Virus record (IMG/VR): IMGVR_UViG_3300042406_001320
Span: 1-50,442 of that record
Length of the DNA stretch: 50,442 bases
Source: a virus
Reading direction: 5' to 3' (one strand)
Under the pieces are notes generated by a model, which was not told where the DNA came from, ran no database searches, and saw only the letters and a program-made list of their open reading frames with translations. A program made the position numbers and the translations under genes. Shown here one piece after another: positions 1 through 50,442 of the stretch (position 1 is its first letter; the number at the start of each line of letters is the position of its first letter).

Positions 1-77
1 TCCTTCCCTACGGTATTTACCTCTACTTTGATAAACGCGTTTGACACGTGATGCTCTGTGCCAAGCGGTTTTAGCAT
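1..77 (-). CDS. N-terminal fragment of an unknown protein, cut by the window edge
   Basis: An ATG on the minus strand opens a frame of 25 codons (beginning MLKPLGTEHH) that stays open to the left edge. The next gene upstream ends only a few bases before it, the usual spacing here. The visible residues do not identify a family. Confidence 0.5.
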   Translation of the reverse strand, partial: MLKPLGTEHHVSNAFIKVEVNTVGK

Positions 78-82
78 GTTTT

Positions 83-310
83 TTATTCCACAGGTTTACT
101 CGGCGTGAGTTTTTCACCTGTTGTTGGGTTGCCATATATTTTAATATCGTTTTGATCAACTGTTCTTACCTCACCTGTATGATAAAATCGTACTATGAAT
201 TGTGGGTTGCTATGTATTGATCCTGCTATCATAAACAACGCTACACCATATCCAAGTGGTGTTTCAACATCAAACGGATTTACTATCTCATGTATTGTCT
301 GGATTATCAT
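83..310 (-). CDS. Hypothetical small protein, 75 aa
   Basis: Not recognised. The protein is soluble-looking, with a beta-rich centre (GYGVALFMIAGS, then FIVRFYHTGEVRTV) resembling a small SH3-like or barrel fold, and a polar C-terminus containing TTGEKLTPSKP. The ATG start lies 3 bases after the stop of the 46-aa gene upstream, so the two are probably co-transcribed. No function is proposed. Confidence 0.6.
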   Translation of the reverse strand: MIIQTIHEIVNPFDVETPLGYGVALFMIAGSIHSNPQFIVRFYHTGEVRTVDQNDIKIYGNPTTGEKLTPSKPVE

Positions 311-313
311 ATA

Positions 314-454
314 TTATTTATTTTTTATTATTATGCTTATTCCCCATTTACCCCATATCATGTCTATACTTAAATAGTATTTTGTTTCATATGTTATGGC
401 TATGGCAGGTATGACATACCACATATTGTAGTAAGTGTATGTTTGTATTTTCAT
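314..454 (-). CDS. Hypothetical microprotein, 46 aa, Tyr/Ile-rich
   Basis: A 46-codon frame starting MKIQTYTYYNMWYVIP. Its ATG overlaps the stop codon of the 182-aa gene upstream (TAATG arrangement), which favours translation by coupling. The segment from about residue 12 to 21 is hydrophobic but too short and aromatic to be a clear membrane helix. No family recognised. Confidence 0.5.
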   Translation of the reverse strand: MKIQTYTYYNMWYVIPAIAITYETKYYLSIDMIWGKWGISIIIKNK

Positions 455-1002
455 TATTCTTCATTTAATAGTCTATCTAATTCATCTCTTAATGTTCTAA
501 CAGTGTATCCCTTATTGTATTTAGTATTTGGGTCTATATTTTTAATTTGATCTGCTAAATCTTCTCTAGCACCCTTATCATAAAACTCATGTTCAATAGC
601 ATTAGTTAGATCCCACATTTGATCTGTACCCGCAATTGATATTCTTAAATCATACCATTGCCATTTAGTTTTGTAATCTACTATACCATAGCCTTTAGTT
701 AGTTTACGCTTTAATTCACTTAAACGTCTATTCCTAACACGTATAATTGAATTATCGTCTCCAAATAAATGTAAAAAACGTAATACAAATCTTGGACACC
801 ACCATGGTTTGGCTTTATAATCCATGAATATTACTAACGGCTCCATTGCTTTGAATATATCACTAGTGCCACTCCATGGTACACTACCTAAATAACCATA
901 TTTCTCATGAAACGATTTAGGAAAGAATACAGCACGAATATGATCTAATGTGATGTCCATTGTTGTTATAAACTTATACTTCTTGCCCTTGAATATTATC
1001 AT
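454..1002 (-). CDS. Hypothetical protein, 182 aa
   Basis: Not recognised. A tryptophan- and charge-rich globular protein (PWSGTSDIFKAMEP, KPWWCPRFVLRFLHLFGDD, KWQWYDLRISIAG). It has no signal peptide or membrane helix and ends in an acidic/basic helix. An A/T-rich leader precedes the ATG. It is the second gene after the terminator at about 1040, so it may belong to a transcript separate from the HTH gene upstream. Confidence 0.6.
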   Translation of the reverse strand: MIIFKGKKYKFITTMDITLDHIRAVFFPKSFHEKYGYLGSVPWSGTSDIFKAMEPLVIFMDYKAKPWWCPRFVLRFLHLFGDDNSIIRVRNRRLSELKRKLTKGYGIVDYKTKWQWYDLRISIAGTDQMWDLTNAIEHEFYDKGAREDLADQIKNIDPNTKYNKGYTVRTLRDELDRLLNEE

Positions 1003-1039
1003 CTTTATTTATTTTATATTATTAAGATAATAAAAAGAA

Positions 1040-1066
1040 AGCGGTGAGCCTAAAAGCTCAACCGCT
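1040..1066 (-). terminator. Rho-independent terminator after the HTH gene
   Basis: On the minus strand, AGCGGTTGAGC and GCTCACCGCT form a G+C-rich stem with a short TTTTA-type loop, followed by CTTTCTTTTTATT. It lies about 35 bases beyond the stop of the 79-aa HTH gene, so that gene ends its own transcript. Confidence 0.75.
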
Positions 1067-1098
1067 AACTTCATGGCAGTCAAATGAACGTAACCTAA

Positions 1099-1338
1099 TT
1101 AAACGAGTCCAAGAAACTCTTCGTTACGCATACGACGACGTGTAAGGTTATACATTGCATTAGCAACGATTTGATTTACCTTACGCTCACCTGCGAGGAT
1201 GTAATAAATCATACGCTCACTGTAACCAGTTGTGTCAGCTAATTTAGCTACGTCACCATTGCGTTGACGGTTCTTGAAAAATGACAACTTGGCTGTGCGG
1301 TTCAAGTAATTCGCACGTACTTTAGTTTGAAAACTCAT
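1099..1338 (-). CDS. Small helix-turn-helix DNA-binding protein, 79 aa
   Basis: The middle of the protein, NGDVAKLADTTGYSERMIYY and the residues after it, reads as a helix-turn-helix: a first helix (VAKLADTTG), a turn and a recognition-type helix (ERMIYYILAG). The N-terminal and C-terminal ends are basic (KNRQRN; TRRRMRN). Its G+C content is visibly higher than its neighbours. It has its own terminator and a TATAAATA-like box about 32 bases before the ATG, so it is probably transcribed alone. A transcriptional regulator or nucleoid-binding protein is the likely role; the target is unknown. Confidence 0.6.
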   Translation of the reverse strand: MSFQTKVRANYLNRTAKLSFFKNRQRNGDVAKLADTTGYSERMIYYILAGERKVNQIVANAMYNLTRRRMRNEEFLGLV

Positions 1339-1369
1339 AACTGTGTTTTTTGTTAATAATTAATTTACT

Positions 1370-1377
1370 TATTTATA
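1370..1377 (-). promoter_or_regulatory. T4-late-type TATAAATA box
   Basis: Exact TATAAATA on the minus strand, 32 bases before the ATG of the HTH gene. In T4 this octamer is the whole late promoter and is read by gp55-programmed RNA polymerase activated by the gp45 clamp, which is also encoded here. The assignment is by analogy, and chance occurrence in AT-rich DNA is possible. Confidence 0.4.
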
Positions 1378-1415
1378 TATTAAATATACTATCTTATTTT
1401 CGCGTAGGCAAACTT

Positions 1416-2150
1416 TTAAATGATTACTTTAGCTTCCTCTTTAATTGTATTGAATATATTCATTGTTTTTTCATCTGGTTGTGTGTGATGTACACCCCAT
1501 CCTTTATCTATATTGGCTTGACTTATTCTATCTGTATAATATTTATTTTTATTTAATATATAATCTAATCCTAAAAATTTATAATGAAGTAATTTTAAAT
1601 CTGATGTTTCTATTACTTTAATATCTGGTCCTATTAATTCATAATGAACTTCATGTCCACCTGGTTTAAAATTAATATCAACTACTCGTTTAGGATTAAT
1701 TATACTTAATTTATTATAAAATGGATCTGGTGTTCCTGTTTTTATTTGTTCTGTTATTAGTTTAGAATAATTATTTGGAAATTCATCACTAACCATTTGG
1801 TAGCCAGTTGGTGTGAAAAAATCACAATCCATATTTTGTTCTAAATAATTTCTAAGACCAATTGGATGATAAATAAACTCATCAGCTTCAACTACAATAC
1901 AATAATCTGAATTGTCTCCAATCCAACAAGTATTTTTTATTTTAGATAATATATCGTCTCTTAATGAATTGTTTGTTTTAAATGTTCTTATTTCTAAATT
2001 ACCTTTATATTCATTTAATATTTTTAAAGTATTATCAGTTGATTCATTATCATAAACCACTATTTTATCTACTATTGTAGAATAATAATTTAATAAATGA
2101 GGCAATATTAATTGTTCATTATAACAAATTGTATATAATGTTATTTTCAT
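1416..2150 (-). CDS. Family 2-type glycosyltransferase, 244 aa
   Basis: The GT-A fold start is visible: MKITLYTICYNEQLILPHLL, then VDKIVVYDNESTDNT (nucleotide-binding strand and the D of the first acidic motif), and CIVVEADEFIY, a DxD-like metal-binding motif, at about residue 87. The domain matches the GT2 group that adds one sugar from a nucleotide donor, probably in the cytoplasm. There is no membrane anchor. It stands apart from the main glycan island, overlapping the 107-aa gene upstream by 4 bases. Acceptor and sugar are unknown. Confidence 0.75.
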   Translation of the reverse strand: MKITLYTICYNEQLILPHLLNYYSTIVDKIVVYDNESTDNTLKILNEYKGNLEIRTFKTNNSLRDDILSKIKNTCWIGDNSDYCIVVEADEFIYHPIGLRNYLEQNMDCDFFTPTGYQMVSDEFPNNYSKLITEQIKTGTPDPFYNKLSIINPKRVVDINFKPGGHEVHYELIGPDIKVIETSDLKLLHYKFLGLDYILNKNKYYTDRISQANIDKGWGVHHTQPDEKTMNIFNTIKEEAKVII

Positions 2151-2470
2151 TTCTTCTTTTTCTTACCTGATGTTTTAACTTCATATTCAATCTCATTCTT
2201 GTCTAACCACTCCATAAATGCGTTTGCTAATTTGAATATGTCATTACCATTTTTTAAACTTATATTTACTGATTTATCTTCCCAATGAAATGATAAACTA
2301 AATGGTGATGATTGTGGTGGTTTGTAAGTATAATTTGTATACAATGGAGTTGTATTAGTACTAGTAGTCCATGTTGTGGTTGTATTTGTATTTATTAATG
2401 TTGAATTGTTACTAGTAATTGCTGTACCTGTTAAATTAGCCATTGTTCTTGTTCCTTTTCTTGTTGACAT
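2147..2470 (-). CDS. Hypothetical protein with Thr/Asn-rich head, 107 aa
   Basis: The first 50 residues are low-complexity Thr/Asn (for example NTNTTTTWTTSTNTT) and probably unstructured. Residues 55-100 look folded (FSLSFHWEDKSVNISL, then ANAFMEWLDKNEIEYEV), and the end is KKKKK. The stop overlaps the start of the glycosyltransferase. No family recognised. Confidence 0.55.
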   Translation of the reverse strand: MSTRKGTRTMANLTGTAITSNNSTLINTNTTTTWTTSTNTTPLYTNYTYKPPQSSPFSLSFHWEDKSVNISLKNGNDIFKLANAFMEWLDKNEIEYEVKTSGKKKKK

Positions 2471-2471
2471 A

Positions 2472-2861
2472 TTATTTCTTTTTTGGTCTGCCTCGTTTTG
2501 ATTTACCTGTCACAATTTGTTTAGCTTGTTCACTTAAACTATATAAAAATTCTCCCGTTTCATCAACATGCATATCTAACATTCCTTTTTCAACTAACCC
2601 ATCAATTTGATCACTAACATAACGCTCACCTGCTTTATTATACATTTCTTCTAATTCAACATCATTAAATAAAAATGTATCTCGTTGACCGGTTATATAT
2701 TCATTATAATGAATATCAGCTTGTGTTTGAATTTCTTCAGTTAAATACTCTAATAAAGCAATAGGCATTTGAGCATGTTCTGGTATTTGTTTTTCACCTT
2801 CAATAATTGTATCAATTACTATTTGAGCATAATCAGCTCCTGAGTTTATGTTGTCCAGCAT
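2472..2861 (-). CDS. Hypothetical acidic protein with AT-hook-like tail, 129 aa
   Basis: A mostly helical acidic protein ending in SKRGRPKKK, an AT-hook-like RGRP motif that suggests contact with AT-rich DNA. The rest (EEIQTQADIHYNEYITG, DQIDGLVEKGMLDM) resembles a small winged-helix or adaptor protein, but no family is certain. The ORF start overlaps the end of the upstream 98-aa gene by 29 bases; a later start is possible. Confidence 0.55.
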   Translation of the reverse strand: MLDNINSGADYAQIVIDTIIEGEKQIPEHAQMPIALLEYLTEEIQTQADIHYNEYITGQRDTFLFNDVELEEMYNKAGERYVSDQIDGLVEKGMLDMHVDETGEFLYSLSEQAKQIVTGKSKRGRPKKK

Positions 2862-3129
2862 TTTTATTAATTTTTTTCATTTGTCGCTCAATTTTCTTTT
2901 GTTGTTTAACTTCTTTTGCTTGTTGTTTAAGTACTTTTTCAGCCCCCGCCTTATATTTAATATCTACTTCTATAGGCCCATTACTAAACTTTTTTAAATC
3001 ATATTTCCAAGTCTCAATAGTTAATTCATCCTCATAAGCACGAGTAAATTTAGTTGGTTTAGACTCTTGTTCAGCCAGTTCATCAGCTGACTGTCTGCCT
3101 CGTTTTTTAGCTTCATATTTCCAACTCAT
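2833..3129 (-). CDS. Hypothetical basic coiled-coil protein, 98 aa
   Basis: The N-terminal half is mixed polar (MSWKYEAKKRGRQSADELAE). The C-terminal 40 residues form a Lys/Gln-rich predicted coiled coil (LKQQAKEVKQQKKIERQMKK). No family recognised. It overlaps its neighbours at both ends and belongs to the dense run of small genes at 2.1-5.2 kb. Confidence 0.55.
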   Translation of the reverse strand: MSWKYEAKKRGRQSADELAEQESKPTKFTRAYEDELTIETWKYDLKKFSNGPIEVDIKYKAGAEKVLKQQAKEVKQQKKIERQMKKINKNAGQHKLRS

Positions 3130-3431
3130 ATTTTATTTTTAGGTTCATAAAAATGACCACACCATTTATTAACAAAATAATTTATTTGTTCTTCAGTCAT
3201 TTTGCTTTTCAAAACAATGTCTGTCGCCATTTGTTTATTAGTCTCATCAGCTGACTCAAACATCATTTTAACTGTATCAAACATATTATTATCCATAATA
3301 TGAACATACCTACCTGCTTGTTGATTGGCTTTGAATCTTTTACTCACTTGTTTACGAGCAGTACTTGATTTAATTGTTTTTTCAATTGGATTAAGATCAT
3401 TTGATTTAAACCAATTTTTAAATGGTCTCAT
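3126..3431 (-). CDS. Hypothetical protein, 101 aa
   Basis: Not recognised. A basic N-terminus (IEKTIKSSTARKQVSKRFK) is followed by a helical acidic middle and NYFVNKWCGHFYEPKNKI at the end. Its ATG overlaps the TGA of the 37-aa membrane peptide gene upstream (ATGA), so the two are likely translationally coupled. Confidence 0.55.
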   Translation of the reverse strand: MRPFKNWFKSNDLNPIEKTIKSSTARKQVSKRFKANQQAGRYVHIMDNNMFDTVKMMFESADETNKQMATDIVLKSKMTEEQINYFVNKWCGHFYEPKNKI

Positions 3432-3541
3432 TGAATTATTTTTAAAATAACTAAAGTGATAATAAATAAAACAACACTCCAGAAAAATAATTGCTCACTA
3501 TTTTTAACTTGGTTTGGTTTTTTACCTTGATAATCATTCAT
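3428..3541 (-). CDS. Single-helix membrane microprotein, 37 aa
   Basis: Frame MNDYQGKKPNQVKNSEQ followed by one strongly hydrophobic stretch (FFWSVVLFIITLVILKII). The start overlaps the upstream gene by 8 bases and the TGA overlaps the next ATG as ATGA, so it exactly fills an otherwise empty gap. An N-out or N-in single-pass inner-membrane peptide; function unknown. Confidence 0.5.
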   Translation of the reverse strand: MNDYQGKKPNQVKNSEQLFFWSVVLFIITLVILKIIQ

Positions 3542-3827
3542 CATTAGTATATTTAAAGTCACTAAGTTTTAATCCCCAATTTAATGAACACATAGCTGCT
3601 TCACGCTCAGCTATTTTAGCAAACATTTTACATTCTTTTTGAAAGTATTCTTTCATCCATTTTTTCCACTCTTCATCCTGCGCCACAGTCATTGTCCACT
3701 CAGTGTACCACTCATCTTTACGGTCTGCTATTTGTTCATAAGTAACATCATGGCCAGCAATTTCAAACATTTTATTGATCACTGTCCTAACTATTTCTTC
3801 TGGTGTTGGTCTATGTCTACGCCCCAT
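3534..3827 (-). CDS. Hypothetical protein, 97 aa
   Basis: Not recognised. Trp- and charge-rich helical protein (DEWYTEWTMTVAQDEEWKKW). I chose the ATG of MGRRHRPTPEE, one base after the upstream stop. An extension of four codons would need a TTG start inside the previous gene. Confidence 0.55.
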   Translation of the reverse strand: MGRRHRPTPEEIVRTVINKMFEIAGHDVTYEQIADRKDEWYTEWTMTVAQDEEWKKWMKEYFQKECKMFAKIAEREAAMCSLNWGLKLSDFKYTNDE

Positions 3828-3828
3828 A

Positions 3829-4056
3829 TTATTCTCCAATTGTTATATCAAAACGAGTGTGAGCTAATACCATTTTTTCCTTACCTAATTCAAATACTTT
3901 GATATTTTCAACATCAAGTGAATCATAATCTTCCATATCAATATGTTCTTCAATTGCTTTTATAAGATCACCTAATACACCCATTGCAATAACTTCATCT
4001 CGATTGTTATCAATAGCAATATACATTTGTTTGGAGATTGTTTTTTTCTTTGACAT
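3829..4056 (-). CDS. Hypothetical protein, 75 aa
   Basis: Not recognised. A basic N-terminus (MSKKKTISKQMYIAIDNN) is followed by an acidic alpha/beta body. The leader AAAATCAAAATT before the ATG is nearly the same as that of the next gene upstream (AAAATCAAAGTT), so the two may share a translation signal in place of a Shine-Dalgarno sequence. Confidence 0.55.
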   Translation of the reverse strand: MSKKKTISKQMYIAIDNNRDEVIAMGVLGDLIKAIEEHIDMEDYDSLDVENIKVFELGKEKMVLAHTRFDITIGE

Positions 4057-4070
4057 AATTTTGATTTTAA

Positions 4071-4283
4071 TTATTCAACTACTACTTCTTTAATAATTGA
4101 TTTACTTTTTGGAACCCAAGCGTTAACAGCTACTTCAAGCATTTCATTAGCTTTTTCTTCATCATCTTTAACTAAGTCAACAATTTGAATGTCAGTTTCT
4201 GTTTGTAGTTTAACATAGTACCAAGTGTCTACTTTACCATGTTTGTACTCAACTTCTTTCTCGATGTAAAATTTCTTTGCCAT
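4071..4283 (-). CDS. Hypothetical protein, 70 aa
   Basis: Not recognised. A small alpha/beta protein (KVDTWYYVKLQTETDIQIVD, then a helix EKANEMLEVAVNAW). It follows the 293-aa gene after a 30-base A/T-rich gap with an AAAATCAAAGTT leader. Cytoplasmic, no motifs. Confidence 0.55.
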   Translation of the reverse strand: MAKKFYIEKEVEYKHGKVDTWYYVKLQTETDIQIVDLVKDDEEKANEMLEVAVNAWVPKSKSIIKEVVVE

Positions 4284-4313
4284 AACTTTGATTTTATTTT
4301 AATTTAAGATAAT

Positions 4314-5195
4314 TTATTTATTTCGGTCTTCAAAATTCTTTTCAACTTCAGCTTTACGTTTATCAGCTTGTTTATACTCCCAACTGGTAGCATCCTCAAT
4401 AAACGATTCAAATTTCTTTTCTAACACATCATATGTTTTAGTTGGAAAACCATCTCTATATACCTCAACATTATATTTATTACCTTTTTTACCCAATACT
4501 TTAAAACCTTGAATCCAAGTAGTATCATATTGTGATCGACCATATTGCATTTTAATTAAATGTGGTTCAGTTTTTATATTATATACTCGTTTATCATTAT
4601 TATTCTTATCATAATTCCAATCTAAACTATATTGTGGTTTAAATGTTTTAATTTCAAAACCAATTTCTTTCATAGCGTCAGCGTGATCACTTTGAATTTC
4701 ACTTGCTAATGTGCGTAAGGCATTTTCTAAATCAGTATGTTCTTTTTGAACAGCGCTATCAGCATCCCAAATCTTATTCCATTCATATCTCCACTCATTA
4801 ATAAATTTATCACTAATTGGCTCTAAATTATTAACAAGTGAATGTAGTATATTAATATGGTTTAATTTATTATTACCAGTTAAATTATGCTTACCACCAC
4901 CCCACTCTAAATCAACCCAATAACCTGCTTTATCACCTTGCCAAGTTGTATTTAAAATAAGTTCAATATTACTTGAATAACGCTCATTATCGGTTTTAAT
5001 ACGTAATGTGCGATTACTAAGCTCTAACTCCATACTGTCATCAATAGGAGCAAATGCTGTTATAAACGTTCTTATATTAGTGATTAACTCATGAGATGCA
5101 GGTTGTGTAACTGTTTCTCTATAAATCTCATGGGCTTGTTTCTTAGTATCTAATTGAACTTGAAGTGCGTTGTATAAAACTTGTTTAGTATTCAT
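4314..5195 (-). CDS. Hypothetical protein, 293 aa
   Basis: Not recognised. Helical at the N-terminus (MNTKQVLYNALQVQLDTKKQ), with a beta-rich middle containing WVDLEWGGGKHNLTG, a second helical segment at about 110-190 and a lysine-rich helical C-terminus (KQADKRKAEVEKNFEDRNK). No signal peptide or membrane helix. The gene follows the RadA-like ATPase by 40 bases, which hints at, but does not prove, a DNA-related role. Confidence 0.55.
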   Translation of the reverse strand: MNTKQVLYNALQVQLDTKKQAHEIYRETVTQPASHELITNIRTFITAFAPIDDSMELELSNRTLRIKTDNERYSSNIELILNTTWQGDKAGYWVDLEWGGGKHNLTGNNKLNHINILHSLVNNLEPISDKFINEWRYEWNKIWDADSAVQKEHTDLENALRTLASEIQSDHADAMKEIGFEIKTFKPQYSLDWNYDKNNNDKRVYNIKTEPHLIKMQYGRSQYDTTWIQGFKVLGKKGNKYNVEVYRDGFPTKTYDVLEKKFESFIEDATSWEYKQADKRKAEVEKNFEDRNK

Positions 5196-5235
5196 AACTT
5201 TTATTTATTTAAATATAATAAAGTAATTGAGGTGC

Positions 5236-6120
5236 TTATTCAGCATCCTCATTTACCGTTGTTCCGTAATAGATGCTATCGTTTTGTAATTGGTAACCAA
5301 ACTTAACATCAACATTACCATTTCTATTCTTGATAAAGTTCATATATGTTCCACCACCATCTCTTTCTGATTCGCGTCTCATCTCCATCATTGCGTCCGT
5401 CATGTGTTTCAATTTATTTGAACCTACAAACTCACCTGATTTAGTAACTTGTTGAATCAACAAAAACGATGTGTAAGCGTCTTTCTTATTTTCACCTTTA
5501 TTATTCTTAACACACAAATCAACCAACCATGATTCAGCTTGTTTACGATCCCATTTATTGTCGTCACGAACACCTTCAATAATTTCAGCAATTGAATCAA
5601 TCAAAATCAAATCCCAACCCATATTCATAACACCTTCAATAACATCTTTTGTGTTATGCTCTAAATAATCACTCATAAATAATGTTTGAACAGAACCAAA
5701 TTGTGGGAAACGTTGTGTGTATTTGAACATTTGTTTTTTACCCATTTCACCTGATATAAACAAACACTTACGTCCACGATTCTGAACACCAGCTAAAATA
5801 TCTAGTAACACAGTTGTTTTACCTACTCCTGGGTCACCTATACACATAATATTAGTTGCACATGGTATACCACCTTCGTGTGAAATCAGGTCATCAACAA
5901 TCATACCACTCTTCATTGTATCCATCATTCTTGGATCAATATCTAAATCATTCAACTTAACAATTTCAAAGTCAATTTTAGCAGGAACAGATACTTGATA
6001 CTCCATAACCTGATTTTTACGTGGTCTACCTCTTCTTTTACCTGTATTCATACTTGTGTTTTTATTTATATTTAAATTTAACATCTCAGTTGCGGTCATT
6101 TGTTTTTTCTTTCTTCCCAT
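5236..6120 (-). CDS. RadA/RecA-fold P-loop ATPase, 294 aa
   Basis: Residues are counted from the chosen start. A Lys/Arg-rich head contains an AT-hook-like RGRPRKN at about residue 28. The ATPase core follows: Walker A GDPGVGKTT (about 98), Walker B WDLILIDSIAE (about 160) and a RadA-type stretch QVTKSGEFVGSNKLKHMTD (about 225) with KNRNG where bacterial RadA has KNRFG. Bacterial RadA acts in branch migration and recombination; here the N-terminal C4 zinc finger and C-terminal Lon-like domain are missing. A role in phage recombination or as a DnaB-type helicase motor is inferred. I chose the ATG of MGRKKKQ; longer starts (GTG 6177, ATG 6171) would run through the hairpin leader. Confidence 0.75.
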   Translation of the reverse strand: MGRKKKQMTATEMLNLNINKNTSMNTGKRRGRPRKNQVMEYQVSVPAKIDFEIVKLNDLDIDPRMMDTMKSGMIVDDLISHEGGIPCATNIMCIGDPGVGKTTVLLDILAGVQNRGRKCLFISGEMGKKQMFKYTQRFPQFGSVQTLFMSDYLEHNTKDVIEGVMNMGWDLILIDSIAEIIEGVRDDNKWDRKQAESWLVDLCVKNNKGENKKDAYTSFLLIQQVTKSGEFVGSNKLKHMTDAMMEMRRESERDGGGTYMNFIKNRNGNVDVKFGYQLQNDSIYYGTTVNEDAE

Positions 6121-6205
6121 TTTCTTACTTACTTTCTTATATAATAAAGATAGCATGAGAGTCGTGGTCATCCTCACGGATTTTCCACGAATTTCACGTT
6201 ATAAG

Positions 6206-6247
6206 ACGTTGATTTTCAACGTTCTATAGGACGTTAATTATCAACGT
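6206..6247 (-). promoter_or_regulatory. Two 25-base direct repeats, each an inverted repeat, before the RadA-like gene
   Basis: Positions 6206-6222 (ACGTTGA..TCAACGT) and 6231-6247 (ACGTTAA..TCAACGT, one mismatch in the arms) are palindromes with 7-base arms. Both are followed on the plus strand by TCTATA, giving a 25-base repeat unit. They sit between the 117-aa gene and the RadA-like gene. They could be tandem operators, or RNA hairpins that set relative expression. No U-tract follows, so they are not simple terminators. Confidence 0.55.
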
Positions 6248-6248
6248 T

Positions 6249-6602
6249 CTATAAACAATTATGTTTTTGTAGGATATTACGTAACTTTGTTATGTCGTCT
6301 TTTGTGTATTTATCCTGGTTGATTTGATCACAAATATATGCGGCTTGTTTTATGTCACGCTCTAAATAAGAAATACGTGATGAGTGATCTCCAGTTTTTT
6401 TATTAATCCAGAAATGTAATTTATTCATCAAACATGTTTTAGTTACACCAACTAACTTTCTATTTTCGTTATGTTGTAATTCTTTATTATCAATTCCTTC
6501 TCCTAATACACCACTTAAGTCAATAGAGTATTTTTTAAGGTCTTGTCCCTTCTTATCACGATGCAGCATCTTGTCTGCAAATTTTTCAAATGGGTTGTGC
6601 AT
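6249..6602 (-). CDS. Hypothetical protein, 117 aa
   Basis: Not recognised. Basic, helical protein (MHNPFEKFADKMLHRDKKGQ; later KTCLMNKLHFWINKKTGDHS and RDIKQAAYICDQINQDKY). No membrane segment. It is followed by the paired palindromes that precede the RadA-like gene. Confidence 0.55.
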   Translation of the reverse strand: MHNPFEKFADKMLHRDKKGQDLKKYSIDLSGVLGEGIDNKELQHNENRKLVGVTKTCLMNKLHFWINKKTGDHSSRISYLERDIKQAAYICDQINQDKYTKDDITKLRNILQKHNCL

Positions 6603-6632
6603 CGGTCCATATAAGGATTGTTTCGTTAAAAA

Positions 6633-6857
6633 TTAGTTTAGTAAACTAAACTTTTTATACATAAACTCATTCCAACATAAGCAAACTGCTTCAATTGTTG
6701 TTTCTTCATTATCAATCACATTATTTTCAATCATTGCCTCAATTATTCGTTCTGTATGTTCTCTACAATCGACATGATATTGTTCATGAATACCTTCAGG
6801 AACATATTCATTAACATACTTACTAATAATTTCTCTAGTTGTGTAATCGATATTCAT
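6633..6857 (-). CDS. Hypothetical protein, 74 aa
   Basis: Not recognised. Small acidic helical protein containing YHVDCREHTERIIEAMIENN and VCLCWNEFMYKKF. It begins just after the terminator at 6905-6928, so it is probably the first gene of a transcript that continues through the 117-aa protein towards the RadA-like gene. Confidence 0.55.
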   Translation of the reverse strand: MNIDYTTREIISKYVNEYVPEGIHEQYHVDCREHTERIIEAMIENNVIDNEETTIEAVCLCWNEFMYKKFSLLN

Positions 6858-6904
6858 GTTATAAATATTTAATTAAACATAATTAGTTAATCAAGGTTAA
6901 AAAA

Positions 6905-6928
6905 GCCCCGATGTAGAAACATCAGGGC
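6905..6928 (-). terminator. Rho-independent terminator after the SprT-like gene
   Basis: Minus-strand GCCCTGATGT, a TTCT loop and ACATCGGGGC form a ten-base stem (one G-U pair) followed by TTTTTT. It lies about 45 bases beyond the stop of the HExxH gene. Confidence 0.85.
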
Positions 6929-6971
6929 GATAAATAAAAATTAAAAGTATGAAATCTTAAATATTTTTAAA

Positions 6972-7361
6972 TCAATCATTTGGTGAAAAACACTCGTAAT
7001 AACAAACCCATTTATACTTTCTTTCCAACTTATTTGCCTCTCGTTCCATTGGATGTGATTTATAAGTATAAATTTTATCTAGTTTTTGATATTGTTTTTT
7101 AATACTGTGATACCTGTAATGTACAAACTCATGAATAATAGTTGATATGAAACCTAAAATTGTTCTATGATGTTTTTTACAAACATGTATTTCATTTTTC
7201 CATGGATCATAAAAACCAGCATATTGAGCTTTTTTATGAAACACTAACTTAGGATATGAACCATTTATAGGACTAACACCAAACTGTTTTTTACACCAGT
7301 TAAATATTTTAATAGCATTTGATCTTGTTATGTCATCCCTAGTTAACATATTATAATCCAT
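6972..7361 (-). CDS. SprT-like zinc metalloprotease domain protein, 129 aa
   Basis: Contains HEFVHYRYH at about residue 82, the HExxH zinc-binding and catalytic motif, within ISTIIHEFVHYRYH as in SprT/Wss1-like proteases. A third ligand could come from the later HPMEREANKLE segment (H or E at about 108-110). SprT-type domains cleave DNA-crosslinked proteins in eukaryotes; the bacterial and phage roles are poorly known. Only the protease core is present, with no C-terminal zinc ribbon. It overlaps the 97-aa gene by 11 bases and ends at a strong terminator. Confidence 0.75.
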   Translation of the reverse strand: MDYNMLTRDDITRSNAIKIFNWCKKQFGVSPINGSYPKLVFHKKAQYAGFYDPWKNEIHVCKKHHRTILGFISTIIHEFVHYRYHSIKKQYQKLDKIYTYKSHPMEREANKLERKYKWVCYYECFSPND

Positions 7362-7644
7362 TTAACATATCTCTAATTACAGCACATTCTTCATACATTT
7401 CATTTTTAACAAAAACATCTAAACATGTGTTTAATGATGTTCTCCATTGGTCACGCTCCAACACAAAATCAATAATATCATGATTACCTACTTTGGCTGA
7501 AAACGCAGTTACCTTTTTTCTATTTCTTTTATCATAAAATGCCTTTTTGATTTGAGTATATACTTCTATAGATATATATAAATCTTTGCCTTCAACCTTT
7601 GATTTAAGGTCACCAACTGATTTGAATTCAAATACTTTGGCCAT
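7351..7644 (-). CDS. Hypothetical protein with UVR-like C-terminal motif, 97 aa
   Basis: The last 35 residues, DQWRTSLNTCLDVFVKNEMY then EECAVIRDML, closely parallel the end of the 106-aa protein at 11456-11776 (SQWKQALQTCIDRFIESEQY then EECSKIKLLI). They resemble the UVR helical hairpin (YExAAxIRD) found in UvrB and related proteins. The N-terminal part is not conserved between the two. Function unknown; the shared tail suggests a common partner. Confidence 0.6.
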   Translation of the reverse strand: MAKVFEFKSVGDLKSKVEGKDLYISIEVYTQIKKAFYDKRNRKKVTAFSAKVGNHDIIDFVLERDQWRTSLNTCLDVFVKNEMYEECAVIRDMLNGL

Positions 7645-7679
7645 GGCATTTTGTTATAAATATTTTAAAGCTGGGAGTA

Positions 7680-8468
7680 CTATTTAACGTACTCCTCAGC
7701 TAATGTCCAAAGCGCTTCATTGATTTTTAAGTCCATGCTAAAGTTTTTAATTGCTCTAGCTTTACGAACCCTAGCACCCATTGTATATGAACAATTACCA
7801 CCAATCAATTTTTCTTGAACTCGATTGAATACAGCCCATAAACTGTTACCAGCATCTTCATTACGTTCAACTTTAATTAGTTCATCAATATCAACTTTAA
7901 CATTGTCACCAAAACGAACCAGTGCAGCACCTTTAGCGAATTTTTTCACTTGCCAATCACTCAATTCAATATTTTGAAACTCATTAATTTTCTTAACCAA
8001 ACCTGGAAACGCCGCTACAGCATCAGATACTTTTTGTTGTAGTTCAGCAAATGTATAACCCATATGGCGTAATTTAAAATCACCATAATTTTGATCCATA
8101 ACAACTAATCCATTTGAACATACCAATCGGAACAATCCAATTTGAAATTTAAATGAACTCAAACCATCATGGCTATTTGTAAGTAATATTTGTGGATAAA
8201 CATTATCACCATTTGAACCAGTGATTTCAATACTTGGATTAAAAAACTTAATCATGTGGCGTTGATAACCAATTGTATTCTTTTTACGAGCTTTGATCTC
8301 AACTGCTTGACATGGTTTCCATCCCAACTGAATCATGTCATTGATTACTTTGTCTGTTGGAATGTGCACATAGTGCTTACTAAGATTACCTTTTTGATTT
8401 GTTTGGAAAACACTCGGAGCGGTTTTCTTAATGTCCGCCATGGACAGCTCATTAAATACTTGTTTCAT
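7680..8468 (-). CDS. DUF932-family phage protein, 262 aa
   Basis: The overall pattern fits DUF932: an N-terminal HYVHIPTDKVINDMIQLGWK, an RHMIKFFNP segment, the central LLTNSHDGLSSFKFQIGLFRLVCSNGLVV block and a helical tail. DUF932 proteins are common in phages and plasmids and have no established biochemical role. Soluble and cytoplasmic, with a TATAAATA box 13 bases before the ATG. The downstream 97-aa gene starts 36 bases after the stop. Confidence 0.75.
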   Translation of the reverse strand: MKQVFNELSMADIKKTAPSVFQTNQKGNLSKHYVHIPTDKVINDMIQLGWKPCQAVEIKARKKNTIGYQRHMIKFFNPSIEITGSNGDNVYPQILLTNSHDGLSSFKFQIGLFRLVCSNGLVVMDQNYGDFKLRHMGYTFAELQQKVSDAVAAFPGLVKKINEFQNIELSDWQVKKFAKGAALVRFGDNVKVDIDELIKVERNEDAGNSLWAVFNRVQEKLIGGNCSYTMGARVRKARAIKNFSMDLKINEALWTLAEEYVK

Positions 8469-8480
8469 AACTTTTATTTT

Positions 8481-8488
8481 TATTTATA
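8481..8488 (-). promoter_or_regulatory. T4-late-type TATAAATA box
   Basis: Exact TATAAATA on the minus strand, followed by AAAATAAAAGTT and the ATG of the DUF932 gene 13 bases on. T4 late start points lie only a few bases downstream of the box, so this would give a very short leader. Confidence 0.4.
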
Positions 8489-8504
8489 CCTAAATATATT
8501 ATCT

Positions 8505-8741
8505 TTACTTGGGTCGATAGTGACTAATCCTAACTTCTTGTTTTTTCTCAGTCACGGATTGTTCTTCTTTACGCTGTCTAGCTGCTTTAACTCTACGACG
8601 TTCAAGTTCTAACTGTTCAGCTAAAGTTAATGAACTTGGATCTCGGTCCTCCAAATGTTGTTTCTTAAATTTACGGTTGAGTTTCTCGGCTTTATTTAAC
8701 CACCTATCTTGCTCGTCTGCGTAATTTACGTGTCTTCCCAT
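8505..8741 (-). CDS. Hypothetical basic helical protein, 78 aa
   Basis: Almost entirely charged helix (AEKLNRKFKKQHLEDRDPSS; LAEQLELERRRVKAARQRKE), probably a coiled coil. No family recognised. A TATAAATA box lies 13 bases before the ATG. The high Arg content is unlike the Lys-rich neighbours. Confidence 0.55.
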   Translation of the reverse strand: MGRHVNYADEQDRWLNKAEKLNRKFKKQHLEDRDPSSLTLAEQLELERRRVKAARQRKEEQSVTEKKQEVRISHYRPK

Positions 8742-8754
8742 ATTTTTTAATTTT

Positions 8755-8762
8755 TATTTATA
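8755..8762 (-). promoter_or_regulatory. T4-late-type TATAAATA box
   Basis: Exact TATAAATA on the minus strand, 13 bases before the ATG of the 78-aa gene, in the same spacing as the box before the DUF932 gene. Confidence 0.4.
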
Positions 8763-8795
8763 ATTAAATTTAACATGAGAACCCGGGTCAATCAA

Positions 8796-9050
8796 TCACA
8801 AACGATTAATTATTGTGACCAATTCATTATAAGAACACACCCCAGTTCTTCTATTGACCACAACTCCATCACGTTCAAATATAAGTGTAGGAACACTCAT
8901 AACTCCATATTGTAATGCTAAATCTTTATTTGAATCAACATCTACTTTTTGATAATTAACTCCTGTTTCCAATACTGCTTTATCAAATGTTGGTCCAAAC
9001 ATTTTACATGGGCCACACCAAGTGGTTGTGAAGTATTTAATTGTTAACAT
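8796..9050 (-). CDS. Thioredoxin, 84 aa
   Basis: Thioredoxin fold with the active site TTWCGPCK at about residues 8-15 (CxxC cysteines with the standard G-P between). VDVDSNKDLALQYGVMSVPTL includes the cis-proline loop (VPT). It is shorter than bacterial thioredoxin (about 105 aa), like T4 NrdC and other phage mini-thioredoxins. Expected to be a cytoplasmic disulfide reductant, for instance for ribonucleotide reductase. A TATAAATA box lies 6 bases before the start. Confidence 0.88.
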   Translation of the reverse strand: MLTIKYFTTTWCGPCKMFGPTFDKAVLETGVNYQKVDVDSNKDLALQYGVMSVPTLIFERDGVVVNRRTGVCSYNELVTIINRL

Positions 9051-9056
9051 ATCCTT

Positions 9057-9064
9057 TATTTATA
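9057..9064 (-). promoter_or_regulatory. T4-late-type TATAAATA box
   Basis: Exact TATAAATA on the minus strand, 6 bases before the thioredoxin ATG. If used, the transcript would be almost leaderless. Confidence 0.35.
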
Positions 9065-9068
9065 AATA

Positions 9069-9347
9069 TTATTTCCAAAACTGATACCAACGTTTTCTTT
9101 TAGGTGGTAAACATTGACTAAATGGATTATCACCAAATGATGCTCTTCCATAATATCTAGATGTCATCATATTAAGAAACACCTCATGATATTGTTCTGG
9201 TATAGAAGAGAAATCAGCTATAATTTTTATATCTAGTTGAATTGGTTCAATACTTCCATTCATTAACACTAATGTTTCTTTTAATTCAACATTTTGAGAT
9301 GATTGGACAGTTAAATTACTTCCTCCACCTAGATAAATTTCATTCAT
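9069..9347 (-). CDS. Hypothetical protein, 92 aa
   Basis: Not recognised. A beta-rich N-terminal two-thirds (NLTVQSSQNVELKETLVLMN; IQLDIKIIADF) is followed by a helix and a basic aromatic end (PKRKRWYQFWK). No membrane segment. Confidence 0.5.
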   Translation of the reverse strand: MNEIYLGGGSNLTVQSSQNVELKETLVLMNGSIEPIQLDIKIIADFSSIPEQYHEVFLNMMTSRYYGRASFGDNPFSQCLPPKRKRWYQFWK

Positions 9348-9361
9348 ATACTTAATTTAAG

Positions 9362-9793
9362 TTATTTAGTTTGATTAACCAAATTTTTCTCTTTAAGTGC
9401 CTTAACATGTTTACAATTACCCTTACTCCTCCAAAATCCCATACATGAACAATGGTATGTATTTTTATTTGGGTTATAAGTTGTTTTATATTCACCCATT
9501 GAACCTTGAATATGTTCAATTATTTTTTTCTGTTTAGGTCTGATATGAACAACATCATTATAAGTTGTTTCTGGATGTACTTCAATCCACATTGGTACTA
9601 GATATTTTTTACCATCTTGAGGCGATACAAATATGGTTGGAGGTAAATGATGTTCAATTTCATATTTGTGAACTACTACTTTTGATGATATAATATCATC
9701 TCGCTTAGGATGAATTGTATACGGTTCTTTTGAGTGAATAATCTCATTTGTGGACCGTCCATCACCATGAACATTTATTACATGATACAACAT
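9362..9793 (-). CDS. SWIM zinc-finger protein, 143 aa
   Basis: The C-terminus carries YHCSCMGFWRSKGNCKHVKA, which fits the SWIM pattern CxC..CxH. SWIM fingers bind DNA or proteins and occur in recombination-associated proteins. The preceding 100 residues are not recognised. I chose the ATG of MLYHVINVHGDG, 38 bases after the upstream stop; a start 16 codons earlier would overlap the glycosyltransferase gene by 10 bases. Confidence 0.7.
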   Translation of the reverse strand: MLYHVINVHGDGRSTNEIIHSKEPYTIHPKRDDIISSKVVVHKYEIEHHLPPTIFVSPQDGKKYLVPMWIEVHPETTYNDVVHIRPKQKKIIEHIQGSMGEYKTTYNPNKNTYHCSCMGFWRSKGNCKHVKALKEKNLVNQTK

Positions 9794-9831
9794 AACCTTT
9801 AATTTCAATAAATATAAGTTATAAATGGAGG

Positions 9832-10416
9832 TCAACTCCATAAACCTAATTGTTCATGATTACCGTAATGACCATTTCCATCTAAATAAAGTGCTTGACT
9901 AAAATAAGTGAAATTAATATTTTTATTATTAACCCATTCTGTTAATAGAAATGGTCCTATAGGCTCTAATTTATGTTGTTTACCAGTTGATATATCTATT
10001 TTTAAATTAATTCTTTGTTTACTATACTCAATACAATCTTTAAATAAACCTGGTTTGGCTATAATAAAAGCCTCATCAAACAATTCTTTAATGAATGGAT
10101 AAGTTAATATTAAATCAACTTGAGGAAAATTATTATCTATTTGTATTTGATAAAATGATTTTTTCCATTTAATATCTAAATCAGTTATAATACCACCATA
10201 TTTAGCTAATATTGTATATTTAGCCAAATTACATTTGCCCATAAATGAAAGACTATTAAATAAATCTATCAAACCAAACTCAGATATTATATTATTAACA
10301 TCATTATCTTTCCAATATATGATTTGATAACCAGGATTAAGTTGAGAGCAAATTTTTATATTAGGTAAATACTTAACAGGTATATCACCTCCAATCCAAA
10401 CATAATGAATCATCAT
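9832..10416 (-). CDS. GT32-type glycosyltransferase (Och1/capsular sugar-transferase-like), 194 aa
   Basis: Shows the GT32 pattern: IHYVWIGGDIPVKYL at the start, a YWKDND segment, and KCNLAKYTILAKYGGIITDL followed by D, giving the Gly-Gly and DxD metal-binding motif at about residues 75-81. These enzymes add a hexose from a nucleotide sugar. Slightly short for the family and without membrane anchor. It overlaps the HNH-like gene by 4 bases and stands apart from the main glycan island by 1.4 kb. Confidence 0.8.
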   Translation of the reverse strand: MMIHYVWIGGDIPVKYLPNIKICSQLNPGYQIIYWKDNDVNNIISEFGLIDLFNSLSFMGKCNLAKYTILAKYGGIITDLDIKWKKSFYQIQIDNNFPQVDLILTYPFIKELFDEAFIIAKPGLFKDCIEYSKQRINLKIDISTGKQHKLEPIGPFLLTEWVNNKNINFTYFSQALYLDGNGHYGNHEQLGLWS

Positions 10417-11054
10417 ACTCTAGAAATGAATTCTGAACCTGGTTCACTACCAGTATCAATTATATTTAAACTCTGTAGATGTTCCTTAAAATGATCATCT
10501 ATTTCCCAATCTGATTTAGATTGGAATGTTGATGGATTATAATCTTCAATATGTTGAATTTGTTTATCAGTGAATATATTTCCAACATATAAAAAGTAAT
10601 GATTGTAACAAAGTAATTCTAAATTTTCTATTGTCCAGTTTTTCTTATTACCATCCTTAAAATTAAGTATTAATGGTACTTTATAATCTAATACTCTACG
10701 CTCTTGGAATTGACATTTAGAACAACATTCTTGTAAATAACTTTCTTGTATTAATCTATTCTTTAACTTCTCAGGTGTATATGAGTCAATAGGTACTCTA
10801 CCTTCAATTATATCTTTTAGAGCTGGTTCTTTACCTTTATTAGATAAAAATTTAGCTATACCTTTACCTGATTGGTTCTTATGTGACTCAAATAATGTTA
10901 TTGAGTCAGGATCATTATCGTCTACTTTATAATTTTTAGCCCATTTCTTATAATGAATATATGAACAATGTAAATAACGAGCCGCCGCCCTATTGGACTT
11001 GGTCATCGCCATTGCTCTTTCAATATCCGATTTTAATAATGGTTTAGCCTTCAT
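10413..11054 (-). CDS. HNH-like nuclease with N-terminal HTH, 213 aa
   Basis: Residues 1-45 read as a helix-turn-helix (SDIERAMAMTKSNRAAARYL). Residues 110-155 resemble a zinc-containing HNH fold: CCSKCQF, then LILNFKDGNKKNWTIENLEL and LLCYNHYFLY, with DG and N at the expected spacing. The first His of a canonical HNH is replaced (LNF instead of LH.), so activity is uncertain. Phage HNH proteins are often homing endonucleases; this one shares overlaps with both neighbours, which argues for long residence. Confidence 0.5.
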   Translation of the reverse strand: MKAKPLLKSDIERAMAMTKSNRAAARYLHCSYIHYKKWAKNYKVDDNDPDSITLFESHKNQSGKGIAKFLSNKGKEPALKDIIEGRVPIDSYTPEKLKNRLIQESYLQECCSKCQFQERRVLDYKVPLILNFKDGNKKNWTIENLELLCYNHYFLYVGNIFTDKQIQHIEDYNPSTFQSKSDWEIDDHFKEHLQSLNIIDTGSEPGSEFISRV

Positions 11055-11454
11055 TATTTGTCTTAATATTAACTAACACATTCCATATATCTTCTGGAGT
11101 TGTTGATGGTACTAATTCTCTATCTTCATTAAACAATTCATTAAATGACCCATCTGGATTTATTTTTTCATATAAGTACCAACTAATTAATTCATATCCT
11201 TCTTTACCAAAATGAAGTAATATAAGTGAATCAATTATTTGTAAATACATTTCATCATAGGTACTAAAATCAAGTTTTAACTCTGTTTGAGTTAAAATAG
11301 TTCTAGTTTGAGCAGCTTGTAAAGCAAATATAATTGAAGTAAATAAATCCTTTTGCTTATCAATATAAGCTTTCTTTTTACGTTTAACTGTTGAATTTAT
11401 TTTCAATAAAGCATCTACTGCTTTTTTTATTTCATCAAAACCTCCTTGTTCCAT
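11044..11454 (-). CDS. Hypothetical helical protein, 136 aa
   Basis: Not recognised. All-helical pattern (DEIKKAVDALLKINSTVKRK; LFTSIIFALQAAQTRTIL) followed by a short acidic region with PSTTPEDIWNVLVN. Cytoplasmic, with an 11-base overlap with the HNH-like gene. Confidence 0.55.
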   Translation of the reverse strand: MEQGGFDEIKKAVDALLKINSTVKRKKKAYIDKQKDLFTSIIFALQAAQTRTILTQTELKLDFSTYDEMYLQIIDSLILLHFGKEGYELISWYLYEKINPDGSFNELFNEDRELVPSTTPEDIWNVLVNIKTNNEG

Positions 11455-11455
11455 A

Positions 11456-11776
11456 TTACTTTATTTTATCTATCAATAACTTTATTTTAGAACATTCTTC
11501 ATATTGTTCACTTTCTATAAATCTATCTATACATGTTTGTAAAGCTTGTTTCCATTGGCTTTTATCTAACTCTAAATAATAATCACTTTTAGCTAATTGA
11601 AATAAAACAGCTGTTTTACTTTTAGTATTAATAGCATCTTTAATTCCAGCTATTGTTTCTGTAAATACAGCTTTAGTAAACACTTCATTTTCACATAACG
11701 CATCAATATCTGTTTGTCCTTCACCTTTAACTGTAACTACCATTGATGGTATCTGTCTATTTGATTTTTTAGCCAT
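11456..11776 (-). CDS. Hypothetical protein with UVR-like C-terminal motif, 106 aa
   Basis: A diverged relative of the 97-aa protein at 7351-7644: the C-terminal 35 residues share the pattern QW..(A/S)L.TC(L/I)D.F(V/I)..E.YEEC..I. The N-terminal 70 residues contain a different beta/alpha segment (SMVVTVKGEGQTDIDALCEN). A duplicated family with a conserved tail; function unknown. Confidence 0.6.
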   Translation of the reverse strand: MAKKSNRQIPSMVVTVKGEGQTDIDALCENEVFTKAVFTETIAGIKDAINTKSKTAVLFQLAKSDYYLELDKSQWKQALQTCIDRFIESEQYEECSKIKLLIDKIK

Positions 11777-11781
11777 CGACT

Positions 11782-12954
11782 TTATTTATTATAAATATGA
11801 ACAAAATTATGTTCATATGTTGTCATGGCATATATAGATATTTTAAATATATCTAGTTCAAATTCACCTATTTCACCTGACTCAGTTATAATGTCTGGAA
11901 GACTAGTTATAATATTAAATGATTCTTTAGTTAATAAAGAGGCATCAAATTCAATTATAATATCATTATTAAGAGGAGCATTCCATGGTTTGACTCTACT
12001 AAGCATATTCAATGTAGTATGTTTTTGCTCTTTATTTAACCAATCAGCATAACTAGCGTCAGATGAAATTTCTGAACACCATGGTTCTAAAGTAGCTAAC
12101 ATTTCAATAGCACAATTACTTACTCTAAATCCTATATTATACTTATGAGGTATAATTGGTTTCATGAACATATCATGTTTAACAAAATGTCCCCACTTAC
12201 GGACAAAATTTCTAGCATTTTTATTTGTTGTGTAAAGCCATTCTTCACTATTCTTACCAGCACCACCTCCAGCATGTTTATTAAATCTACTTCCACGACT
12301 AGTGAAATGATAAACTAAACCATCCCATGATTGAATTACTTTATATCCTTTTAAAACAAAACGATTAAATAAATCACTATCTTCTTTTGATTGAGGAGCA
12401 AATAACTCATCGTGTCCTCCAATAGCTAAATAATCTGATTTATACATACACCAAGGTGCAAATATACCTTCAGTAAATCTATCTTTATTTAATTCAATTA
12501 GTTTATTACAATATTCTTTAAATTTAACTTCTTTAAATTGATCAGCTTCAATTCCAAAGTCCTCAATTATTTTTTCTGGACCAGCTGGATGTAATGGTGG
12601 TTCAATTCTAGTAGCACTCACTACTGTACCTGGTTTAAGATGTTTAAGTATATTTTTATCTAAATCAACCCCAGCAACCATATCAGCATGAAATGCAAAT
12701 ATAATCTCTGTTCTAGCCATTTCAATACCCTTATCAAACATACCTACAATACCAATACGTTCTGGTCCTGGGTTATGATATGTAATTAAATCCTCATCAT
12801 TAAGTGATTTAATCCATTCTTGAGTTCCATCTATACTAGCATCATCCAAAACTAATATTTCATGTTTAGTTTCTAAATCACGAATTGATTTATATGCTAA
12901 TTGTAAAAATTCTAAATTATTTCTACTTGGTAGTACAAATGTTATTTTATCCAT
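11782..12954 (-). CDS. Family 2 glycosyltransferase, 390 aa
   Basis: The N-terminal GT-A domain is clear: MDKITFVLPSRNNLEFLQLA, HEILVLDDASIDGTQEWIKS (first acidic motif) and EIIFAFHADMVAGVD (DxD equivalent is ADM), then GGHDELFAPQSKEDSDLFNR, the GT2 ED acceptor-site motif. About 130 extra C-terminal residues are of unknown fold. This is the transcriptionally last gene of the glycan island and overlaps the epimerase start by 8 bases. Confidence 0.85.
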   Translation of the reverse strand: MDKITFVLPSRNNLEFLQLAYKSIRDLETKHEILVLDDASIDGTQEWIKSLNDEDLITYHNPGPERIGIVGMFDKGIEMARTEIIFAFHADMVAGVDLDKNILKHLKPGTVVSATRIEPPLHPAGPEKIIEDFGIEADQFKEVKFKEYCNKLIELNKDRFTEGIFAPWCMYKSDYLAIGGHDELFAPQSKEDSDLFNRFVLKGYKVIQSWDGLVYHFTSRGSRFNKHAGGGAGKNSEEWLYTTNKNARNFVRKWGHFVKHDMFMKPIIPHKYNIGFRVSNCAIEMLATLEPWCSEISSDASYADWLNKEQKHTTLNMLSRVKPWNAPLNNDIIIEFDASLLTKESFNIITSLPDIITESGEIGEFELDIFKISIYAMTTYEHNFVHIYNK

Positions 12955-13792
12955 TTAAATAATTTTTAATATAATCTTCTAAGTTTAATTCTGCTTCCCA
13001 TCCTAATACTTCTTTAGCTAATGTATCTGTACATAATGTTACTTCAGCCTCACCTGGTTTATTAGCTTCATATTCTATCTTTGTTTGGAACATACTGGCT
13101 ACTTCTTTAATAGAGTAATTTTTACCTCTACCTAATTCAAATATACGTCCCCAAGCTTGTTTTTCATTTATTAATATTAAGGCTTTAACAATATCATCAA
13201 CATGAGTAAAGTCTCTACGTTTTTCACCTGTACCATATATTGTGAGTGGTTGTTTGTTTTCATAAGCGGTTTCCCATTTACCAATCACAGTACAATAAGC
13301 ACCTTCTTTTAAATGACTAGGACCATACACATTATAGAAACGAGCAATAGATGCTTTTAAACCATAATGTATTTGAAATAATTGAACTATTTCCTCACTT
13401 ACATCTTTACTAAATGTATAAGGATTTTTAAACTTACCTGACCAATGTGAACTGCTACCTGCAAACACTAATGGAATATTTTTATCAGCGCAATATTTAG
13501 CTATTAATAAAGTACCATTAGCATTTATCTCAAATGTATCAATAGGTGTTTTGAATGAAGGTTGAATACGGGCTAAAGCAGCTAAATGATATACAATATC
13601 AAATTCACCCCATACTGAATAGTCTGTTATGTTTCTAATATCAAATTCAACATACTTAGCTCCATCCACATGATTTGATTTATAACCAGTAATATAACTA
13701 TCTACTGATGTCACATCATGTCCTTCACTTACTAGTTTCTTAATTAAATTAGTGCCTATAAAACCAGCACCACCTGTTACTAAAATCTTCAT
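12947..13792 (-). CDS. NAD-dependent sugar-nucleotide epimerase/dehydratase (extended SDR), 281 aa
   Basis: Rossmann start MKILVTGGAGFIGTNLIKKL gives GGxGFIG. The active-site region has AGSSSHWSGKFKNPYTFSKD, with the catalytic pair in YTFSK. ARFYNVYGPSH and RRDFTHVDDIVKALI are the usual substrate-side motifs. GalE-like in length (somewhat short). The Ser-Ser-His context, lacking the Asp-Glu of 4,6-dehydratases, favours an epimerase. Substrate unknown; overlaps the glycosyltransferase genes on both sides by a few bases. Confidence 0.85.
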   Translation of the reverse strand: MKILVTGGAGFIGTNLIKKLVSEGHDVTSVDSYITGYKSNHVDGAKYVEFDIRNITDYSVWGEFDIVYHLAALARIQPSFKTPIDTFEINANGTLLIAKYCADKNIPLVFAGSSSHWSGKFKNPYTFSKDVSEEIVQLFQIHYGLKASIARFYNVYGPSHLKEGAYCTVIGKWETAYENKQPLTIYGTGEKRRDFTHVDDIVKALILINEKQAWGRIFELGRGKNYSIKEVASMFQTKIEYEANKPGEAEVTLCTDTLAKEVLGWEAELNLEDYIKNYLNG

Positions 13793-14745
13793 AATAAATT
13801 AATTACATCTTGTTTAAATTGTTTAACAATAAGTTTACTATTATATTTTTCTTTTGTATTTACTAAAGATTTACTACTCACCTCATTATAAAAATCACTA
13901 TCATTTAAAAGCAAATGTATAGCGTTTTTAATTTGTTCATAATCATTATATTCAAATGATATATCTGGAAATATATCTTTCTGAGTATCTAAATTAATAT
14001 TACCTATTAATGGAACACCTAAAGCACCAAATTCTAAACTACAATTACCTCCAGAAAAATTTTGATGAATATCTATTCCAAATTTAGAATTATATATAAA
14101 CTCAAACCATTTATTTAAATCCATTCTATTTTTTAACTCTATATTAGATAATACATACTCATCAGGAAATGTTAATAATTCATTAGTTATTGGTCTTTTA
14201 TAAGACATAGCGTATATAGGAATATTTTTTATATTATCTGAAGCCAGTTTATGAGAAATCATTCCTCGTTGATATCTTTTTATAGGATTAGGGATAACAA
14301 CATATTGTCCTTCATCAAATTTTTTAGATGACTCAGCTAAAATATTAGTACACCCAGGGTATTTAATAAAATTAGAACAAAATACTTCCATTACCTTTTT
14401 ATCATGCTCACTATGGTAACAAAATGCTTTACATTTAGATAAACATTCAATATATGCTTGTTGAGTTTTCGCATCCCAATCAAACCAATCAAATATATTT
14501 GACTCTTGATTAATGAAAATAGTATTATCATCAATAATAGAAAGTAACTTATTTAATTTATTAAACTCATCACTACATGGAGTTTGAACAAATATAATAC
14601 TGTTTTTAGGTATATCATAAATTTCATTCCAAGAAACTGTTATCCAAGGAAAATACTCAATATATGCTTGAGGTAGTCTATGTAGATCAAATTTATGACT
14701 TCCTCTAGAATATCCTAATTCATTTATATAGTAAACATTATCCAT
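13789..14745 (-). CDS. Probable GT-B glycosyltransferase, 318 aa
   Basis: A two-domain pattern ending in FGIDIHQNFSGGNCSLEFGA followed by LGVPLIGNI, which resembles the donor-binding E/G-rich loop of GT-B enzymes (compare EGFG..LLEA in GT4), then a helical tail. The first domain lacks a recognisable acceptor motif. I chose the ATG of MDNVYYINELGY, one base after the upstream stop; an ATG 12 codons earlier overlaps that gene. Confidence 0.6.
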   Translation of the reverse strand: MDNVYYINELGYSRGSHKFDLHRLPQAYIEYFPWITVSWNEIYDIPKNSIIFVQTPCSDEFNKLNKLLSIIDDNTIFINQESNIFDWFDWDAKTQQAYIECLSKCKAFCYHSEHDKKVMEVFCSNFIKYPGCTNILAESSKKFDEGQYVVIPNPIKRYQRGMISHKLASDNIKNIPIYAMSYKRPITNELLTFPDEYVLSNIELKNRMDLNKWFEFIYNSKFGIDIHQNFSGGNCSLEFGALGVPLIGNINLDTQKDIFPDISFEYNDYEQIKNAIHLLLNDSDFYNEVSSKSLVNTKEKYNSKLIVKQFKQDVINLL

Positions 14746-14746
14746 A

Positions 14747-15706
14747 TTACTGTTTCCAATCCCATTTACCTCCATTATCATAAAAGTATTGAATTGTTTT
14801 CTTCAATGCTTCTTCTAATGATGTAGGTACTTTATCACCTATTACAGAATATAATTTAGTATTGTCTGATTGTAAATGCCATATTTCCCATGGTCGTACT
14901 CTAGCTTGATCAACTTCAATTTCTACACTTTCATGTCCTATTAATTTGCCAATCAAATGAGCCAAGTCATAAATTTTGATTCCCTCCTCGCTTCCCATGT
15001 TATACACTTCTCCAAACTCACCTTTCTCAAGTAATTCAACAGCCATCCTAACAGCATCACCAGCATATTGAAAATCTCTAAATGAGTTATTACCTAACTT
15101 TACTTTATTAGATTTTGATAACTGAGAGATAATTTCTGGAATAACATACTCATGTGTTTCTCTTTCACCAACACAGTTAAATTGTCTCATAGCTATAGCT
15201 GGTACATTAGCTTCTCTCCATCTTACTTGTACTAAACCATCTGCTGCTAATTTAGACACACCATAAGTTGAATGTGGTTCTACTGGGTCGCTTTCTTTAA
15301 TTTTACCAACCATATCACCATATATCTCAGCTGATGATACTTGTAATAATCCTTTAATTCCTGTTGTTTGACAAGCATTTAATACTCGTAGTACTGATGT
15401 AGCATTGATATCAAAGAAATGCATCGGGCGTTCAAAACATTCAGGAATATAAGGTTCAGCAGCATAGTTAAAAACATACTCAACATTATTTTCTTTTAAT
15501 ATTCTAGCTAATTCATTTTCATTATCTCTAATATCATGCCAAATAAACTTAGCTTTTGAGTTAATGTTTTTTGTCTGTCCTGTAATTAAATTATCTAATA
15601 CAATCACATTACAATTTCTTTCATCAATTAAATAATCAACCAAATGGGAACCAATAAAACCAGCTCCTCCAATAACGCATACGTTTGTGTTTACTATTTG
15701 TCTCAT
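14747..15706 (-). CDS. Extended-SDR nucleotide-sugar enzyme, possible LegB-type 4,6-dehydratase or UXS-type decarboxylase, 319 aa
   Basis: NAD motif GGAGFIGSHLVDYL near residue 13, VSSAEIYGDM (with the catalytic-type Glu) at about 127, STYGVSKLAAD (YxxxK), RQFNCVGERETHEYVIPEII and SFRDFQYAGDAVRM. The Glu in SSAEIYG is the feature of decarboxylases and 4,6-dehydratases rather than simple epimerases. The GERETH..VIPEII pattern and the NeuB/NeuA genes in the same island make a LegB-like step in nonulosonic-acid synthesis plausible, but a UDP-xylose synthase is a real alternative. Confidence 0.8.
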   Translation of the reverse strand: MRQIVNTNVCVIGGAGFIGSHLVDYLIDERNCNVIVLDNLITGQTKNINSKAKFIWHDIRDNENELARILKENNVEYVFNYAAEPYIPECFERPMHFFDINATSVLRVLNACQTTGIKGLLQVSSAEIYGDMVGKIKESDPVEPHSTYGVSKLAADGLVQVRWREANVPAIAMRQFNCVGERETHEYVIPEIISQLSKSNKVKLGNNSFRDFQYAGDAVRMAVELLEKGEFGEVYNMGSEEGIKIYDLAHLIGKLIGHESVEIEVDQARVRPWEIWHLQSDNTKLYSVIGDKVPTSLEEALKKTIQYFYDNGGKWDWKQ

Positions 15707-15710
15707 TTTT

Positions 15711-15740
15711 ATTATTTTTTATTATTTTTTATTATTTTTT
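15711..15740. repeat. Three tandem copies of a ten-base unit ATTATTTTTT
   Basis: ATTATTTTTT is repeated three times exactly, flanked by partial copies on both sides. It fills the leader of the SDR gene that starts at 15706. The adjoining 15740-15747 is a minus-strand TATAAATA box reaching into the end of the upstream methyltransferase-like gene. The A-tract spacing of about one helical turn would favour bent DNA. May be promoter architecture or replication slippage. Confidence 0.7.
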
Positions 15741-16230
15741 ATTTATATCCAACTATCAAAAAATCTCTAACTTTATTATTATGAAAATAACCTTCACCTA
15801 CTTCAATATTAGTAAAACCAGCATTCATCATTAGTTCACCTAATGTTTCAGGGCACCAAGCCCATTTATGTCCTGCGGTTGTTTCCCATCCAAATAATTG
15901 CATCACACCATTAGCACTATTTATTTCTTTAGGATTACTATTATCTAATATATGTTTAGCTATAGCTTTAACATTACCTGTCTCTATTATTATTCTGCCT
16001 TCTTTTTTTAACCAACCAAACCATCTTTTCAATAACATACTCATATCCTGATATGATATATACATTGCAAAATGAGATAAAATAATTTCTTCTACAGTGT
16101 TATTTTCCCATTCTAATGTGAACACATCAGCTTCTTTATCAACCTTCATATTTCCATGATACATGGACTTGTTATCAACATTAATATATCCATCTAGATA
16201 CATTTGACCAGATGCTAAATTTAGTTTCAT
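15739..16230 (-). CDS. Class I SAM-methyltransferase-like protein, 163 aa
   Basis: The start MKLNLASGQMYLDGYINVDN is typical of small methyltransferases of sugar clusters (LNxGSG..GYINVD). ADVFTLEWENNTVEEIILSH covers the motif II/III region (usually ..I..SH..EH), and WLKKEGRIIIET is the motif after the sheet. The glycine loop is LASGQ, a weakened SAM-binding site. It ends with a FTNIEVGEGY beta hairpin. Probably methylates a sugar, or is an inactive relative. Confidence 0.7.
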   Translation of the reverse strand: MKLNLASGQMYLDGYINVDNKSMYHGNMKVDKEADVFTLEWENNTVEEIILSHFAMYISYQDMSMLLKRWFGWLKKEGRIIIETGNVKAIAKHILDNSNPKEINSANGVMQLFGWETTAGHKWAWCPETLGELMMNAGFTNIEVGEGYFHNNKVRDFLIVGYK

Positions 16231-17303
16231 AATTGTTCTAATATTATTTTACTTATAAAATCAATTTGTTCATTTGTTAATTCAGTATATGTTGGTAATA
16301 TAACACCATACTTAGCTAAATACTCTGAATTAGGTAATGGTTCATTAGAGTTAATAAATGGTTGTTTATGTAATGGATAGAAAAAATGTCTATAATCAAT
16401 ATTATTATCTTGTAATGCTTTAATTACTTTATCATAATTATCTTTAACTACAATTGAATAATACCAGTATACATTGTCATATCCTTTACCATTATAAGGT
16501 AATTGAATATTTTTATTTAATTTAAGATTTTTATTATAGCGTTTAGCTATTCTTTTTCTATGTTTAATAGTTTTTCCTATATTTTGAAGCTGGCCTAATC
16601 CGATACAACATTGTAAGTTAGTCATTCTAAAATTAAATCCTGCTTCAGAATGAATATAACGTTTACGTTCTACAAAGTTGATATTTCTATCTGCTAATAA
16701 TTGTTTATATGTTTCTTCATCATCTGTTAATACCATTCCTCCTTCACCTGTAGTAATGATTTTATTAGCATAAAATGAAAATGTACTAATATCACCTATT
16801 GATCCTGCTTTAACTTCATTATGATAACCACCATGTGCTTCAGCTGCGTCCTCAATTATTTTAATATTAGGATATTCTTGTTTTAACTTAATTATATCAT
16901 CTGTATTGACTAATAAACCATAAGTATCAACTATGATAATAGCTGATGTATTAGATGTGATTTTACTTTTAATTGTTTTATAAGTAGCATTCCATGTTTT
17001 AATATCAACATCACAAAATATAGGTGTTAATCCATTTTTTTCAACTGCGTTTAATAACGAGGTGATAGCCATTGATGGAATTATTACCTCACTATTTTTA
17101 GGTAATTTAAGTGCTTTAACAGCTAAATATAACGCTGATGTTCCACTATTACAAGTAACACCATATTTTCTTCCACAATATGAAGCAAATGCTATTTCAA
17201 ATTCTTCAATTTGTGGTCCATAAGCTAGATAATTTTCTTTAATAGCTTTGATAGCTAATTGTTTATCTTCTTTATACAAATATGGAATGGACATTGGTAT
17301 CAT
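16227..17303 (-). CDS. DegT/DnrJ/EryC1 PLP-dependent sugar aminotransferase, 358 aa
   Basis: Family hallmarks: VTCNSGTSALYLAVKALKLP (phosphate-binding loop) at about residue 54, IIEDAAEAHGG (Asp to the pyridine N) at about 150, and SFYANKIITTGEGGMVLTDD with the Schiff-base Lys at about 180. Such enzymes transaminate 4-keto or 3-keto nucleotide sugars (PseC, LegC, DesV and others). It starts at an ATG overlapping the upstream TGA. In this island it could supply the amino group for a nonulosonic acid or another amino sugar. Confidence 0.92.
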   Translation of the reverse strand: MIPMSIPYLYKEDKQLAIKAIKENYLAYGPQIEEFEIAFASYCGRKYGVTCNSGTSALYLAVKALKLPKNSEVIIPSMAITSLLNAVEKNGLTPIFCDVDIKTWNATYKTIKSKITSNTSAIIIVDTYGLLVNTDDIIKLKQEYPNIKIIEDAAEAHGGYHNEVKAGSIGDISTFSFYANKIITTGEGGMVLTDDEETYKQLLADRNINFVERKRYIHSEAGFNFRMTNLQCCIGLGQLQNIGKTIKHRKRIAKRYNKNLKLNKNIQLPYNGKGYDNVYWYYSIVVKDNYDKVIKALQDNNIDYRHFFYPLHKQPFINSNEPLPNSEYLAKYGVILPTYTELTNEQIDFISKIILEQL

Positions 17304-18151
17304 TTCAATAAATTTTTTTGGTATAAAATAGGTCCAATAGTACCTTTATGATGAATCATGAAGTCACCTAACACAGATGCTTCAATTACTCTACTTCCAA
17401 TTGGAGATATTTCACCCATTGGGTCACAAAGATTATTATATTTTAAATTTAATTCTTTTCTCACAGCATCAAAGGTATGACAATCTGTTTGGTATTCCAA
17501 ATTTAATATGTCTTCTTTTATCCAGTATTCAAAATTTCGTTTTATAAATTCTTTTGTACCTGGTTTACTCATATTAAATCCTAAATATCCTGTTTCAGTA
17601 TGAGTATCTTTACTTGTAGCCTCTACAGTCCTAGTATGAACATATTCACCATTTGGAGTATATGATCCATGTCTCATTAGTTTAAAATTTTCTCTACCTA
17701 AGAAAGCAACATTGTAATCTGATAATATAGAATCAAAAAATGATTCTTCTACTTTATCAATGAATAAACAATCTGAATCTATTGAGCTAAAATTACCATC
17801 TATAACTTCAGAAGCATACATCATAGCTACTACAGGCCTAAACCATTTGACACTTCTAGGACTACTATACTCATCTGTAAATGATATTTTAGAACTCAAT
17901 GTTTTATCAACATATGGAATTATCTTTTCATTATTATATTCATATGTCATTAAATTAACTATCACTATACTAGGCTCATTAACCCATTCAACTAACCAAT
18001 CAGGATAAAACTCAGTATATGGATCATCTTCATTTTCAAAAAACACATACAGTTTATGTTCATTTGAATTTTGAGTTTTAATAAATGATTGTAGTAAATT
18101 CCTACCACATATTTTATATATCTCCTCAGTAAAAGTAGTTATAAAATTCAT
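17300..18151 (-). CDS. Putative glycosyltransferase, 283 aa
   Basis: Weak GT-A pattern: WFRPVVAMMYASEVIDGNFS followed by SIDSDCLFID, a DxD motif after a hydrophobic strand as in GT8-like enzymes. A later GYLGFNMSKPGTKEFIKRNF resembles the second conserved block (acceptor loop). ATGA overlap with the aminotransferase gene. The family cannot be named with confidence; the island context supports sugar transfer. Confidence 0.6.
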   Translation of the reverse strand: MNFITTFTEEIYKICGRNLLQSFIKTQNSNEHKLYVFFENEDDPYTEFYPDWLVEWVNEPSIVIVNLMTYEYNNEKIIPYVDKTLSSKISFTDEYSSPRSVKWFRPVVAMMYASEVIDGNFSSIDSDCLFIDKVEESFFDSILSDYNVAFLGRENFKLMRHGSYTPNGEYVHTRTVEATSKDTHTETGYLGFNMSKPGTKEFIKRNFEYWIKEDILNLEYQTDCHTFDAVRKELNLKYNNLCDPMGEISPIGSRVIEASVLGDFMIHHKGTIGPILYQKNLLK

Positions 18152-18190
18152 ATTATAAATTTATTTTGATTTGAGCCTATTATAGATAAA

Positions 18191-19168
18191 TTATGATAAG
18201 GTATTTTTATATTTTAATATTTTTAAATCGTTATTAATCATAATTTTAACTAAATCTTCAAAAGTGGTTTTTGGATACCAATCTAATTGTTTATGTGCTT
18301 TACTATAATCACCTCTTAAAATATCAACTTCAGCTGGTCTAAAAAATTTAGGATCAACTTTAATATATGGTTCCCAATTTTCAATCCCAACATACTTAAA
18401 AGCAATATCTAAAAATTCTCTAATAGATTTTGTCTCACCAGTGGCTATAACATAATCATCAGGATTATCTTGCTGTAATATCAACCACATGGCTTCAACA
18501 TAATCAGGAGCGTATCCCCAGTCTCTTTTTGCATCTAAATTTCCAAGACTAATACAGTCTGATAATCCTAAAGCTATTTTAGCTACACCATTAGATATTT
18601 TTCTAGTTACAAATTCAATACCTCTTCTTTCAGATTCATGATTAAATAATATACCACTACAAGCAAACATATTATAAGACTCCCTATAATTTTTAGTTAT
18701 CCAATGTCCATATAGTTTAGACACTCCATATGGAGAACGAGGATAAAATGGTGTATTTTCATTAGCTGGGTTTTCAATCATACGACCAAACATTTCTGAA
18801 CTAGATGCTTGATAAAATTTTATTTTAGGATTAAATTCTCTAATAGCCTCTAATATTCTTAAAACACCTAATCCAGTTACTTCTGAGGTGTACTCAGGTG
18901 TGTTCCAACTTTCTCCAACAAACGATTGAGCGGCTAAATTATATACTTCATCTGGGTTACTTTCTTTTAAACAACGAAACAAAGAATTTTGATCAGTTAA
19001 ATCTCCTTGTAAAAAAGTAATTTTATCTTCTAAATGTTTAGTATTTATTCTGTTTCTAGAAGAACTTCTTCTTTCAACTCCATATATTTTATATCCTTTT
19101 TTTAAAAGGAAATCAGCTAAATGACTTCCATCCATCCCACTTATACCTGTTATTAATGCTGTTTTCAT
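18191..19168 (-). CDS. gmd: GDP-mannose 4,6-dehydratase, 325 aa
   Basis: Family signature is complete: ITGISGMDGSHLADFLLKKG (NADP-binding), VERRSSSRNRINT, NLAAQSFVGESW, YQASSSEMFG with catalytic Ser-Ser-Glu, YPRSPYGVSKLYGHW (YxxxK), FNHESERRGIEFVTRKIS and GNLDAKRDWGYAPDYVEAMW. Length is near normal (E. coli Gmd 373 aa), slightly short at the C-terminus. Converts GDP-mannose to GDP-4-keto-6-deoxymannose, the precursor of GDP-fucose, rhamnose or perosamine. No Fcl/Rmd follows directly; the aminotransferase at 16227 could make perosamine. Confidence 0.95.
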   Translation of the reverse strand: MKTALITGISGMDGSHLADFLLKKGYKIYGVERRSSSRNRINTKHLEDKITFLQGDLTDQNSLFRCLKESNPDEVYNLAAQSFVGESWNTPEYTSEVTGLGVLRILEAIREFNPKIKFYQASSSEMFGRMIENPANENTPFYPRSPYGVSKLYGHWITKNYRESYNMFACSGILFNHESERRGIEFVTRKISNGVAKIALGLSDCISLGNLDAKRDWGYAPDYVEAMWLILQQDNPDDYVIATGETKSIREFLDIAFKYVGIENWEPYIKVDPKFFRPAEVDILRGDYSKAHKQLDWYPKTTFEDLVKIMINNDLKILKYKNTLS

Positions 19169-19170
19169 TT

Positions 19171-20175
19171 TTATTTATTTATAATTTTTATAAAATCATT
19201 ATGGTTATAAAATCTATTAGATGACTCATTTACTAATATTTCAATATTTTTATCTGATAGATTTTTAAATTTTTCAAAAATATCAATTTTATTAGTACCT
19301 ATTGAATAAGGATTGTTTTCATCTAAAACATATAATCGTTTTTTAGGATGTCTTCGAGCGTGGACTTTTAATAAGTTTTTACAAATAAACTGAATGTAAT
19401 TTTCTTTACAAAGTTTTTGAGCCATAATACTAACACCATGGTCATCATTATATATTAAACATGATGGAACATTTACTCCAAATTTAATTAAATCTGATGT
19501 GAGAACCAAACAAGAACCATCTAACTTTGGATAGTTAATATAATTAAATTCAAACTGATCAATTTCAGAATTTATTTTATTCATTTCTTCAATTGTCATT
19601 CTTGATTTAGCTTGGTTAGGATTTAAATGACTATCAGGTCCGTCCTCAAAAATATGATTTATATATCTTGGATGTACAGTTGGATCCCAACTCTTATCCC
19701 ACATTTTTCTATCAGCAAAGCAAACTATATATCTATATAAATTTTGTGATTGAGTATACTCAGATAATACTTCCAAAGCATGAAGTGCTTCTTTTGGGAA
19801 AAAACTATCTGTCTCTCCATGCATCACATAATCAACTTTTTTACAATAATTATAATTCAAATCTCTTCTATAATCAGCATGGAAATAAAAATCATCTTCA
19901 GGTGTGATAATTTTAGTAATAATATTAGGAATATTTATTTGTCTTAAGCGATCAACACCATCATTAAATTGTTTAAGTAATTCTTCTTTAGATATTTTAG
20001 AAGTATCAATTTTCTCTATTTTTTCTGATATATTAAAACATAAATCGATATAAACATTTTCTTTGTTAGAAATAGATTTTAACATGTTTATTAATCCGCT
20101 TATATATTCTTTATATATTTCTATTTCATAGAACATAACATGACATCCTATCACATATTTTTTAGTAAGTTGCAT
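19171..20175 (-). CDS. Probable glycosyltransferase, 334 aa
   Basis: A GT-A-like pattern: MQLTKKYVIGCHVMFYEIEI at the start, an alpha/beta region with VYIDLCFNISEKIEKI, then VDYVMHGETDSFFPKEALHA where the E-T-D may replace DxD. Later DGSCLVLTSDLIKFG and YNDDHGVSIMAQKLC. I chose the ATG of MQLTKKY, 14 codons into the open frame, since the earlier ATG lies inside the upstream methyltransferase gene. Weak family assignment; context is the glycan island. A TATAAATA box overlaps its stop and precedes gmd. Confidence 0.6.
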   Translation of the reverse strand: MQLTKKYVIGCHVMFYEIEIYKEYISGLINMLKSISNKENVYIDLCFNISEKIEKIDTSKISKEELLKQFNDGVDRLRQINIPNIITKIITPEDDFYFHADYRRDLNYNYCKKVDYVMHGETDSFFPKEALHALEVLSEYTQSQNLYRYIVCFADRKMWDKSWDPTVHPRYINHIFEDGPDSHLNPNQAKSRMTIEEMNKINSEIDQFEFNYINYPKLDGSCLVLTSDLIKFGVNVPSCLIYNDDHGVSIMAQKLCKENYIQFICKNLLKVHARRHPKKRLYVLDENNPYSIGTNKIDIFEKFKNLSDKNIEILVNESSNRFYNHNDFIKIINK

Positions 20176-20188
20176 AAGTAAAATATAT

Positions 20189-20806
20189 TTAAATGTTTTT
20201 ATAAATTTGTTTTCCATAACTTAAAATAATACCTTCTGGTCCTATTAATTCAAAACTATGAGTATCACTAGTTTTAAATGTATGTCCTTTAGGTTGTCCA
20301 ATATAACATTCTACTTTTAGACCACTTTGAATTGACTCATCAATAGCTGCTCTTACGCCATTAAATTCTGGATGTGAGTAATCATCAAATATTAAATAAA
20401 TTCCTTTATCAGGATTAAAAAAGGATAATGCTCGGTTTATATCTTTAATTACACTATCATAATCATGTAAACAATCTATAACTACTACATCAAAATATTT
20501 AGGGCAAGAAATATAAGTTAAATCAGAGTAAGCATTTCCATTGATAAATTCTATATTATTTCTTTCACTACAATGTTTTTTAGCCTCAACAACATTATGT
20601 TCCATTAATTCAACAGTATAAACTTTATTTGAAACATAAGATAATATTAATGAAGTTAAACCTTGATTTGTACCTATTTCTAAAGATTGATCAATTTGTT
20701 TATCAACTAAAAAATCATATAAGTTTTTCTTAAATATTCTGCTAGTAGTACTTTTCCATCTTAATTCTTTATCAGGAAGAGTATTTAATAATTGGTCTAT
20801 GTTCAT
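20189..20806 (-). CDS. Class I SAM-dependent methyltransferase, 205 aa
   Basis: SAM-binding motifs are readable: SLEIGTNQGLTSLILS (motif I, ExGxxxG) at about residue 41, VYTVELMEHNVVEAK (motif II acidic end), then FDVVVIDCLHDYDSVIKDIN and GIYLIFDDYSHPEF. This is the Methyltransf_24/catechol-O-methyltransferase-like arrangement with D-H-D metal-type residues. In glycan clusters these often O-methylate a sugar. It follows the sugar-transferase gene by 6 bases. Confidence 0.8.
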   Translation of the reverse strand: MNIDQLLNTLPDKELRWKSTTSRIFKKNLYDFLVDKQIDQSLEIGTNQGLTSLILSYVSNKVYTVELMEHNVVEAKKHCSERNNIEFINGNAYSDLTYISCPKYFDVVVIDCLHDYDSVIKDINRALSFFNPDKGIYLIFDDYSHPEFNGVRAAIDESIQSGLKVECYIGQPKGHTFKTSDTHSFELIGPEGIILSYGKQIYKNI

Positions 20807-20812
20807 AATAAA

Positions 20813-21577
20813 TTAATTATAAAGTTTGTTATAGGTACGTTCCATCCAATAATAATCATCTCTAGGATTTTGAGGTATAGCATTAAAATGATATATCCAT
20901 CCTGCTTCTAAATAAATTAATTCATCTGGCCACCAAGCATGACCTGGGAGATGAAGCATGTGTTTATCAAACATTGATTGAAGATTATAACAATCTGGAA
21001 GATATTTAACTTGGACATTATATTTTTGTAAAAGATAATTTATTATAGTTTGATCAGTACCTGCTTTAATTTTAGCAGCTAATGTATTAATGTCATTTAA
21101 ATTATCTAAATAAAATTTTTGAATGGTTTTTAATAATTCTTCATGTTGTTTATTTACAATTATGAATCCACCGTTTATATATTTCCATGGTTTAACTTTT
21201 TTATCATTAGGAAATAAAGCATCACCCCATTCTCTAATACTTCTTATAACCCACTCATAACATCCACTATTTAAGACACCACAAAATTTATTATCTGTTT
21301 CTTCAAAAAAATTAGGGCAATCAGGATGAATTATAGTATCAGCATCTACTAATAACACTTGATCAAACTCAATATTGTTATGTTCTAATATGTCAAACAC
21401 CCAGTAACGTTGTAATGTTACTTTCATAATATTAGGATCCATAATTGGATCAGTCCACTCAACAACTCTCACATTGTCAAATTTTTCAGCCCATTTTTTC
21501 CAACTGTTAATTGAAAAATGATATGGCCTGTTCCTATTATTTTTAGCATCAATATTTGGTATAAAAACTATATTCAT
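20813..21577 (-). CDS. GT-A glycosyltransferase (GT8-like), 254 aa
   Basis: DQVLLVDADTIIHPDCPNFF at about residue 73 gives the DxD metal-nucleotide motif (DAD) after a hydrophobic strand. KYINGGFIIVNKQHEELLKT is the second GT8-like block (NGG.). The third is YLPDCYNLQSM..HLPGHAWW. A likely hexosyltransferase with an unknown acceptor. The start overlaps the DUF115 gene stop by 4 bases. Confidence 0.8.
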   Translation of the reverse strand: MNIVFIPNIDAKNNRNRPYHFSINSWKKWAEKFDNVRVVEWTDPIMDPNIMKVTLQRYWVFDILEHNNIEFDQVLLVDADTIIHPDCPNFFEETDNKFCGVLNSGCYEWVIRSIREWGDALFPNDKKVKPWKYINGGFIIVNKQHEELLKTIQKFYLDNLNDINTLAAKIKAGTDQTIINYLLQKYNVQVKYLPDCYNLQSMFDKHMLHLPGHAWWPDELIYLEAGWIYHFNAIPQNPRDDYYWMERTYNKLYN

Positions 21578-22350
21578 AACTCATTTATATCATTTAGTCG
21601 TTTAAACCTGGAATCAGCAGCGTTTATTTTAGATAATATATTTAATTCAATATTATTTTTTAAACACCATTCATATAAAGATAATGTTCCTTTTATACTA
21701 TCCAAAGTTTTTTCTTCTTCTCCTGACATAACATTAAAATTTGTCTTATTATGATCATATGAATGTTTACCAGTTGTTAAATCCCAACCTATAGTTATAA
21801 TTTTTTTACACCCAATTAATAAAGCCATCGGTATAGCTTGTTCAAATAAAATTGAAGTACCCCACCATGATTGAGGTTCATTTTGTAACATAAACATCTT
21901 ATCCCAATCTCCAGATTTATGCATACATTGGTTATAAGTTATATAGGGTGGATTAACAATTGGTACCCATATATCACATGGGTGAGGTTTAATCATTAAT
22001 TTTTCAATTTGATCATTAACATATGATTTTGCCAAACCATAGAATATAATTAAATCTAAATTAACATAATCATATCCTTTATATTTATCAAAGTTATAAG
22101 TATTAACAATATGAAAATCAGATGTCTCCTTACAAACATCATAAGCTTGTTTTATAGGAATGATAACTAAATCTTCTCTAGTTTTAAATATTTCTCTTAA
22201 TTTAACATGATCATGATTATTTAATGTAGGACCAGGAGCTACAATGATAGCAGTTTTGTTCTGGTATTTGTTTTTTAAATAGTCTAATCGTTCTTCTATT
22301 GATTCAAAACGTAATAAGTCTTGTTTTATATTTTTAGTTTCTAAAACCAT
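21574..22350 (-). CDS. DUF115 / Maf-like protein, 258 aa
   Basis: KTAIIVAPGPTLNNHDHVKL at about residue 32 matches the GPSL..N loop of DUF115 (MptE-like) proteins, followed by FHIVNTYNFDKY and MALLIGCKKIITIGWDLTTG. DUF115 includes Maf flagellin glycosyltransferases that use CMP-pseudaminic or legionaminic acid. It lies directly after the CMP-sugar synthetase gene with a 17-base overlap, so transfer of the nonulosonic acid is the natural guess. The protein is shorter than Maf (about 600 aa), only the central domain. Confidence 0.7.
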   Translation of the reverse strand: MVLETKNIKQDLLRFESIEERLDYLKNKYQNKTAIIVAPGPTLNNHDHVKLREIFKTREDLVIIPIKQAYDVCKETSDFHIVNTYNFDKYKGYDYVNLDLIIFYGLAKSYVNDQIEKLMIKPHPCDIWVPIVNPPYITYNQCMHKSGDWDKMFMLQNEPQSWWGTSILFEQAIPMALLIGCKKIITIGWDLTTGKHSYDHNKTNFNVMSGEEEKTLDSIKGTLSLYEWCLKNNIELNILSKINAADSRFKRLNDINEL

Positions 22351-23020
22351 TATATAATATTTGAGCTGTTTGAAATTGCCATTCGTAATCTATATCAAAT
22401 GCCTCTAATTCATTCATAGGAAATAAAACAGGATCATTTTTTATTTTCCAACTACCAACCCATTTACCTTTACCTATACTATCTATTCTAGAAGCATATA
22501 AACAATGAGCTGCCTCATATGTTGTATCTACTGCTTTTGTATTTAATAAGTCTTGTCCTTCAGGCCATTTATTAAGTAACTCACCTTCATTATTCCAAAA
22601 ATAATTTTTTTTCTCTATAACAGCGAATAATCCTTCTTCATCCTGGTTTAAGTAAGTGTTAATAAAATTATCTATAGTACTTGTTTTTAATAATGGATTA
22701 CATCCACTCACTAAAATAACATACTTGTAAGGTAATTTATTATACCATTCAAATAAAACATCAATACCATTATCAACATTGGCTGATTCATAAGATCGTT
22801 TATAAATGTTAATAGGGTATTTATTACCTATACTAATTAGTTCATCTTCAAAAACAGATAAATAAATCTGATTGTTAGGTATATTTTCACAATCTAATAA
22901 TTTTTGTATAATAACATCAGTTAGAGTAGTATTACAAAATGGTTTAACCATTTTATTAGGCACTCTTTGAGAGTTTAAACGAGCCTGAACTATAAAACAA
23001 ATATCATTTACTGATTTCAT
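22334..23020 (-). CDS. CMP-nonulosonic acid (sialic/pseudaminic-type) cytidylyltransferase, 228 aa
   Basis: NeuA/PseF-type features: CFIVQARLNSQRVPNKMVKP (the QARxxSxRxPxKn CTP-binding loop), NNQIYLSVFEDELI, VILVSGCNPLLKTSTIDNFI where most homologues have xDPxxP, and a C-terminal EAFDIDYEWQFQTAQILY (IDxxxDF-like metal site). The length fits the family (about 230). Activates the keto-sugar made by the neighbouring synthase. The usual DxxxPL is GCNPLL here, a departure that should be checked for activity. Confidence 0.85.
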   Translation of the reverse strand: MKSVNDICFIVQARLNSQRVPNKMVKPFCNTTLTDVIIQKLLDCENIPNNQIYLSVFEDELISIGNKYPINIYKRSYESANVDNGIDVLFEWYNKLPYKYVILVSGCNPLLKTSTIDNFINTYLNQDEEGLFAVIEKKNYFWNNEGELLNKWPEGQDLLNTKAVDTTYEAAHCLYASRIDSIGKGKWVGSWKIKNDPVLFPMNELEAFDIDYEWQFQTAQILYNGFRN

Positions 23021-24075
23021 TGTATTTGATCTAAATTGAGGATTGTATTTTCATCAATAAAAGTCTTAGCTACTTTATTTATAAATTTATCTCTATCACT
23101 CCATTTAAATCCATCTCCAGGGCTAATCATATGAATTTTATCTTCAGTTATAATTTCTCCTGGTTGTATAAATATATTAGTTGCTAACGAACGTTCTAAT
23201 TTCTTTGAGGCTAATTCAATAGAATCATCTTTAAATAAAGCCATTTGGCCTAATCCTAATTCAAATGTTCTAATATCATGTAGTAACTGTTTTACCTCAT
23301 GAGACTCAGATGAACCAGCTTGATCAGTACCTTTCATATTCTTATCTAATGTGACATGTTTCTCTATAATTTCAGCTCCCATAGCGACAGCAGCTAGAGA
23401 AATATGAATACCTAATGAATGATCTGAGTAACCTATTTTATTATTAGGATATTTTTGTTTTAAATATTTTATAGTGTTTAAATTCAATCTACTAAACTCA
23501 GCTGGGTATTGAGATAAACAATGTAGTATTGAAATATCATAACTACTATTTTTATCAAATATTTCTAATGCTGTTTCTAATTCAGCTTCACCAGCCATAC
23601 CTGTAGATAGAATAACTGGTATTCTAGTTTTAGCTATAGCTTCAATTAAAGGTATATTAGTTAAATCTCTAGATGCTACTTTTATTTTATCAACAGGAGC
23701 TATATCTAGTAATTTTAAAGTCTTAAGTGAGCATAATGTTTCAATAAAATCAAAACCTAAACTTTTAATATACTTGCCTAACTCAGCATGTTGTTCATAA
23801 CTTAATTCTAAATATGCTCTATGTTCACCATATGTTTTACCAAATGAATGTTTACCAGTATATGGGGCTAACATTCCGTTTTTAGATAATTCTTCATCTA
23901 AATCTCTCTTAGTTAATTTAATAGCGTTAACTTTATTTAATCTGTCTCCACTTATTTCATCATATGGATACTGATTAAGTTGGTCAATTAATTTTTTAGC
24001 TATATCAATATCACCATTATGATTTTGCCCTACTTCAGCTATAAAGTATACTTCATTATTACTTTTTACAAACAT
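23017..24075 (-). CDS. N-acetylneuraminate/pseudaminate-type synthase, 352 aa
   Basis: NeuB family: FIAEVGQNHNGDIDIAKKLI at the start of the TIM barrel, DKIKVASRDLTNIPLIEAIA, PVILSTGMAGEAELETA, SILHCLSQYPAEFSRLNLNT, KIGYSDHSLG and IIEKHVTLDKNMKGTDQAGS. A C-terminal antifreeze/SAF domain (RSLATNIFIQPGEIITEDKI) is present. Condenses phosphoenolpyruvate with an N-acetyl amino sugar to make a nine-carbon acid. Members cannot be split into NeuB, LegI or PseI by eye. Immediately upstream of the cytidylyltransferase. Confidence 0.93.
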   Translation of the reverse strand: MFVKSNNEVYFIAEVGQNHNGDIDIAKKLIDQLNQYPYDEISGDRLNKVNAIKLTKRDLDEELSKNGMLAPYTGKHSFGKTYGEHRAYLELSYEQHAELGKYIKSLGFDFIETLCSLKTLKLLDIAPVDKIKVASRDLTNIPLIEAIAKTRIPVILSTGMAGEAELETALEIFDKNSSYDISILHCLSQYPAEFSRLNLNTIKYLKQKYPNNKIGYSDHSLGIHISLAAVAMGAEIIEKHVTLDKNMKGTDQAGSSESHEVKQLLHDIRTFELGLGQMALFKDDSIELASKKLERSLATNIFIQPGEIITEDKIHMISPGDGFKWSDRDKFINKVAKTFIDENTILNLDQIQ

Positions 24076-24076
24076 A

Positions 24077-24370
24077 TTATATTTCTTCTATTCGTTTTGT
24101 TTTATCACATATTAATAGATCATAAGGAGGTTTAACACCAACACTTAATTCATGATATTTACATCCCCATTCATCTAATTGTTGTTTAGTAATATTATAA
24201 TAATCAATTTTAGTGACACTACCTCTAGCTGTCCAATAAGTTATATGATGTCCTTCATCATATAGTTTATTTATTTTATTGATATTTTCTGAGTTTGGTT
24301 TAGCTAAAGAATATTCTCTTTCTTTATCATAAAAACAAATTGTCTCATCTATATCAACATAGATAATCAT
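24077..24370 (-). CDS. Small HAD-like phosphatase, 97 aa
   Basis: MIIYVDIDETICFYDKEREY carries the HAD motif I DxDxT (DIDET), and HHITYWTARGS motif II with the conserved Thr/Ser; motif III would be KPPYDLLICDKT. Short, as in cap-less HAD proteins such as capsule-associated phosphatases. It may remove phosphate from the product of the synthase gene just downstream, inferred from order only. The chosen ATG is 4 bases downstream of the preceding stop. Confidence 0.75.
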   Translation of the reverse strand: MIIYVDIDETICFYDKEREYSLAKPNSENINKINKLYDEGHHITYWTARGSVTKIDYYNITKQQLDEWGCKYHELSVGVKPPYDLLICDKTKRIEEI

Positions 24371-24374
24371 TATA

Positions 24375-25226
24375 TTATTTTTGATGTGGTGTTGGAGTTG
24401 GAGTAATTGCTCTACCAACCAATTGCTTCCAGTCTTGTTCTGGTCTAACTTCTAAATTAGTTTTCCAAGCTGCCTCAAGTGTATTCATATCAACACCTAA
24501 TTCTTTACCCATTGTAATTAACGCATTAATATCTTTAGGAAAACATGTTCCTCCAAATCCTAATTTACCATCATGACCAGGAACATTAGTATGTGAATTA
24601 CCAATACGAGGATCAGATACAAATCCTTCTAAAGCATCACTCCAATTTACCCCTAATACTTTAGACATTCTATAGAACTCATTTACAACAGATACTTTAA
24701 CAGCTAAAAATGTATTAGCCATATATTTAATAAATTCTGCTGTTGTAGTATCAGTTAGTATATAATGTTTCTGTCCAAAACGAGCTTTAAATAACTCTAA
24801 TACTTTTTCAGTATGTTGTTTATCACCTCCAATTACTACTCTAGATTGAGTCAACATATCTAGTTTAGCTGTTTTCTCAGTTAAAAACTCAGGACAAAAC
24901 ACTATATTAAAATTATATTTTTCATTTAGTAATTTTGTTGTACCTGGTAATACAGTTGATTTTAAAATAAAAATAGCGTTTGTATTATATAGACCAATGT
25001 TACTAAAGAAATTTTCAATATATGAATTATCTTGTTCACCATTTTCTTTCATTGGTGTTGGTAACGCTACAAATATAAAATCTTGAGATAATACTTCAAG
25101 TAATGTATGAGTTGCTTTAACAGGATTAATATCAAATATTTTAACATCAGCTACAGGTGAAAAAGCATATGCTTGAGATTCACCTACAAAACCATTTCCT
25201 ATAATACCTACTTTAAATTGTTTCAT
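24375..25226 (-). CDS. UDP-glucose/GDP-mannose dehydrogenase family protein lacking the C-terminal domain, 283 aa
   Basis: N-terminal NAD domain VGIIGNGFVGESQAYAF, FVALPTPMKENGEQD, ILKSTVLPGTT and FCPEFLTEKTA. The central dimerisation helix has TTTAEFIKYMANTFLAVKVS and the catalytic Cys is in KLGFGGTCFPKDINAL. It then stops soon after, ending in a Pro-Thr tail, so the usual C-terminal UDP-binding Rossmann domain of about 100-130 residues is missing. No frameshift remnant is visible after the stop. May be inactive, or have a different substrate. The start is at the ATG after a TTG-only extension. Confidence 0.85.
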   Translation of the reverse strand: MKQFKVGIIGNGFVGESQAYAFSPVADVKIFDINPVKATHTLLEVLSQDFIFVALPTPMKENGEQDNSYIENFFSNIGLYNTNAIFILKSTVLPGTTKLLNEKYNFNIVFCPEFLTEKTAKLDMLTQSRVVIGGDKQHTEKVLELFKARFGQKHYILTDTTTAEFIKYMANTFLAVKVSVVNEFYRMSKVLGVNWSDALEGFVSDPRIGNSHTNVPGHDGKLGFGGTCFPKDINALITMGKELGVDMNTLEAAWKTNLEVRPEQDWKQLVGRAITPTPTPHQK

Positions 25227-25839
25227 AAAATTTATTCTGTTTTTCTTGTCTTTCAATTGTTTTAGGATGTACTAATTCGTATCCTTCAGGTAAATTGGCT
25301 ATTGTTTTCCAACCCATAAGACGTTCATGTACTTTATTTTTCCATTGAATATCTTTTTTATTAGCACAAATACGTGTTTGATAATCTGGATAGTTAATCC
25401 AACCATTATCATCTACAAACCAGCGCCATTTATCAATATGGCTGCGAGTTAATCCTTCAACAGTGTTGATTCTAGGTACGGCGATTAAATCTACTAGACC
25501 TTTATTCATATCCAATATGTTATGAATATTTTCAGCTAAACCCTTACTTAGGTACTCATCAGCATCAATAAAAAATACCCAATCACGTGTACAGTGATTT
25601 TTAACATTATTCTTAAATGTTGCGAAGTCACCATTTAGTGAGGAAAGTATTCTATGATATTCAAATTTTTGACCAACATTGTATTTAGTAGCTACTTTCT
25701 TTACTTCATCTGTAGCTGTATTGTCTAACTGAACCATTATTTCATCTTCTGGTTTAACAATGGTTACTAATTGGTCTAATAGACGTTCTAATTCAATATG
25801 TTCATTCCAAGCGGTGATAGCAAAACTAATAGTAGTCAT
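25213..25839 (-). CDS. Family 2 glycosyltransferase, 208 aa
   Basis: ISFAITAWNEHIELERLLDQ with DEIMVQLDNTATDEVK (first acidic motif) and DWVFFIDADEYLSKGLAENI (DxD) are typical of GT2 proteins of the SunS/WaaE type (..NEE..I...L....W.DEI...D..S.D). A WRWFVDDNGWINYPDYQTRI block follows. About two-thirds of the usual length, so a minimal catalytic domain. Overlaps the dehydrogenase gene by 14 bases. Confidence 0.85.
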   Translation of the reverse strand: MTTISFAITAWNEHIELERLLDQLVTIVKPEDEIMVQLDNTATDEVKKVATKYNVGQKFEYHRILSSLNGDFATFKNNVKNHCTRDWVFFIDADEYLSKGLAENIHNILDMNKGLVDLIAVPRINTVEGLTRSHIDKWRWFVDDNGWINYPDYQTRICANKKDIQWKNKVHERLMGWKTIANLPEGYELVHPKTIERQEKQNKFYETI

Positions 25840-25848
25840 AATTTAATT

Positions 25849-26277
25849 TTAAATTAATCCAATATAATGACATGCTTCATCAAACTGTTCCTTACTAAAC
25901 ATCATTAATGTTTTAGGATCTGATTTGTGAGTAGCGCCTTTAAGTTTTTGTTTTTCTTCTTCTGTTGTTTCAATTGATTTAATACCTGCCCATCCCCAAT
26001 TATCTTTACTAGTACCATTTGCAAACACAGTACCTTTATCAGATATATTGATAACTGTTGGATACCAAACTCGTTTTTGATCATCTATAAATTTAATATC
26101 TTTATATAGTTCAGGCATTACTTCTTCTGTTTCAGTCATTAATTGACTACCTTCAATCATTAATTCATTAGTCATGAATCCACAGCTCATACAACTCCAA
26201 ACAGATATACCTTGTGGTTTATATTCATAACATGCATCTGAATTACAATGAGAACAAATTACTAATTTATCTTCCAT
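25849..26277 (-). CDS. Hypothetical protein with N-terminal zinc ribbon, 142 aa
   Basis: ICSHCNSDACYEYKPQG then WSCMSCGFMTNEL gives CxxC...CxxC, a zinc ribbon of about 28 residues. The rest, DQKRVWYPTVINISDKGTVF and a helical tail, is unrecognised. It sits between glycosyltransferase genes, but nothing in it points to sugar chemistry. Confidence 0.6.
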   Translation of the reverse strand: MEDKLVICSHCNSDACYEYKPQGISVWSCMSCGFMTNELMIEGSQLMTETEEVMPELYKDIKFIDDQKRVWYPTVINISDKGTVFANGTSKDNWGWAGIKSIETTEEEKQKLKGATHKSDPKTLMMFSKEQFDEACHYIGLI

Positions 26278-26279
26278 AA

Positions 26280-26465
26280 TTAAAATATTTTACTTTCTTT
26301 TGGTGGTGGGGTTTGAATACAAGTAGGGGTTATTTTTATTTGAGGTGTATCTTCAACTTCATCTAATTTATCTTTTATTTCATCCCATTGTTTAGGAGTA
26401 ATGTTATAAGAATTAGCCGCTGTAGCAAAACCTTTTAACCAAATAACAAAATCTCTACTTGTCAT
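26280..26465 (-). CDS. Hypothetical small protein, 61 aa
   Basis: A helical first 35 residues (RDFVIWLKGFATAANSYNIT; KQWDEIKDKLDEVEDT) followed by a Pro/Thr tail. Short proteins beginning DFVxWLKGF are frequent in T4-like phage genomes, but I cannot name a family. The ATG overlaps the upstream stop. Confidence 0.55.
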   Translation of the reverse strand: MTSRDFVIWLKGFATAANSYNITPKQWDEIKDKLDEVEDTPQIKITPTCIQTPPPKESKIF

Positions 26466-27799
26466 TAATCTAATTTTTTAAGTTTAGGTAAACTAATTTT
26501 AGGTGCTTCAGTAACTGAACCTAATTTTTTTAACGCTGGTAATTTAAGTTCAACTTGTTTAGGTACTCTAGTTTCAAAGATATTATTTAATATCTCAGCC
26601 ATTTTATCAAATGAGTAATTTGTTTTAGCAAAATGAGCTTGACGTTTAGCTTTTTCTAAATACTTATCATAATCATTATAAACTGATTTATAAGCATCAG
26701 CAACTTCACCATCGTTAGGAGTAAACCAACTTGATTCAGCTAATATCATATTTTTAGCTTGAGCTGACTTATGAACTGGATTTAAAGTACCATTCACTAA
26801 AACATTATATTCTGGATGTAAGAAATCAATATGTCCACTCCAATTACTAGCAATAATAGGTTTTTTAGATAAACTAAATTCAAGTAATGGTCTTCCAAAT
26901 CCTTCACCTTTAGTTAATGACACCATTGCTTTTATTTTATCATGGTTATATAAGTCATTTATATCCTTATCATCTAAATCACCATGTAACAAATAAATGT
27001 TTGGTAAATCACCTTTAACAGTACTTTTAATAGCATCAATCTTTTTAAGTACTTCATCTCTATCCATTATAGAGTTAGTTACTTGGGCTGTTTTTAAAAT
27101 TAAAGCTGGTTTGATTCCTTTTTTATTCTTAAATGTTTCTAAGAATGATTTAATCATGTAACCAACATTTTTTCTATCTTCACCTATATCACCTTGTAAC
27201 CAGTGGCCTACAAATAAGAAACAAAAACTTTCTTTAATTTCATCTAAAGCTAAAACTAAATCTGTTTCTTCTAACTCATCATTATTAATAGCGAAATATT
27301 TATTTAAATCAGCTCCCTCAAATAATACATCAACTGGTTTTTCTAATTTAATAACACCTACTAATTGTTGACTATTTTTATCTTTCTTTTCAAAAACAGA
27401 TTGTTCAAATACTTGTTTAGCATGATTTGATGACACTAAAGTCAAATCCATTCTATTAATACCTTCAATCCATGTTGGATCACATACTGTTGTTTCAATA
27501 CCTGCTGTGATACCAATATTACATTTACCAATTGGTTGAAACTCATTTGGTACTGTAATTTGAATCCAAACATCAGGTTGTTTAGGTAATTGAGGTTGGC
27601 GCCAAATTAAATCTAATAACTGTTTATCTTCAGTTTTATTAGGATCTAAAGCATTCCAAGCTGTGTTACCCCAACGTTGAGAAATAACTTTAACATCATA
27701 TTTGTCATATTTCAAAAGTGCTTTAACTATGTCTCTAGATCTAGCACCATACCCTGACATTGTTTCAAGAGGGCAACTTATAACTACTAATGGTTTCAT
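26465..27799 (-). CDS. GT4-type glycosyltransferase, 444 aa
   Basis: GT-B fold with the donor site KAMVSLTKGEGFGRPLLEFS (EGFG..LLE) at about residue 285, then KKPIIASNWSGHIDFLHPE. The first domain has CPLETMSGYGARSRDIVKAL, the G-rich acceptor loop, and a Rossmann core with CFLFVGHWLQ. It ends with a Lys-rich repeat of LKLPALKKLG-type heptads (LKLPALKK, SLPKLKKLD). Retaining transferase, cytoplasmic. The adjoining 476-aa gene encodes a similar enzyme. Confidence 0.88.
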   Translation of the reverse strand: MKPLVVISCPLETMSGYGARSRDIVKALLKYDKYDVKVISQRWGNTAWNALDPNKTEDKQLLDLIWRQPQLPKQPDVWIQITVPNEFQPIGKCNIGITAGIETTVCDPTWIEGINRMDLTLVSSNHAKQVFEQSVFEKKDKNSQQLVGVIKLEKPVDVLFEGADLNKYFAINNDELEETDLVLALDEIKESFCFLFVGHWLQGDIGEDRKNVGYMIKSFLETFKNKKGIKPALILKTAQVTNSIMDRDEVLKKIDAIKSTVKGDLPNIYLLHGDLDDKDINDLYNHDKIKAMVSLTKGEGFGRPLLEFSLSKKPIIASNWSGHIDFLHPEYNVLVNGTLNPVHKSAQAKNMILAESSWFTPNDGEVADAYKSVYNDYDKYLEKAKRQAHFAKTNYSFDKMAEILNNIFETRVPKQVELKLPALKKLGSVTEAPKISLPKLKKLD

Positions 27800-27805
27800 A
27801 ACTTA

Positions 27806-29236
27806 TCAATAAACTAATTTGTGACGAATATGTTTTCTTTTAAGTGGTTCAGTTTTAATTAACTCAAATTTATGTCTTGGTTTCCAGTTAGCCAAAACTT
27901 CATTGATATGCTTTATAACATTTCTACTCATGTTTTCAGCTGACATCATTGATTCATCTGATGTTACCCACTCACGAGCTAATTTTCCTCTATATTTACG
28001 TTCTTCATCTCCCATTTCATACATCTTCATAATAGCATCAGCTGCATCTCTAAAGTCAGCTCTATCATCATAGATATAAGGTGTTGGAACAGAACCTTGA
28101 ATACTTATATTACTTGGAAATACTGGTATAGTCCATTCACCACATTGTTTATATTTACCAAAATGATTAGAACAAAAATCAGCGTCAAAATCAATCCATT
28201 TGCCATTTTCATCTACAAAACGCATTTGGTCTTGCATCCCACCTGTTACATTACCAATAATTGGTTTACCACACATCATTGCTTCAGTAAGTGATAATCC
28301 CCATCCTTCATTTGATGTTAATAAAATACAAGCATCAGAAATATTATAAACTAAATTAAGATCTGAAGTTGGTATTCTTGAATCAGAAAAATAAATTTGA
28401 CTACATTGTTCATCAGTGAATAACATATCACGCACCGCATATAAGTCAGTACCATGTTCATCAACAGGTTGAGTATGTAATACTAAAGCGCATTTATTAG
28501 CTTTTTCTTTAGGTAATTTATCTAAAAATACCTTAAATGCAGCCATAGTATCTGGTATTTGTTTACGTCTAATATTTCTAGAGTTAAACATTAAAACAAA
28601 ATCATATTGTTTATCACCGAATAATTTTTTCTTAACTTCATCTAGTTTAGAGGTATCTTCAATTGGGAAAAAATGTTTTTCATTAATACCATGTGGTACA
28701 TAACTTAACACTTTATTTTTAGCTTTATCACCTAATACTATTTTATTTATATTAAGTGTTTGTTTTGATATAGCCATCAATCCATCACATGACTCATAAT
28801 AAGGTTCATTATACAATGGAGCTGGATAATCATCCCAAATGTTAAGGTAAATAATAGGTATCCTTCTTCTAATTTCATTTTCAATTTGAAATAACCAAAT
28901 CCAATATCTTGGATCTGTAAACATCATTAATGCATCTGGCTTTTCAAAATCTAACATCTGTCTGATATACTGAGCATCTCCATATCCACTTATTGGGTAT
29001 AGAATAATATTAGCATCATCAATACCAGCATGTTTATTAGTATCAGCATTTAAATCAAAACGCTTACCCTGGTCTGGATGGTTAATAGCACCTCCAATGT
29101 TAACCCAATTGTAATGATGCGCTGTACCTAGTACAATTTCTCTAGCCATTGTTGATATACCAGATGTCATTCTGATATCATCACATAACAATAAGATTTT
29201 TTTCCTTTGCGATTGTGGAACGTAACTTTCTTTCAT
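27806..29236 (-). CDS. GT4-type glycosyltransferase, 476 aa
   Basis: GT-B pattern: KILLLCDDIRMTSGISTMAR at the start (the SG acceptor loop), FVLMFNSRNIRRKQIPDTMA at the domain interface, and SDACILLTSNEGWGLSLTEA followed by MMCGKPIIGN, the donor-site NEGWG..L.EA. The C-terminal helix crosses back. Begins the glycan island at its promoter-proximal end, 20 bases after a small RHH-like gene. Sugar and acceptor unknown. Confidence 0.88.
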   Translation of the reverse strand: MKESYVPQSQRKKILLLCDDIRMTSGISTMAREIVLGTAHHYNWVNIGGAINHPDQGKRFDLNADTNKHAGIDDANIILYPISGYGDAQYIRQMLDFEKPDALMMFTDPRYWIWLFQIENEIRRRIPIIYLNIWDDYPAPLYNEPYYESCDGLMAISKQTLNINKIVLGDKAKNKVLSYVPHGINEKHFFPIEDTSKLDEVKKKLFGDKQYDFVLMFNSRNIRRKQIPDTMAAFKVFLDKLPKEKANKCALVLHTQPVDEHGTDLYAVRDMLFTDEQCSQIYFSDSRIPTSDLNLVYNISDACILLTSNEGWGLSLTEAMMCGKPIIGNVTGGMQDQMRFVDENGKWIDFDADFCSNHFGKYKQCGEWTIPVFPSNISIQGSVPTPYIYDDRADFRDAADAIMKMYEMGDEERKYRGKLAREWVTSDESMMSAENMSRNVIKHINEVLANWKPRHKFELIKTEPLKRKHIRHKLVY

Positions 29237-29255
29237 AACGTGATTAAATAATTTT

Positions 29256-29453
29256 TTAAGATTTACTACCTGTTAATGATAAGTTTGTATGGTTATGAAG
29301 TTGTTTTCTATAGTCTTCATCAGTTAGATATGAATGAATACTTCTATCAACTAATTTTTGTAGTGAGAACTTAGTTCTAACACATAATACTTTAAATTCT
29401 TCAAATAATTCTTCATTAACCTTAACACTAGTTAATTTACTTTTGTCCGCCAT
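29256..29453 (-). CDS. Ribbon-helix-helix-like protein, 65 aa
   Basis: SKLTSVKVNEELFEEFKVLC followed by VRTKFSLQKLVDRSIHSYL reads as a beta-strand, helix, turn, helix (Arc/CopG-type): basic strand TSVKV, then helices FEEFKVLC and LQKLVDRSI. This is the fold of small dimeric DNA-binding repressors. It lies at the head of the glycan island and could regulate it, which is inference from position. Confidence 0.6.
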   Translation of the reverse strand: MADKSKLTSVKVNEELFEEFKVLCVRTKFSLQKLVDRSIHSYLTDEDYRKQLHNHTNLSLTGSKS

Positions 29454-29488
29454 ATATTATATTTTATATATATAAATATACGTATAGA

Positions 29489-30430
29489 TTATAAAGCGAC
29501 ATTTTTATCGCAAAGTGTTTTATCATTATTAAATGGACAGTAAGTGCAAGAATCTTTACTTACTATTTTAGAATATTCTTTAATTACATGTTTACCATCA
29601 TTATCAAAACATTCATTTAAAAACATACTAAATTTCTCAGCTGCTTGTTTACGCTTAATTTTACCACTAGCTGGTTTAAATTCAGTTATATAAGGAATAG
29701 CAAAAGCATCATTGTCCCATATCTTTCTCTTTAATATAAAGAACTCAACCTCAATTTTATCAACATCAATATTATATTGTTTAGCAAAATATTCTTTATA
29801 AAGCAATATTTGAGCTAACTTAATATCATCTTTTTTATCTTTATCTCTCCATCCTGATCTAGATGTTTTAATATCATAGATATAAACTTTATCTAAATCC
29901 TTATCATATAAAACAAAGTCAATATAACCTTTTAGAAATACATTTTTAGATAAACCAACCATTAGAGGCATCTCAATACCTAATAATACTGTATTACGAG
30001 TAGTAAAAAATTGGCCACGATGTTTTTTAAACCACTCAAGTATATTAACTCCATCCTCATAAAACTCTCTCATTTCATCTGGATTAGAGAAATGTTGTTT
30101 AGATGCTTCAAATTGTTCTTTATAAACTGCTCTAAAACGTTCATTAAACATTCCTACTATATCTTCTCTATCAGCTGCTGCTCCACTTTGCTCATACATT
30201 ACTTTAAGATAATGTTGCATTGTTTCATGAATGGCAGTTCCAAATATAGTATGAATTGAGGCTGAATATGGAGCTAAATTCTTAACATAGGCTAAATACC
30301 ATTGATGGGGACATTTACGCCACATTGAGTATTGAGAGTATGATACTGTTGATTGGTATCTATAATCAACTTCTTTAAGTTGATGAGTCTTTATTTTAAG
30401 TTCAATCTCTGTTAATTTACTTTTTGCCAT
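29489..30430 (-). CDS. Cas4/RecB-type PD-(D/E)XK nuclease, 313 aa
   Basis: SQYSMWRKCPHQWYLAYVKN (first cysteine, RxxxC entry motif) at about residue 31, FGTAIHETMQHYL (His of motif I) at about 62, FLKGYIDFVLYD (motif II Asp), VYIYDIKTSRSG (motif III D-x-K) at about 183, and a C-terminal SCTYCPFNNDKTLC. The four cysteines match the Fe-S site of Cas4 and AddB-type nucleases. Probably an exonuclease in phage recombination or host DNA degradation. Alone, without helicase domain or Cas genes. Confidence 0.82.
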   Translation of the reverse strand: MAKSKLTEIELKIKTHQLKEVDYRYQSTVSYSQYSMWRKCPHQWYLAYVKNLAPYSASIHTIFGTAIHETMQHYLKVMYEQSGAAADREDIVGMFNERFRAVYKEQFEASKQHFSNPDEMREFYEDGVNILEWFKKHRGQFFTTRNTVLLGIEMPLMVGLSKNVFLKGYIDFVLYDKDLDKVYIYDIKTSRSGWRDKDKKDDIKLAQILLYKEYFAKQYNIDVDKIEVEFFILKRKIWDNDAFAIPYITEFKPASGKIKRKQAAEKFSMFLNECFDNDGKHVIKEYSKIVSKDSCTYCPFNNDKTLCDKNVAL

Positions 30431-30770
30431 ATATCTCTCTTATCTTACTCCCCAGTTCCATATTATTAGGATATTGTTCAATTAAATTTTGTATATCAGG
30501 AATAATTGATTGTTCTTTTTTAATATATTGAGCTGCATCTAATAATTCTTCATATAGATGATTCATGTAGTTGTCCTTATTGTTTTCACCTAATGTTGTA
30601 TTATATTTTTTATAACCACGTTCAGCTCTAGATTTTAAATCTTCAATCACTTGATTAGTGATATTGTCTTTAGTGTGTTTCATACGACTTTGTTCCATTA
30701 ATGTTTCTCGTTCGCGTTCCATCATCATCATGTATTCGCGATATGATTTTGAATCTGATATATAACTCAT
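30417..30770 (-). CDS. MazG-like all-alpha pyrophosphohydrolase candidate, 117 aa
   Basis: The middle, VIEDLKSRAERGYKKYNTTL then YMNHLYEELLDAAQYIKKEQ, resembles the MazG-like pattern (R...G..KY..L ... EEllDaa.Y) of small phage nucleotide pyrophosphatases; EELLD supplies acidic metal ligands. The N-terminus is methionine-rich (YREYMMMMERERE). Likely a nucleotide-pool enzyme, consistent with the replication genes nearby. I chose the ATG at MSYISDSK; a longer frame needs a TTG start. Confidence 0.5.
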   Translation of the reverse strand: MSYISDSKSYREYMMMMERERETLMEQSRMKHTKDNITNQVIEDLKSRAERGYKKYNTTLGENNKDNYMNHLYEELLDAAQYIKKEQSIIPDIQNLIEQYPNNMELGSKIREIYGKK

Positions 30771-30821
30771 AATATTAAATTTAAATAACCTAATTGGGAC
30801 AGCCAAGTTAGATTAAATTAA

Positions 30822-31136
30822 TTAATTATTATAACTGATTGTATTACTATTTTTATCTATTTTTGAAACATAGTTACGTTCAATTGAATTAGACAATTTA
30901 TCGAATCGTGAATCAGTGTAACTATAATTCTCATCAATTCTACGATTAACAATATCAATTGCCTCATCTAATTTACGTTCAATTGAGTTATATCGTTCTT
31001 CAATTTCTCTCCATTGAACTTGGTTTTCATTCTCTAATGACTTGACCCTACGTAATGCCCAAATGACATTACCTACGAGCCAACCCAGTACCGCTGTCGC
31101 TATAGCAACTACAGCACCTAAAATAAATGTAATCAT
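30822..31136 (-). CDS. Membrane-anchored coiled-coil protein, 104 aa
   Basis: N-terminal transmembrane helix (TFILGAVVAIATAVLGWLVG) followed by 65 residues of heptad-like charged helix (VKSLENENQVQWREIEERYN; IERKLDEAIDIVNRRID). A type II single-pass inner-membrane protein with a long coiled coil is also the look of i-spanin or Rz-like proteins. Function uncertain. Confidence 0.6.
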   Translation of the reverse strand: MITFILGAVVAIATAVLGWLVGNVIWALRRVKSLENENQVQWREIEERYNSIERKLDEAIDIVNRRIDENYSYTDSRFDKLSNSIERNYVSKIDKNSNTISYNN

Positions 31137-31540
31137 TTTTTGTTTCTCCTTTTTTTATTTGTACCTGGCTGTCCCAGATTAAGTTCCTTTTTAATGTTAT
31201 CTGCTTCTATTATATTAGAATAATCTTTAGCCTCACGAGTACTACATTGATAATACTCAGCTATTGCTTTGATTGTTTCCAGATCATTCTTAGCACTTGC
31301 TTTAATATATCTAAAGAATGCTTTTTGTTTAGGTAATAACTCACAATATAGTTGATATACCTTTCTTTTAGGGCAATCTGGATAGCGTTGAATTAAATTA
31401 ACAATATCAATATAATTTGAGTTCATACTAATAAATCTATTAATCATGTAAGTATTAAACTCAGCCTTATCTTCATCCGTGAATGTAGTCCACGGATGTT
31501 TATGATATGTTATTTCATTTAACCAATCAAATAGATTCAT
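31133..31540 (-). CDS. 62: Clamp-loader small subunit, T4 gp62-like, 135 aa
   Basis: The central pattern LLPKQKAFFRYIKASAKNDL followed by IKAIAEYYQCSTREAKDYSN corresponds to T4 gp62 (VPRGKRYGKWAK and LLAKRYQVNTNDAINYKS); the N-terminus MNLFDWLNEITYHKHPW is typical of cyanophage-type gp62. It pairs with the gp44 subunit encoded 230 bases upstream to load the gp45 clamp. The gene order gp44 then gp62 is as in T4, with a small zinc-ribbon gene between. I chose the ATG of MNLFDW, which overlaps the previous gene by 14 bases. Confidence 0.82.
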   Translation of the reverse strand: MNLFDWLNEITYHKHPWTTFTDEDKAEFNTYMINRFISMNSNYIDIVNLIQRYPDCPKRKVYQLYCELLPKQKAFFRYIKASAKNDLETIKAIAEYYQCSTREAKDYSNIIEADNIKKELNLGQPGTNKKRRNKK

Positions 31541-31769
31541 TATCTTTATTCTTAAGTGGCTCAGGTAAAAACTCTTCATTAACATGTCCACATGCAGCAC
31601 AACTAAATACAGGCAATGGAATTAAAGCGTCTTGTGTAGTACCAGTTAAGAATTTAGATGCTTTTCTAAGCATTAATCCTTCTTGAAATACTTTACCACC
31701 ACACTTGTCACAAACAATCTCAGCTGTTTTAGTTAAATCAATGTTTAACCTTGGTTGTTCTTGATTCAT
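31527..31769 (-). CDS. Small zinc-ribbon protein, 80 aa
   Basis: EIVCDKCGGKVFQEG and PVFSCAACGHVNEEF give CxxC..CxxC, a ribbon of about 40 residues. Small proteins of this kind are found next to gp44 in T4-like phages of marine bacteria. No activity is known. It lies between gp44 and gp62 and overlaps gp62 by 14 bases. Confidence 0.7.
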   Translation of the reverse strand: MNQEQPRLNIDLTKTAEIVCDKCGGKVFQEGLMLRKASKFLTGTTQDALIPLPVFSCAACGHVNEEFLPEPLKNKDNESI

Positions 31770-31770
31770 A

Positions 31771-32655
31771 TTATAAATTTAAAAGTTTAGCTATACATCC
31801 CATAAAACATATTTCCTTATCTGCTATGGTTGTATTATGAAATAAATATTCTTCTATAATTATTGTTGACTCTGGAGATGAATAATGATTATGTAATGAT
31901 TTATATAGTCCTGTAAAGTCATTAATATTGTTATCTGCTATAATTTGTCTAATATTATTAAATGCTGTTTTCTTTTTAGATTTAACTTCATCAATAATTT
32001 GTTCAATATAATTACTATCTATTACTTCAGTAAGTGTTAATTTGCCTTTAACTGAATTACTTTGTAATATATTAATTGCTCGTCTTAAATCAGGATATGT
32101 TTTTTTAACAATGTTAACTATATCTTTTTTATCATACTCTATACCCTCAGTATCAAGTATTTTAACTAAGTGTTTAGCTACTTCTTTAATATCAGCAGAT
32201 GCTAAATGAAAACATGTTAATCGTGACTGTAAGGCGTCAATAATACGCTCAACATAGTTACAAGTAAAAATAAACCTAGTAGTTAAACTAAATGACTCAA
32301 TAATATTTCTAAGTGCTGCTTGAGCATTTATAGTTAAAAAATCAGCTTCATCTAATATAACCACTTTAAGTGGTTTAAATGTAGCGCCTGAAGCAAATTG
32401 TTTTACTTTATCTCTAATTACATCAATACCATTTTCATCACTACAGTTCAAGTATAGAAAATCACAATTGATATTTTTAACTACTAACTTAGCAGCTGTA
32501 GTTTTACCTGTACCTGGAGAACCAAATAATAATAGATTAGGGAAATTATTTTTATCAATCCATTCCTTTAATCCATCAATGAATGCTTCATTGCCTAAAT
32601 AGCCTTCAATATTATCGGGTCTATATTTTTCAACCCATAATGTATGTTTACTCAT
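31771..32655 (-). CDS. 44: Sliding-clamp loader AAA+ ATPase, T4 gp44-like, 294 aa
   Basis: Walker A LFGSPGTGKTTAAKLVV at about residue 42, Walker B VVILDEADFL at about 96, sensor-1 region FIFTCNYVERI (TCN) and IDALQSRLTCFHL with the SRC-like arginine finger. Starts MSKHTLWVEKYRPDNIEGYL, the conserved RFC/gp44 N-terminus (W..KYRP). With gp62 and gp45 it loads the processivity clamp for DNA polymerase. Length near T4 gp44 (319). Confidence 0.95.
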   Translation of the reverse strand: MSKHTLWVEKYRPDNIEGYLGNEAFIDGLKEWIDKNNFPNLLLFGSPGTGKTTAAKLVVKNINCDFLYLNCSDENGIDVIRDKVKQFASGATFKPLKVVILDEADFLTINAQAALRNIIESFSLTTRFIFTCNYVERIIDALQSRLTCFHLASADIKEVAKHLVKILDTEGIEYDKKDIVNIVKKTYPDLRRAINILQSNSVKGKLTLTEVIDSNYIEQIIDEVKSKKKTAFNNIRQIIADNNINDFTGLYKSLHNHYSSPESTIIIEEYLFHNTTIADKEICFMGCIAKLLNL

Positions 32656-32852
32656 ATATAATCCATTATTAATTCTTCACCATAACACATTCTCTGTAAG
32701 GTATGAAATTTTAGCTCATCATCCAAAGGTTTTGCTTCTTTGAAGTCATTACACCATACCAATTGTCCACCATACATCAGTCCACTGAAGTATTCTAGTT
32801 TTGAATTCATAACTATAAAATACTTGCGTTTTGGTTCTTTTTTACCTGTCAT
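32652..32852 (-). CDS. Hypothetical protein, 66 aa
   Basis: Not recognised. A basic start (MTGKKEPKRKYFIVMNSKLE) then a small beta/alpha body YFSGLMYGGQLVWCNDFKEA. ATGA overlap with gp44 suggests co-translation with the clamp loader. Confidence 0.55.
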   Translation of the reverse strand: MTGKKEPKRKYFIVMNSKLEYFSGLMYGGQLVWCNDFKEAKPLDDELKFHTLQRMCYGEELIMDYI

Positions 32853-32854
32853 AA

Positions 32855-33589
32855 TTATCTAGTTGTTCCTTTAGTTATAAATCCATCTTCAATAATCATA
32901 TACTCACCACTAGTTCCTAAACAATCAATTAAATAATATCTACCACCAGCTGCTTTTTCAGCACCTATTAAATCAAGTTTTTTAACTTGAGTATGACCTA
33001 CTACTTGAATGTATTTTTTCTTTAATCCTTTATCATGTTTTTTATTTACAGCCATTAATGATTTAGGTCTAATCCAAATTGGTGTTTGATAAGTATTATC
33101 ACCATAAGGATCAGTACCATTAAAATCAAATGATTTAGGTTTATATTTAAATAGATCATTTAATAATTCTACTACATTATCTTCAACCCATCCTTCCTCC
33201 CCAAATTCACCATCCATAAATGTTGGACTAACCCCAGCGTGACTAAATAAAAATTCATCCATTTGATAAACCATTTGTAAATGCTCTCTATTAGCATCAA
33301 TAGTAGGTTCAATTTGATGTTTAAATATTGATTGGTAACCTGATGTACCTGTATTTCCTACTTCTGGAAAGTAATGAAAGTCATGATTACCAATTAACAT
33401 AATAACTTCCTTACCGCTTGATTTTTTATATTCAATTATATCAAGAAAATTATTTAATTGTTCTTCTCCTTTAATATCAAATGAATCAAAGTAGTCACCT
33501 ATAAAGACAACCATATCTGGATTTTCTATATTAACAATCAATTTCCAAATTGAACGTCCATGAACATCTCCTATAACTACTGTTTTCAT
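32855..33589 (-). CDS. Calcineurin-like metallophosphoesterase, 244 aa
   Basis: Family motifs in order: VVIGDVHGRSIWKL (D-x-H), VVFIGDYFDSFDIKG (GDxxD), IMLIGNHDFHYFPEV (GNH(D/E)) and a late VVGHTQVKKLD (GH). The fold uses two metals to cleave phosphate mono- or diesters. Phage relatives include protein phosphatases and 2',3'-phosphodiesterases; the substrate is not evident here. It overlaps the GIY-YIG-like gene by 4 bases. Confidence 0.9.
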   Translation of the reverse strand: MKTVVIGDVHGRSIWKLIVNIENPDMVVFIGDYFDSFDIKGEEQLNNFLDIIEYKKSSGKEVIMLIGNHDFHYFPEVGNTGTSGYQSIFKHQIEPTIDANREHLQMVYQMDEFLFSHAGVSPTFMDGEFGEEGWVEDNVVELLNDLFKYKPKSFDFNGTDPYGDNTYQTPIWIRPKSLMAVNKKHDKGLKKKYIQVVGHTQVKKLDLIGAEKAAGGRYYLIDCLGTSGEYMIIEDGFITKGTTR

Positions 33590-33963
33590 TTTTTAGCAAA
33601 TTGTACGAAATATACTTTAACAGCAAACTGTTTTTGCTCTTTTATCGATTTAAATGTATTATCTCCTCTTAGGTCATATAATTCTTTTCTTATTTTGTTA
33701 ACAATTGCCTCATCAATGTATCTCATCTCGCTATGACCATCTATTGTTTCAATTCCATCCATTTCAAAATCATATTTGATTCTAGGATATCTTTGTAGAA
33801 ATTCATTTTCAATTTCGTTAGCTTCATCTTTAGGAAACCATCCACTGAATATGACTTGTAAATTATATTTTTCTAATAATGGATGATCTTTAAATCTATC
33901 CTCAACATTAAATTCAGTTGTGATACCAAATTTACTTATTACAGGTGGATTTTTTATTTTCAT
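33586..33963 (-). CDS. Possible GIY-YIG-like nuclease domain, 125 aa
   Basis: ISKFGITTEFNVEDRFKDHP matches the K.GIT....R strand and helix of GIY-YIG-related (T5orf172/Mug113) domains. FPKDEANEIENEFLQRYPR fits the helix with the conserved A..IE. DGHSEMRYI parallels the G.(S/T)E active-site Glu. The first GIY Tyr is not visible. Single-domain; overlaps ThyX. Moderate to low confidence in activity. Confidence 0.5.
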   Translation of the reverse strand: MKIKNPPVISKFGITTEFNVEDRFKDHPLLEKYNLQVIFSGWFPKDEANEIENEFLQRYPRIKYDFEMDGIETIDGHSEMRYIDEAIVNKIRKELYDLRGDNTFKSIKEQKQFAVKVYFVQFAKK

Positions 33964-34610
33964 AGATTAAATGCTTCAATTGTTTCTTTAAATGGATTAC
34001 CTTCAATCTGTTTAACTAGGTCTAACATGTCTTGAGCTAATTGTCTTACTTCTACTTGAGCATGTTCACTATTTCTTAGTTGTTGAAAATGATAGAATGA
34101 GCGCCAGTTAAACATTACATCCATTGTAATTTGTGAGTTGAATGTTTTAAAGAAGCGAGCTGATTCTTTAGCTCGTTTACGACCTAGAATTGGTGTTAGG
34201 TCTTCTAAACATTTGTGATATAGTTGATTACCATACCTTGTATATTCATCTAATATATCAGCCCAATTTTTTCTTTGTAGATGTTCCATACTACAAGGAA
34301 TATCAGGCCAATCATTTGGAATATAGTACTTATCTTCCTTCAACTCCTTATATCTAGCACTCTCACCATTAACTGAAACACCAATGCGATGTTTAATTAA
34401 ATGGATATGAGTTGCTTGATCTACTGTTACTAAGAAATGTAATGATGATTTTTCAAATGGTGTATGATGTCCTTCACTTGCTAGCATTTTAAGTAGTTTA
34501 CCCACCCTAGCTTTCTTCTCATCAGTTATATCTCTAGATGTTGATGTCCAAGCCGATTGAGCGTGAATTAGATCTGAACCATAATAACCTAACAATTCTA
34601 CTTTATTCAT
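33960..34610 (-). CDS. thyX: FAD-dependent thymidylate synthase ThyX, 216 aa
   Basis: The ThyX signature RHRxxSxNxxSxRY is present as KHRIGVSVNGESARYKE at about residue 77. Other conserved parts are EGHHTPFEKSSLHFLVTVDQ, MEHLQRKNW and the C-terminal FNWRSFYHFQQLRNSEHAQV followed by EVRQLAQ. Makes dTMP from dUMP using FAD and methylenetetrahydrofolate. Length is normal (about 215-230). ATGA-like overlaps on both sides place it in the replication operon. Confidence 0.95.
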   Translation of the reverse strand: MNKVELLGYYGSDLIHAQSAWTSTSRDITDEKKARVGKLLKMLASEGHHTPFEKSSLHFLVTVDQATHIHLIKHRIGVSVNGESARYKELKEDKYYIPNDWPDIPCSMEHLQRKNWADILDEYTRYGNQLYHKCLEDLTPILGRKRAKESARFFKTFNSQITMDVMFNWRSFYHFQQLRNSEHAQVEVRQLAQDMLDLVKQIEGNPFKETIEAFNL

Positions 34611-35476
34611 AGTGTTATTTTACTTACTGTTTTAATGTCATTATTTTTATTAGCCTTAACAGCCCATTGTTCTTGTTCTTGTTCTATTATAAAAGTAAAT
34701 GGATCAATTGTTTCTTTAAATACTTTATCCATAAATGAATCAGCGTATTCTTCTCTTCTATCAATTAATGCTCTAAGTCTAATCAATTTTTCTTTATTAT
34801 CTTCTATATTAGTATTATGTTCATGAACACGAGATATCATTTTGTATATAGCCCTAATCATGTTATAGTATGATTTAGCATTTTTCATTCTATCCATCAT
34901 TTGTTCCCAATATTTAAATGTTTTAGAGGTTCTAACATCTAAAGCATATCTCATTCTATAACTGTATGTTATACTTGGATGAATTAATCTAACTGGAAAA
35001 TCACCTAAATATACTTCAATGATATCTTTTTTTCTAAGCATTTCATCATTGAATATATCCATTTTAAAGTCTATAGTTCTCATTAATTCATCATCAACTG
35101 GTTCACTCCATTGTTTATAAAACTGCCACATATGAGCATTTGGATCAAATTTAGGTGCTTGTGTTGGATCAGTATTATACATCTCTGATTGAGTGGATTG
35201 TAGTCCAAAGAAATTTTTAAGTGTGGTCCATTCCTCTTCTGTAAATGGAGATAATAATCCAATATCAATATCACCTACTCTATCAATTGGTTCAAAACCT
35301 AATAATTTAAGGGATAAACTACCTGTTAGAACAAATTTATCATTCATTGCTAACATAGGTAAAACATACTTATCAAAAATGAGTTTAGTGTCATCTTTAA
35401 AATTATTAATAACACTATCTTTAAACTTCAGCCTCATTAGTCCTGTTTCAGGAACTAAGTCATATACAATATTCAT
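34607..35476 (-). CDS. Nucleotidyltransferase-fold protein, 289 aa
   Basis: KFVLTGSLSLKLLGFEPIDR followed by VGDIDIGLLS has the polymerase-beta-like nucleotidyltransferase pattern: GS, about 14 residues, DxD (DID); a third Asp may be in TIDFKMDIFND. After it come a helical region with SYRMRYALDVRTSKTFKYW and a charged helical C-terminus. AbiEii toxins and MNT proteins share this pattern. No obvious antitoxin-like partner adjoins it, and it is fused in transcription to thyX. Confidence 0.6.
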   Translation of the reverse strand: MNIVYDLVPETGLMRLKFKDSVINNFKDDTKLIFDKYVLPMLAMNDKFVLTGSLSLKLLGFEPIDRVGDIDIGLLSPFTEEEWTTLKNFFGLQSTQSEMYNTDPTQAPKFDPNAHMWQFYKQWSEPVDDELMRTIDFKMDIFNDEMLRKKDIIEVYLGDFPVRLIHPSITYSYRMRYALDVRTSKTFKYWEQMMDRMKNAKSYYNMIRAIYKMISRVHEHNTNIEDNKEKLIRLRALIDRREEYADSFMDKVFKETIDPFTFIIEQEQEQWAVKANKNNDIKTVSKITL

Positions 35477-35498
35477 AACCTAATTTTATTTAAATATA

Positions 35499-35921
35499 CT
35501 AAAGTCTCCCAGCACCCTTATAATTTCTATTATAAGGATAACTACTTAGATTACTTATAATCACTCCTTCTCTTCTATTTGAAGCATGTACAAATTTATT
35601 ATTACCAATAAAAATACCACAATGCCATCCTGATGGTGATACACTACTATTAAAAAATACTATATCACCTATTTCTAAACTGGATTTAGATATTCGTTTT
35701 GTTTGGCTCCATTGTCTCCAAGCTACATTTTCTAATCGTTCATTATATACTTCTTTATATAAACGTTTAGTAAATTGAGAACAATCAATTCCTGTTTTAG
35801 AACTACCTCCTAAGCGATAAGGAGTACCTAACCACTCTCTAACAAATGAATCAAGTGTTTTAGTTTGTCCATAACTAAATACAGATAAACTTAAAAATAA
35901 TATTAATAATATCTTTTTCAT
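35499..35921 (-). CDS. Exported NlpC/P60 peptidoglycan endopeptidase, 140 aa
   Basis: Signal peptide MKKILLILFLSLSVFSYG followed by Q; then LGTPYRLGGSSKTGIDCSQF with the catalytic Cys at about residue 48, IGDIVFFNSSVSPSGWHCGI with the His at about 99, and FVHASNRREG as the third site. Such enzymes cut the D-Glu to diamino-acid bond. A role in lysis (Sec-exported endolysin) is likely but could also be wall remodelling. Its ATG overlaps the TGA of a tiny membrane peptide gene. Confidence 0.9.
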   Translation of the reverse strand: MKKILLILFLSLSVFSYGQTKTLDSFVREWLGTPYRLGGSSKTGIDCSQFTKRLYKEVYNERLENVAWRQWSQTKRISKSSLEIGDIVFFNSSVSPSGWHCGIFIGNNKFVHASNRREGVIISNLSSYPYNRNYKGAGRL

Positions 35922-36022
35922 TGGTTTGCTACTAAAGTTTTATAAATATCTACTATTAAGTAGAATAACATGGCTAATAATAGTAAGCCACTAATAAATA
36001 TTAATAATTTACTCAGTCTCAC
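35918..36022 (-). CDS. Single-helix membrane microprotein, 34 aa (GTG start, or shorter from ATG)
   Basis: Open frame VRLSKLLIFISGLLLLAMLF and YLIVDIYKTLVANQ, one continuous hydrophobic helix with positive flank at the N-terminus. The TGA overlaps the NlpC/P60 ATG as ATGA. From GTG at 36022 it is 34 aa; the first ATG is at 35971 (17 aa). A holin-like accessory peptide for the adjacent hydrolase is possible, without motif evidence. Confidence 0.4.
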   Translation of the reverse strand: MRLSKLLIFISGLLLLAMLFYLIVDIYKTLVANQ

Positions 36023-36314
36023 TAGAAATAATTTCAGCGAACTGTTCCGCTGCTTTTGAATTACGCTCAGAGAATATTTGAAAAGCTACTTCATATCTGC
36101 CTTTTTCAATTTGGCATGGAAAATTTTCATCATATAAAGAATCTTTTTCATGTTGTAGAGTATTAATAACATTAACTAAACTATCTGTATTAGATTGTTT
36201 AACTTGAGTTCTTAGTTTAGATAATTCACGTTGCTGAAAATAACAAACTGTTAATACTGATATAGCACCTACAATTGTAAATGCTTGTTTGTACTTGTTA
36301 ATTAGTTTTATCAT
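36009..36314 (-). CDS. Single-pass membrane protein with coiled coil, spanin-like, 101 aa
   Basis: A short basic N-terminus, transmembrane helix AFTIVGAISVLTVCYF, then a periplasmic coiled coil (ELSKLRTQVKQSNTDSLVNV; LQHEKDSLYDENFPCQIEKG) with one Cys. The architecture matches i-spanin (Rz) proteins and its position beside a Sec-exported NlpC/P60 supports a lysis cassette, but the family cannot be assigned from sequence alone. Confidence 0.5.
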   Translation of the reverse strand: MIKLINKYKQAFTIVGAISVLTVCYFQQRELSKLRTQVKQSNTDSLVNVINTLQHEKDSLYDENFPCQIEKGRYEVAFQIFSERNSKAAEQFAEIISSETE

Positions 36315-36522
36315 AATTAAAAAATTTACTTATTACTTGTTGTTCACCTTTTGTTCTTGGTTTTGCTGGTGGTCTTTCTTTTACTTTGGCTTTTCTACCT
36401 CTTGGTTTACCTTGATATTCATTTTCATCTATAGTTTCCCAATTCCAATTAGCTATTTTCTTACGAAACGCTTCTCGCGCTCGTTCTATACTACCATTGT
36501 CTTTAGGATATACTGGTTCCAT
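36298..36522 (-). CDS. Hypothetical basic protein, 74 aa
   Basis: Not recognised. An acidic-polar first half (MEPVYPKDNGSIERAREAFR) and a Pro/Lys/Arg-rich second half (GKPRGRKAKVKERPPAKPRT), probably unstructured with an AT-hook-like KPRGRK. Overlaps the next gene by 17 bases. Confidence 0.5.
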   Translation of the reverse strand: MEPVYPKDNGSIERAREAFRKKIANWNWETIDENEYQGKPRGRKAKVKERPPAKPRTKGEQQVISKFFNYDKTN

Positions 36523-36549
36523 ATATTAAATATGGTAAATTAATTTAGG

Positions 36550-36705
36550 TCAAAAGTCTCCTTCTGTATGACTTTTATCATCATCCCAATTTAGAAAATC
36601 TTCCCCTTTATAATCAGGATAATTTTTTTTCATGTTATCTATTCCCCTTACCCAGAAAATAGATACAATAAATCCTACAGCAAATGAAATAATTAGTCCC
36701 ACCAT
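36550..36705 (-). CDS. Single-helix membrane microprotein, 51 aa
   Basis: MVGLIISFAVGFIVSIFWVR is one membrane helix, then an acidic tail (YPDYKGEDFLNWDDDKSHTE). The ATG overlaps the end of the 120-aa gene by 13 bases and fills what would otherwise be a 170-base gap. Function unknown; part of the run of small membrane proteins between the hydrolase and the lectin gene. Confidence 0.5.
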   Translation of the reverse strand: MVGLIISFAVGFIVSIFWVRGIDNMKKNYPDYKGEDFLNWDDDKSHTEGDF

Positions 36706-37055
36706 CTTTCAATATTTTGTTCAAGTATGTTAAATAATAGTTTACGTGCTTTAGCTTGCTTATTGAAGGCAGCATCTAACTTTTCTTTAGTTAAATTATC
36801 ATCATTGATAAGTTCCATCAGGTAATCTTCATTCTGTACTTTCTCAATTAGTCTAACACATAGCATTATTCTATCAGCATCATAATCAGAATTAGTATGA
36901 TAACCATACTTACGAGTGTGTTCAGCTGTGAATAATAATTTGTATTTTAATATCTCAAAGATATGATAATAATCCCACTGTTCGTCCTTCCATATGATTG
37001 GTAACCAACGAAATAGATTAATGAGTCGTCTTTTAAATTGTCTTAGTCTCCACAT
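36693..37055 (-). CDS. Hypothetical protein, 120 aa
   Basis: Not recognised. A basic, aromatic N-terminus (MWRLRQFKRRLINLFRWLPI) followed by a helical protein with HTRKYGYHTNSDYDADRIML. Proteins of this look (RLIxLFRWxPxIWKDxxWD) recur in phage genomes; no role known. No signal peptide. Confidence 0.55.
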   Translation of the reverse strand: MWRLRQFKRRLINLFRWLPIIWKDEQWDYYHIFEILKYKLLFTAEHTRKYGYHTNSDYDADRIMLCVRLIEKVQNEDYLMELINDDNLTKEKLDAAFNKQAKARKLLFNILEQNIERWWD

Positions 37056-37087
37056 AACATTAATTTAAGTAAAAATTCTTGGGTTAC

Positions 37088-38521
37088 CTAATTTGAGGAA
37101 TGAGATAAGTTAACATCTCCTAATATACAGTATTTAATGTTTTGAGTTACATCACTTGTAGCTACATTAATAGTAAAGAATGTGACTGGATTGATTGTAG
37201 AGAAATTAGTTCTAGTTATGTTATCATAATTAGTTGAGGTGAACCATAATACTTTATTTATCAATCTATAACCTGAATTGTGAGCTGCTATTAAATAAGT
37301 GTCACCTAAATCAAGTATACCATTTTCATTAACATCAGCTGCCTTCCATTGTTTAGTACCTGTCATTACTAAGCCTTGAGCTGTTACAGGTGGTGTACTT
37401 TCATTTTGTAATTCATTCCATATAGGAGTAAAATCAGCTGATGTTACACCTTGCATTGTTAATGATGGAACTAACTTATATGTTGAGTTTTGGTTTGGTA
37501 ATGTAAAAGTATAAGTACCGTTTGTAGCTACTGTTTTATAGTCTACAAGTTGATCAACACCATTTACTACTCTATAGAGTGTAAGTAATGGCCTTGATGA
37601 TAATCCAGCTGGTATGGTAACTGTACCTGATAATAAATTAGTTATAGCAACTACATTAGTAGTATTAGCAGTATAAAATCCAGTAAATGTAGCATCAGCT
37701 GGGTTAGTCCAAGTACCAAATTCAATTACATAGGCGCAACTAAAACTATTAGGTAAGTCATTCCAACAACCTCCTCCACCCCATTTAGTTACAGCATAGT
37801 GTTCTCCCCCAGCATTATTAGGTTCACCAGCGCACCAGTTGTTATATTGACCTGATATATTACCTGTTAATTGTCCATTAGCTGTTTTAATTAAAGTACC
37901 ATTTTCAGGACCAGCATCTACTCTCCAATATCCTTCTTGAGCAACATCTGATAATGCAAACCATATATTACTTTGAGGTACATTAGCTATAATAAAATCT
38001 TGTTCTGATTGTGAAGTAATTGTTACAAGATAACCTGTCTGCCCCTTAAATGTTTGTTGAGCAGACATTGATTTAGCTGTTGTATATATTTGAGTTGTAG
38101 CTACAGGTAAATAAAAGTGACCATTAATAGCATTATAATAATACCCTGTTGGGTTTACTGTTGTTGATATTGATATTTGAACATTACCTAAAGTAGCACC
38201 TGTATTTACTTTTAATGATGCTAAAGCATTATTAACATTAGCCATTGTACCTGTAAAACTTAAACGTGTTTGGTTTGTCCAAGAGTTATACCCAGTAGCA
38301 AATGATAAACCTGTAGTTGTAGTTATACTAAATGTTGTACCTGCTGGTGGGTTTATAAATCCAATTGATGTTAATAGTGTTTGTGAGCCAAATCCACTAA
38401 TAACAAATCCGCTTGCATCTTGACCAGCTAAGTTAACTTGATAAGTCCTACCTGGTGGAGCAGTAATTGACTGCCCAAATAACATAAATGGAAATAATAA
38501 TATGACCAGTAATAACCTCAT
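37088..38521 (-). CDS. Exported C-type-lectin protein with dockerin-like tail, 477 aa
   Basis: Signal peptide MRLLLVILLFPFMLFGQ. Residues 20-125 form a cadherin-like beta region. Residues 127-269 are a C-type lectin domain: FYLPVATTQIYTTAKSMSAQ, WFALSDVAQEGYWR, YNNWCAGEPNNAGGEHYAVT (EPN-type calcium/sugar motif) and CWNDLPNSFSCAYVIEF (WND). Residues 394-415 hold AADVNENGILDLGDTYLI, dockerin-like calcium ligands. It ends at GDVNLSHSSN, exactly the point where the T9SS protein at 41433 has the same motif before its last two domains, so the sorting tail is absent. Secreted carbohydrate binder. Confidence 0.85.
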   Translation of the reverse strand: MRLLLVILLFPFMLFGQSITAPPGRTYQVNLAGQDASGFVISGFGSQTLLTSIGFINPPAGTTFSITTTTGLSFATGYNSWTNQTRLSFTGTMANVNNALASLKVNTGATLGNVQISISTTVNPTGYYYNAINGHFYLPVATTQIYTTAKSMSAQQTFKGQTGYLVTITSQSEQDFIIANVPQSNIWFALSDVAQEGYWRVDAGPENGTLIKTANGQLTGNISGQYNNWCAGEPNNAGGEHYAVTKWGGGGCWNDLPNSFSCAYVIEFGTWTNPADATFTGFYTANTTNVVAITNLLSGTVTIPAGLSSRPLLTLYRVVNGVDQLVDYKTVATNGTYTFTLPNQNSTYKLVPSLTMQGVTSADFTPIWNELQNESTPPVTAQGLVMTGTKQWKAADVNENGILDLGDTYLIAAHNSGYRLINKVLWFTSTNYDNITRTNFSTINPVTFFTINVATSDVTQNIKYCILGDVNLSHSSN

Positions 38522-39930
38522 AAGTTAATCTTACTTCCTATTAGGAAAAACGACAATATAGGAAAATCAGGGTTGGTAGACAAATTTGCTTTATAATTAA
38601 CATTGAATTTAAATCGCCTTGTTAACTGATAGTCAAATCCACTACCTATAAACGCACTAAATGTTCTATCTGTTGTTGTCACTTTATCTACAGTAGAATA
38701 TATTAATGGTGTTGATATAATATACAACTCAGGAGATATAGTTAAACGTTTATTTGCTTTAAATGGTTTAGTATAGAATGCTGTTATTGATGGTGATATA
38801 AATGTGTTTTTCTGTTCACCAGTTATTAATGTCATAGCAGCACTAGTATTAAATCCAGTTACACCCCATTTACCAGCATTTAGTATTCCACTATAACCAA
38901 CAAATCCAATTACATTACCATATGAATAAACACCAGTTAAATTAATGTTATGTACCCATTTTAACTTACCATTTTTACTAAAGTTAATTTTAGTGTATTT
39001 ACCTGATAAGGCAAATTGTTTAAAATTAAACCATATCATTGATGTTAATCCCCAACTTGACATTCCTGTCATTGAGGATTGATTCATACTTAAATTAAGT
39101 ATAGGTGTGAATGTCTTATCTAGATTTTGAGCTGTTGTAAAGTCAGATGATACTATTAGGGGATTAGTTGTTCCACTTTTACCTCCATTTTTTCCACCTT
39201 TACCTCCTCCCCCACCTCCGCTACTGCTATTATCGTCTTTAGAGCTATTTTGGTTTTGTTGATCTACATTCATTGTTGTAGTACCAGCTACTTCTTCTCC
39301 TTTTTGTTCAGTCCTAGTAGTAGTTTTAGCATCTCCTTCATTACCGCCACTATTATTGCCCCCGCTAGTACCGCCATTACCCCCGCCATTTTGATTGTTT
39401 CCTCCACTGTTTGAAGAACTAGTTGAACCTTGGTTATTATTGTTGTTTTCATTATTTTTAGTTTTATTATCCCCATCTTTATTGTTTTTAGAAGCAGCAT
39501 CACTTGACCCAGCTGATGAAGCATTAGCAGTTGATGCTGATGTAGCAACACCAGTGATAGTACTTGAGGCTGCAGATTGAGCTTGACTCATAATACTACC
39601 AACTACACTTTGTACAGTGTTGCCTATAATTTGAGATGTGATTTGATTTTGTGTTACTTGTCCTTGCTGCTGTCCACAAGGAGATACTTTACGGTAATCA
39701 GCATAAACTTGATTAACCCAAGAGGCAAATACTCCACTTTGAACATCAGCTGATGTAAATTGTCTTGATTGGCCTAAAAAGAAAATAACAGTACCTGTAG
39801 CAGGAACTGAAAAATAAGTTACTTGACCAGTGCAAGGATCTGTAAATTGATGGGTAAGAGTTTGCCCATTAATGTTTTCTGTCGCTAAAAAGAGCAACAG
39901 CAAGGTGAAGTATATTCTTAATTTTCTCAA
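38518..39930 (-). CDS. Exported outer-membrane-barrel protein with Gly/Asn/Ser linker, 470 aa
   Basis: Starts at TTG: MRKLRIYFTLLLLFLATENI is a signal peptide and no in-frame ATG exists before residue 100. Residues 25-90 form a small domain with paired Cys (DPCTG, SPCG). Residues 95-260 are low-complexity Ala/Ser then Asn/Gly, including runs such as SSSGGGGGGKGGKNGGKSGT. Residues 265-470 are alternating beta strands (LSGKYTKINFSKNGKLKWVH, TFISPSITAFYTKPFKANKR) ending FFLIGSKINL, the look of an outer-membrane barrel. Probably anchors in the host outer membrane. Confidence 0.7.
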   Translation of the reverse strand: MRKLRIYFTLLLLFLATENINGQTLTHQFTDPCTGQVTYFSVPATGTVIFFLGQSRQFTSADVQSGVFASWVNQVYADYRKVSPCGQQQGQVTQNQITSQIIGNTVQSVVGSIMSQAQSAASSTITGVATSASTANASSAGSSDAASKNNKDGDNKTKNNENNNNNQGSTSSSNSGGNNQNGGGNGGTSGGNNSGGNEGDAKTTTRTEQKGEEVAGTTTMNVDQQNQNSSKDDNSSSGGGGGGKGGKNGGKSGTTNPLIVSSDFTTAQNLDKTFTPILNLSMNQSSMTGMSSWGLTSMIWFNFKQFALSGKYTKINFSKNGKLKWVHNINLTGVYSYGNVIGFVGYSGILNAGKWGVTGFNTSAAMTLITGEQKNTFISPSITAFYTKPFKANKRLTISPELYIISTPLIYSTVDKVTTTDRTFSAFIGSGFDYQLTRRFKFNVNYKANLSTNPDFPILSFFLIGSKINL

Positions 39931-39940
39931 TCATCAAATT

Positions 39941-40048
39941 TTAGTTTAATGACTTCAAAACAATATTATTTGCTTTAATACGTGCTGTTGTTTTACGGCC
40001 AGCTTTAATACTACGTTGATTATAATGTTTTTTCTTAGAGCGTGCCAT
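39941..40048 (-). CDS. Very basic microprotein, 35 aa
   Basis: Frame MARSKKKHYNQRSIKAGRKT followed by TARIKANNIVLKSLN, about one third Lys/Arg. The ATG is one base after the stop of the CsgG-like gene, and it fills the 120-base gap before the barrel gene. Resembles small ribosomal-type or nucleic-acid-binding peptides; no family assigned. Confidence 0.5.
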   Translation of the reverse strand: MARSKKKHYNQRSIKAGRKTTARIKANNIVLKSLN

Positions 40049-40049
40049 G

Positions 40050-40805
40050 TTATTGCATTTTAAATATACCTTTCTTATGCATGCGGAGTAATATTTTACC
40101 CGCTGCTATTTCAAGTGCTTTTTTAGTTGAGGTACCTATTGTTGATTGATTAAATTTAACCTCACTAAAGTTATCATCATTCATTAATGTTAATTCTCTA
40201 ACTGTTTTAGCATCACCTAAACCTGAACCAGTGAAATATTCTCCAGTTTCAGCATTAACAAATTTAACTTGTAAACCTAAACGAGTTACAACTGTGTTTT
40301 TAACTCCGTCTTTCATATTCACTGTCTCATCTTCTGAAACTGAGAAATCATAGCATTCAATATAGACAAAGTAGTGAGCTAATCTAATTTTACCTCTACC
40401 ATCTAATTTATCTTGAGTAATTCCAGCTTGTGATGCTTGGAATTGCTTAACCATTCTATTTTTAATTTCAGTTTTGTCTTCAGTAAAGGTAAAGTGGTTA
40501 GTTTCCTCTAAGAATTCAACTACAATATTAGTTACACCTAAACCTACTCTTTTATCCTTCAATTCAGGATACATAGCATAGACATCTTCACTGATGCCTA
40601 AGCTAAGTATCTGAATTGGGATTTTAGGGCCATCATAATCTAATAGACTATCAATATTTGATTTTTTTTCAAATGATGCTTTATAATCTTCAGTTACAGT
40701 TTTACCTACAACTTGAGCAGTACACTTATTAGCTAGTGTAAACATTAGTATAAAGTATGCTATTATACCAATAATTGCTTTAATCATATTAGATTTTTTT
40801 TCCAT
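40050..40805 (-). CDS. CsgG-like outer-membrane secretion-pore protein, 251 aa
   Basis: After an N-terminal hydrophobic segment (KAIIGIIAYFILMFTLANKC), the body follows the CsgG pattern: KRVGLGVTNIVVEFLEETNH, FTFTEDKTEIKNRMVKQFQ, RGKIRLAHYFVYIECYDFSV, NTVVTRLGLQVKFVNAETGE, YFTGSGLGDAKT and NQSTIGTSTKKALEIAAGKI. In Enterobacteria and Bacteroidota CsgG forms the nine-subunit outer-membrane channel that exports curli subunits. Here it is in a phage, without recognisable CsgA, B or E. I chose the ATG just after the upstream stop. A normal lipobox is not clear (ANKC). Confidence 0.75.
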   Translation of the reverse strand: MEKKSNMIKAIIGIIAYFILMFTLANKCTAQVVGKTVTEDYKASFEKKSNIDSLLDYDGPKIPIQILSLGISEDVYAMYPELKDKRVGLGVTNIVVEFLEETNHFTFTEDKTEIKNRMVKQFQASQAGITQDKLDGRGKIRLAHYFVYIECYDFSVSEDETVNMKDGVKNTVVTRLGLQVKFVNAETGEYFTGSGLGDAKTVRELTLMNDDNFSEVKFNQSTIGTSTKKALEIAAGKILLRMHKKGIFKMQ

Positions 40806-40806
40806 T

Positions 40807-41070
40807 TTACTCTTCGGTTGGAGTTTCTTCTGATTTATTACCTTTTTTAGCATTGATAAACTTGTCAATAGATCCAATACCAAATGAACCTAAAACAATA
40901 ACCATAAAGCCATCAAAGATAAACTCATTAATAACAAATTCTTCACCAGCAAATCCTGTAAAGATGTCAACGCCTAAAGCGATTACCATCATAAAGAAAG
41001 CGATAAATCCTACAACTGATTTTTCATTGATTGTGTTGTTGTCATCAAACAACTCTTTAATCCATTTCAT
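40807..41070 (-). CDS. Two-helix membrane protein, holin-like, 87 aa
   Basis: Hydrophobic segments SVVGFIAFFMMVIALGVDIF and INEFIFDGFMVIVLGSFGIG with a short extracytoplasmic loop, a charged N-terminus and an acidic-basic C-tail. The size and topology match small class II holins but also many other membrane proteins. It lies just before the CsgG-like gene; the lysis hydrolase is 5 kb away, so the holin assignment is only a suggestion. Confidence 0.45.
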   Translation of the reverse strand: MKWIKELFDDNNTINEKSVVGFIAFFMMVIALGVDIFTGFAGEEFVINEFIFDGFMVIVLGSFGIGSIDKFINAKKGNKSEETPTEE

Positions 41071-41091
41071 ATTTCTAGATTTTAAGGGTTA

Positions 41092-41421
41092 TTACCATTT
41101 TGGTTCTTCTGAAAATTCTTTTTTCTTCGGAGCAGGAGCTGGAGCAGCTGGCTTTTCAACTATTTTTTCTTTAATTATAGTTGTATTACCACCTGCAGCT
41201 TGTTGTTGCTGTTGAGTGTTGTTAATAACAATAGTTGGTTGAGCTGGAGCAGCTTGTTCTGTTTTAGCTTCTTCTTTGTCCTCACTATGGCCACCAAAAA
41301 ATGTAGTGGTAACCCAAGTACCAGCGCCTAATACAGCTGTGCTAAGTGTTCCAATAATTGTTTTCTTAAGACCTGACCATGTTCCGTCATTATGGTCTTG
41401 TACATTTGTTTCTTCTGACAT
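41092..41421 (-). CDS. Membrane-tethered Ala/Pro/Gln-rich protein, 109 aa
   Basis: Residues 18-45 hold a weak hydrophobic helix (IIGTLSTAVLGAGTWVTTTFF), then an acidic stretch, a Gln run (NTQQQQQ), NTTIIKEKIVEKPAAPAPAP and a charged end. The Ala-Pro part resembles a flexible periplasmic linker. No family recognised. Between the T9SS gene and the two-helix gene. Confidence 0.5.
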   Translation of the reverse strand: MSEETNVQDHNDGTWSGLKKTIIGTLSTAVLGAGTWVTTTFFGGHSEDKEEAKTEQAAPAQPTIVINNTQQQQQAAGGNTTIIKEKIVEKPAAPAPAPKKKEFSEEPKW

Positions 41422-41432
41422 GTTATTTAATT

Positions 41433-43325
41433 TTAAATTTTAACAAATTGTTTTGCTAAACGTTTTTGATTTTCATTGTCTAATACTAATAAGTAACGTC
41501 CGTTAGCAGCTGATGTTAAATCAACTTGCTTAATAACAGTTGTTACATAATCATCACTCCATATTCTACCAATGTCTTTAATTTTACGACCTTGAATATC
41601 ATATACTGTAGCTAATGATGTCATATTTGATTTAGGAAATACTACTACTAATTCAAAGAATCCACTTGTTGGGTTTGGTCTAATTGTAGCTGTAATTTCA
41701 CCATCTGGAGTTGGTATTAATGATTGTCTTGTAGCTAATACTACATAATCAGATAATAAATTAATATTGAAATGATCTCCATTTCTATCAGCGGCATCCA
41801 TTAAGCTTCTAACATATACGTTAGTCATAATGTCGTTAGTACCAATTGGAGAGAATTTTAATTTAAATGGAGTAGCATTACCAGTTAATGATCCTAATAT
41901 TTGGTTATTCATTCCTCCAAAGCGAATAATACCATTAGCATCATCGTGAGTCATATATTGTAACCAAGGTCCTTGAATGTTTGATATGATTTCCTCAAAT
42001 TTAACTTTAGTTGGATCATATCTCATTTCAAATTGTAAGCCATCATTTTTAATACCATTTGTGTTGATATTAAAATTAGCATACATTGCTTGACCAGTTG
42101 GAGCAGTTACATTTGGAATATTAACATCAAGTGTTCCAATATATCTAGCAGCTGCTACTAAATCACCATTTGCGTTATATACTGGAGATGAATGTGTTCT
42201 GTCAGCATCACCTAAAATGAAGTATTTAATATCCACACCTGTTAAGTTAACTAATCCAACACTATCATAAATGTAAGTTACACCGTTAATATGAGATGAC
42301 CAGTCATTCCATTGGTTTACACCTAATGCTAATGAATCATAAGTATTTTTAGCAAACGCATTTATTAATTTAGTTGTATCAATTGGTTTTAATCCTGATA
42401 CTGAGGCATAGATTGAATAAGCATCACCACCATCTAAAGTACCTGTTTTATTAACATCAGCAATCAAGTATGCTAATCCATTTCTTAAATATGTTCTTGG
42501 AAATGTCTGGTTAACATCTGTATTAGTATATTCATCATATGTCTTAACAGCATCAGCTATTGTCACAGCATTGTCTCTAATAGTAGCAAGTGGAGATGGA
42601 AACTTAACATCTAGTTTATACCTTGTATTTTCATCAATATTATCTAAAGTATAAGTACCATCAGCATTTACTGTTACTGAATCGATAAATGCGTTATTGT
42701 TTGCTTGATAACACCAAATAACAGGCTTTAATGTCATTTGAGGACCTAACCATACTTTACCTGATAATGTTAAATTACCTAATAATTTAATAGCTAATCT
42801 TTGGTTTGTAAGTTGAGCTACATTATCACCAATTGTAGCACCATTAACATCAAACATACGAGCCCAGTTCACAGTAATTGTATCTGATACGTAGTTTGGA
42901 GCTACAGCGTTAATCTTATACTTGTTATGGATAATATAACCATTAGATCCAATAGTAGATCCACTTGACAATACTAAATAGTTACGTCCTACAGTCCAAT
43001 CTGTATTTGAAGTGTAAGTATAAGTACCATTTGAGTAGGTATTATACTTGTAGTTATCCCAAGTTTTATAACTTACTGATGGAGTCATTCCATTAACAGC
43101 AGCGTCAACTGTAGTTGAGATATAAGTTAATAATGTTTTCTTGTACTGCCAGTCAACCTGGAATGTACGAATATCAGGTGAACCTGGTCTGTAGTACCAA
43201 GCTACATCTAATGTATCTCCCCTTCTTACAGTAGCAAGAGTCTGGAAGTGACCAATTTGAGGGGTTTGGGCGAATGTAGTTACATAACTAATTAAAAGCG
43301 AAAGGGCTAATAATAGTTTTTTCAT
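41433..43325 (-). CDS. Secreted T9SS-sorted multidomain protein, 630 aa
   Basis: Signal peptide MKKLLLALSLLISYVTTFA. Residues 25-180: cohesin-like beta sandwich (DIRTFQVDWQYKKTLLTYIS). 195-270: CnaB/carboxypeptidase-like repeat (SVTVNADGTYTLDNIDENTR). 287-312: dockerin-like DVNKTGTLDGGDAYSI, then FILGDADRTHSSP. 400-535: second cohesin-like domain (DGLQFEMRYDPTKVKFEEII). 545-630: type IX secretion C-terminal sorting domain (IRPNPTSGFFELVVVF, ATVYDIQGRKIKDIG, DLTSAANGRYLLVL, AKQFVKI). The sorting domain is characteristic of Bacteroidota and requires the host T9SS for outer-membrane export. Probably cell-surface anchored. Confidence 0.88.
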   Translation of the reverse strand: MKKLLLALSLLISYVTTFAQTPQIGHFQTLATVRRGDTLDVAWYYRPGSPDIRTFQVDWQYKKTLLTYISTTVDAAVNGMTPSVSYKTWDNYKYNTYSNGTYTYTSNTDWTVGRNYLVLSSGSTIGSNGYIIHNKYKINAVAPNYVSDTITVNWARMFDVNGATIGDNVAQLTNQRLAIKLLGNLTLSGKVWLGPQMTLKPVIWCYQANNNAFIDSVTVNADGTYTLDNIDENTRYKLDVKFPSPLATIRDNAVTIADAVKTYDEYTNTDVNQTFPRTYLRNGLAYLIADVNKTGTLDGGDAYSIYASVSGLKPIDTTKLINAFAKNTYDSLALGVNQWNDWSSHINGVTYIYDSVGLVNLTGVDIKYFILGDADRTHSSPVYNANGDLVAAARYIGTLDVNIPNVTAPTGQAMYANFNINTNGIKNDGLQFEMRYDPTKVKFEEIISNIQGPWLQYMTHDDANGIIRFGGMNNQILGSLTGNATPFKLKFSPIGTNDIMTNVYVRSLMDAADRNGDHFNINLLSDYVVLATRQSLIPTPDGEITATIRPNPTSGFFELVVVFPKSNMTSLATVYDIQGRKIKDIGRIWSDDYVTTVIKQVDLTSAANGRYLLVLDNENQKRLAKQFVKI

Positions 43326-43798
43326 AGTAGTTTATCGATTAGGTTAATAATGGTTTTTTTAAGTGCAGAACGAGCTGACGCTTGATTAAAACCACCACCT
43401 TCATCAATTATCATAGTTGAGGTAGATATTTCAGAACTCTTACCTGTTGCAATGTATTCTTTAGGCTTTTTATCATTTGTATAAAGAATACCTTTTATTC
43501 TAATTATTGTTTCATTTTCTGTTTTATGAAATACACTTACACCTGTAGCTGTTTGTTGAATGTCAAAATATATAATCTCAAGATCTAATCTAAATGCTGT
43601 ACTGTCATTAGTTAAATCATGTCCTTTATCTAATATAACTTCTTCAGCTACATTTTTAACACCAAATGCTAAATTTTTATTACCTGTTAAAGGACCCATT
43701 TTAACTTTATTAGTCACACTACCAACATATACTGTAGTTGGTTGCGCAGCTAGTACTGTATATAATGATATCAATATAATAGTTAAAAACAGTCTCAT
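43322..43798 (-). CDS. Exported protein, possibly CsgG-related, 158 aa
   Basis: Signal peptide MRLFLTIILISLYTVLAAQ. The mature part NKNLAFGVKNVAEEVILDKG, then FRLDLEIIYFDIQQTATG, and a C-terminal FNQASARSALKKTIINLIDK resembles the nucleotide-binding-like domains of LPP20/CsgG-type periplasmic proteins, and its last segment recalls that of the 251-aa CsgG-like protein. Overlaps the T9SS gene by 4 bases, so it is in the same operon. Periplasmic or outer-membrane; function unknown. Confidence 0.55.
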   Translation of the reverse strand: MRLFLTIILISLYTVLAAQPTTVYVGSVTNKVKMGPLTGNKNLAFGVKNVAEEVILDKGHDLTNDSTAFRLDLEIIYFDIQQTATGVSVFHKTENETIIRIKGILYTNDKKPKEYIATGKSSEISTSTMIIDEGGGFNQASARSALKKTIINLIDKLL

Positions 43799-43832
43799 AC
43801 TTTTAATTAGTCAGGTATAAATATAAAAAAAA

Positions 43833-43854
43833 GACGGTTCATTATTGAACCGTC
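43833..43854 (-). terminator. Rho-independent terminator after the Thr-Pro-linker gene
   Basis: Minus-strand GACGGTTC, a short AATAAT loop and GAACCGTC form an eight-base perfect stem followed by a run of T. It lies just beyond the stop of the 210-aa gene and before the exported-protein operon. Confidence 0.9.
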
Positions 43855-43877
43855 CTTTACTTTTTTAATTTAATTTA

Positions 43878-44510
43878 TTAAGGACATATTATACAACCAC
43901 CAGAAGTTATAGCTGATCCAGTTGAGTAAACATATGTACCAGATGATAATGTGAAATAAGATGGAGGATTTATAGATCCAGAGTGAGTGAATGAAACAAC
44001 TGTTTGACCTGGAGTTATTCCATTAAATGATCCACTACCACAACTTGATCCACTATTTATATAAATTGATCCTGATAATAATTCATTGCCACTTCCGCTC
44101 CAATAGAAGCTAGCTGTTACTCCTGTATTAGTATAAAATGCTTGACTACTTGAAACATAAGCGTAAACAACCATACCACTATAAGATGATGATGGAGCAC
44201 ATAAATTAATAGCTATACTTGATGTACCAGGTAATGGAGTTGGGGTTGGAGTTGGAGTAGCTGTTGGAGTTGGAGTTGGAGTAGAGGTTGGTGCCGGAGT
44301 AGTAACAGCTGGTGTTCCAAGTCCAGCACCAGCAGCAGCTACTGCACTTTGCATACTTTGCTGTTGTTGTAAAGCCTCAAATAATTGAGTGGCATATAGA
44401 TTAGATTCCATCATATATTTTTTACTCACTTCATTAAGTGGTAAATTAACATTATCAGCTCTTTTTACATATTGAGCCCAAGGCCCTGGATCAAGTTGAA
44501 TACGATACAT
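43878..44510 (-). CDS. Thr/Pro-linker protein with beta-rich C-terminal domain, 210 aa
   Basis: Residues 1-55 are helical and charged (MYRIQLDPGPWAQYVKRADN). Residues 68-95 are a Thr-Pro repeat (PTSTPTPTPTATPTPTPTP). Residues 98-210 are Ser/Gly/Tyr-rich beta (MVVYAYVSSSQAFYTNTGVT) ending GGCIICP. No signal peptide, so the tail fibre-like or virion-surface appearance is inferred from composition only. It has its own terminator and follows the tmRNA. Confidence 0.55.
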   Translation of the reverse strand: MYRIQLDPGPWAQYVKRADNVNLPLNEVSKKYMMESNLYATQLFEALQQQQSMQSAVAAAGAGLGTPAVTTPAPTSTPTPTPTATPTPTPTPLPGTSSIAINLCAPSSSYSGMVVYAYVSSSQAFYTNTGVTASFYWSGSGNELLSGSIYINSGSSCGSGSFNGITPGQTVVSFTHSGSINPPSYFTLSSGTYVYSTGSAITSGGCIICP

Positions 44511-44553
44511 TATTTTATTTTTTAATTATGTCGGATATAAATATAGAAAAAAA

Positions 44554-44571
44554 GCAACTAATGATAGTTGC
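44554..44571 (-). terminator. Rho-independent terminator after the tmRNA
   Basis: Minus-strand GCAACTA, loop TCAT, TAGTTGC then TTTTTTTCTAT. It lies 15 bases past the 3' end of the tmRNA. Confidence 0.85.
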
Positions 44572-44585
44572 CTTTTAAAAAATTG

Positions 44586-44988
44586 TGGAGGAGACCGGAA
44601 TCGAACCGGTGTATCCGTAAGGAACAATAACACCAGCGTATCACATGCTTATCAAGATTTTTCACACCGCTCTTGCTGACGGTGGTAATGGTTCGACTTG
44701 GCCAATACGCCATACTTGGGGCCGTTAGTTTTGGTTAACGTGCCATCCACCACCTAATTTTATGAAACTAGGAAAACTAAAGTGCTGTTCTGTTGCAAGG
44801 CTATCAGCTGCCCCTTGCGGATTAGGCTGCAAGAGCGTAATCGGCGCCTACGAATGACATTAAGTCATCGAAGGTCATAGTTGACAATTCGTTGTCATTT
44901 ATTTGTTGAAAGTTTGTTTAAAGGCGACACATCCAACCGCCTGCATGTAGTGGTATCTTCACATTACGGAGCAATACCTGGCTCCCCC
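44586..44988 (-). ncRNA. ssrA: tmRNA (SsrA), about 403 nt, with an unusually long open tag frame
   Basis: The tRNA-like ends pair: 5' GGGGGAG with 3' CTCCTCC, including the G3-U70 pair that marks alanine tRNA, and the T-arm ACCGG TTCGATT CCGGT. Discriminator is A; CCA is not encoded (CAA follows). The tag reads ...GADYALAA then TAA at 44822-44824. The frame is open back through DNELSTMTFDDLMSFV to about 44899, right after the first pseudoknot (GGCG..CGCC). If translation resumes at the usual distance from that pseudoknot the tag is about 24 residues. Rescues stalled ribosomes. Confidence 0.92.
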
Positions 44989-45007
44989 ATAAATTAAAGA
45001 ACTAAAA

Positions 45008-45048
45008 AAGTTCATCCATTGGTCGCTTGGCGTCCGCTGGATGAACTT
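45008..45048 (-). terminator. Terminator hairpin after the small lipoprotein gene
   Basis: AAGTTCATCCA at 45008-45018 is perfectly inverted as TGGATGAACTT at 45038-45048, and on the minus strand it is followed by a T run. The loop (19 bases) itself contains GC-rich complementary segments. It separates the lipoprotein gene from the tmRNA. Confidence 0.85.
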
Positions 45049-45063
45049 GTTAGCTTAAGCTAA

Positions 45064-45240
45064 TTACTTAACTTCAACAGCAGGTGTAGAAGCGGTAGTG
45101 TCAACAGCTACGGCTGTAGTATCTACGGCTACAGTAGAATCAACACTAGTTGAATCAACAGTTGTAGCGGCTCCTTCACTTGAGTTGTTACAAGCAGCGA
45201 ACATAATTACAGCTGCGATTGCGAACATTACTTTTTTCAT
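45064..45240 (-). CDS. Small lipoprotein, 58 aa, Thr/Val/Asp repeats
   Basis: Frame MKKVMFAIAAVIMFAACNN: signal peptide with lipobox FAAC, giving a diacyl-Cys after residue 16. The rest is a low-complexity Val-Asp-Thr-Thr/Ala series (TTVDSTSVDSTVAVDTTAVA). Small lipoproteins of this composition are common in Bacteroidota. It has its own hairpin terminator and sits between the tmRNA and the Leu tRNA. Could be an o-spanin or surface lipoprotein; role unknown. G+C is higher than most neighbours. Confidence 0.75.
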   Translation of the reverse strand: MKKVMFAIAAVIMFAACNNSSEGAATTVDSTSVDSTVAVDTTAVAVDTTASTPAVEVK

Positions 45241-45273
45241 TTTCCTGTTTTTTAATTAATAATAAATATATCG

Positions 45274-45359
45274 TACCTGAGGCCGGAGTCGAACCGGCAC
45301 GGGCGTTTCGGCCCAAAAGATTTTAAGTCTTTCTTGTCTACCTATTTCAACACTCAGGT
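45274..45359 (-). tRNA. tRNA-Leu (TAA)
   Basis: Acceptor ACCTGAG / CTCAGGT, T-arm GCCGG TTCGACT CCGGC, anticodon loop centred on TAA (GACTTAAAA region), long variable arm as in class II. 86 nt with discriminator A; CCA not encoded. Decodes UUA/UUG, which suits an AT-rich genome. Confidence 0.93.
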
Positions 45360-45419
45360 GTTTAATTTTTTAATATAATTAAATATACTATTCTTTTTTT
45401 GGGTCAGAAATATTTTTTG

Positions 45420-45491
45420 TAGTCCCGACAAGAATCGAACTTGTATCCACTGCTTAGAAGGCAGTTGTTCTATCCGTTGAACTACAGGACC
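45420..45491 (-). tRNA. tRNA-Arg (TCT)
   Basis: Acceptor GGTCCTG / CGGGACT (G-U pairs), D-stem GTTC/GAAC, anticodon stem ACTGC with loop CTTCTAA and stem GCAGT, T-arm ACAAG TTCGATT CTTGT. Reads AGA/AGG codons. No encoded CCA. Confidence 0.93.
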
Positions 45492-45500
45492 TAAAGTCAG

Positions 45501-45575
45501 TTGACCCTCCCGGGTTCGAACCGGGGACCTAATGATTATGAGTCATTTGCTACTAACCAACTGAGCTAAGGGTCA
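45501..45575 (-). tRNA. tRNA-Met (CAT)
   Basis: Acceptor TGACCCT / AGGGTCA, anticodon stem AATGA with loop CTCATAA and stem TCATT, T-arm CCCGG TTCGAAC CCGGG. First base pair is U-A rather than the C-A mismatch of initiators, so elongator Met or a lysidine-modified Ile2 tRNA; the two cannot be told apart by eye. Confidence 0.88.
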
Positions 45576-45580
45576 ATAAG

Positions 45581-45667
45581 CGGAGACTCAGGGATTCGAA
45601 CCCCAGATACGTTTTCACGTATGACGGTTTTCAAGACCGTTGCATTCAACCGCTCTGCCAAGTCTCC
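45581..45667 (-). tRNA. tRNA-Ser (TGA)
   Basis: Class II tRNA with acceptor GGAGACT / AGTCTCC, anticodon stem ACGGT, loop CTTGAAA, stem ACCGT, long variable arm ATACGTGAAAACGTAT and discriminator G as in serine tRNAs. 87 nt. Confidence 0.93.
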
Positions 45668-45738
45668 ATGTCCCTCAGGGATTCGAACCCCAACTAAATG
45701 GACCAAAACCATTTGTGCTACCGTTACACCAAAGGACA
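45668..45738 (-). tRNA. tRNA-Gln (TTG)
   Basis: Acceptor TGTCCTT / AGGGACA, anticodon loop TTTTGGT with TTG, T-loop TTCGAAT. 71 nt, discriminator T. Confidence 0.9.
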
Positions 45739-45746
45739 ATTTACAG

Positions 45747-45819
45747 AGCCAGAGACAGGAATCGAACCTGCGACCTATTGATTACAAATCAATTGCTCTA
45801 CCTGCTGAGCTACTCGGGC
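45747..45819 (-). tRNA. tRNA-Thr (TGT)
   Basis: Acceptor GCCCGAG / CTCTGGC with one C-U mismatch at pair 4-69, D-stem GCTC/GAGC, anticodon stem ATTGA, loop TTTGTAA, stem TCAAT, T-arm GCAGG TTCGATT CCTGT. 73 nt. Confidence 0.92.
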
Positions 45820-45826
45820 ATATTTG

Positions 45827-45925
45827 CTGACCCTGCTGGAATCGAACCAGCGGCACGGCTTTGTTCCCGGCGTTTTGGTATTCGCTAGTACTGAAGCTTG
45901 CTCTAACCTACTGAGCTAAGGGTCA
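45827..45925 (-). tRNA. Odd 99-nt tRNA-like gene with enlarged anticodon region; isotype unclear
   Basis: Ends are those of a normal tRNA: acceptor TGACCCT / AGGGTCA (same seven pairs as the Met tRNA), D-stem GCTC/GAGC, T-arm GCTGG TTCGATT CCAGC, discriminator G. Between the D-arm and T-arm there are 48 bases where about 27 are expected. No ordinary five-base anticodon stem with a seven-base loop is apparent. GCTT near the start of this stretch could pair with AAGC near its end, enclosing about 32 bases. An intron-like insertion, a class II tRNA that I cannot fold, or a decayed gene are all possible. Confidence 0.55.
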
Positions 45926-45960
45926 GACGTGGCGTCAATGCTTATCGCACCGTCTTCAGG

Positions 45961-46032
45961 TACTCGGTACGGGAGTCGAACCCGTATTTCATCCGTGAAA
46001 GGGACGCGTCCTAACCATTAGACGAACTGAGC
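45961..46032 (-). tRNA. tRNA-Glu (TTC)
   Basis: Acceptor GCTCAGT / ACCGAGT, typical Glu start TCGTCTAATGGTTAGGACG, anticodon stem CGTCC, loop CTTTCAC, stem GGATG, T-arm ACGGG TTCGACT CCCGT. 72 nt. Confidence 0.92.
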
Positions 46033-46035
46033 GTG

Positions 46036-46109
46036 TCGGGATGGCTGGATTCGAACCAACGACCTCTTGGTCCCAAACCAAGCATACTACCGGACTGTAC
46101 TACATCCCG
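46036..46109 (-). tRNA. tRNA-Pro (TGG)
   Basis: Acceptor CGGGATG / CATCCCG (the C1-G72 pair of Pro tRNAs), anticodon stem CTTGG, loop TTTGGGA, stem CCAAG, T-loop TTCGAAT. 74 nt. Confidence 0.92.
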
Positions 46110-46127
46110 ATTAATTTATATTTTAAA

Positions 46128-46517
46128 TTAAAATCTTAATTCAGGTCCAAAAATATCTTTTAAATGTTTACAAAAATAATCTTTACATATTTTAGGTCTA
46201 ATATCATAAACACTACATGATTTATTTTCTTGATCATAAAACATACAGAATTTTCTTTCACTATTCATATCTACTCTTAAAGTTGGATAAACAGCTGGAT
46301 TTTGAAAATGTTTTTTATCAGGGAATAATTTACTACCTTCTTCATAATCTATAAAAACATCTTCATATTTCAATCCATTTCCAAGTCTTTCTAAAAATTC
46401 TGAAGTGTCATAAATTGGGCCTAAAACAAAATTACTATCTGTGACATTACAACAACCACCATGGTGATTTTGTTTACCAAGGCAACTATTGCTGCATATG
46501 TCACTACAATTAATCAA
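46128..46517 (-). CDS. YkgJ-type CxxCxxCC-family protein, 129 aa
   Basis: Cys-rich ends: CSDICSNSCLGKQNHHGGCC near the N-terminus and KFCMFYDQENKSCSVYDIRP then KICKDYFC near the C-terminus, the C..Y..RP..C pattern of the YkgJ/Fe-S-oxidoreductase-like (UPF0153) zinc- or iron-chelating family. Cytoplasmic, function of the family unclear. The open frame needs a TTG (or ATT) start shortly after the GroEL stop; no suitable ATG is seen. Last gene before the tRNA block. Confidence 0.75.
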   Translation of the reverse strand: MINCSDICSNSCLGKQNHHGGCCNVTDSNFVLGPIYDTSEFLERLGNGLKYEDVFIDYEEGSKLFPDKKHFQNPAVYPTLRVDMNSERKFCMFYDQENKSCSVYDIRPKICKDYFCKHLKDIFGPELRF

Positions 46518-46519
46518 AA

Positions 46520-48157
46520 TTAATAACCTAATTCAGAACTAAAATTATCTTCTTTTTTCTTCTCAGTTGGTTCTTCATGAATAACAGACTCAGTTGTTAA
46601 TATAGTGCCAGCTACAGCAGCAGCATTTTCAACTGCTAAACGAGTTACTTTAGTTGGATCTAAAATACCTTCATCCTCCATATTAACAAATGTCTCTGAT
46701 TTTAAATCATATCCAAACCAAGTACCATCTAATTTACCTAATTCATATAAATAATAAGTTGGGTTAGATAAACCAGCGTTTTCTAATATTTGAATAAACG
46801 GTGATGATAATGCTGAATAAACAATTTTCTTACCTGTATTAAAATCATCACTATCTTCTTTAGATGTAGTAATAGCTTCTCTAGCATATAATAACGCTGC
46901 GCCTCCACCTGGTAATACTCCTTCTTCAACAGCGGCGCGAGTGGCAAATAAAGCGTCTTCAACTCTATCTTTATACTCTTTTAACTCAATTTCATTATTA
47001 CCACCTACATTAATAATAGCTACACCACCAATTAACTTACCTAAACGTTCTTGAAGTTTTTCTTTCTCAAACATTGATTGAGCTTTATCAATTTGTTGTT
47101 TAATTTCTTCAGCACGAGCAGTAATTGCTTCTTCACTACCTTTACCATCAACAACAGTTGTTTTCTCTTTTTCAACTGTCACTGTTCTAGCTTTACCTAA
47201 GTAAGCTGATAATTGAGCTACATTAAGTTTATCAAGTTTTAATCCTTTTTCTTTACTAATAACTTGACCACCAGTTACAATAGCTAAATCTTCTAATAAT
47301 AATGTTCTACGTTCACCAAAATCAGGTGCTTTAACAGCTACTACTTTAACAATACCTCTCATCTTATTTACAATAAGAGTTGCTAATGCTTCACCATCAA
47401 TATCTTCAGCTACAATCAATAATGATTTATTTTCACTATTTACTTTTTGTAATACATTTAATAATTCAGCAGCTGCTATAATTCTACCATCATAAATTAA
47501 AACATAAGGGTCTTCTAATACTGCCTGCATTGTACTATTATTAGTTACAAAGTAAGGTGATTTAAAACCTCTATCAAACTGAATGCCTTCAACTACTTCA
47601 AGTGTTGTTTCACCTGTTTTACTTTCTTCAATAGCAACTACTCCATCACGACCTACTTTTTCAAGAGCTGTAGCTACTAAATTACCTGTAAATTCATCAT
47701 TATTAGATGAAATAGTAGCTACTTGTTTTAATTGTTCTTCTGATGAAATGTCTCTACTGTTTTTCTTTAAGGCGCTAACTACTTGTTTAACAGCGGCATC
47801 AATACCTTTTTTAATTTCAACAGCATTGGCTCCAGCTCTAACTTTGCTCAAACCTTCTTTAACCATAGTGTTAGCCAAAAGAGTAGTAGTGGTAGTACCA
47901 TCTCCAGCTGTGTTGGCTGAACGTATTGCAGCTTGTTTAACAATTTCAGCCCCAATATTTTCAATTGGATCTTTAAGTTTGATTGATTTTGCGACTGTGA
48001 CTCCATCTTTAGTTGATTGAGGTAATTCATTTTCTTTTTCAATAATAACATTACGACCAAATGGACCTAATGTTGTGACAACAGCTTTAGATAACTTATC
48101 TACGCCGTCAGCTAGTTTTTGTCTAGCGTCTGTGTTATAAACTATAATTTTACTCAT
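46520..48157 (-). CDS. groL: GroEL (60-kDa chaperonin), 545 aa
   Basis: Full-length Hsp60: KLSKAVVTTLGPFGRNVIIE, NTAGDGTTTTTLLANTMVKE (the ATP-site GDGTTT), GIQFDRGFKSPYFVTN, apical SLLIVAEDIDGEALATLIVN and ALFATRAAVEEGVLPGGGAA with the catalytic Asp in RVEDALF. The C-terminus lacks the Gly-Gly-Met tail and ends in a polar KKKEDNFSSELGY. Overlaps GroES by 8 bases, giving a groES-groEL operon. Folds phage proteins in the cytoplasm. Confidence 0.97.
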   Translation of the reverse strand: MSKIIVYNTDARQKLADGVDKLSKAVVTTLGPFGRNVIIEKENELPQSTKDGVTVAKSIKLKDPIENIGAEIVKQAAIRSANTAGDGTTTTTLLANTMVKEGLSKVRAGANAVEIKKGIDAAVKQVVSALKKNSRDISSEEQLKQVATISSNNDEFTGNLVATALEKVGRDGVVAIEESKTGETTLEVVEGIQFDRGFKSPYFVTNNSTMQAVLEDPYVLIYDGRIIAAAELLNVLQKVNSENKSLLIVAEDIDGEALATLIVNKMRGIVKVVAVKAPDFGERRTLLLEDLAIVTGGQVISKEKGLKLDKLNVAQLSAYLGKARTVTVEKEKTTVVDGKGSEEAITARAEEIKQQIDKAQSMFEKEKLQERLGKLIGGVAIINVGGNNEIELKEYKDRVEDALFATRAAVEEGVLPGGGAALLYAREAITTSKEDSDDFNTGKKIVYSALSSPFIQILENAGLSNPTYYLYELGKLDGTWFGYDLKSETFVNMEDEGILDPTKVTRLAVENAAAVAGTILTTESVIHEEPTEKKKEDNFSSELGY

Positions 48158-48440
48158 AAATTGATAGAATTTCTGTTTCTTTAGTTACAATATAATCTTC
48201 TCCATCTACAGTGATTTTGACTGATCCCATTTTAGGAATAAGTACTTTTTGGCCAGGTATTAATTTAGACTTAACATAATCTCCTGTATGCCAATTGTAA
48301 GTGTCACTCACTGATATTACTTCTCCAATTTCAGGTTTTTCTTTACCTAAATCAGGAATAACAATATTACCGTAGGTTTGTTCTTCAAACTCAATAGGTT
48401 TAATAATAACATGACCATTAACTGGTGTTAATTTATTCAT
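48150..48440 (-). CDS. groS: GroES (10-kDa co-chaperonin), 96 aa
   Basis: MNKLTPVNGHVIIKPIEFEE followed by the mobile-loop region EEQTYGNIVIPDLGKEKPEI (GGIVLP equivalent is GNIVIP), then EIGEVISVSDT and YVKSKLIPGQKVLIPKMGSV, ending YIVTKETEILSIYE. Full length. Lids the GroEL encoded just downstream. Confidence 0.93.
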   Translation of the reverse strand: MNKLTPVNGHVIIKPIEFEEQTYGNIVIPDLGKEKPEIGEVISVSDTYNWHTGDYVKSKLIPGQKVLIPKMGSVKITVDGEDYIVTKETEILSIYE

Positions 48441-48463
48441 AATACTTTATTTTATTAAATATA

Positions 48464-48670
48464 CTAATTTTTTTCTTCGTCTCCAAGTATTTCAATTTCT
48501 TCTATTTCATCTAGAAAGTACAAATAACCTTCCTTTCTTAATACTTTATCAGCACCACACCATTCCATCACTAAATCAAGATTATTACCTGTGTATTTAG
48601 GATCGTCAAGTATACGTCTAATTAGTAAATAAGCCTTGTCTTGAAAATAAATTACTTGTCTTGAAATCAT
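48464..48670 (-). CDS. Hypothetical protein, 68 aa
   Basis: Not recognised. MISRQVIYFQDKAYLLIRRI then DLVMEWCGADKVLRKEGYLY and an acidic tail. Co-transcribed with groES (24-base gap). Preceded by the palindromic element at 48675-48693, which also occurs before hsp20. Confidence 0.55.
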   Translation of the reverse strand: MISRQVIYFQDKAYLLIRRILDDPKYTGNNLDLVMEWCGADKVLRKEGYLYFLDEIEEIEILGDEEKN

Positions 48671-48674
48671 AACT

Positions 48675-48693
48675 GAGATTAAGGTAGGTCTCG
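48675..48693. repeat. Copy 1 of a palindromic leader element
   Basis: GAGATTAAGGTAGGTCTCG, matching 17 of 19 bases with the inverted copy at 49194-49213. The outer GAGA/TCTC can pair as a hairpin. It lies 5 bases before the ATG of the 68-aa gene. Confidence 0.7.
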
Positions 48694-48700
48694 TTTTAAA

Positions 48701-49141
48701 TTATCCTTTAAGGATTTGTTTTTTATTTACTTTGATTTCAATTTTCCTAGGTGCTTGTTCATCAGCATAAGGAATATTAAGTACAAGTAAACCTCTATCT
48801 AATGATGCTTCTAATTTAGTTAAATCAAATTTAGATGCTACTTTCCAAGCTAAATCAAATGAGCGACGAGCAATACCTCTTTGGAGATATTTAATTTGAT
48901 AATGTTCTGTTTCTGGTTTTTCGTGTTTAACACGTAATGTGTCGCCTTCTACTTGAATGTCTAAATCTAATTCTGTGAGACCTACTACTGCGAGTTCAAA
49001 TCGTAACCCTGTTTCTGTTTCGTAAATATCAACTGGGTAGTTGATTTTGTTTTCAATTGTGTTGAAATTTGAATTTACATCGAAGAAATTTTTCCAAACG
49101 ATGTCAAATGGGTCAATACCCCAATGTGCAATTTTTGTCAT
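48701..49141 (-). CDS. Hsp20 small heat-shock protein, 146 aa
   Basis: Alpha-crystallin domain at about residues 42-135: YPVDIYETETGLRFELAVVG, LDLDIQVEGDTLRVKHEKPE, ARRSFDLAWKVASKFDLTKL followed by EASLDRGLLVLNIPYADEQA (A..DRGLL.L.IP consensus) and a C-terminal IEI anchor in PRKIEIKV. ATP-independent holdase. Hsp20 genes are typical of T4-like phages of marine bacteria. The A/T leader contains runs of TTTTG-complement. Confidence 0.95.
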   Translation of the reverse strand: MTKIAHWGIDPFDIVWKNFFDVNSNFNTIENKINYPVDIYETETGLRFELAVVGLTELDLDIQVEGDTLRVKHEKPETEHYQIKYLQRGIARRSFDLAWKVASKFDLTKLEASLDRGLLVLNIPYADEQAPRKIEIKVNKKQILKG

Positions 49142-49193
49142 TTTGTTTTGTTTTGTGCCCCCTAAGGTGGCGGTTAATTAATAGTCATAACTT

Positions 49194-49213
49194 CGAGACC
49201 TACCTGTATCTCG
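49194..49213. repeat. Copy 2 of a palindromic leader element, inverted
   Basis: CGAGACCTACCTGTATCTCG on the plus strand, the inverse of the element at 48675-48693, in the hsp20 leader about 52 bases before the ATG. On the minus strand both copies share TAAAACGAGA before and TCTC..AGTTATGA after. Confidence 0.7.
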
Positions 49214-49228
49214 TTTTATATAAATATA

Positions 49229-49960
49229 TCATTGATTAGAAAGACGAACTAAATAATAAGTAGATTCTATAGAATCTTCTTTAAATGATATTTTCATTAG
49301 TCCTTCACTACTAATATTAATTGTACCATATACTGCTTCTTCATTTGCTTTTAATACTTCCATCATTATATCAGCTGGGAATGGAATTTCATCTAATCCA
49401 AACATTGATTCACAGATAGTTTTAAATTTGATTTTATTTGCATATCCATTTCCATCACCAATTACAATTAATAATTCAATAATATCATCTTTAGTTTCTG
49501 TCTTAACAGTAAATTGTTTAACGTCACCTAATGCTTTTTTAGCATTAGCAAACTTATTAATAAACTCAGAGTCAATATGAACATCAGCATCATAACTAGC
49601 TGGTTCATTAATTGTAGGTACTGTTTCAATCAACATTAAGTCTGATAAGTAATAATTCAAATCATATTGATTATCTTGTAATGTTAATTCAAGTGGTGTA
49701 CCATATGGGCTTTTAGTTAAACCTAAAACAATAGTACTATCCATTATTTTAACTAACTTATAAAATTGACTAGTATTATATATACCAACTTGAGTATCAT
49801 CTAAATCAAAATTAGGACTAGTTACTTTACCAACTAAATTTTTCATTGGTGTGATAAAGTCAACTGTTATGTTTTTATTCTTAATATCCCATTTAACTGA
49901 CTCAACAGTACCATTAAGATGATACTTGTCAATAATTGATGTTAATGTTTGTTTATTCAT
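49229..49960 (-). CDS. 45: Sliding clamp, T4 gp45-like processivity factor, 243 aa
   Basis: Length and two-domain pattern match T4 gp45 (228 aa): MNKQTLTSIIDKYHLNGTVE, the interdomain MDSTIVLGLTKSPYGTPLEL, VHIDSEFINKFANAKKALGD and the closing INISSEGLMKISFKEDSIES. Encircles DNA as a trimer, loaded by gp44/gp62 encoded at 31-33 kb, and in T4 also activates late transcription. Identity is by overall pattern, since gp45 has no short catalytic motif. Confidence 0.8.
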   Translation of the reverse strand: MNKQTLTSIIDKYHLNGTVESVKWDIKNKNITVDFITPMKNLVGKVTSPNFDLDDTQVGIYNTSQFYKLVKIMDSTIVLGLTKSPYGTPLELTLQDNQYDLNYYLSDLMLIETVPTINEPASYDADVHIDSEFINKFANAKKALGDVKQFTVKTETKDDIIELLIVIGDGNGYANKIKFKTICESMFGLDEIPFPADIMMEVLKANEEAVYGTINISSEGLMKISFKEDSIESTYYLVRLSNQ

Positions 49961-49961
49961 A

Positions 49962-50297
49962 TTATTTCCAAAATATTTGTAGTACGATAATAGTAAATGC
50001 TAATCCCAAACATGTTAATGTTTTAGGTGTTGGATGTTCTCTAAACACTAACCAACTCATAATTGTAAAAATAATAACACCAACTCCAAATCCAATTAAT
50101 CGACCTGGCCAATTTGCATCATATACTTCATTAAACATTTTAGTTGTTTTAATGAATATAAATGAAATAGGTAATCCTAATAACATCATAACTAAAGGAT
50201 TTTCTCTTGGAAACTTCCAAGCTATTTGTCCCTGTAATTGAATAAATGATATTACTTGAGCAACAGCGGCTAACAATAATGCGTAAAATATTTTCAT
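49962..50297 (-). CDS. Four-helix small membrane protein, 111 aa
   Basis: Hydrophobic segments at about 2-20 (IFYALLLAAVAQVISFIQLQ), 35-52 (LVMMLLGLPISFIFIK), 66-82 (GRLIGFGVGVIIFTIMSW) and 92-110 (TLTCLGLAFTIIVLQIFW). The topology is that of small multidrug-resistance or EamA half-transporters, but no key Glu is in helix 1. Stop and clamp start nearly touch (1-base gap). Confidence 0.6.
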   Translation of the reverse strand: MKIFYALLLAAVAQVISFIQLQGQIAWKFPRENPLVMMLLGLPISFIFIKTTKMFNEVYDANWPGRLIGFGVGVIIFTIMSWLVFREHPTPKTLTCLGLAFTIIVLQIFWK

Positions 50298-50318
50298 ATA
50301 TTAAATATAATATCTTTT

Positions 50319-50442
50319 TTAGAATGAAAAAAACTTATTAGCATATTGATTTAAAGTTGGAAATGACCATTTCAAATCACTGTATATACCTTGTAATTTA
50401 TTTAATAGTACTGAATTGAATCCTTCTTCTCTATCAACAAAT
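50319..50442 (-). CDS. C-terminal fragment of an unknown protein, cut by the window edge
   Basis: Minus-strand frame open from the right edge to a TAA at 50319, last 40 residues FVDREEGFNSVLLNKLQGIY, SDLKWSFPTLNQYANKFFSF. No family recognised; it is upstream of the sliding-clamp genes and probably in the same operon. Confidence 0.55.
   Translation of the reverse strand, partial: FVDREEGFNSVLLNKLQGIYSDLKWSFPTLNQYANKFFSF

Follow-up and report, generated by a model that had tools for sequence, protein, structure and literature searches.

A type A T9SS sorting domain on a phage protein and the conserved cassette of putative exported proteins around it

A sorting domain of the type IX secretion system (T9SS) at the end of a phage protein raises the question of whether a virus might use the export machinery of its host to place a product of its own on the outside of the infected cell, and what such a product would do there. 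The protein considered here, henceforth the cargo, is encoded in the window (the whole stretch of viral DNA that was analyzed, 50,442 nucleotides long). An earlier note, made from the letters of the window, had proposed for it a Sec signal peptide, two cohesin-like sandwiches and a C-terminal T9SS domain, and had read from these a host among the Bacteroidota and display of the protein through the gliding/secretion machinery of that host. The features of the cargo and of the genes around it are collected in Table 1.

Table 1. Features of the cassette and of the cargo, with positions in the window
Feature	Position	Strand	Basis or remark
Terminator-like hairpin with T tail, 13 pairs	43829..43858	minus	just upstream of the first gene of the cassette
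First gene of the cassette, for a predicted exported protein of 158 aa	43322..43798	minus	signal peptide by eye; conserved family
T9SS cargo gene	41433..43325	minus	630-aa open frame, ATG start
Cargo: Sec-type signal peptide, residues 1-20, MKKLLLALSLLISYVTTFAQ	43266..43325	minus	by eye; conserved in 18/18 aligned homologues
Cargo: N-terminal beta sandwich, cohesin-like, residues 21-183	42777..43265	minus	all-beta AlphaFold2 model and PDB cohesin matches
Cargo: CarboxypepD_reg-like domain, residues 184-242	42600..42776	minus	PF13620 in homologues
Cargo: dockerin-like region, residues 250-380	42186..42578	minus	EF-like loop DVNKTGTLDGGD
Cargo: cohesin domain, residues 395-538	41712..42143	minus	PF00963 in homologues; fold matches
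Cargo: T9SS type A C-terminal sorting domain (CTD), residues 549-630	41436..41681	minus	PF18962, TIGR04183, seven strands
Small protein, one hydrophobic segment, Pro/Ala-rich tail	41092..41421	minus	conserved beside the cargo
Small membrane protein, hydrophobic, resembling a holin in appearance only	40807..41070	minus	no family above cut-off
Predicted exported protein, probable CsgG-like fold	40050..40805	minus	likely start ATG at 40805; fold matches
Predicted exported protein, Gly/Ser/Asn-rich linker, conserved C-terminal domain	38518..39930	minus	alignment
Predicted exported C-type lectin, dockerin-like C terminus	37088..38521	minus	PF00059; PDB profile match

The sorting domain and the architecture of the cargo

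The four motifs on which the sorting-domain call had been based are present at the C terminus of the cargo. In profile searches the window copy matched PF18962 over residues 550-626 with 28.3 bits against a cut-off of 27 (E 2.2e-6), but with the NCBIfam model TIGR04183 (residues 549-628) it reached 22.5 bits, 0.5 under the cut-off of 23. The call is borderline if the window copy is taken alone, and we therefore used its homologues to decide. In an alignment of 18 full-length sequences, comprising the window cargo and 17 others with 56-93% identity to it, PF18962 was matched by all 18 and TIGR04183 by 15, while four more distant relatives scored 27.7-35.7 bits with TIGR04183, all over the cut-off. 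These matches, along with those of a cultured phage given below, rule out a chance hit and bear out the domain assignment. The whole window holds a single PF18962 place, which is that in the cargo, and exactly one was likewise found in each of the eight phage records searched. The AlphaFold2 model of the region has seven strands spanning residues 545-629, with pLDDT of about 67-87 per ten-residue block, and a median dN/dS of 0.21 indicates purifying selection on the CTD.

The nearest isolate is Flavobacterium phage immuto, whose host is Flavobacterium sp. LMO8 and in which the cargo is split into two proteins, gp014 and gp015. The latter has its own signal peptide, matches the Cohesin family PF00963 over the cut-off (36.7 bits), and scores 34.6 bits with PF18962 and 44.8 bits with TIGR04183, both clearly over their cut-offs. 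The window also encodes GroEL and GroES (46520-48157 and 48150-48440), and its GroEL is closest to that of immuto, with 57.5% identity. The T9SS is known in the genus Flavobacterium, and the assignment of the host to the Bacteroidota is supported by these relationships. A ThyX-like thymidylate synthase of the window (33960-34610) has its nearest relative in an unassigned spring-water phage (69.6%), followed by cyanophages. The study of phages of strain LMO8 by Nilsson et al. 2020 makes no mention of immuto or of its virion proteomics.

The Sec signal peptide proposed earlier was recognized by eye and is conserved across the 18 aligned sequences. Two cohesin-like sandwiches are likewise a reasonable reading: cohesins with solved structures are among the top PDB fold matches of the cargo, with target TM of about 0.7-0.8 (the match table does not state which of the two sandwiches was aligned), and 10 of the 18 homologues match PF00963. 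The best fold match to the cargo, a UniProt entry assigned to an uncultured phage, is already named after the sorting domain. A PDB flavodoxin match (E 0.01) was judged to be due to chance, as it was not repeated by profile search. Two further elements were absent from the earlier note, namely the CarboxypepD_reg-like domain, for which PF13620 was matched by 11 of the 18 homologues (best E 2.7e-4; the window copy is below the cut-off), and the dockerin-like loop, DVNKTGTLDGGD, at residues 290-301 (42423-42458), between the sandwiches. In the alignment of 18 sequences D290, N292, D298 and D301 of this loop are invariant, and the loop pattern is found in 102 of 111 homologues, though some of these matches lie elsewhere in the protein. 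No match to Pfam dockerin was obtained, and confidence in the cargo model is low in this region; the dockerin assignment is thus a motif-level call, both here and in the lectin discussed below.

Relatives of the cargo were recovered from 37 viral loci at first, and from more than 100 viral loci overall. In one of these (L014) the cargo is 100% identical to that of the window; this locus may stem from the very same virus or from a nearly identical one. No relative turned up when 84,980 genomes of bacteria and archaea were scanned with two short peptide patterns, which distant relatives may escape. Within the limit of that two-pattern scan, the cargo looks like a phage family rather than a recently acquired host gene. 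A host gene or contamination is ruled out by the viral record, the more than 100 viral loci, the presence in a cultured phage and the negative result of that two-pattern genome scan.

A conserved cassette of predicted exported proteins

The order of the genes in Table 1, from that of the 158-residue protein to that of the lectin, is nearly constant in related phages, with extra genes sometimes interposed. Four-base overlaps are seen between two neighboring gene pairs, including that of the 158-residue protein and the cargo, and signal peptides were recognized by eye in the products of five genes: those of the 158-residue protein, the cargo, the CsgG-like protein, the linker-bearing protein and the lectin. 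This arrangement points to a conserved, operon-like cassette of exported proteins. The lectin matches PF00059 with 25.6 bits (cut-off 22.6), and its profile finds PDB C-type lectins with an E-value of 5e-13. Its C-terminal part carries a dockerin-like loop, DVNENGILDLGD, and is similar to the central part of the cargo, at about 30% over some 200 residues. The linker-bearing protein matched no family in profile searches and is possibly an outer-membrane barrel; the possibility that it is CsgF was dropped (hhalign probability 2.4). A Zot-like PHROG match of the small protein with the Pro/Ala-rich tail was weak (E 0.0015) and a TssN match of the small hydrophobic protein was below the cut-off; neither was used.

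Among the best 20 PDB matches of the model of the 40050..40805 product (pLDDT 48), nearly all are CsgG chains, the best of them with an E-value of 9.4e-4, a probability of 1.00 and, for this low-confidence model, a TM of about 0.25. We take this as suggestive only of a CsgG fold. By sequence, the family matched neither PF03783 nor CsgG, and comparison of the cassette with E. coli CsgG and CsgF did not detect any similarity, CsgE also being negative.

An NlpC/P60 peptidase with a signal peptide recognized by eye, probably an exported endolysin, is encoded elsewhere in the window, at 35499-35921; in the loci of most relatives the endolysin is of the GH19 type instead. Genes resembling those of glycosyltransferases, sugar epimerases and aminotransferases, also recognized by eye, form a long stretch over 11782-27799 and suggest that the phage remodels surface sugars as well. 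Changes of the host surface by phages are known, through lipopolysaccharide. A tmRNA with the tag DNELSTMTFDDLMSFVGADYALAA lies at 44585-44988, beside eight tRNA genes.

Of 116 loci, 78 contain an endolysin-like gene, and since such genes are so often nearby, the timing of the cassette could be late and its role lytic. The cassette might accordingly be a lysis or egress module, in which the candidate CsgG-fold protein and the possible barrel would open up the outer membrane as infection ends, with the cargo and the lectin as accessories at the outer face that weaken or cap the envelope. The CsgG-like fold of the model and the NlpC/P60 gene of the window are consistent with this, as is the proposal that a CsgGF pore regulates lysis in Melnitz, which also bears a tmRNA (PMC9004378). 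However, such a module leaves the surface sorting tag, the cohesin scaffold and the sugar-binding partner without a reason, and likewise the exchange of the CTD described below. Moreover, the CsgG assignment comes from a low-confidence model, and the holin and spanin assignments are based on appearance only. We consider it an unlikely account, albeit one with some weight.

A lipoprotein gene in place of the sorting domain

A search with the family of the CsgG-like protein returned more than 500 loci, of which the best 80 further ones were studied; proportions among these are not those of the whole population. A cargo homologue with a CTD is present in about half of these 80, and most of the cargos without a CTD stop right after the cohesin domain. 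In these latter loci, which we term the sister clade, the shorter cargo is followed by a gene for a predicted lipoprotein of about 120 residues. In a single hhalign comparison, as opposed to a database search, the lipoprotein aligned with nearly the whole CTD (probability 85.9, E 5.3e-6; 1.2 or less for control pairs). PF18962 was weakly matched by 8 of 16 lipoproteins, with a best E-value of 0.0021 that is below Pfam's own standards, and is the family matched by the largest number of them. A cysteine is present in all the listed sequences and a strict lipobox pattern in 26 of 33. In those with the strict lipobox, the third position after the lipid cysteine is acidic in 24 of 26, as against 8% acidic residues in the remaining mature protein. 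For F. johnsoniae the predicted surface-lipoprotein signal is SDDFE (PMC5080379). The sister-clade pattern is not identical to it, but like the Bacteroidetes surface-lipoprotein signal it has a putative lipid cysteine followed by polar and then acidic residues (PMC5080379); this holds for the sister clade and not for the window.

Two different predicted export tags thus occupy the same place in the cassette, and the protein is best explained as one that needs to reach the cell surface. The exchange can be read, like the domains and the conserved cassette, from the sequences themselves, and we regard it as the best evidence that the cargo would be located on the surface of the infected cell. 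The display proposed in the earlier note is strengthened by it, but the part of that proposal that concerned gliding is not: the CTD is of type A, and no link to gliding adhesins was found.

The two states of the locus also differ in the putative binding partner. The CTD and the dockerin-like lectin co-occur in 69 of the 72 loci that could be assessed, and the lipoprotein loci are without the lectin in 21 of 21. As many loci are near copies of one another, they were thinned at 97% identity, which left 21 of 23 and 13 of 13, respectively. Two of the three exceptions among the 72 (L082 and L088) keep a remnant of the cargo (5977-6467 and 7201-7691, respectively): most of the gene is missing, and in a short frame part of the 158-residue protein family is fused with the final portion of the CTD. 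The third (L125) has, in the place of the lectin, a PA14-domain protein with a dockerin-like N-terminal part (9885-11090), a possible swap of the binding module. Two other loci (L057 and L059, 792-4775) have a cargo homologue with neither CTD nor lipoprotein, and the next gene there encodes a 768-residue protein joining a lectin, a dockerin-like loop and a cohesin. In a tree of the CsgG-like family, with the branch read after removal of two cut-off loci, the lipoprotein rows fall on one side of a branch with support of 58/81. The tree is compatible with one, weakly supported switch between CTD and lipoprotein, and repeated independent loss of the CTD is not supported by it. With a single such switch, the association of CTD and lectin is to be read as a correlation across one split and not as repeated evolution.

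The lipoprotein could also be read differently. As a CTD-like domain occurs there as a separate protein, it may be usable without the T9SS, and the CTD of the cargo might be a relic or a mere protein-protein contact, with the cargo remaining periplasmic or being secreted by another route. The purifying selection on the CTD, the persistence of the type A profile in distant phages and the position at the extreme C terminus argue against this, and we think it quite improbable. Least credible of all is a virion role, with the cargo and the lectin as receptor-binding or decoration proteins and the CTD as one more Ig-like domain: phage tails often bear Ig-like and lectin folds, and a gene shortly downstream in one sister-clade locus (L089) is similar to a structural protein of Flavobacterium phage virions, but the signal peptides on five neighboring proteins and the sister-clade lipoprotein signal do not fit cytoplasmic assembly, the cargo matches no structural PHROG family, and in immuto the cassette adjoins replication genes.

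A putative surface scaffold and its relation to known systems

The reading that we favor, with a probability of roughly 0.68, is that the phage makes a cargo which is exported through Sec and the host T9SS, anchored at the surface, and used there to dock a sugar-binding partner. The cargo would be made during infection and taken by its signal peptide through Sec into the periplasm, where the T9SS of the host would recognize the type A CTD, move the protein across the outer membrane and leave it on the surface. Its cohesin-type sandwiches may then serve as a scaffold for a dockerin-like partner from the same cassette, which would be the C-type lectin or, in one relative, the PA14 protein. The T9SS export, the cohesin-dockerin binding and the biological role are what we infer from the sequences. 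The infected cell would thereby acquire a layer that is made by the phage and binds sugars, with masking of the surface against other phages, or holding of new hosts near the cell about to lyse, as its likeliest uses; the data favor neither over the other. More tentatively, the cassette might define a lineage of Bacteroidota phages with a dedicated surface-display operon that forms a cellulosome-like adhesive coat. Such an operon could perhaps combine a cohesin scaffold, exchangeable sugar-binding partners, and either the T9SS or a surface-lipoprotein route; we rate this as less likely than not.

The exchange of the CTD for a lipoprotein can be regarded as an experiment of nature, from which a surface location can be argued on sequence grounds. 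Furthermore, the cassette is carried by the cultured phage immuto, which grows on Flavobacterium sp. LMO8, and export, superinfection and cell aggregation are thus directly testable. The findings suggest that infected Bacteroidota cells are made to show a phage-encoded sugar-binding coat by a large, freshwater phage family, in which cassette-bearing contigs of about 290-317 kb are also found (L100, L107 and L113).

A T9SS tag on a phage protein is not new. It is known from Cryophage, for which genes with type A tags were described, hijacking of the host T9SS was proposed, and the cargos were suggested to act in superinfection or in competition between strains (Bellas et al. 2020, PMC7468147). 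The type A sorting domains on genes of a Bacteroidota phage are shared with the present case, but the Cryophage cargos belong to a variable, accessory set of genes (endoglucanase, GH39, PA14; PMC7468147), whereas here a single conserved cargo gene is part of a cassette that is itself conserved, that has cohesin and dockerin-like parts, and in which a lipoprotein can take the place of the sorting domain. T9SS sorting-domain proteins are also present in the phage contigs of crAss-BACON cluster 2, where they carry BACON domains instead of cohesins and such a cassette is not described (PMC6949934). In the open-access papers we found neither an earlier description of the cassette, of its cohesin, dockerin and lectin parts or of the lipoprotein exchange, nor a conserved phage operon that brings a scaffold and a lectin of its own to the cell exterior by way of the T9SS.

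The phage curli modules with CsgG and CsgF (PMC7029224, PMC9004378), for which 'sibling capture' was proposed in pelagimyophages (PMC7029224), may resemble the cassette in having a CsgG-type outer-membrane protein beside small hypothetical proteins, and Melnitz combines a CsgG-type gene with its tmRNA (PMC9004378), as the window phage may do. As far as these two papers report, the curli modules have no T9SS cargo or lectin. Like the cohesin-dockerin systems of cellulosomes, the cassette has cohesin folds, and EF loops of a dockerin-like kind occur in the partner proteins, but it is phage-borne, has no dockerin family match and no cellulosomal enzymes, and its binding is putative. What the present locus adds to these systems is a cassette conserved across many phages, its cohesin, dockerin-like and lectin organization, and a lipoprotein alternative to the sorting domain.
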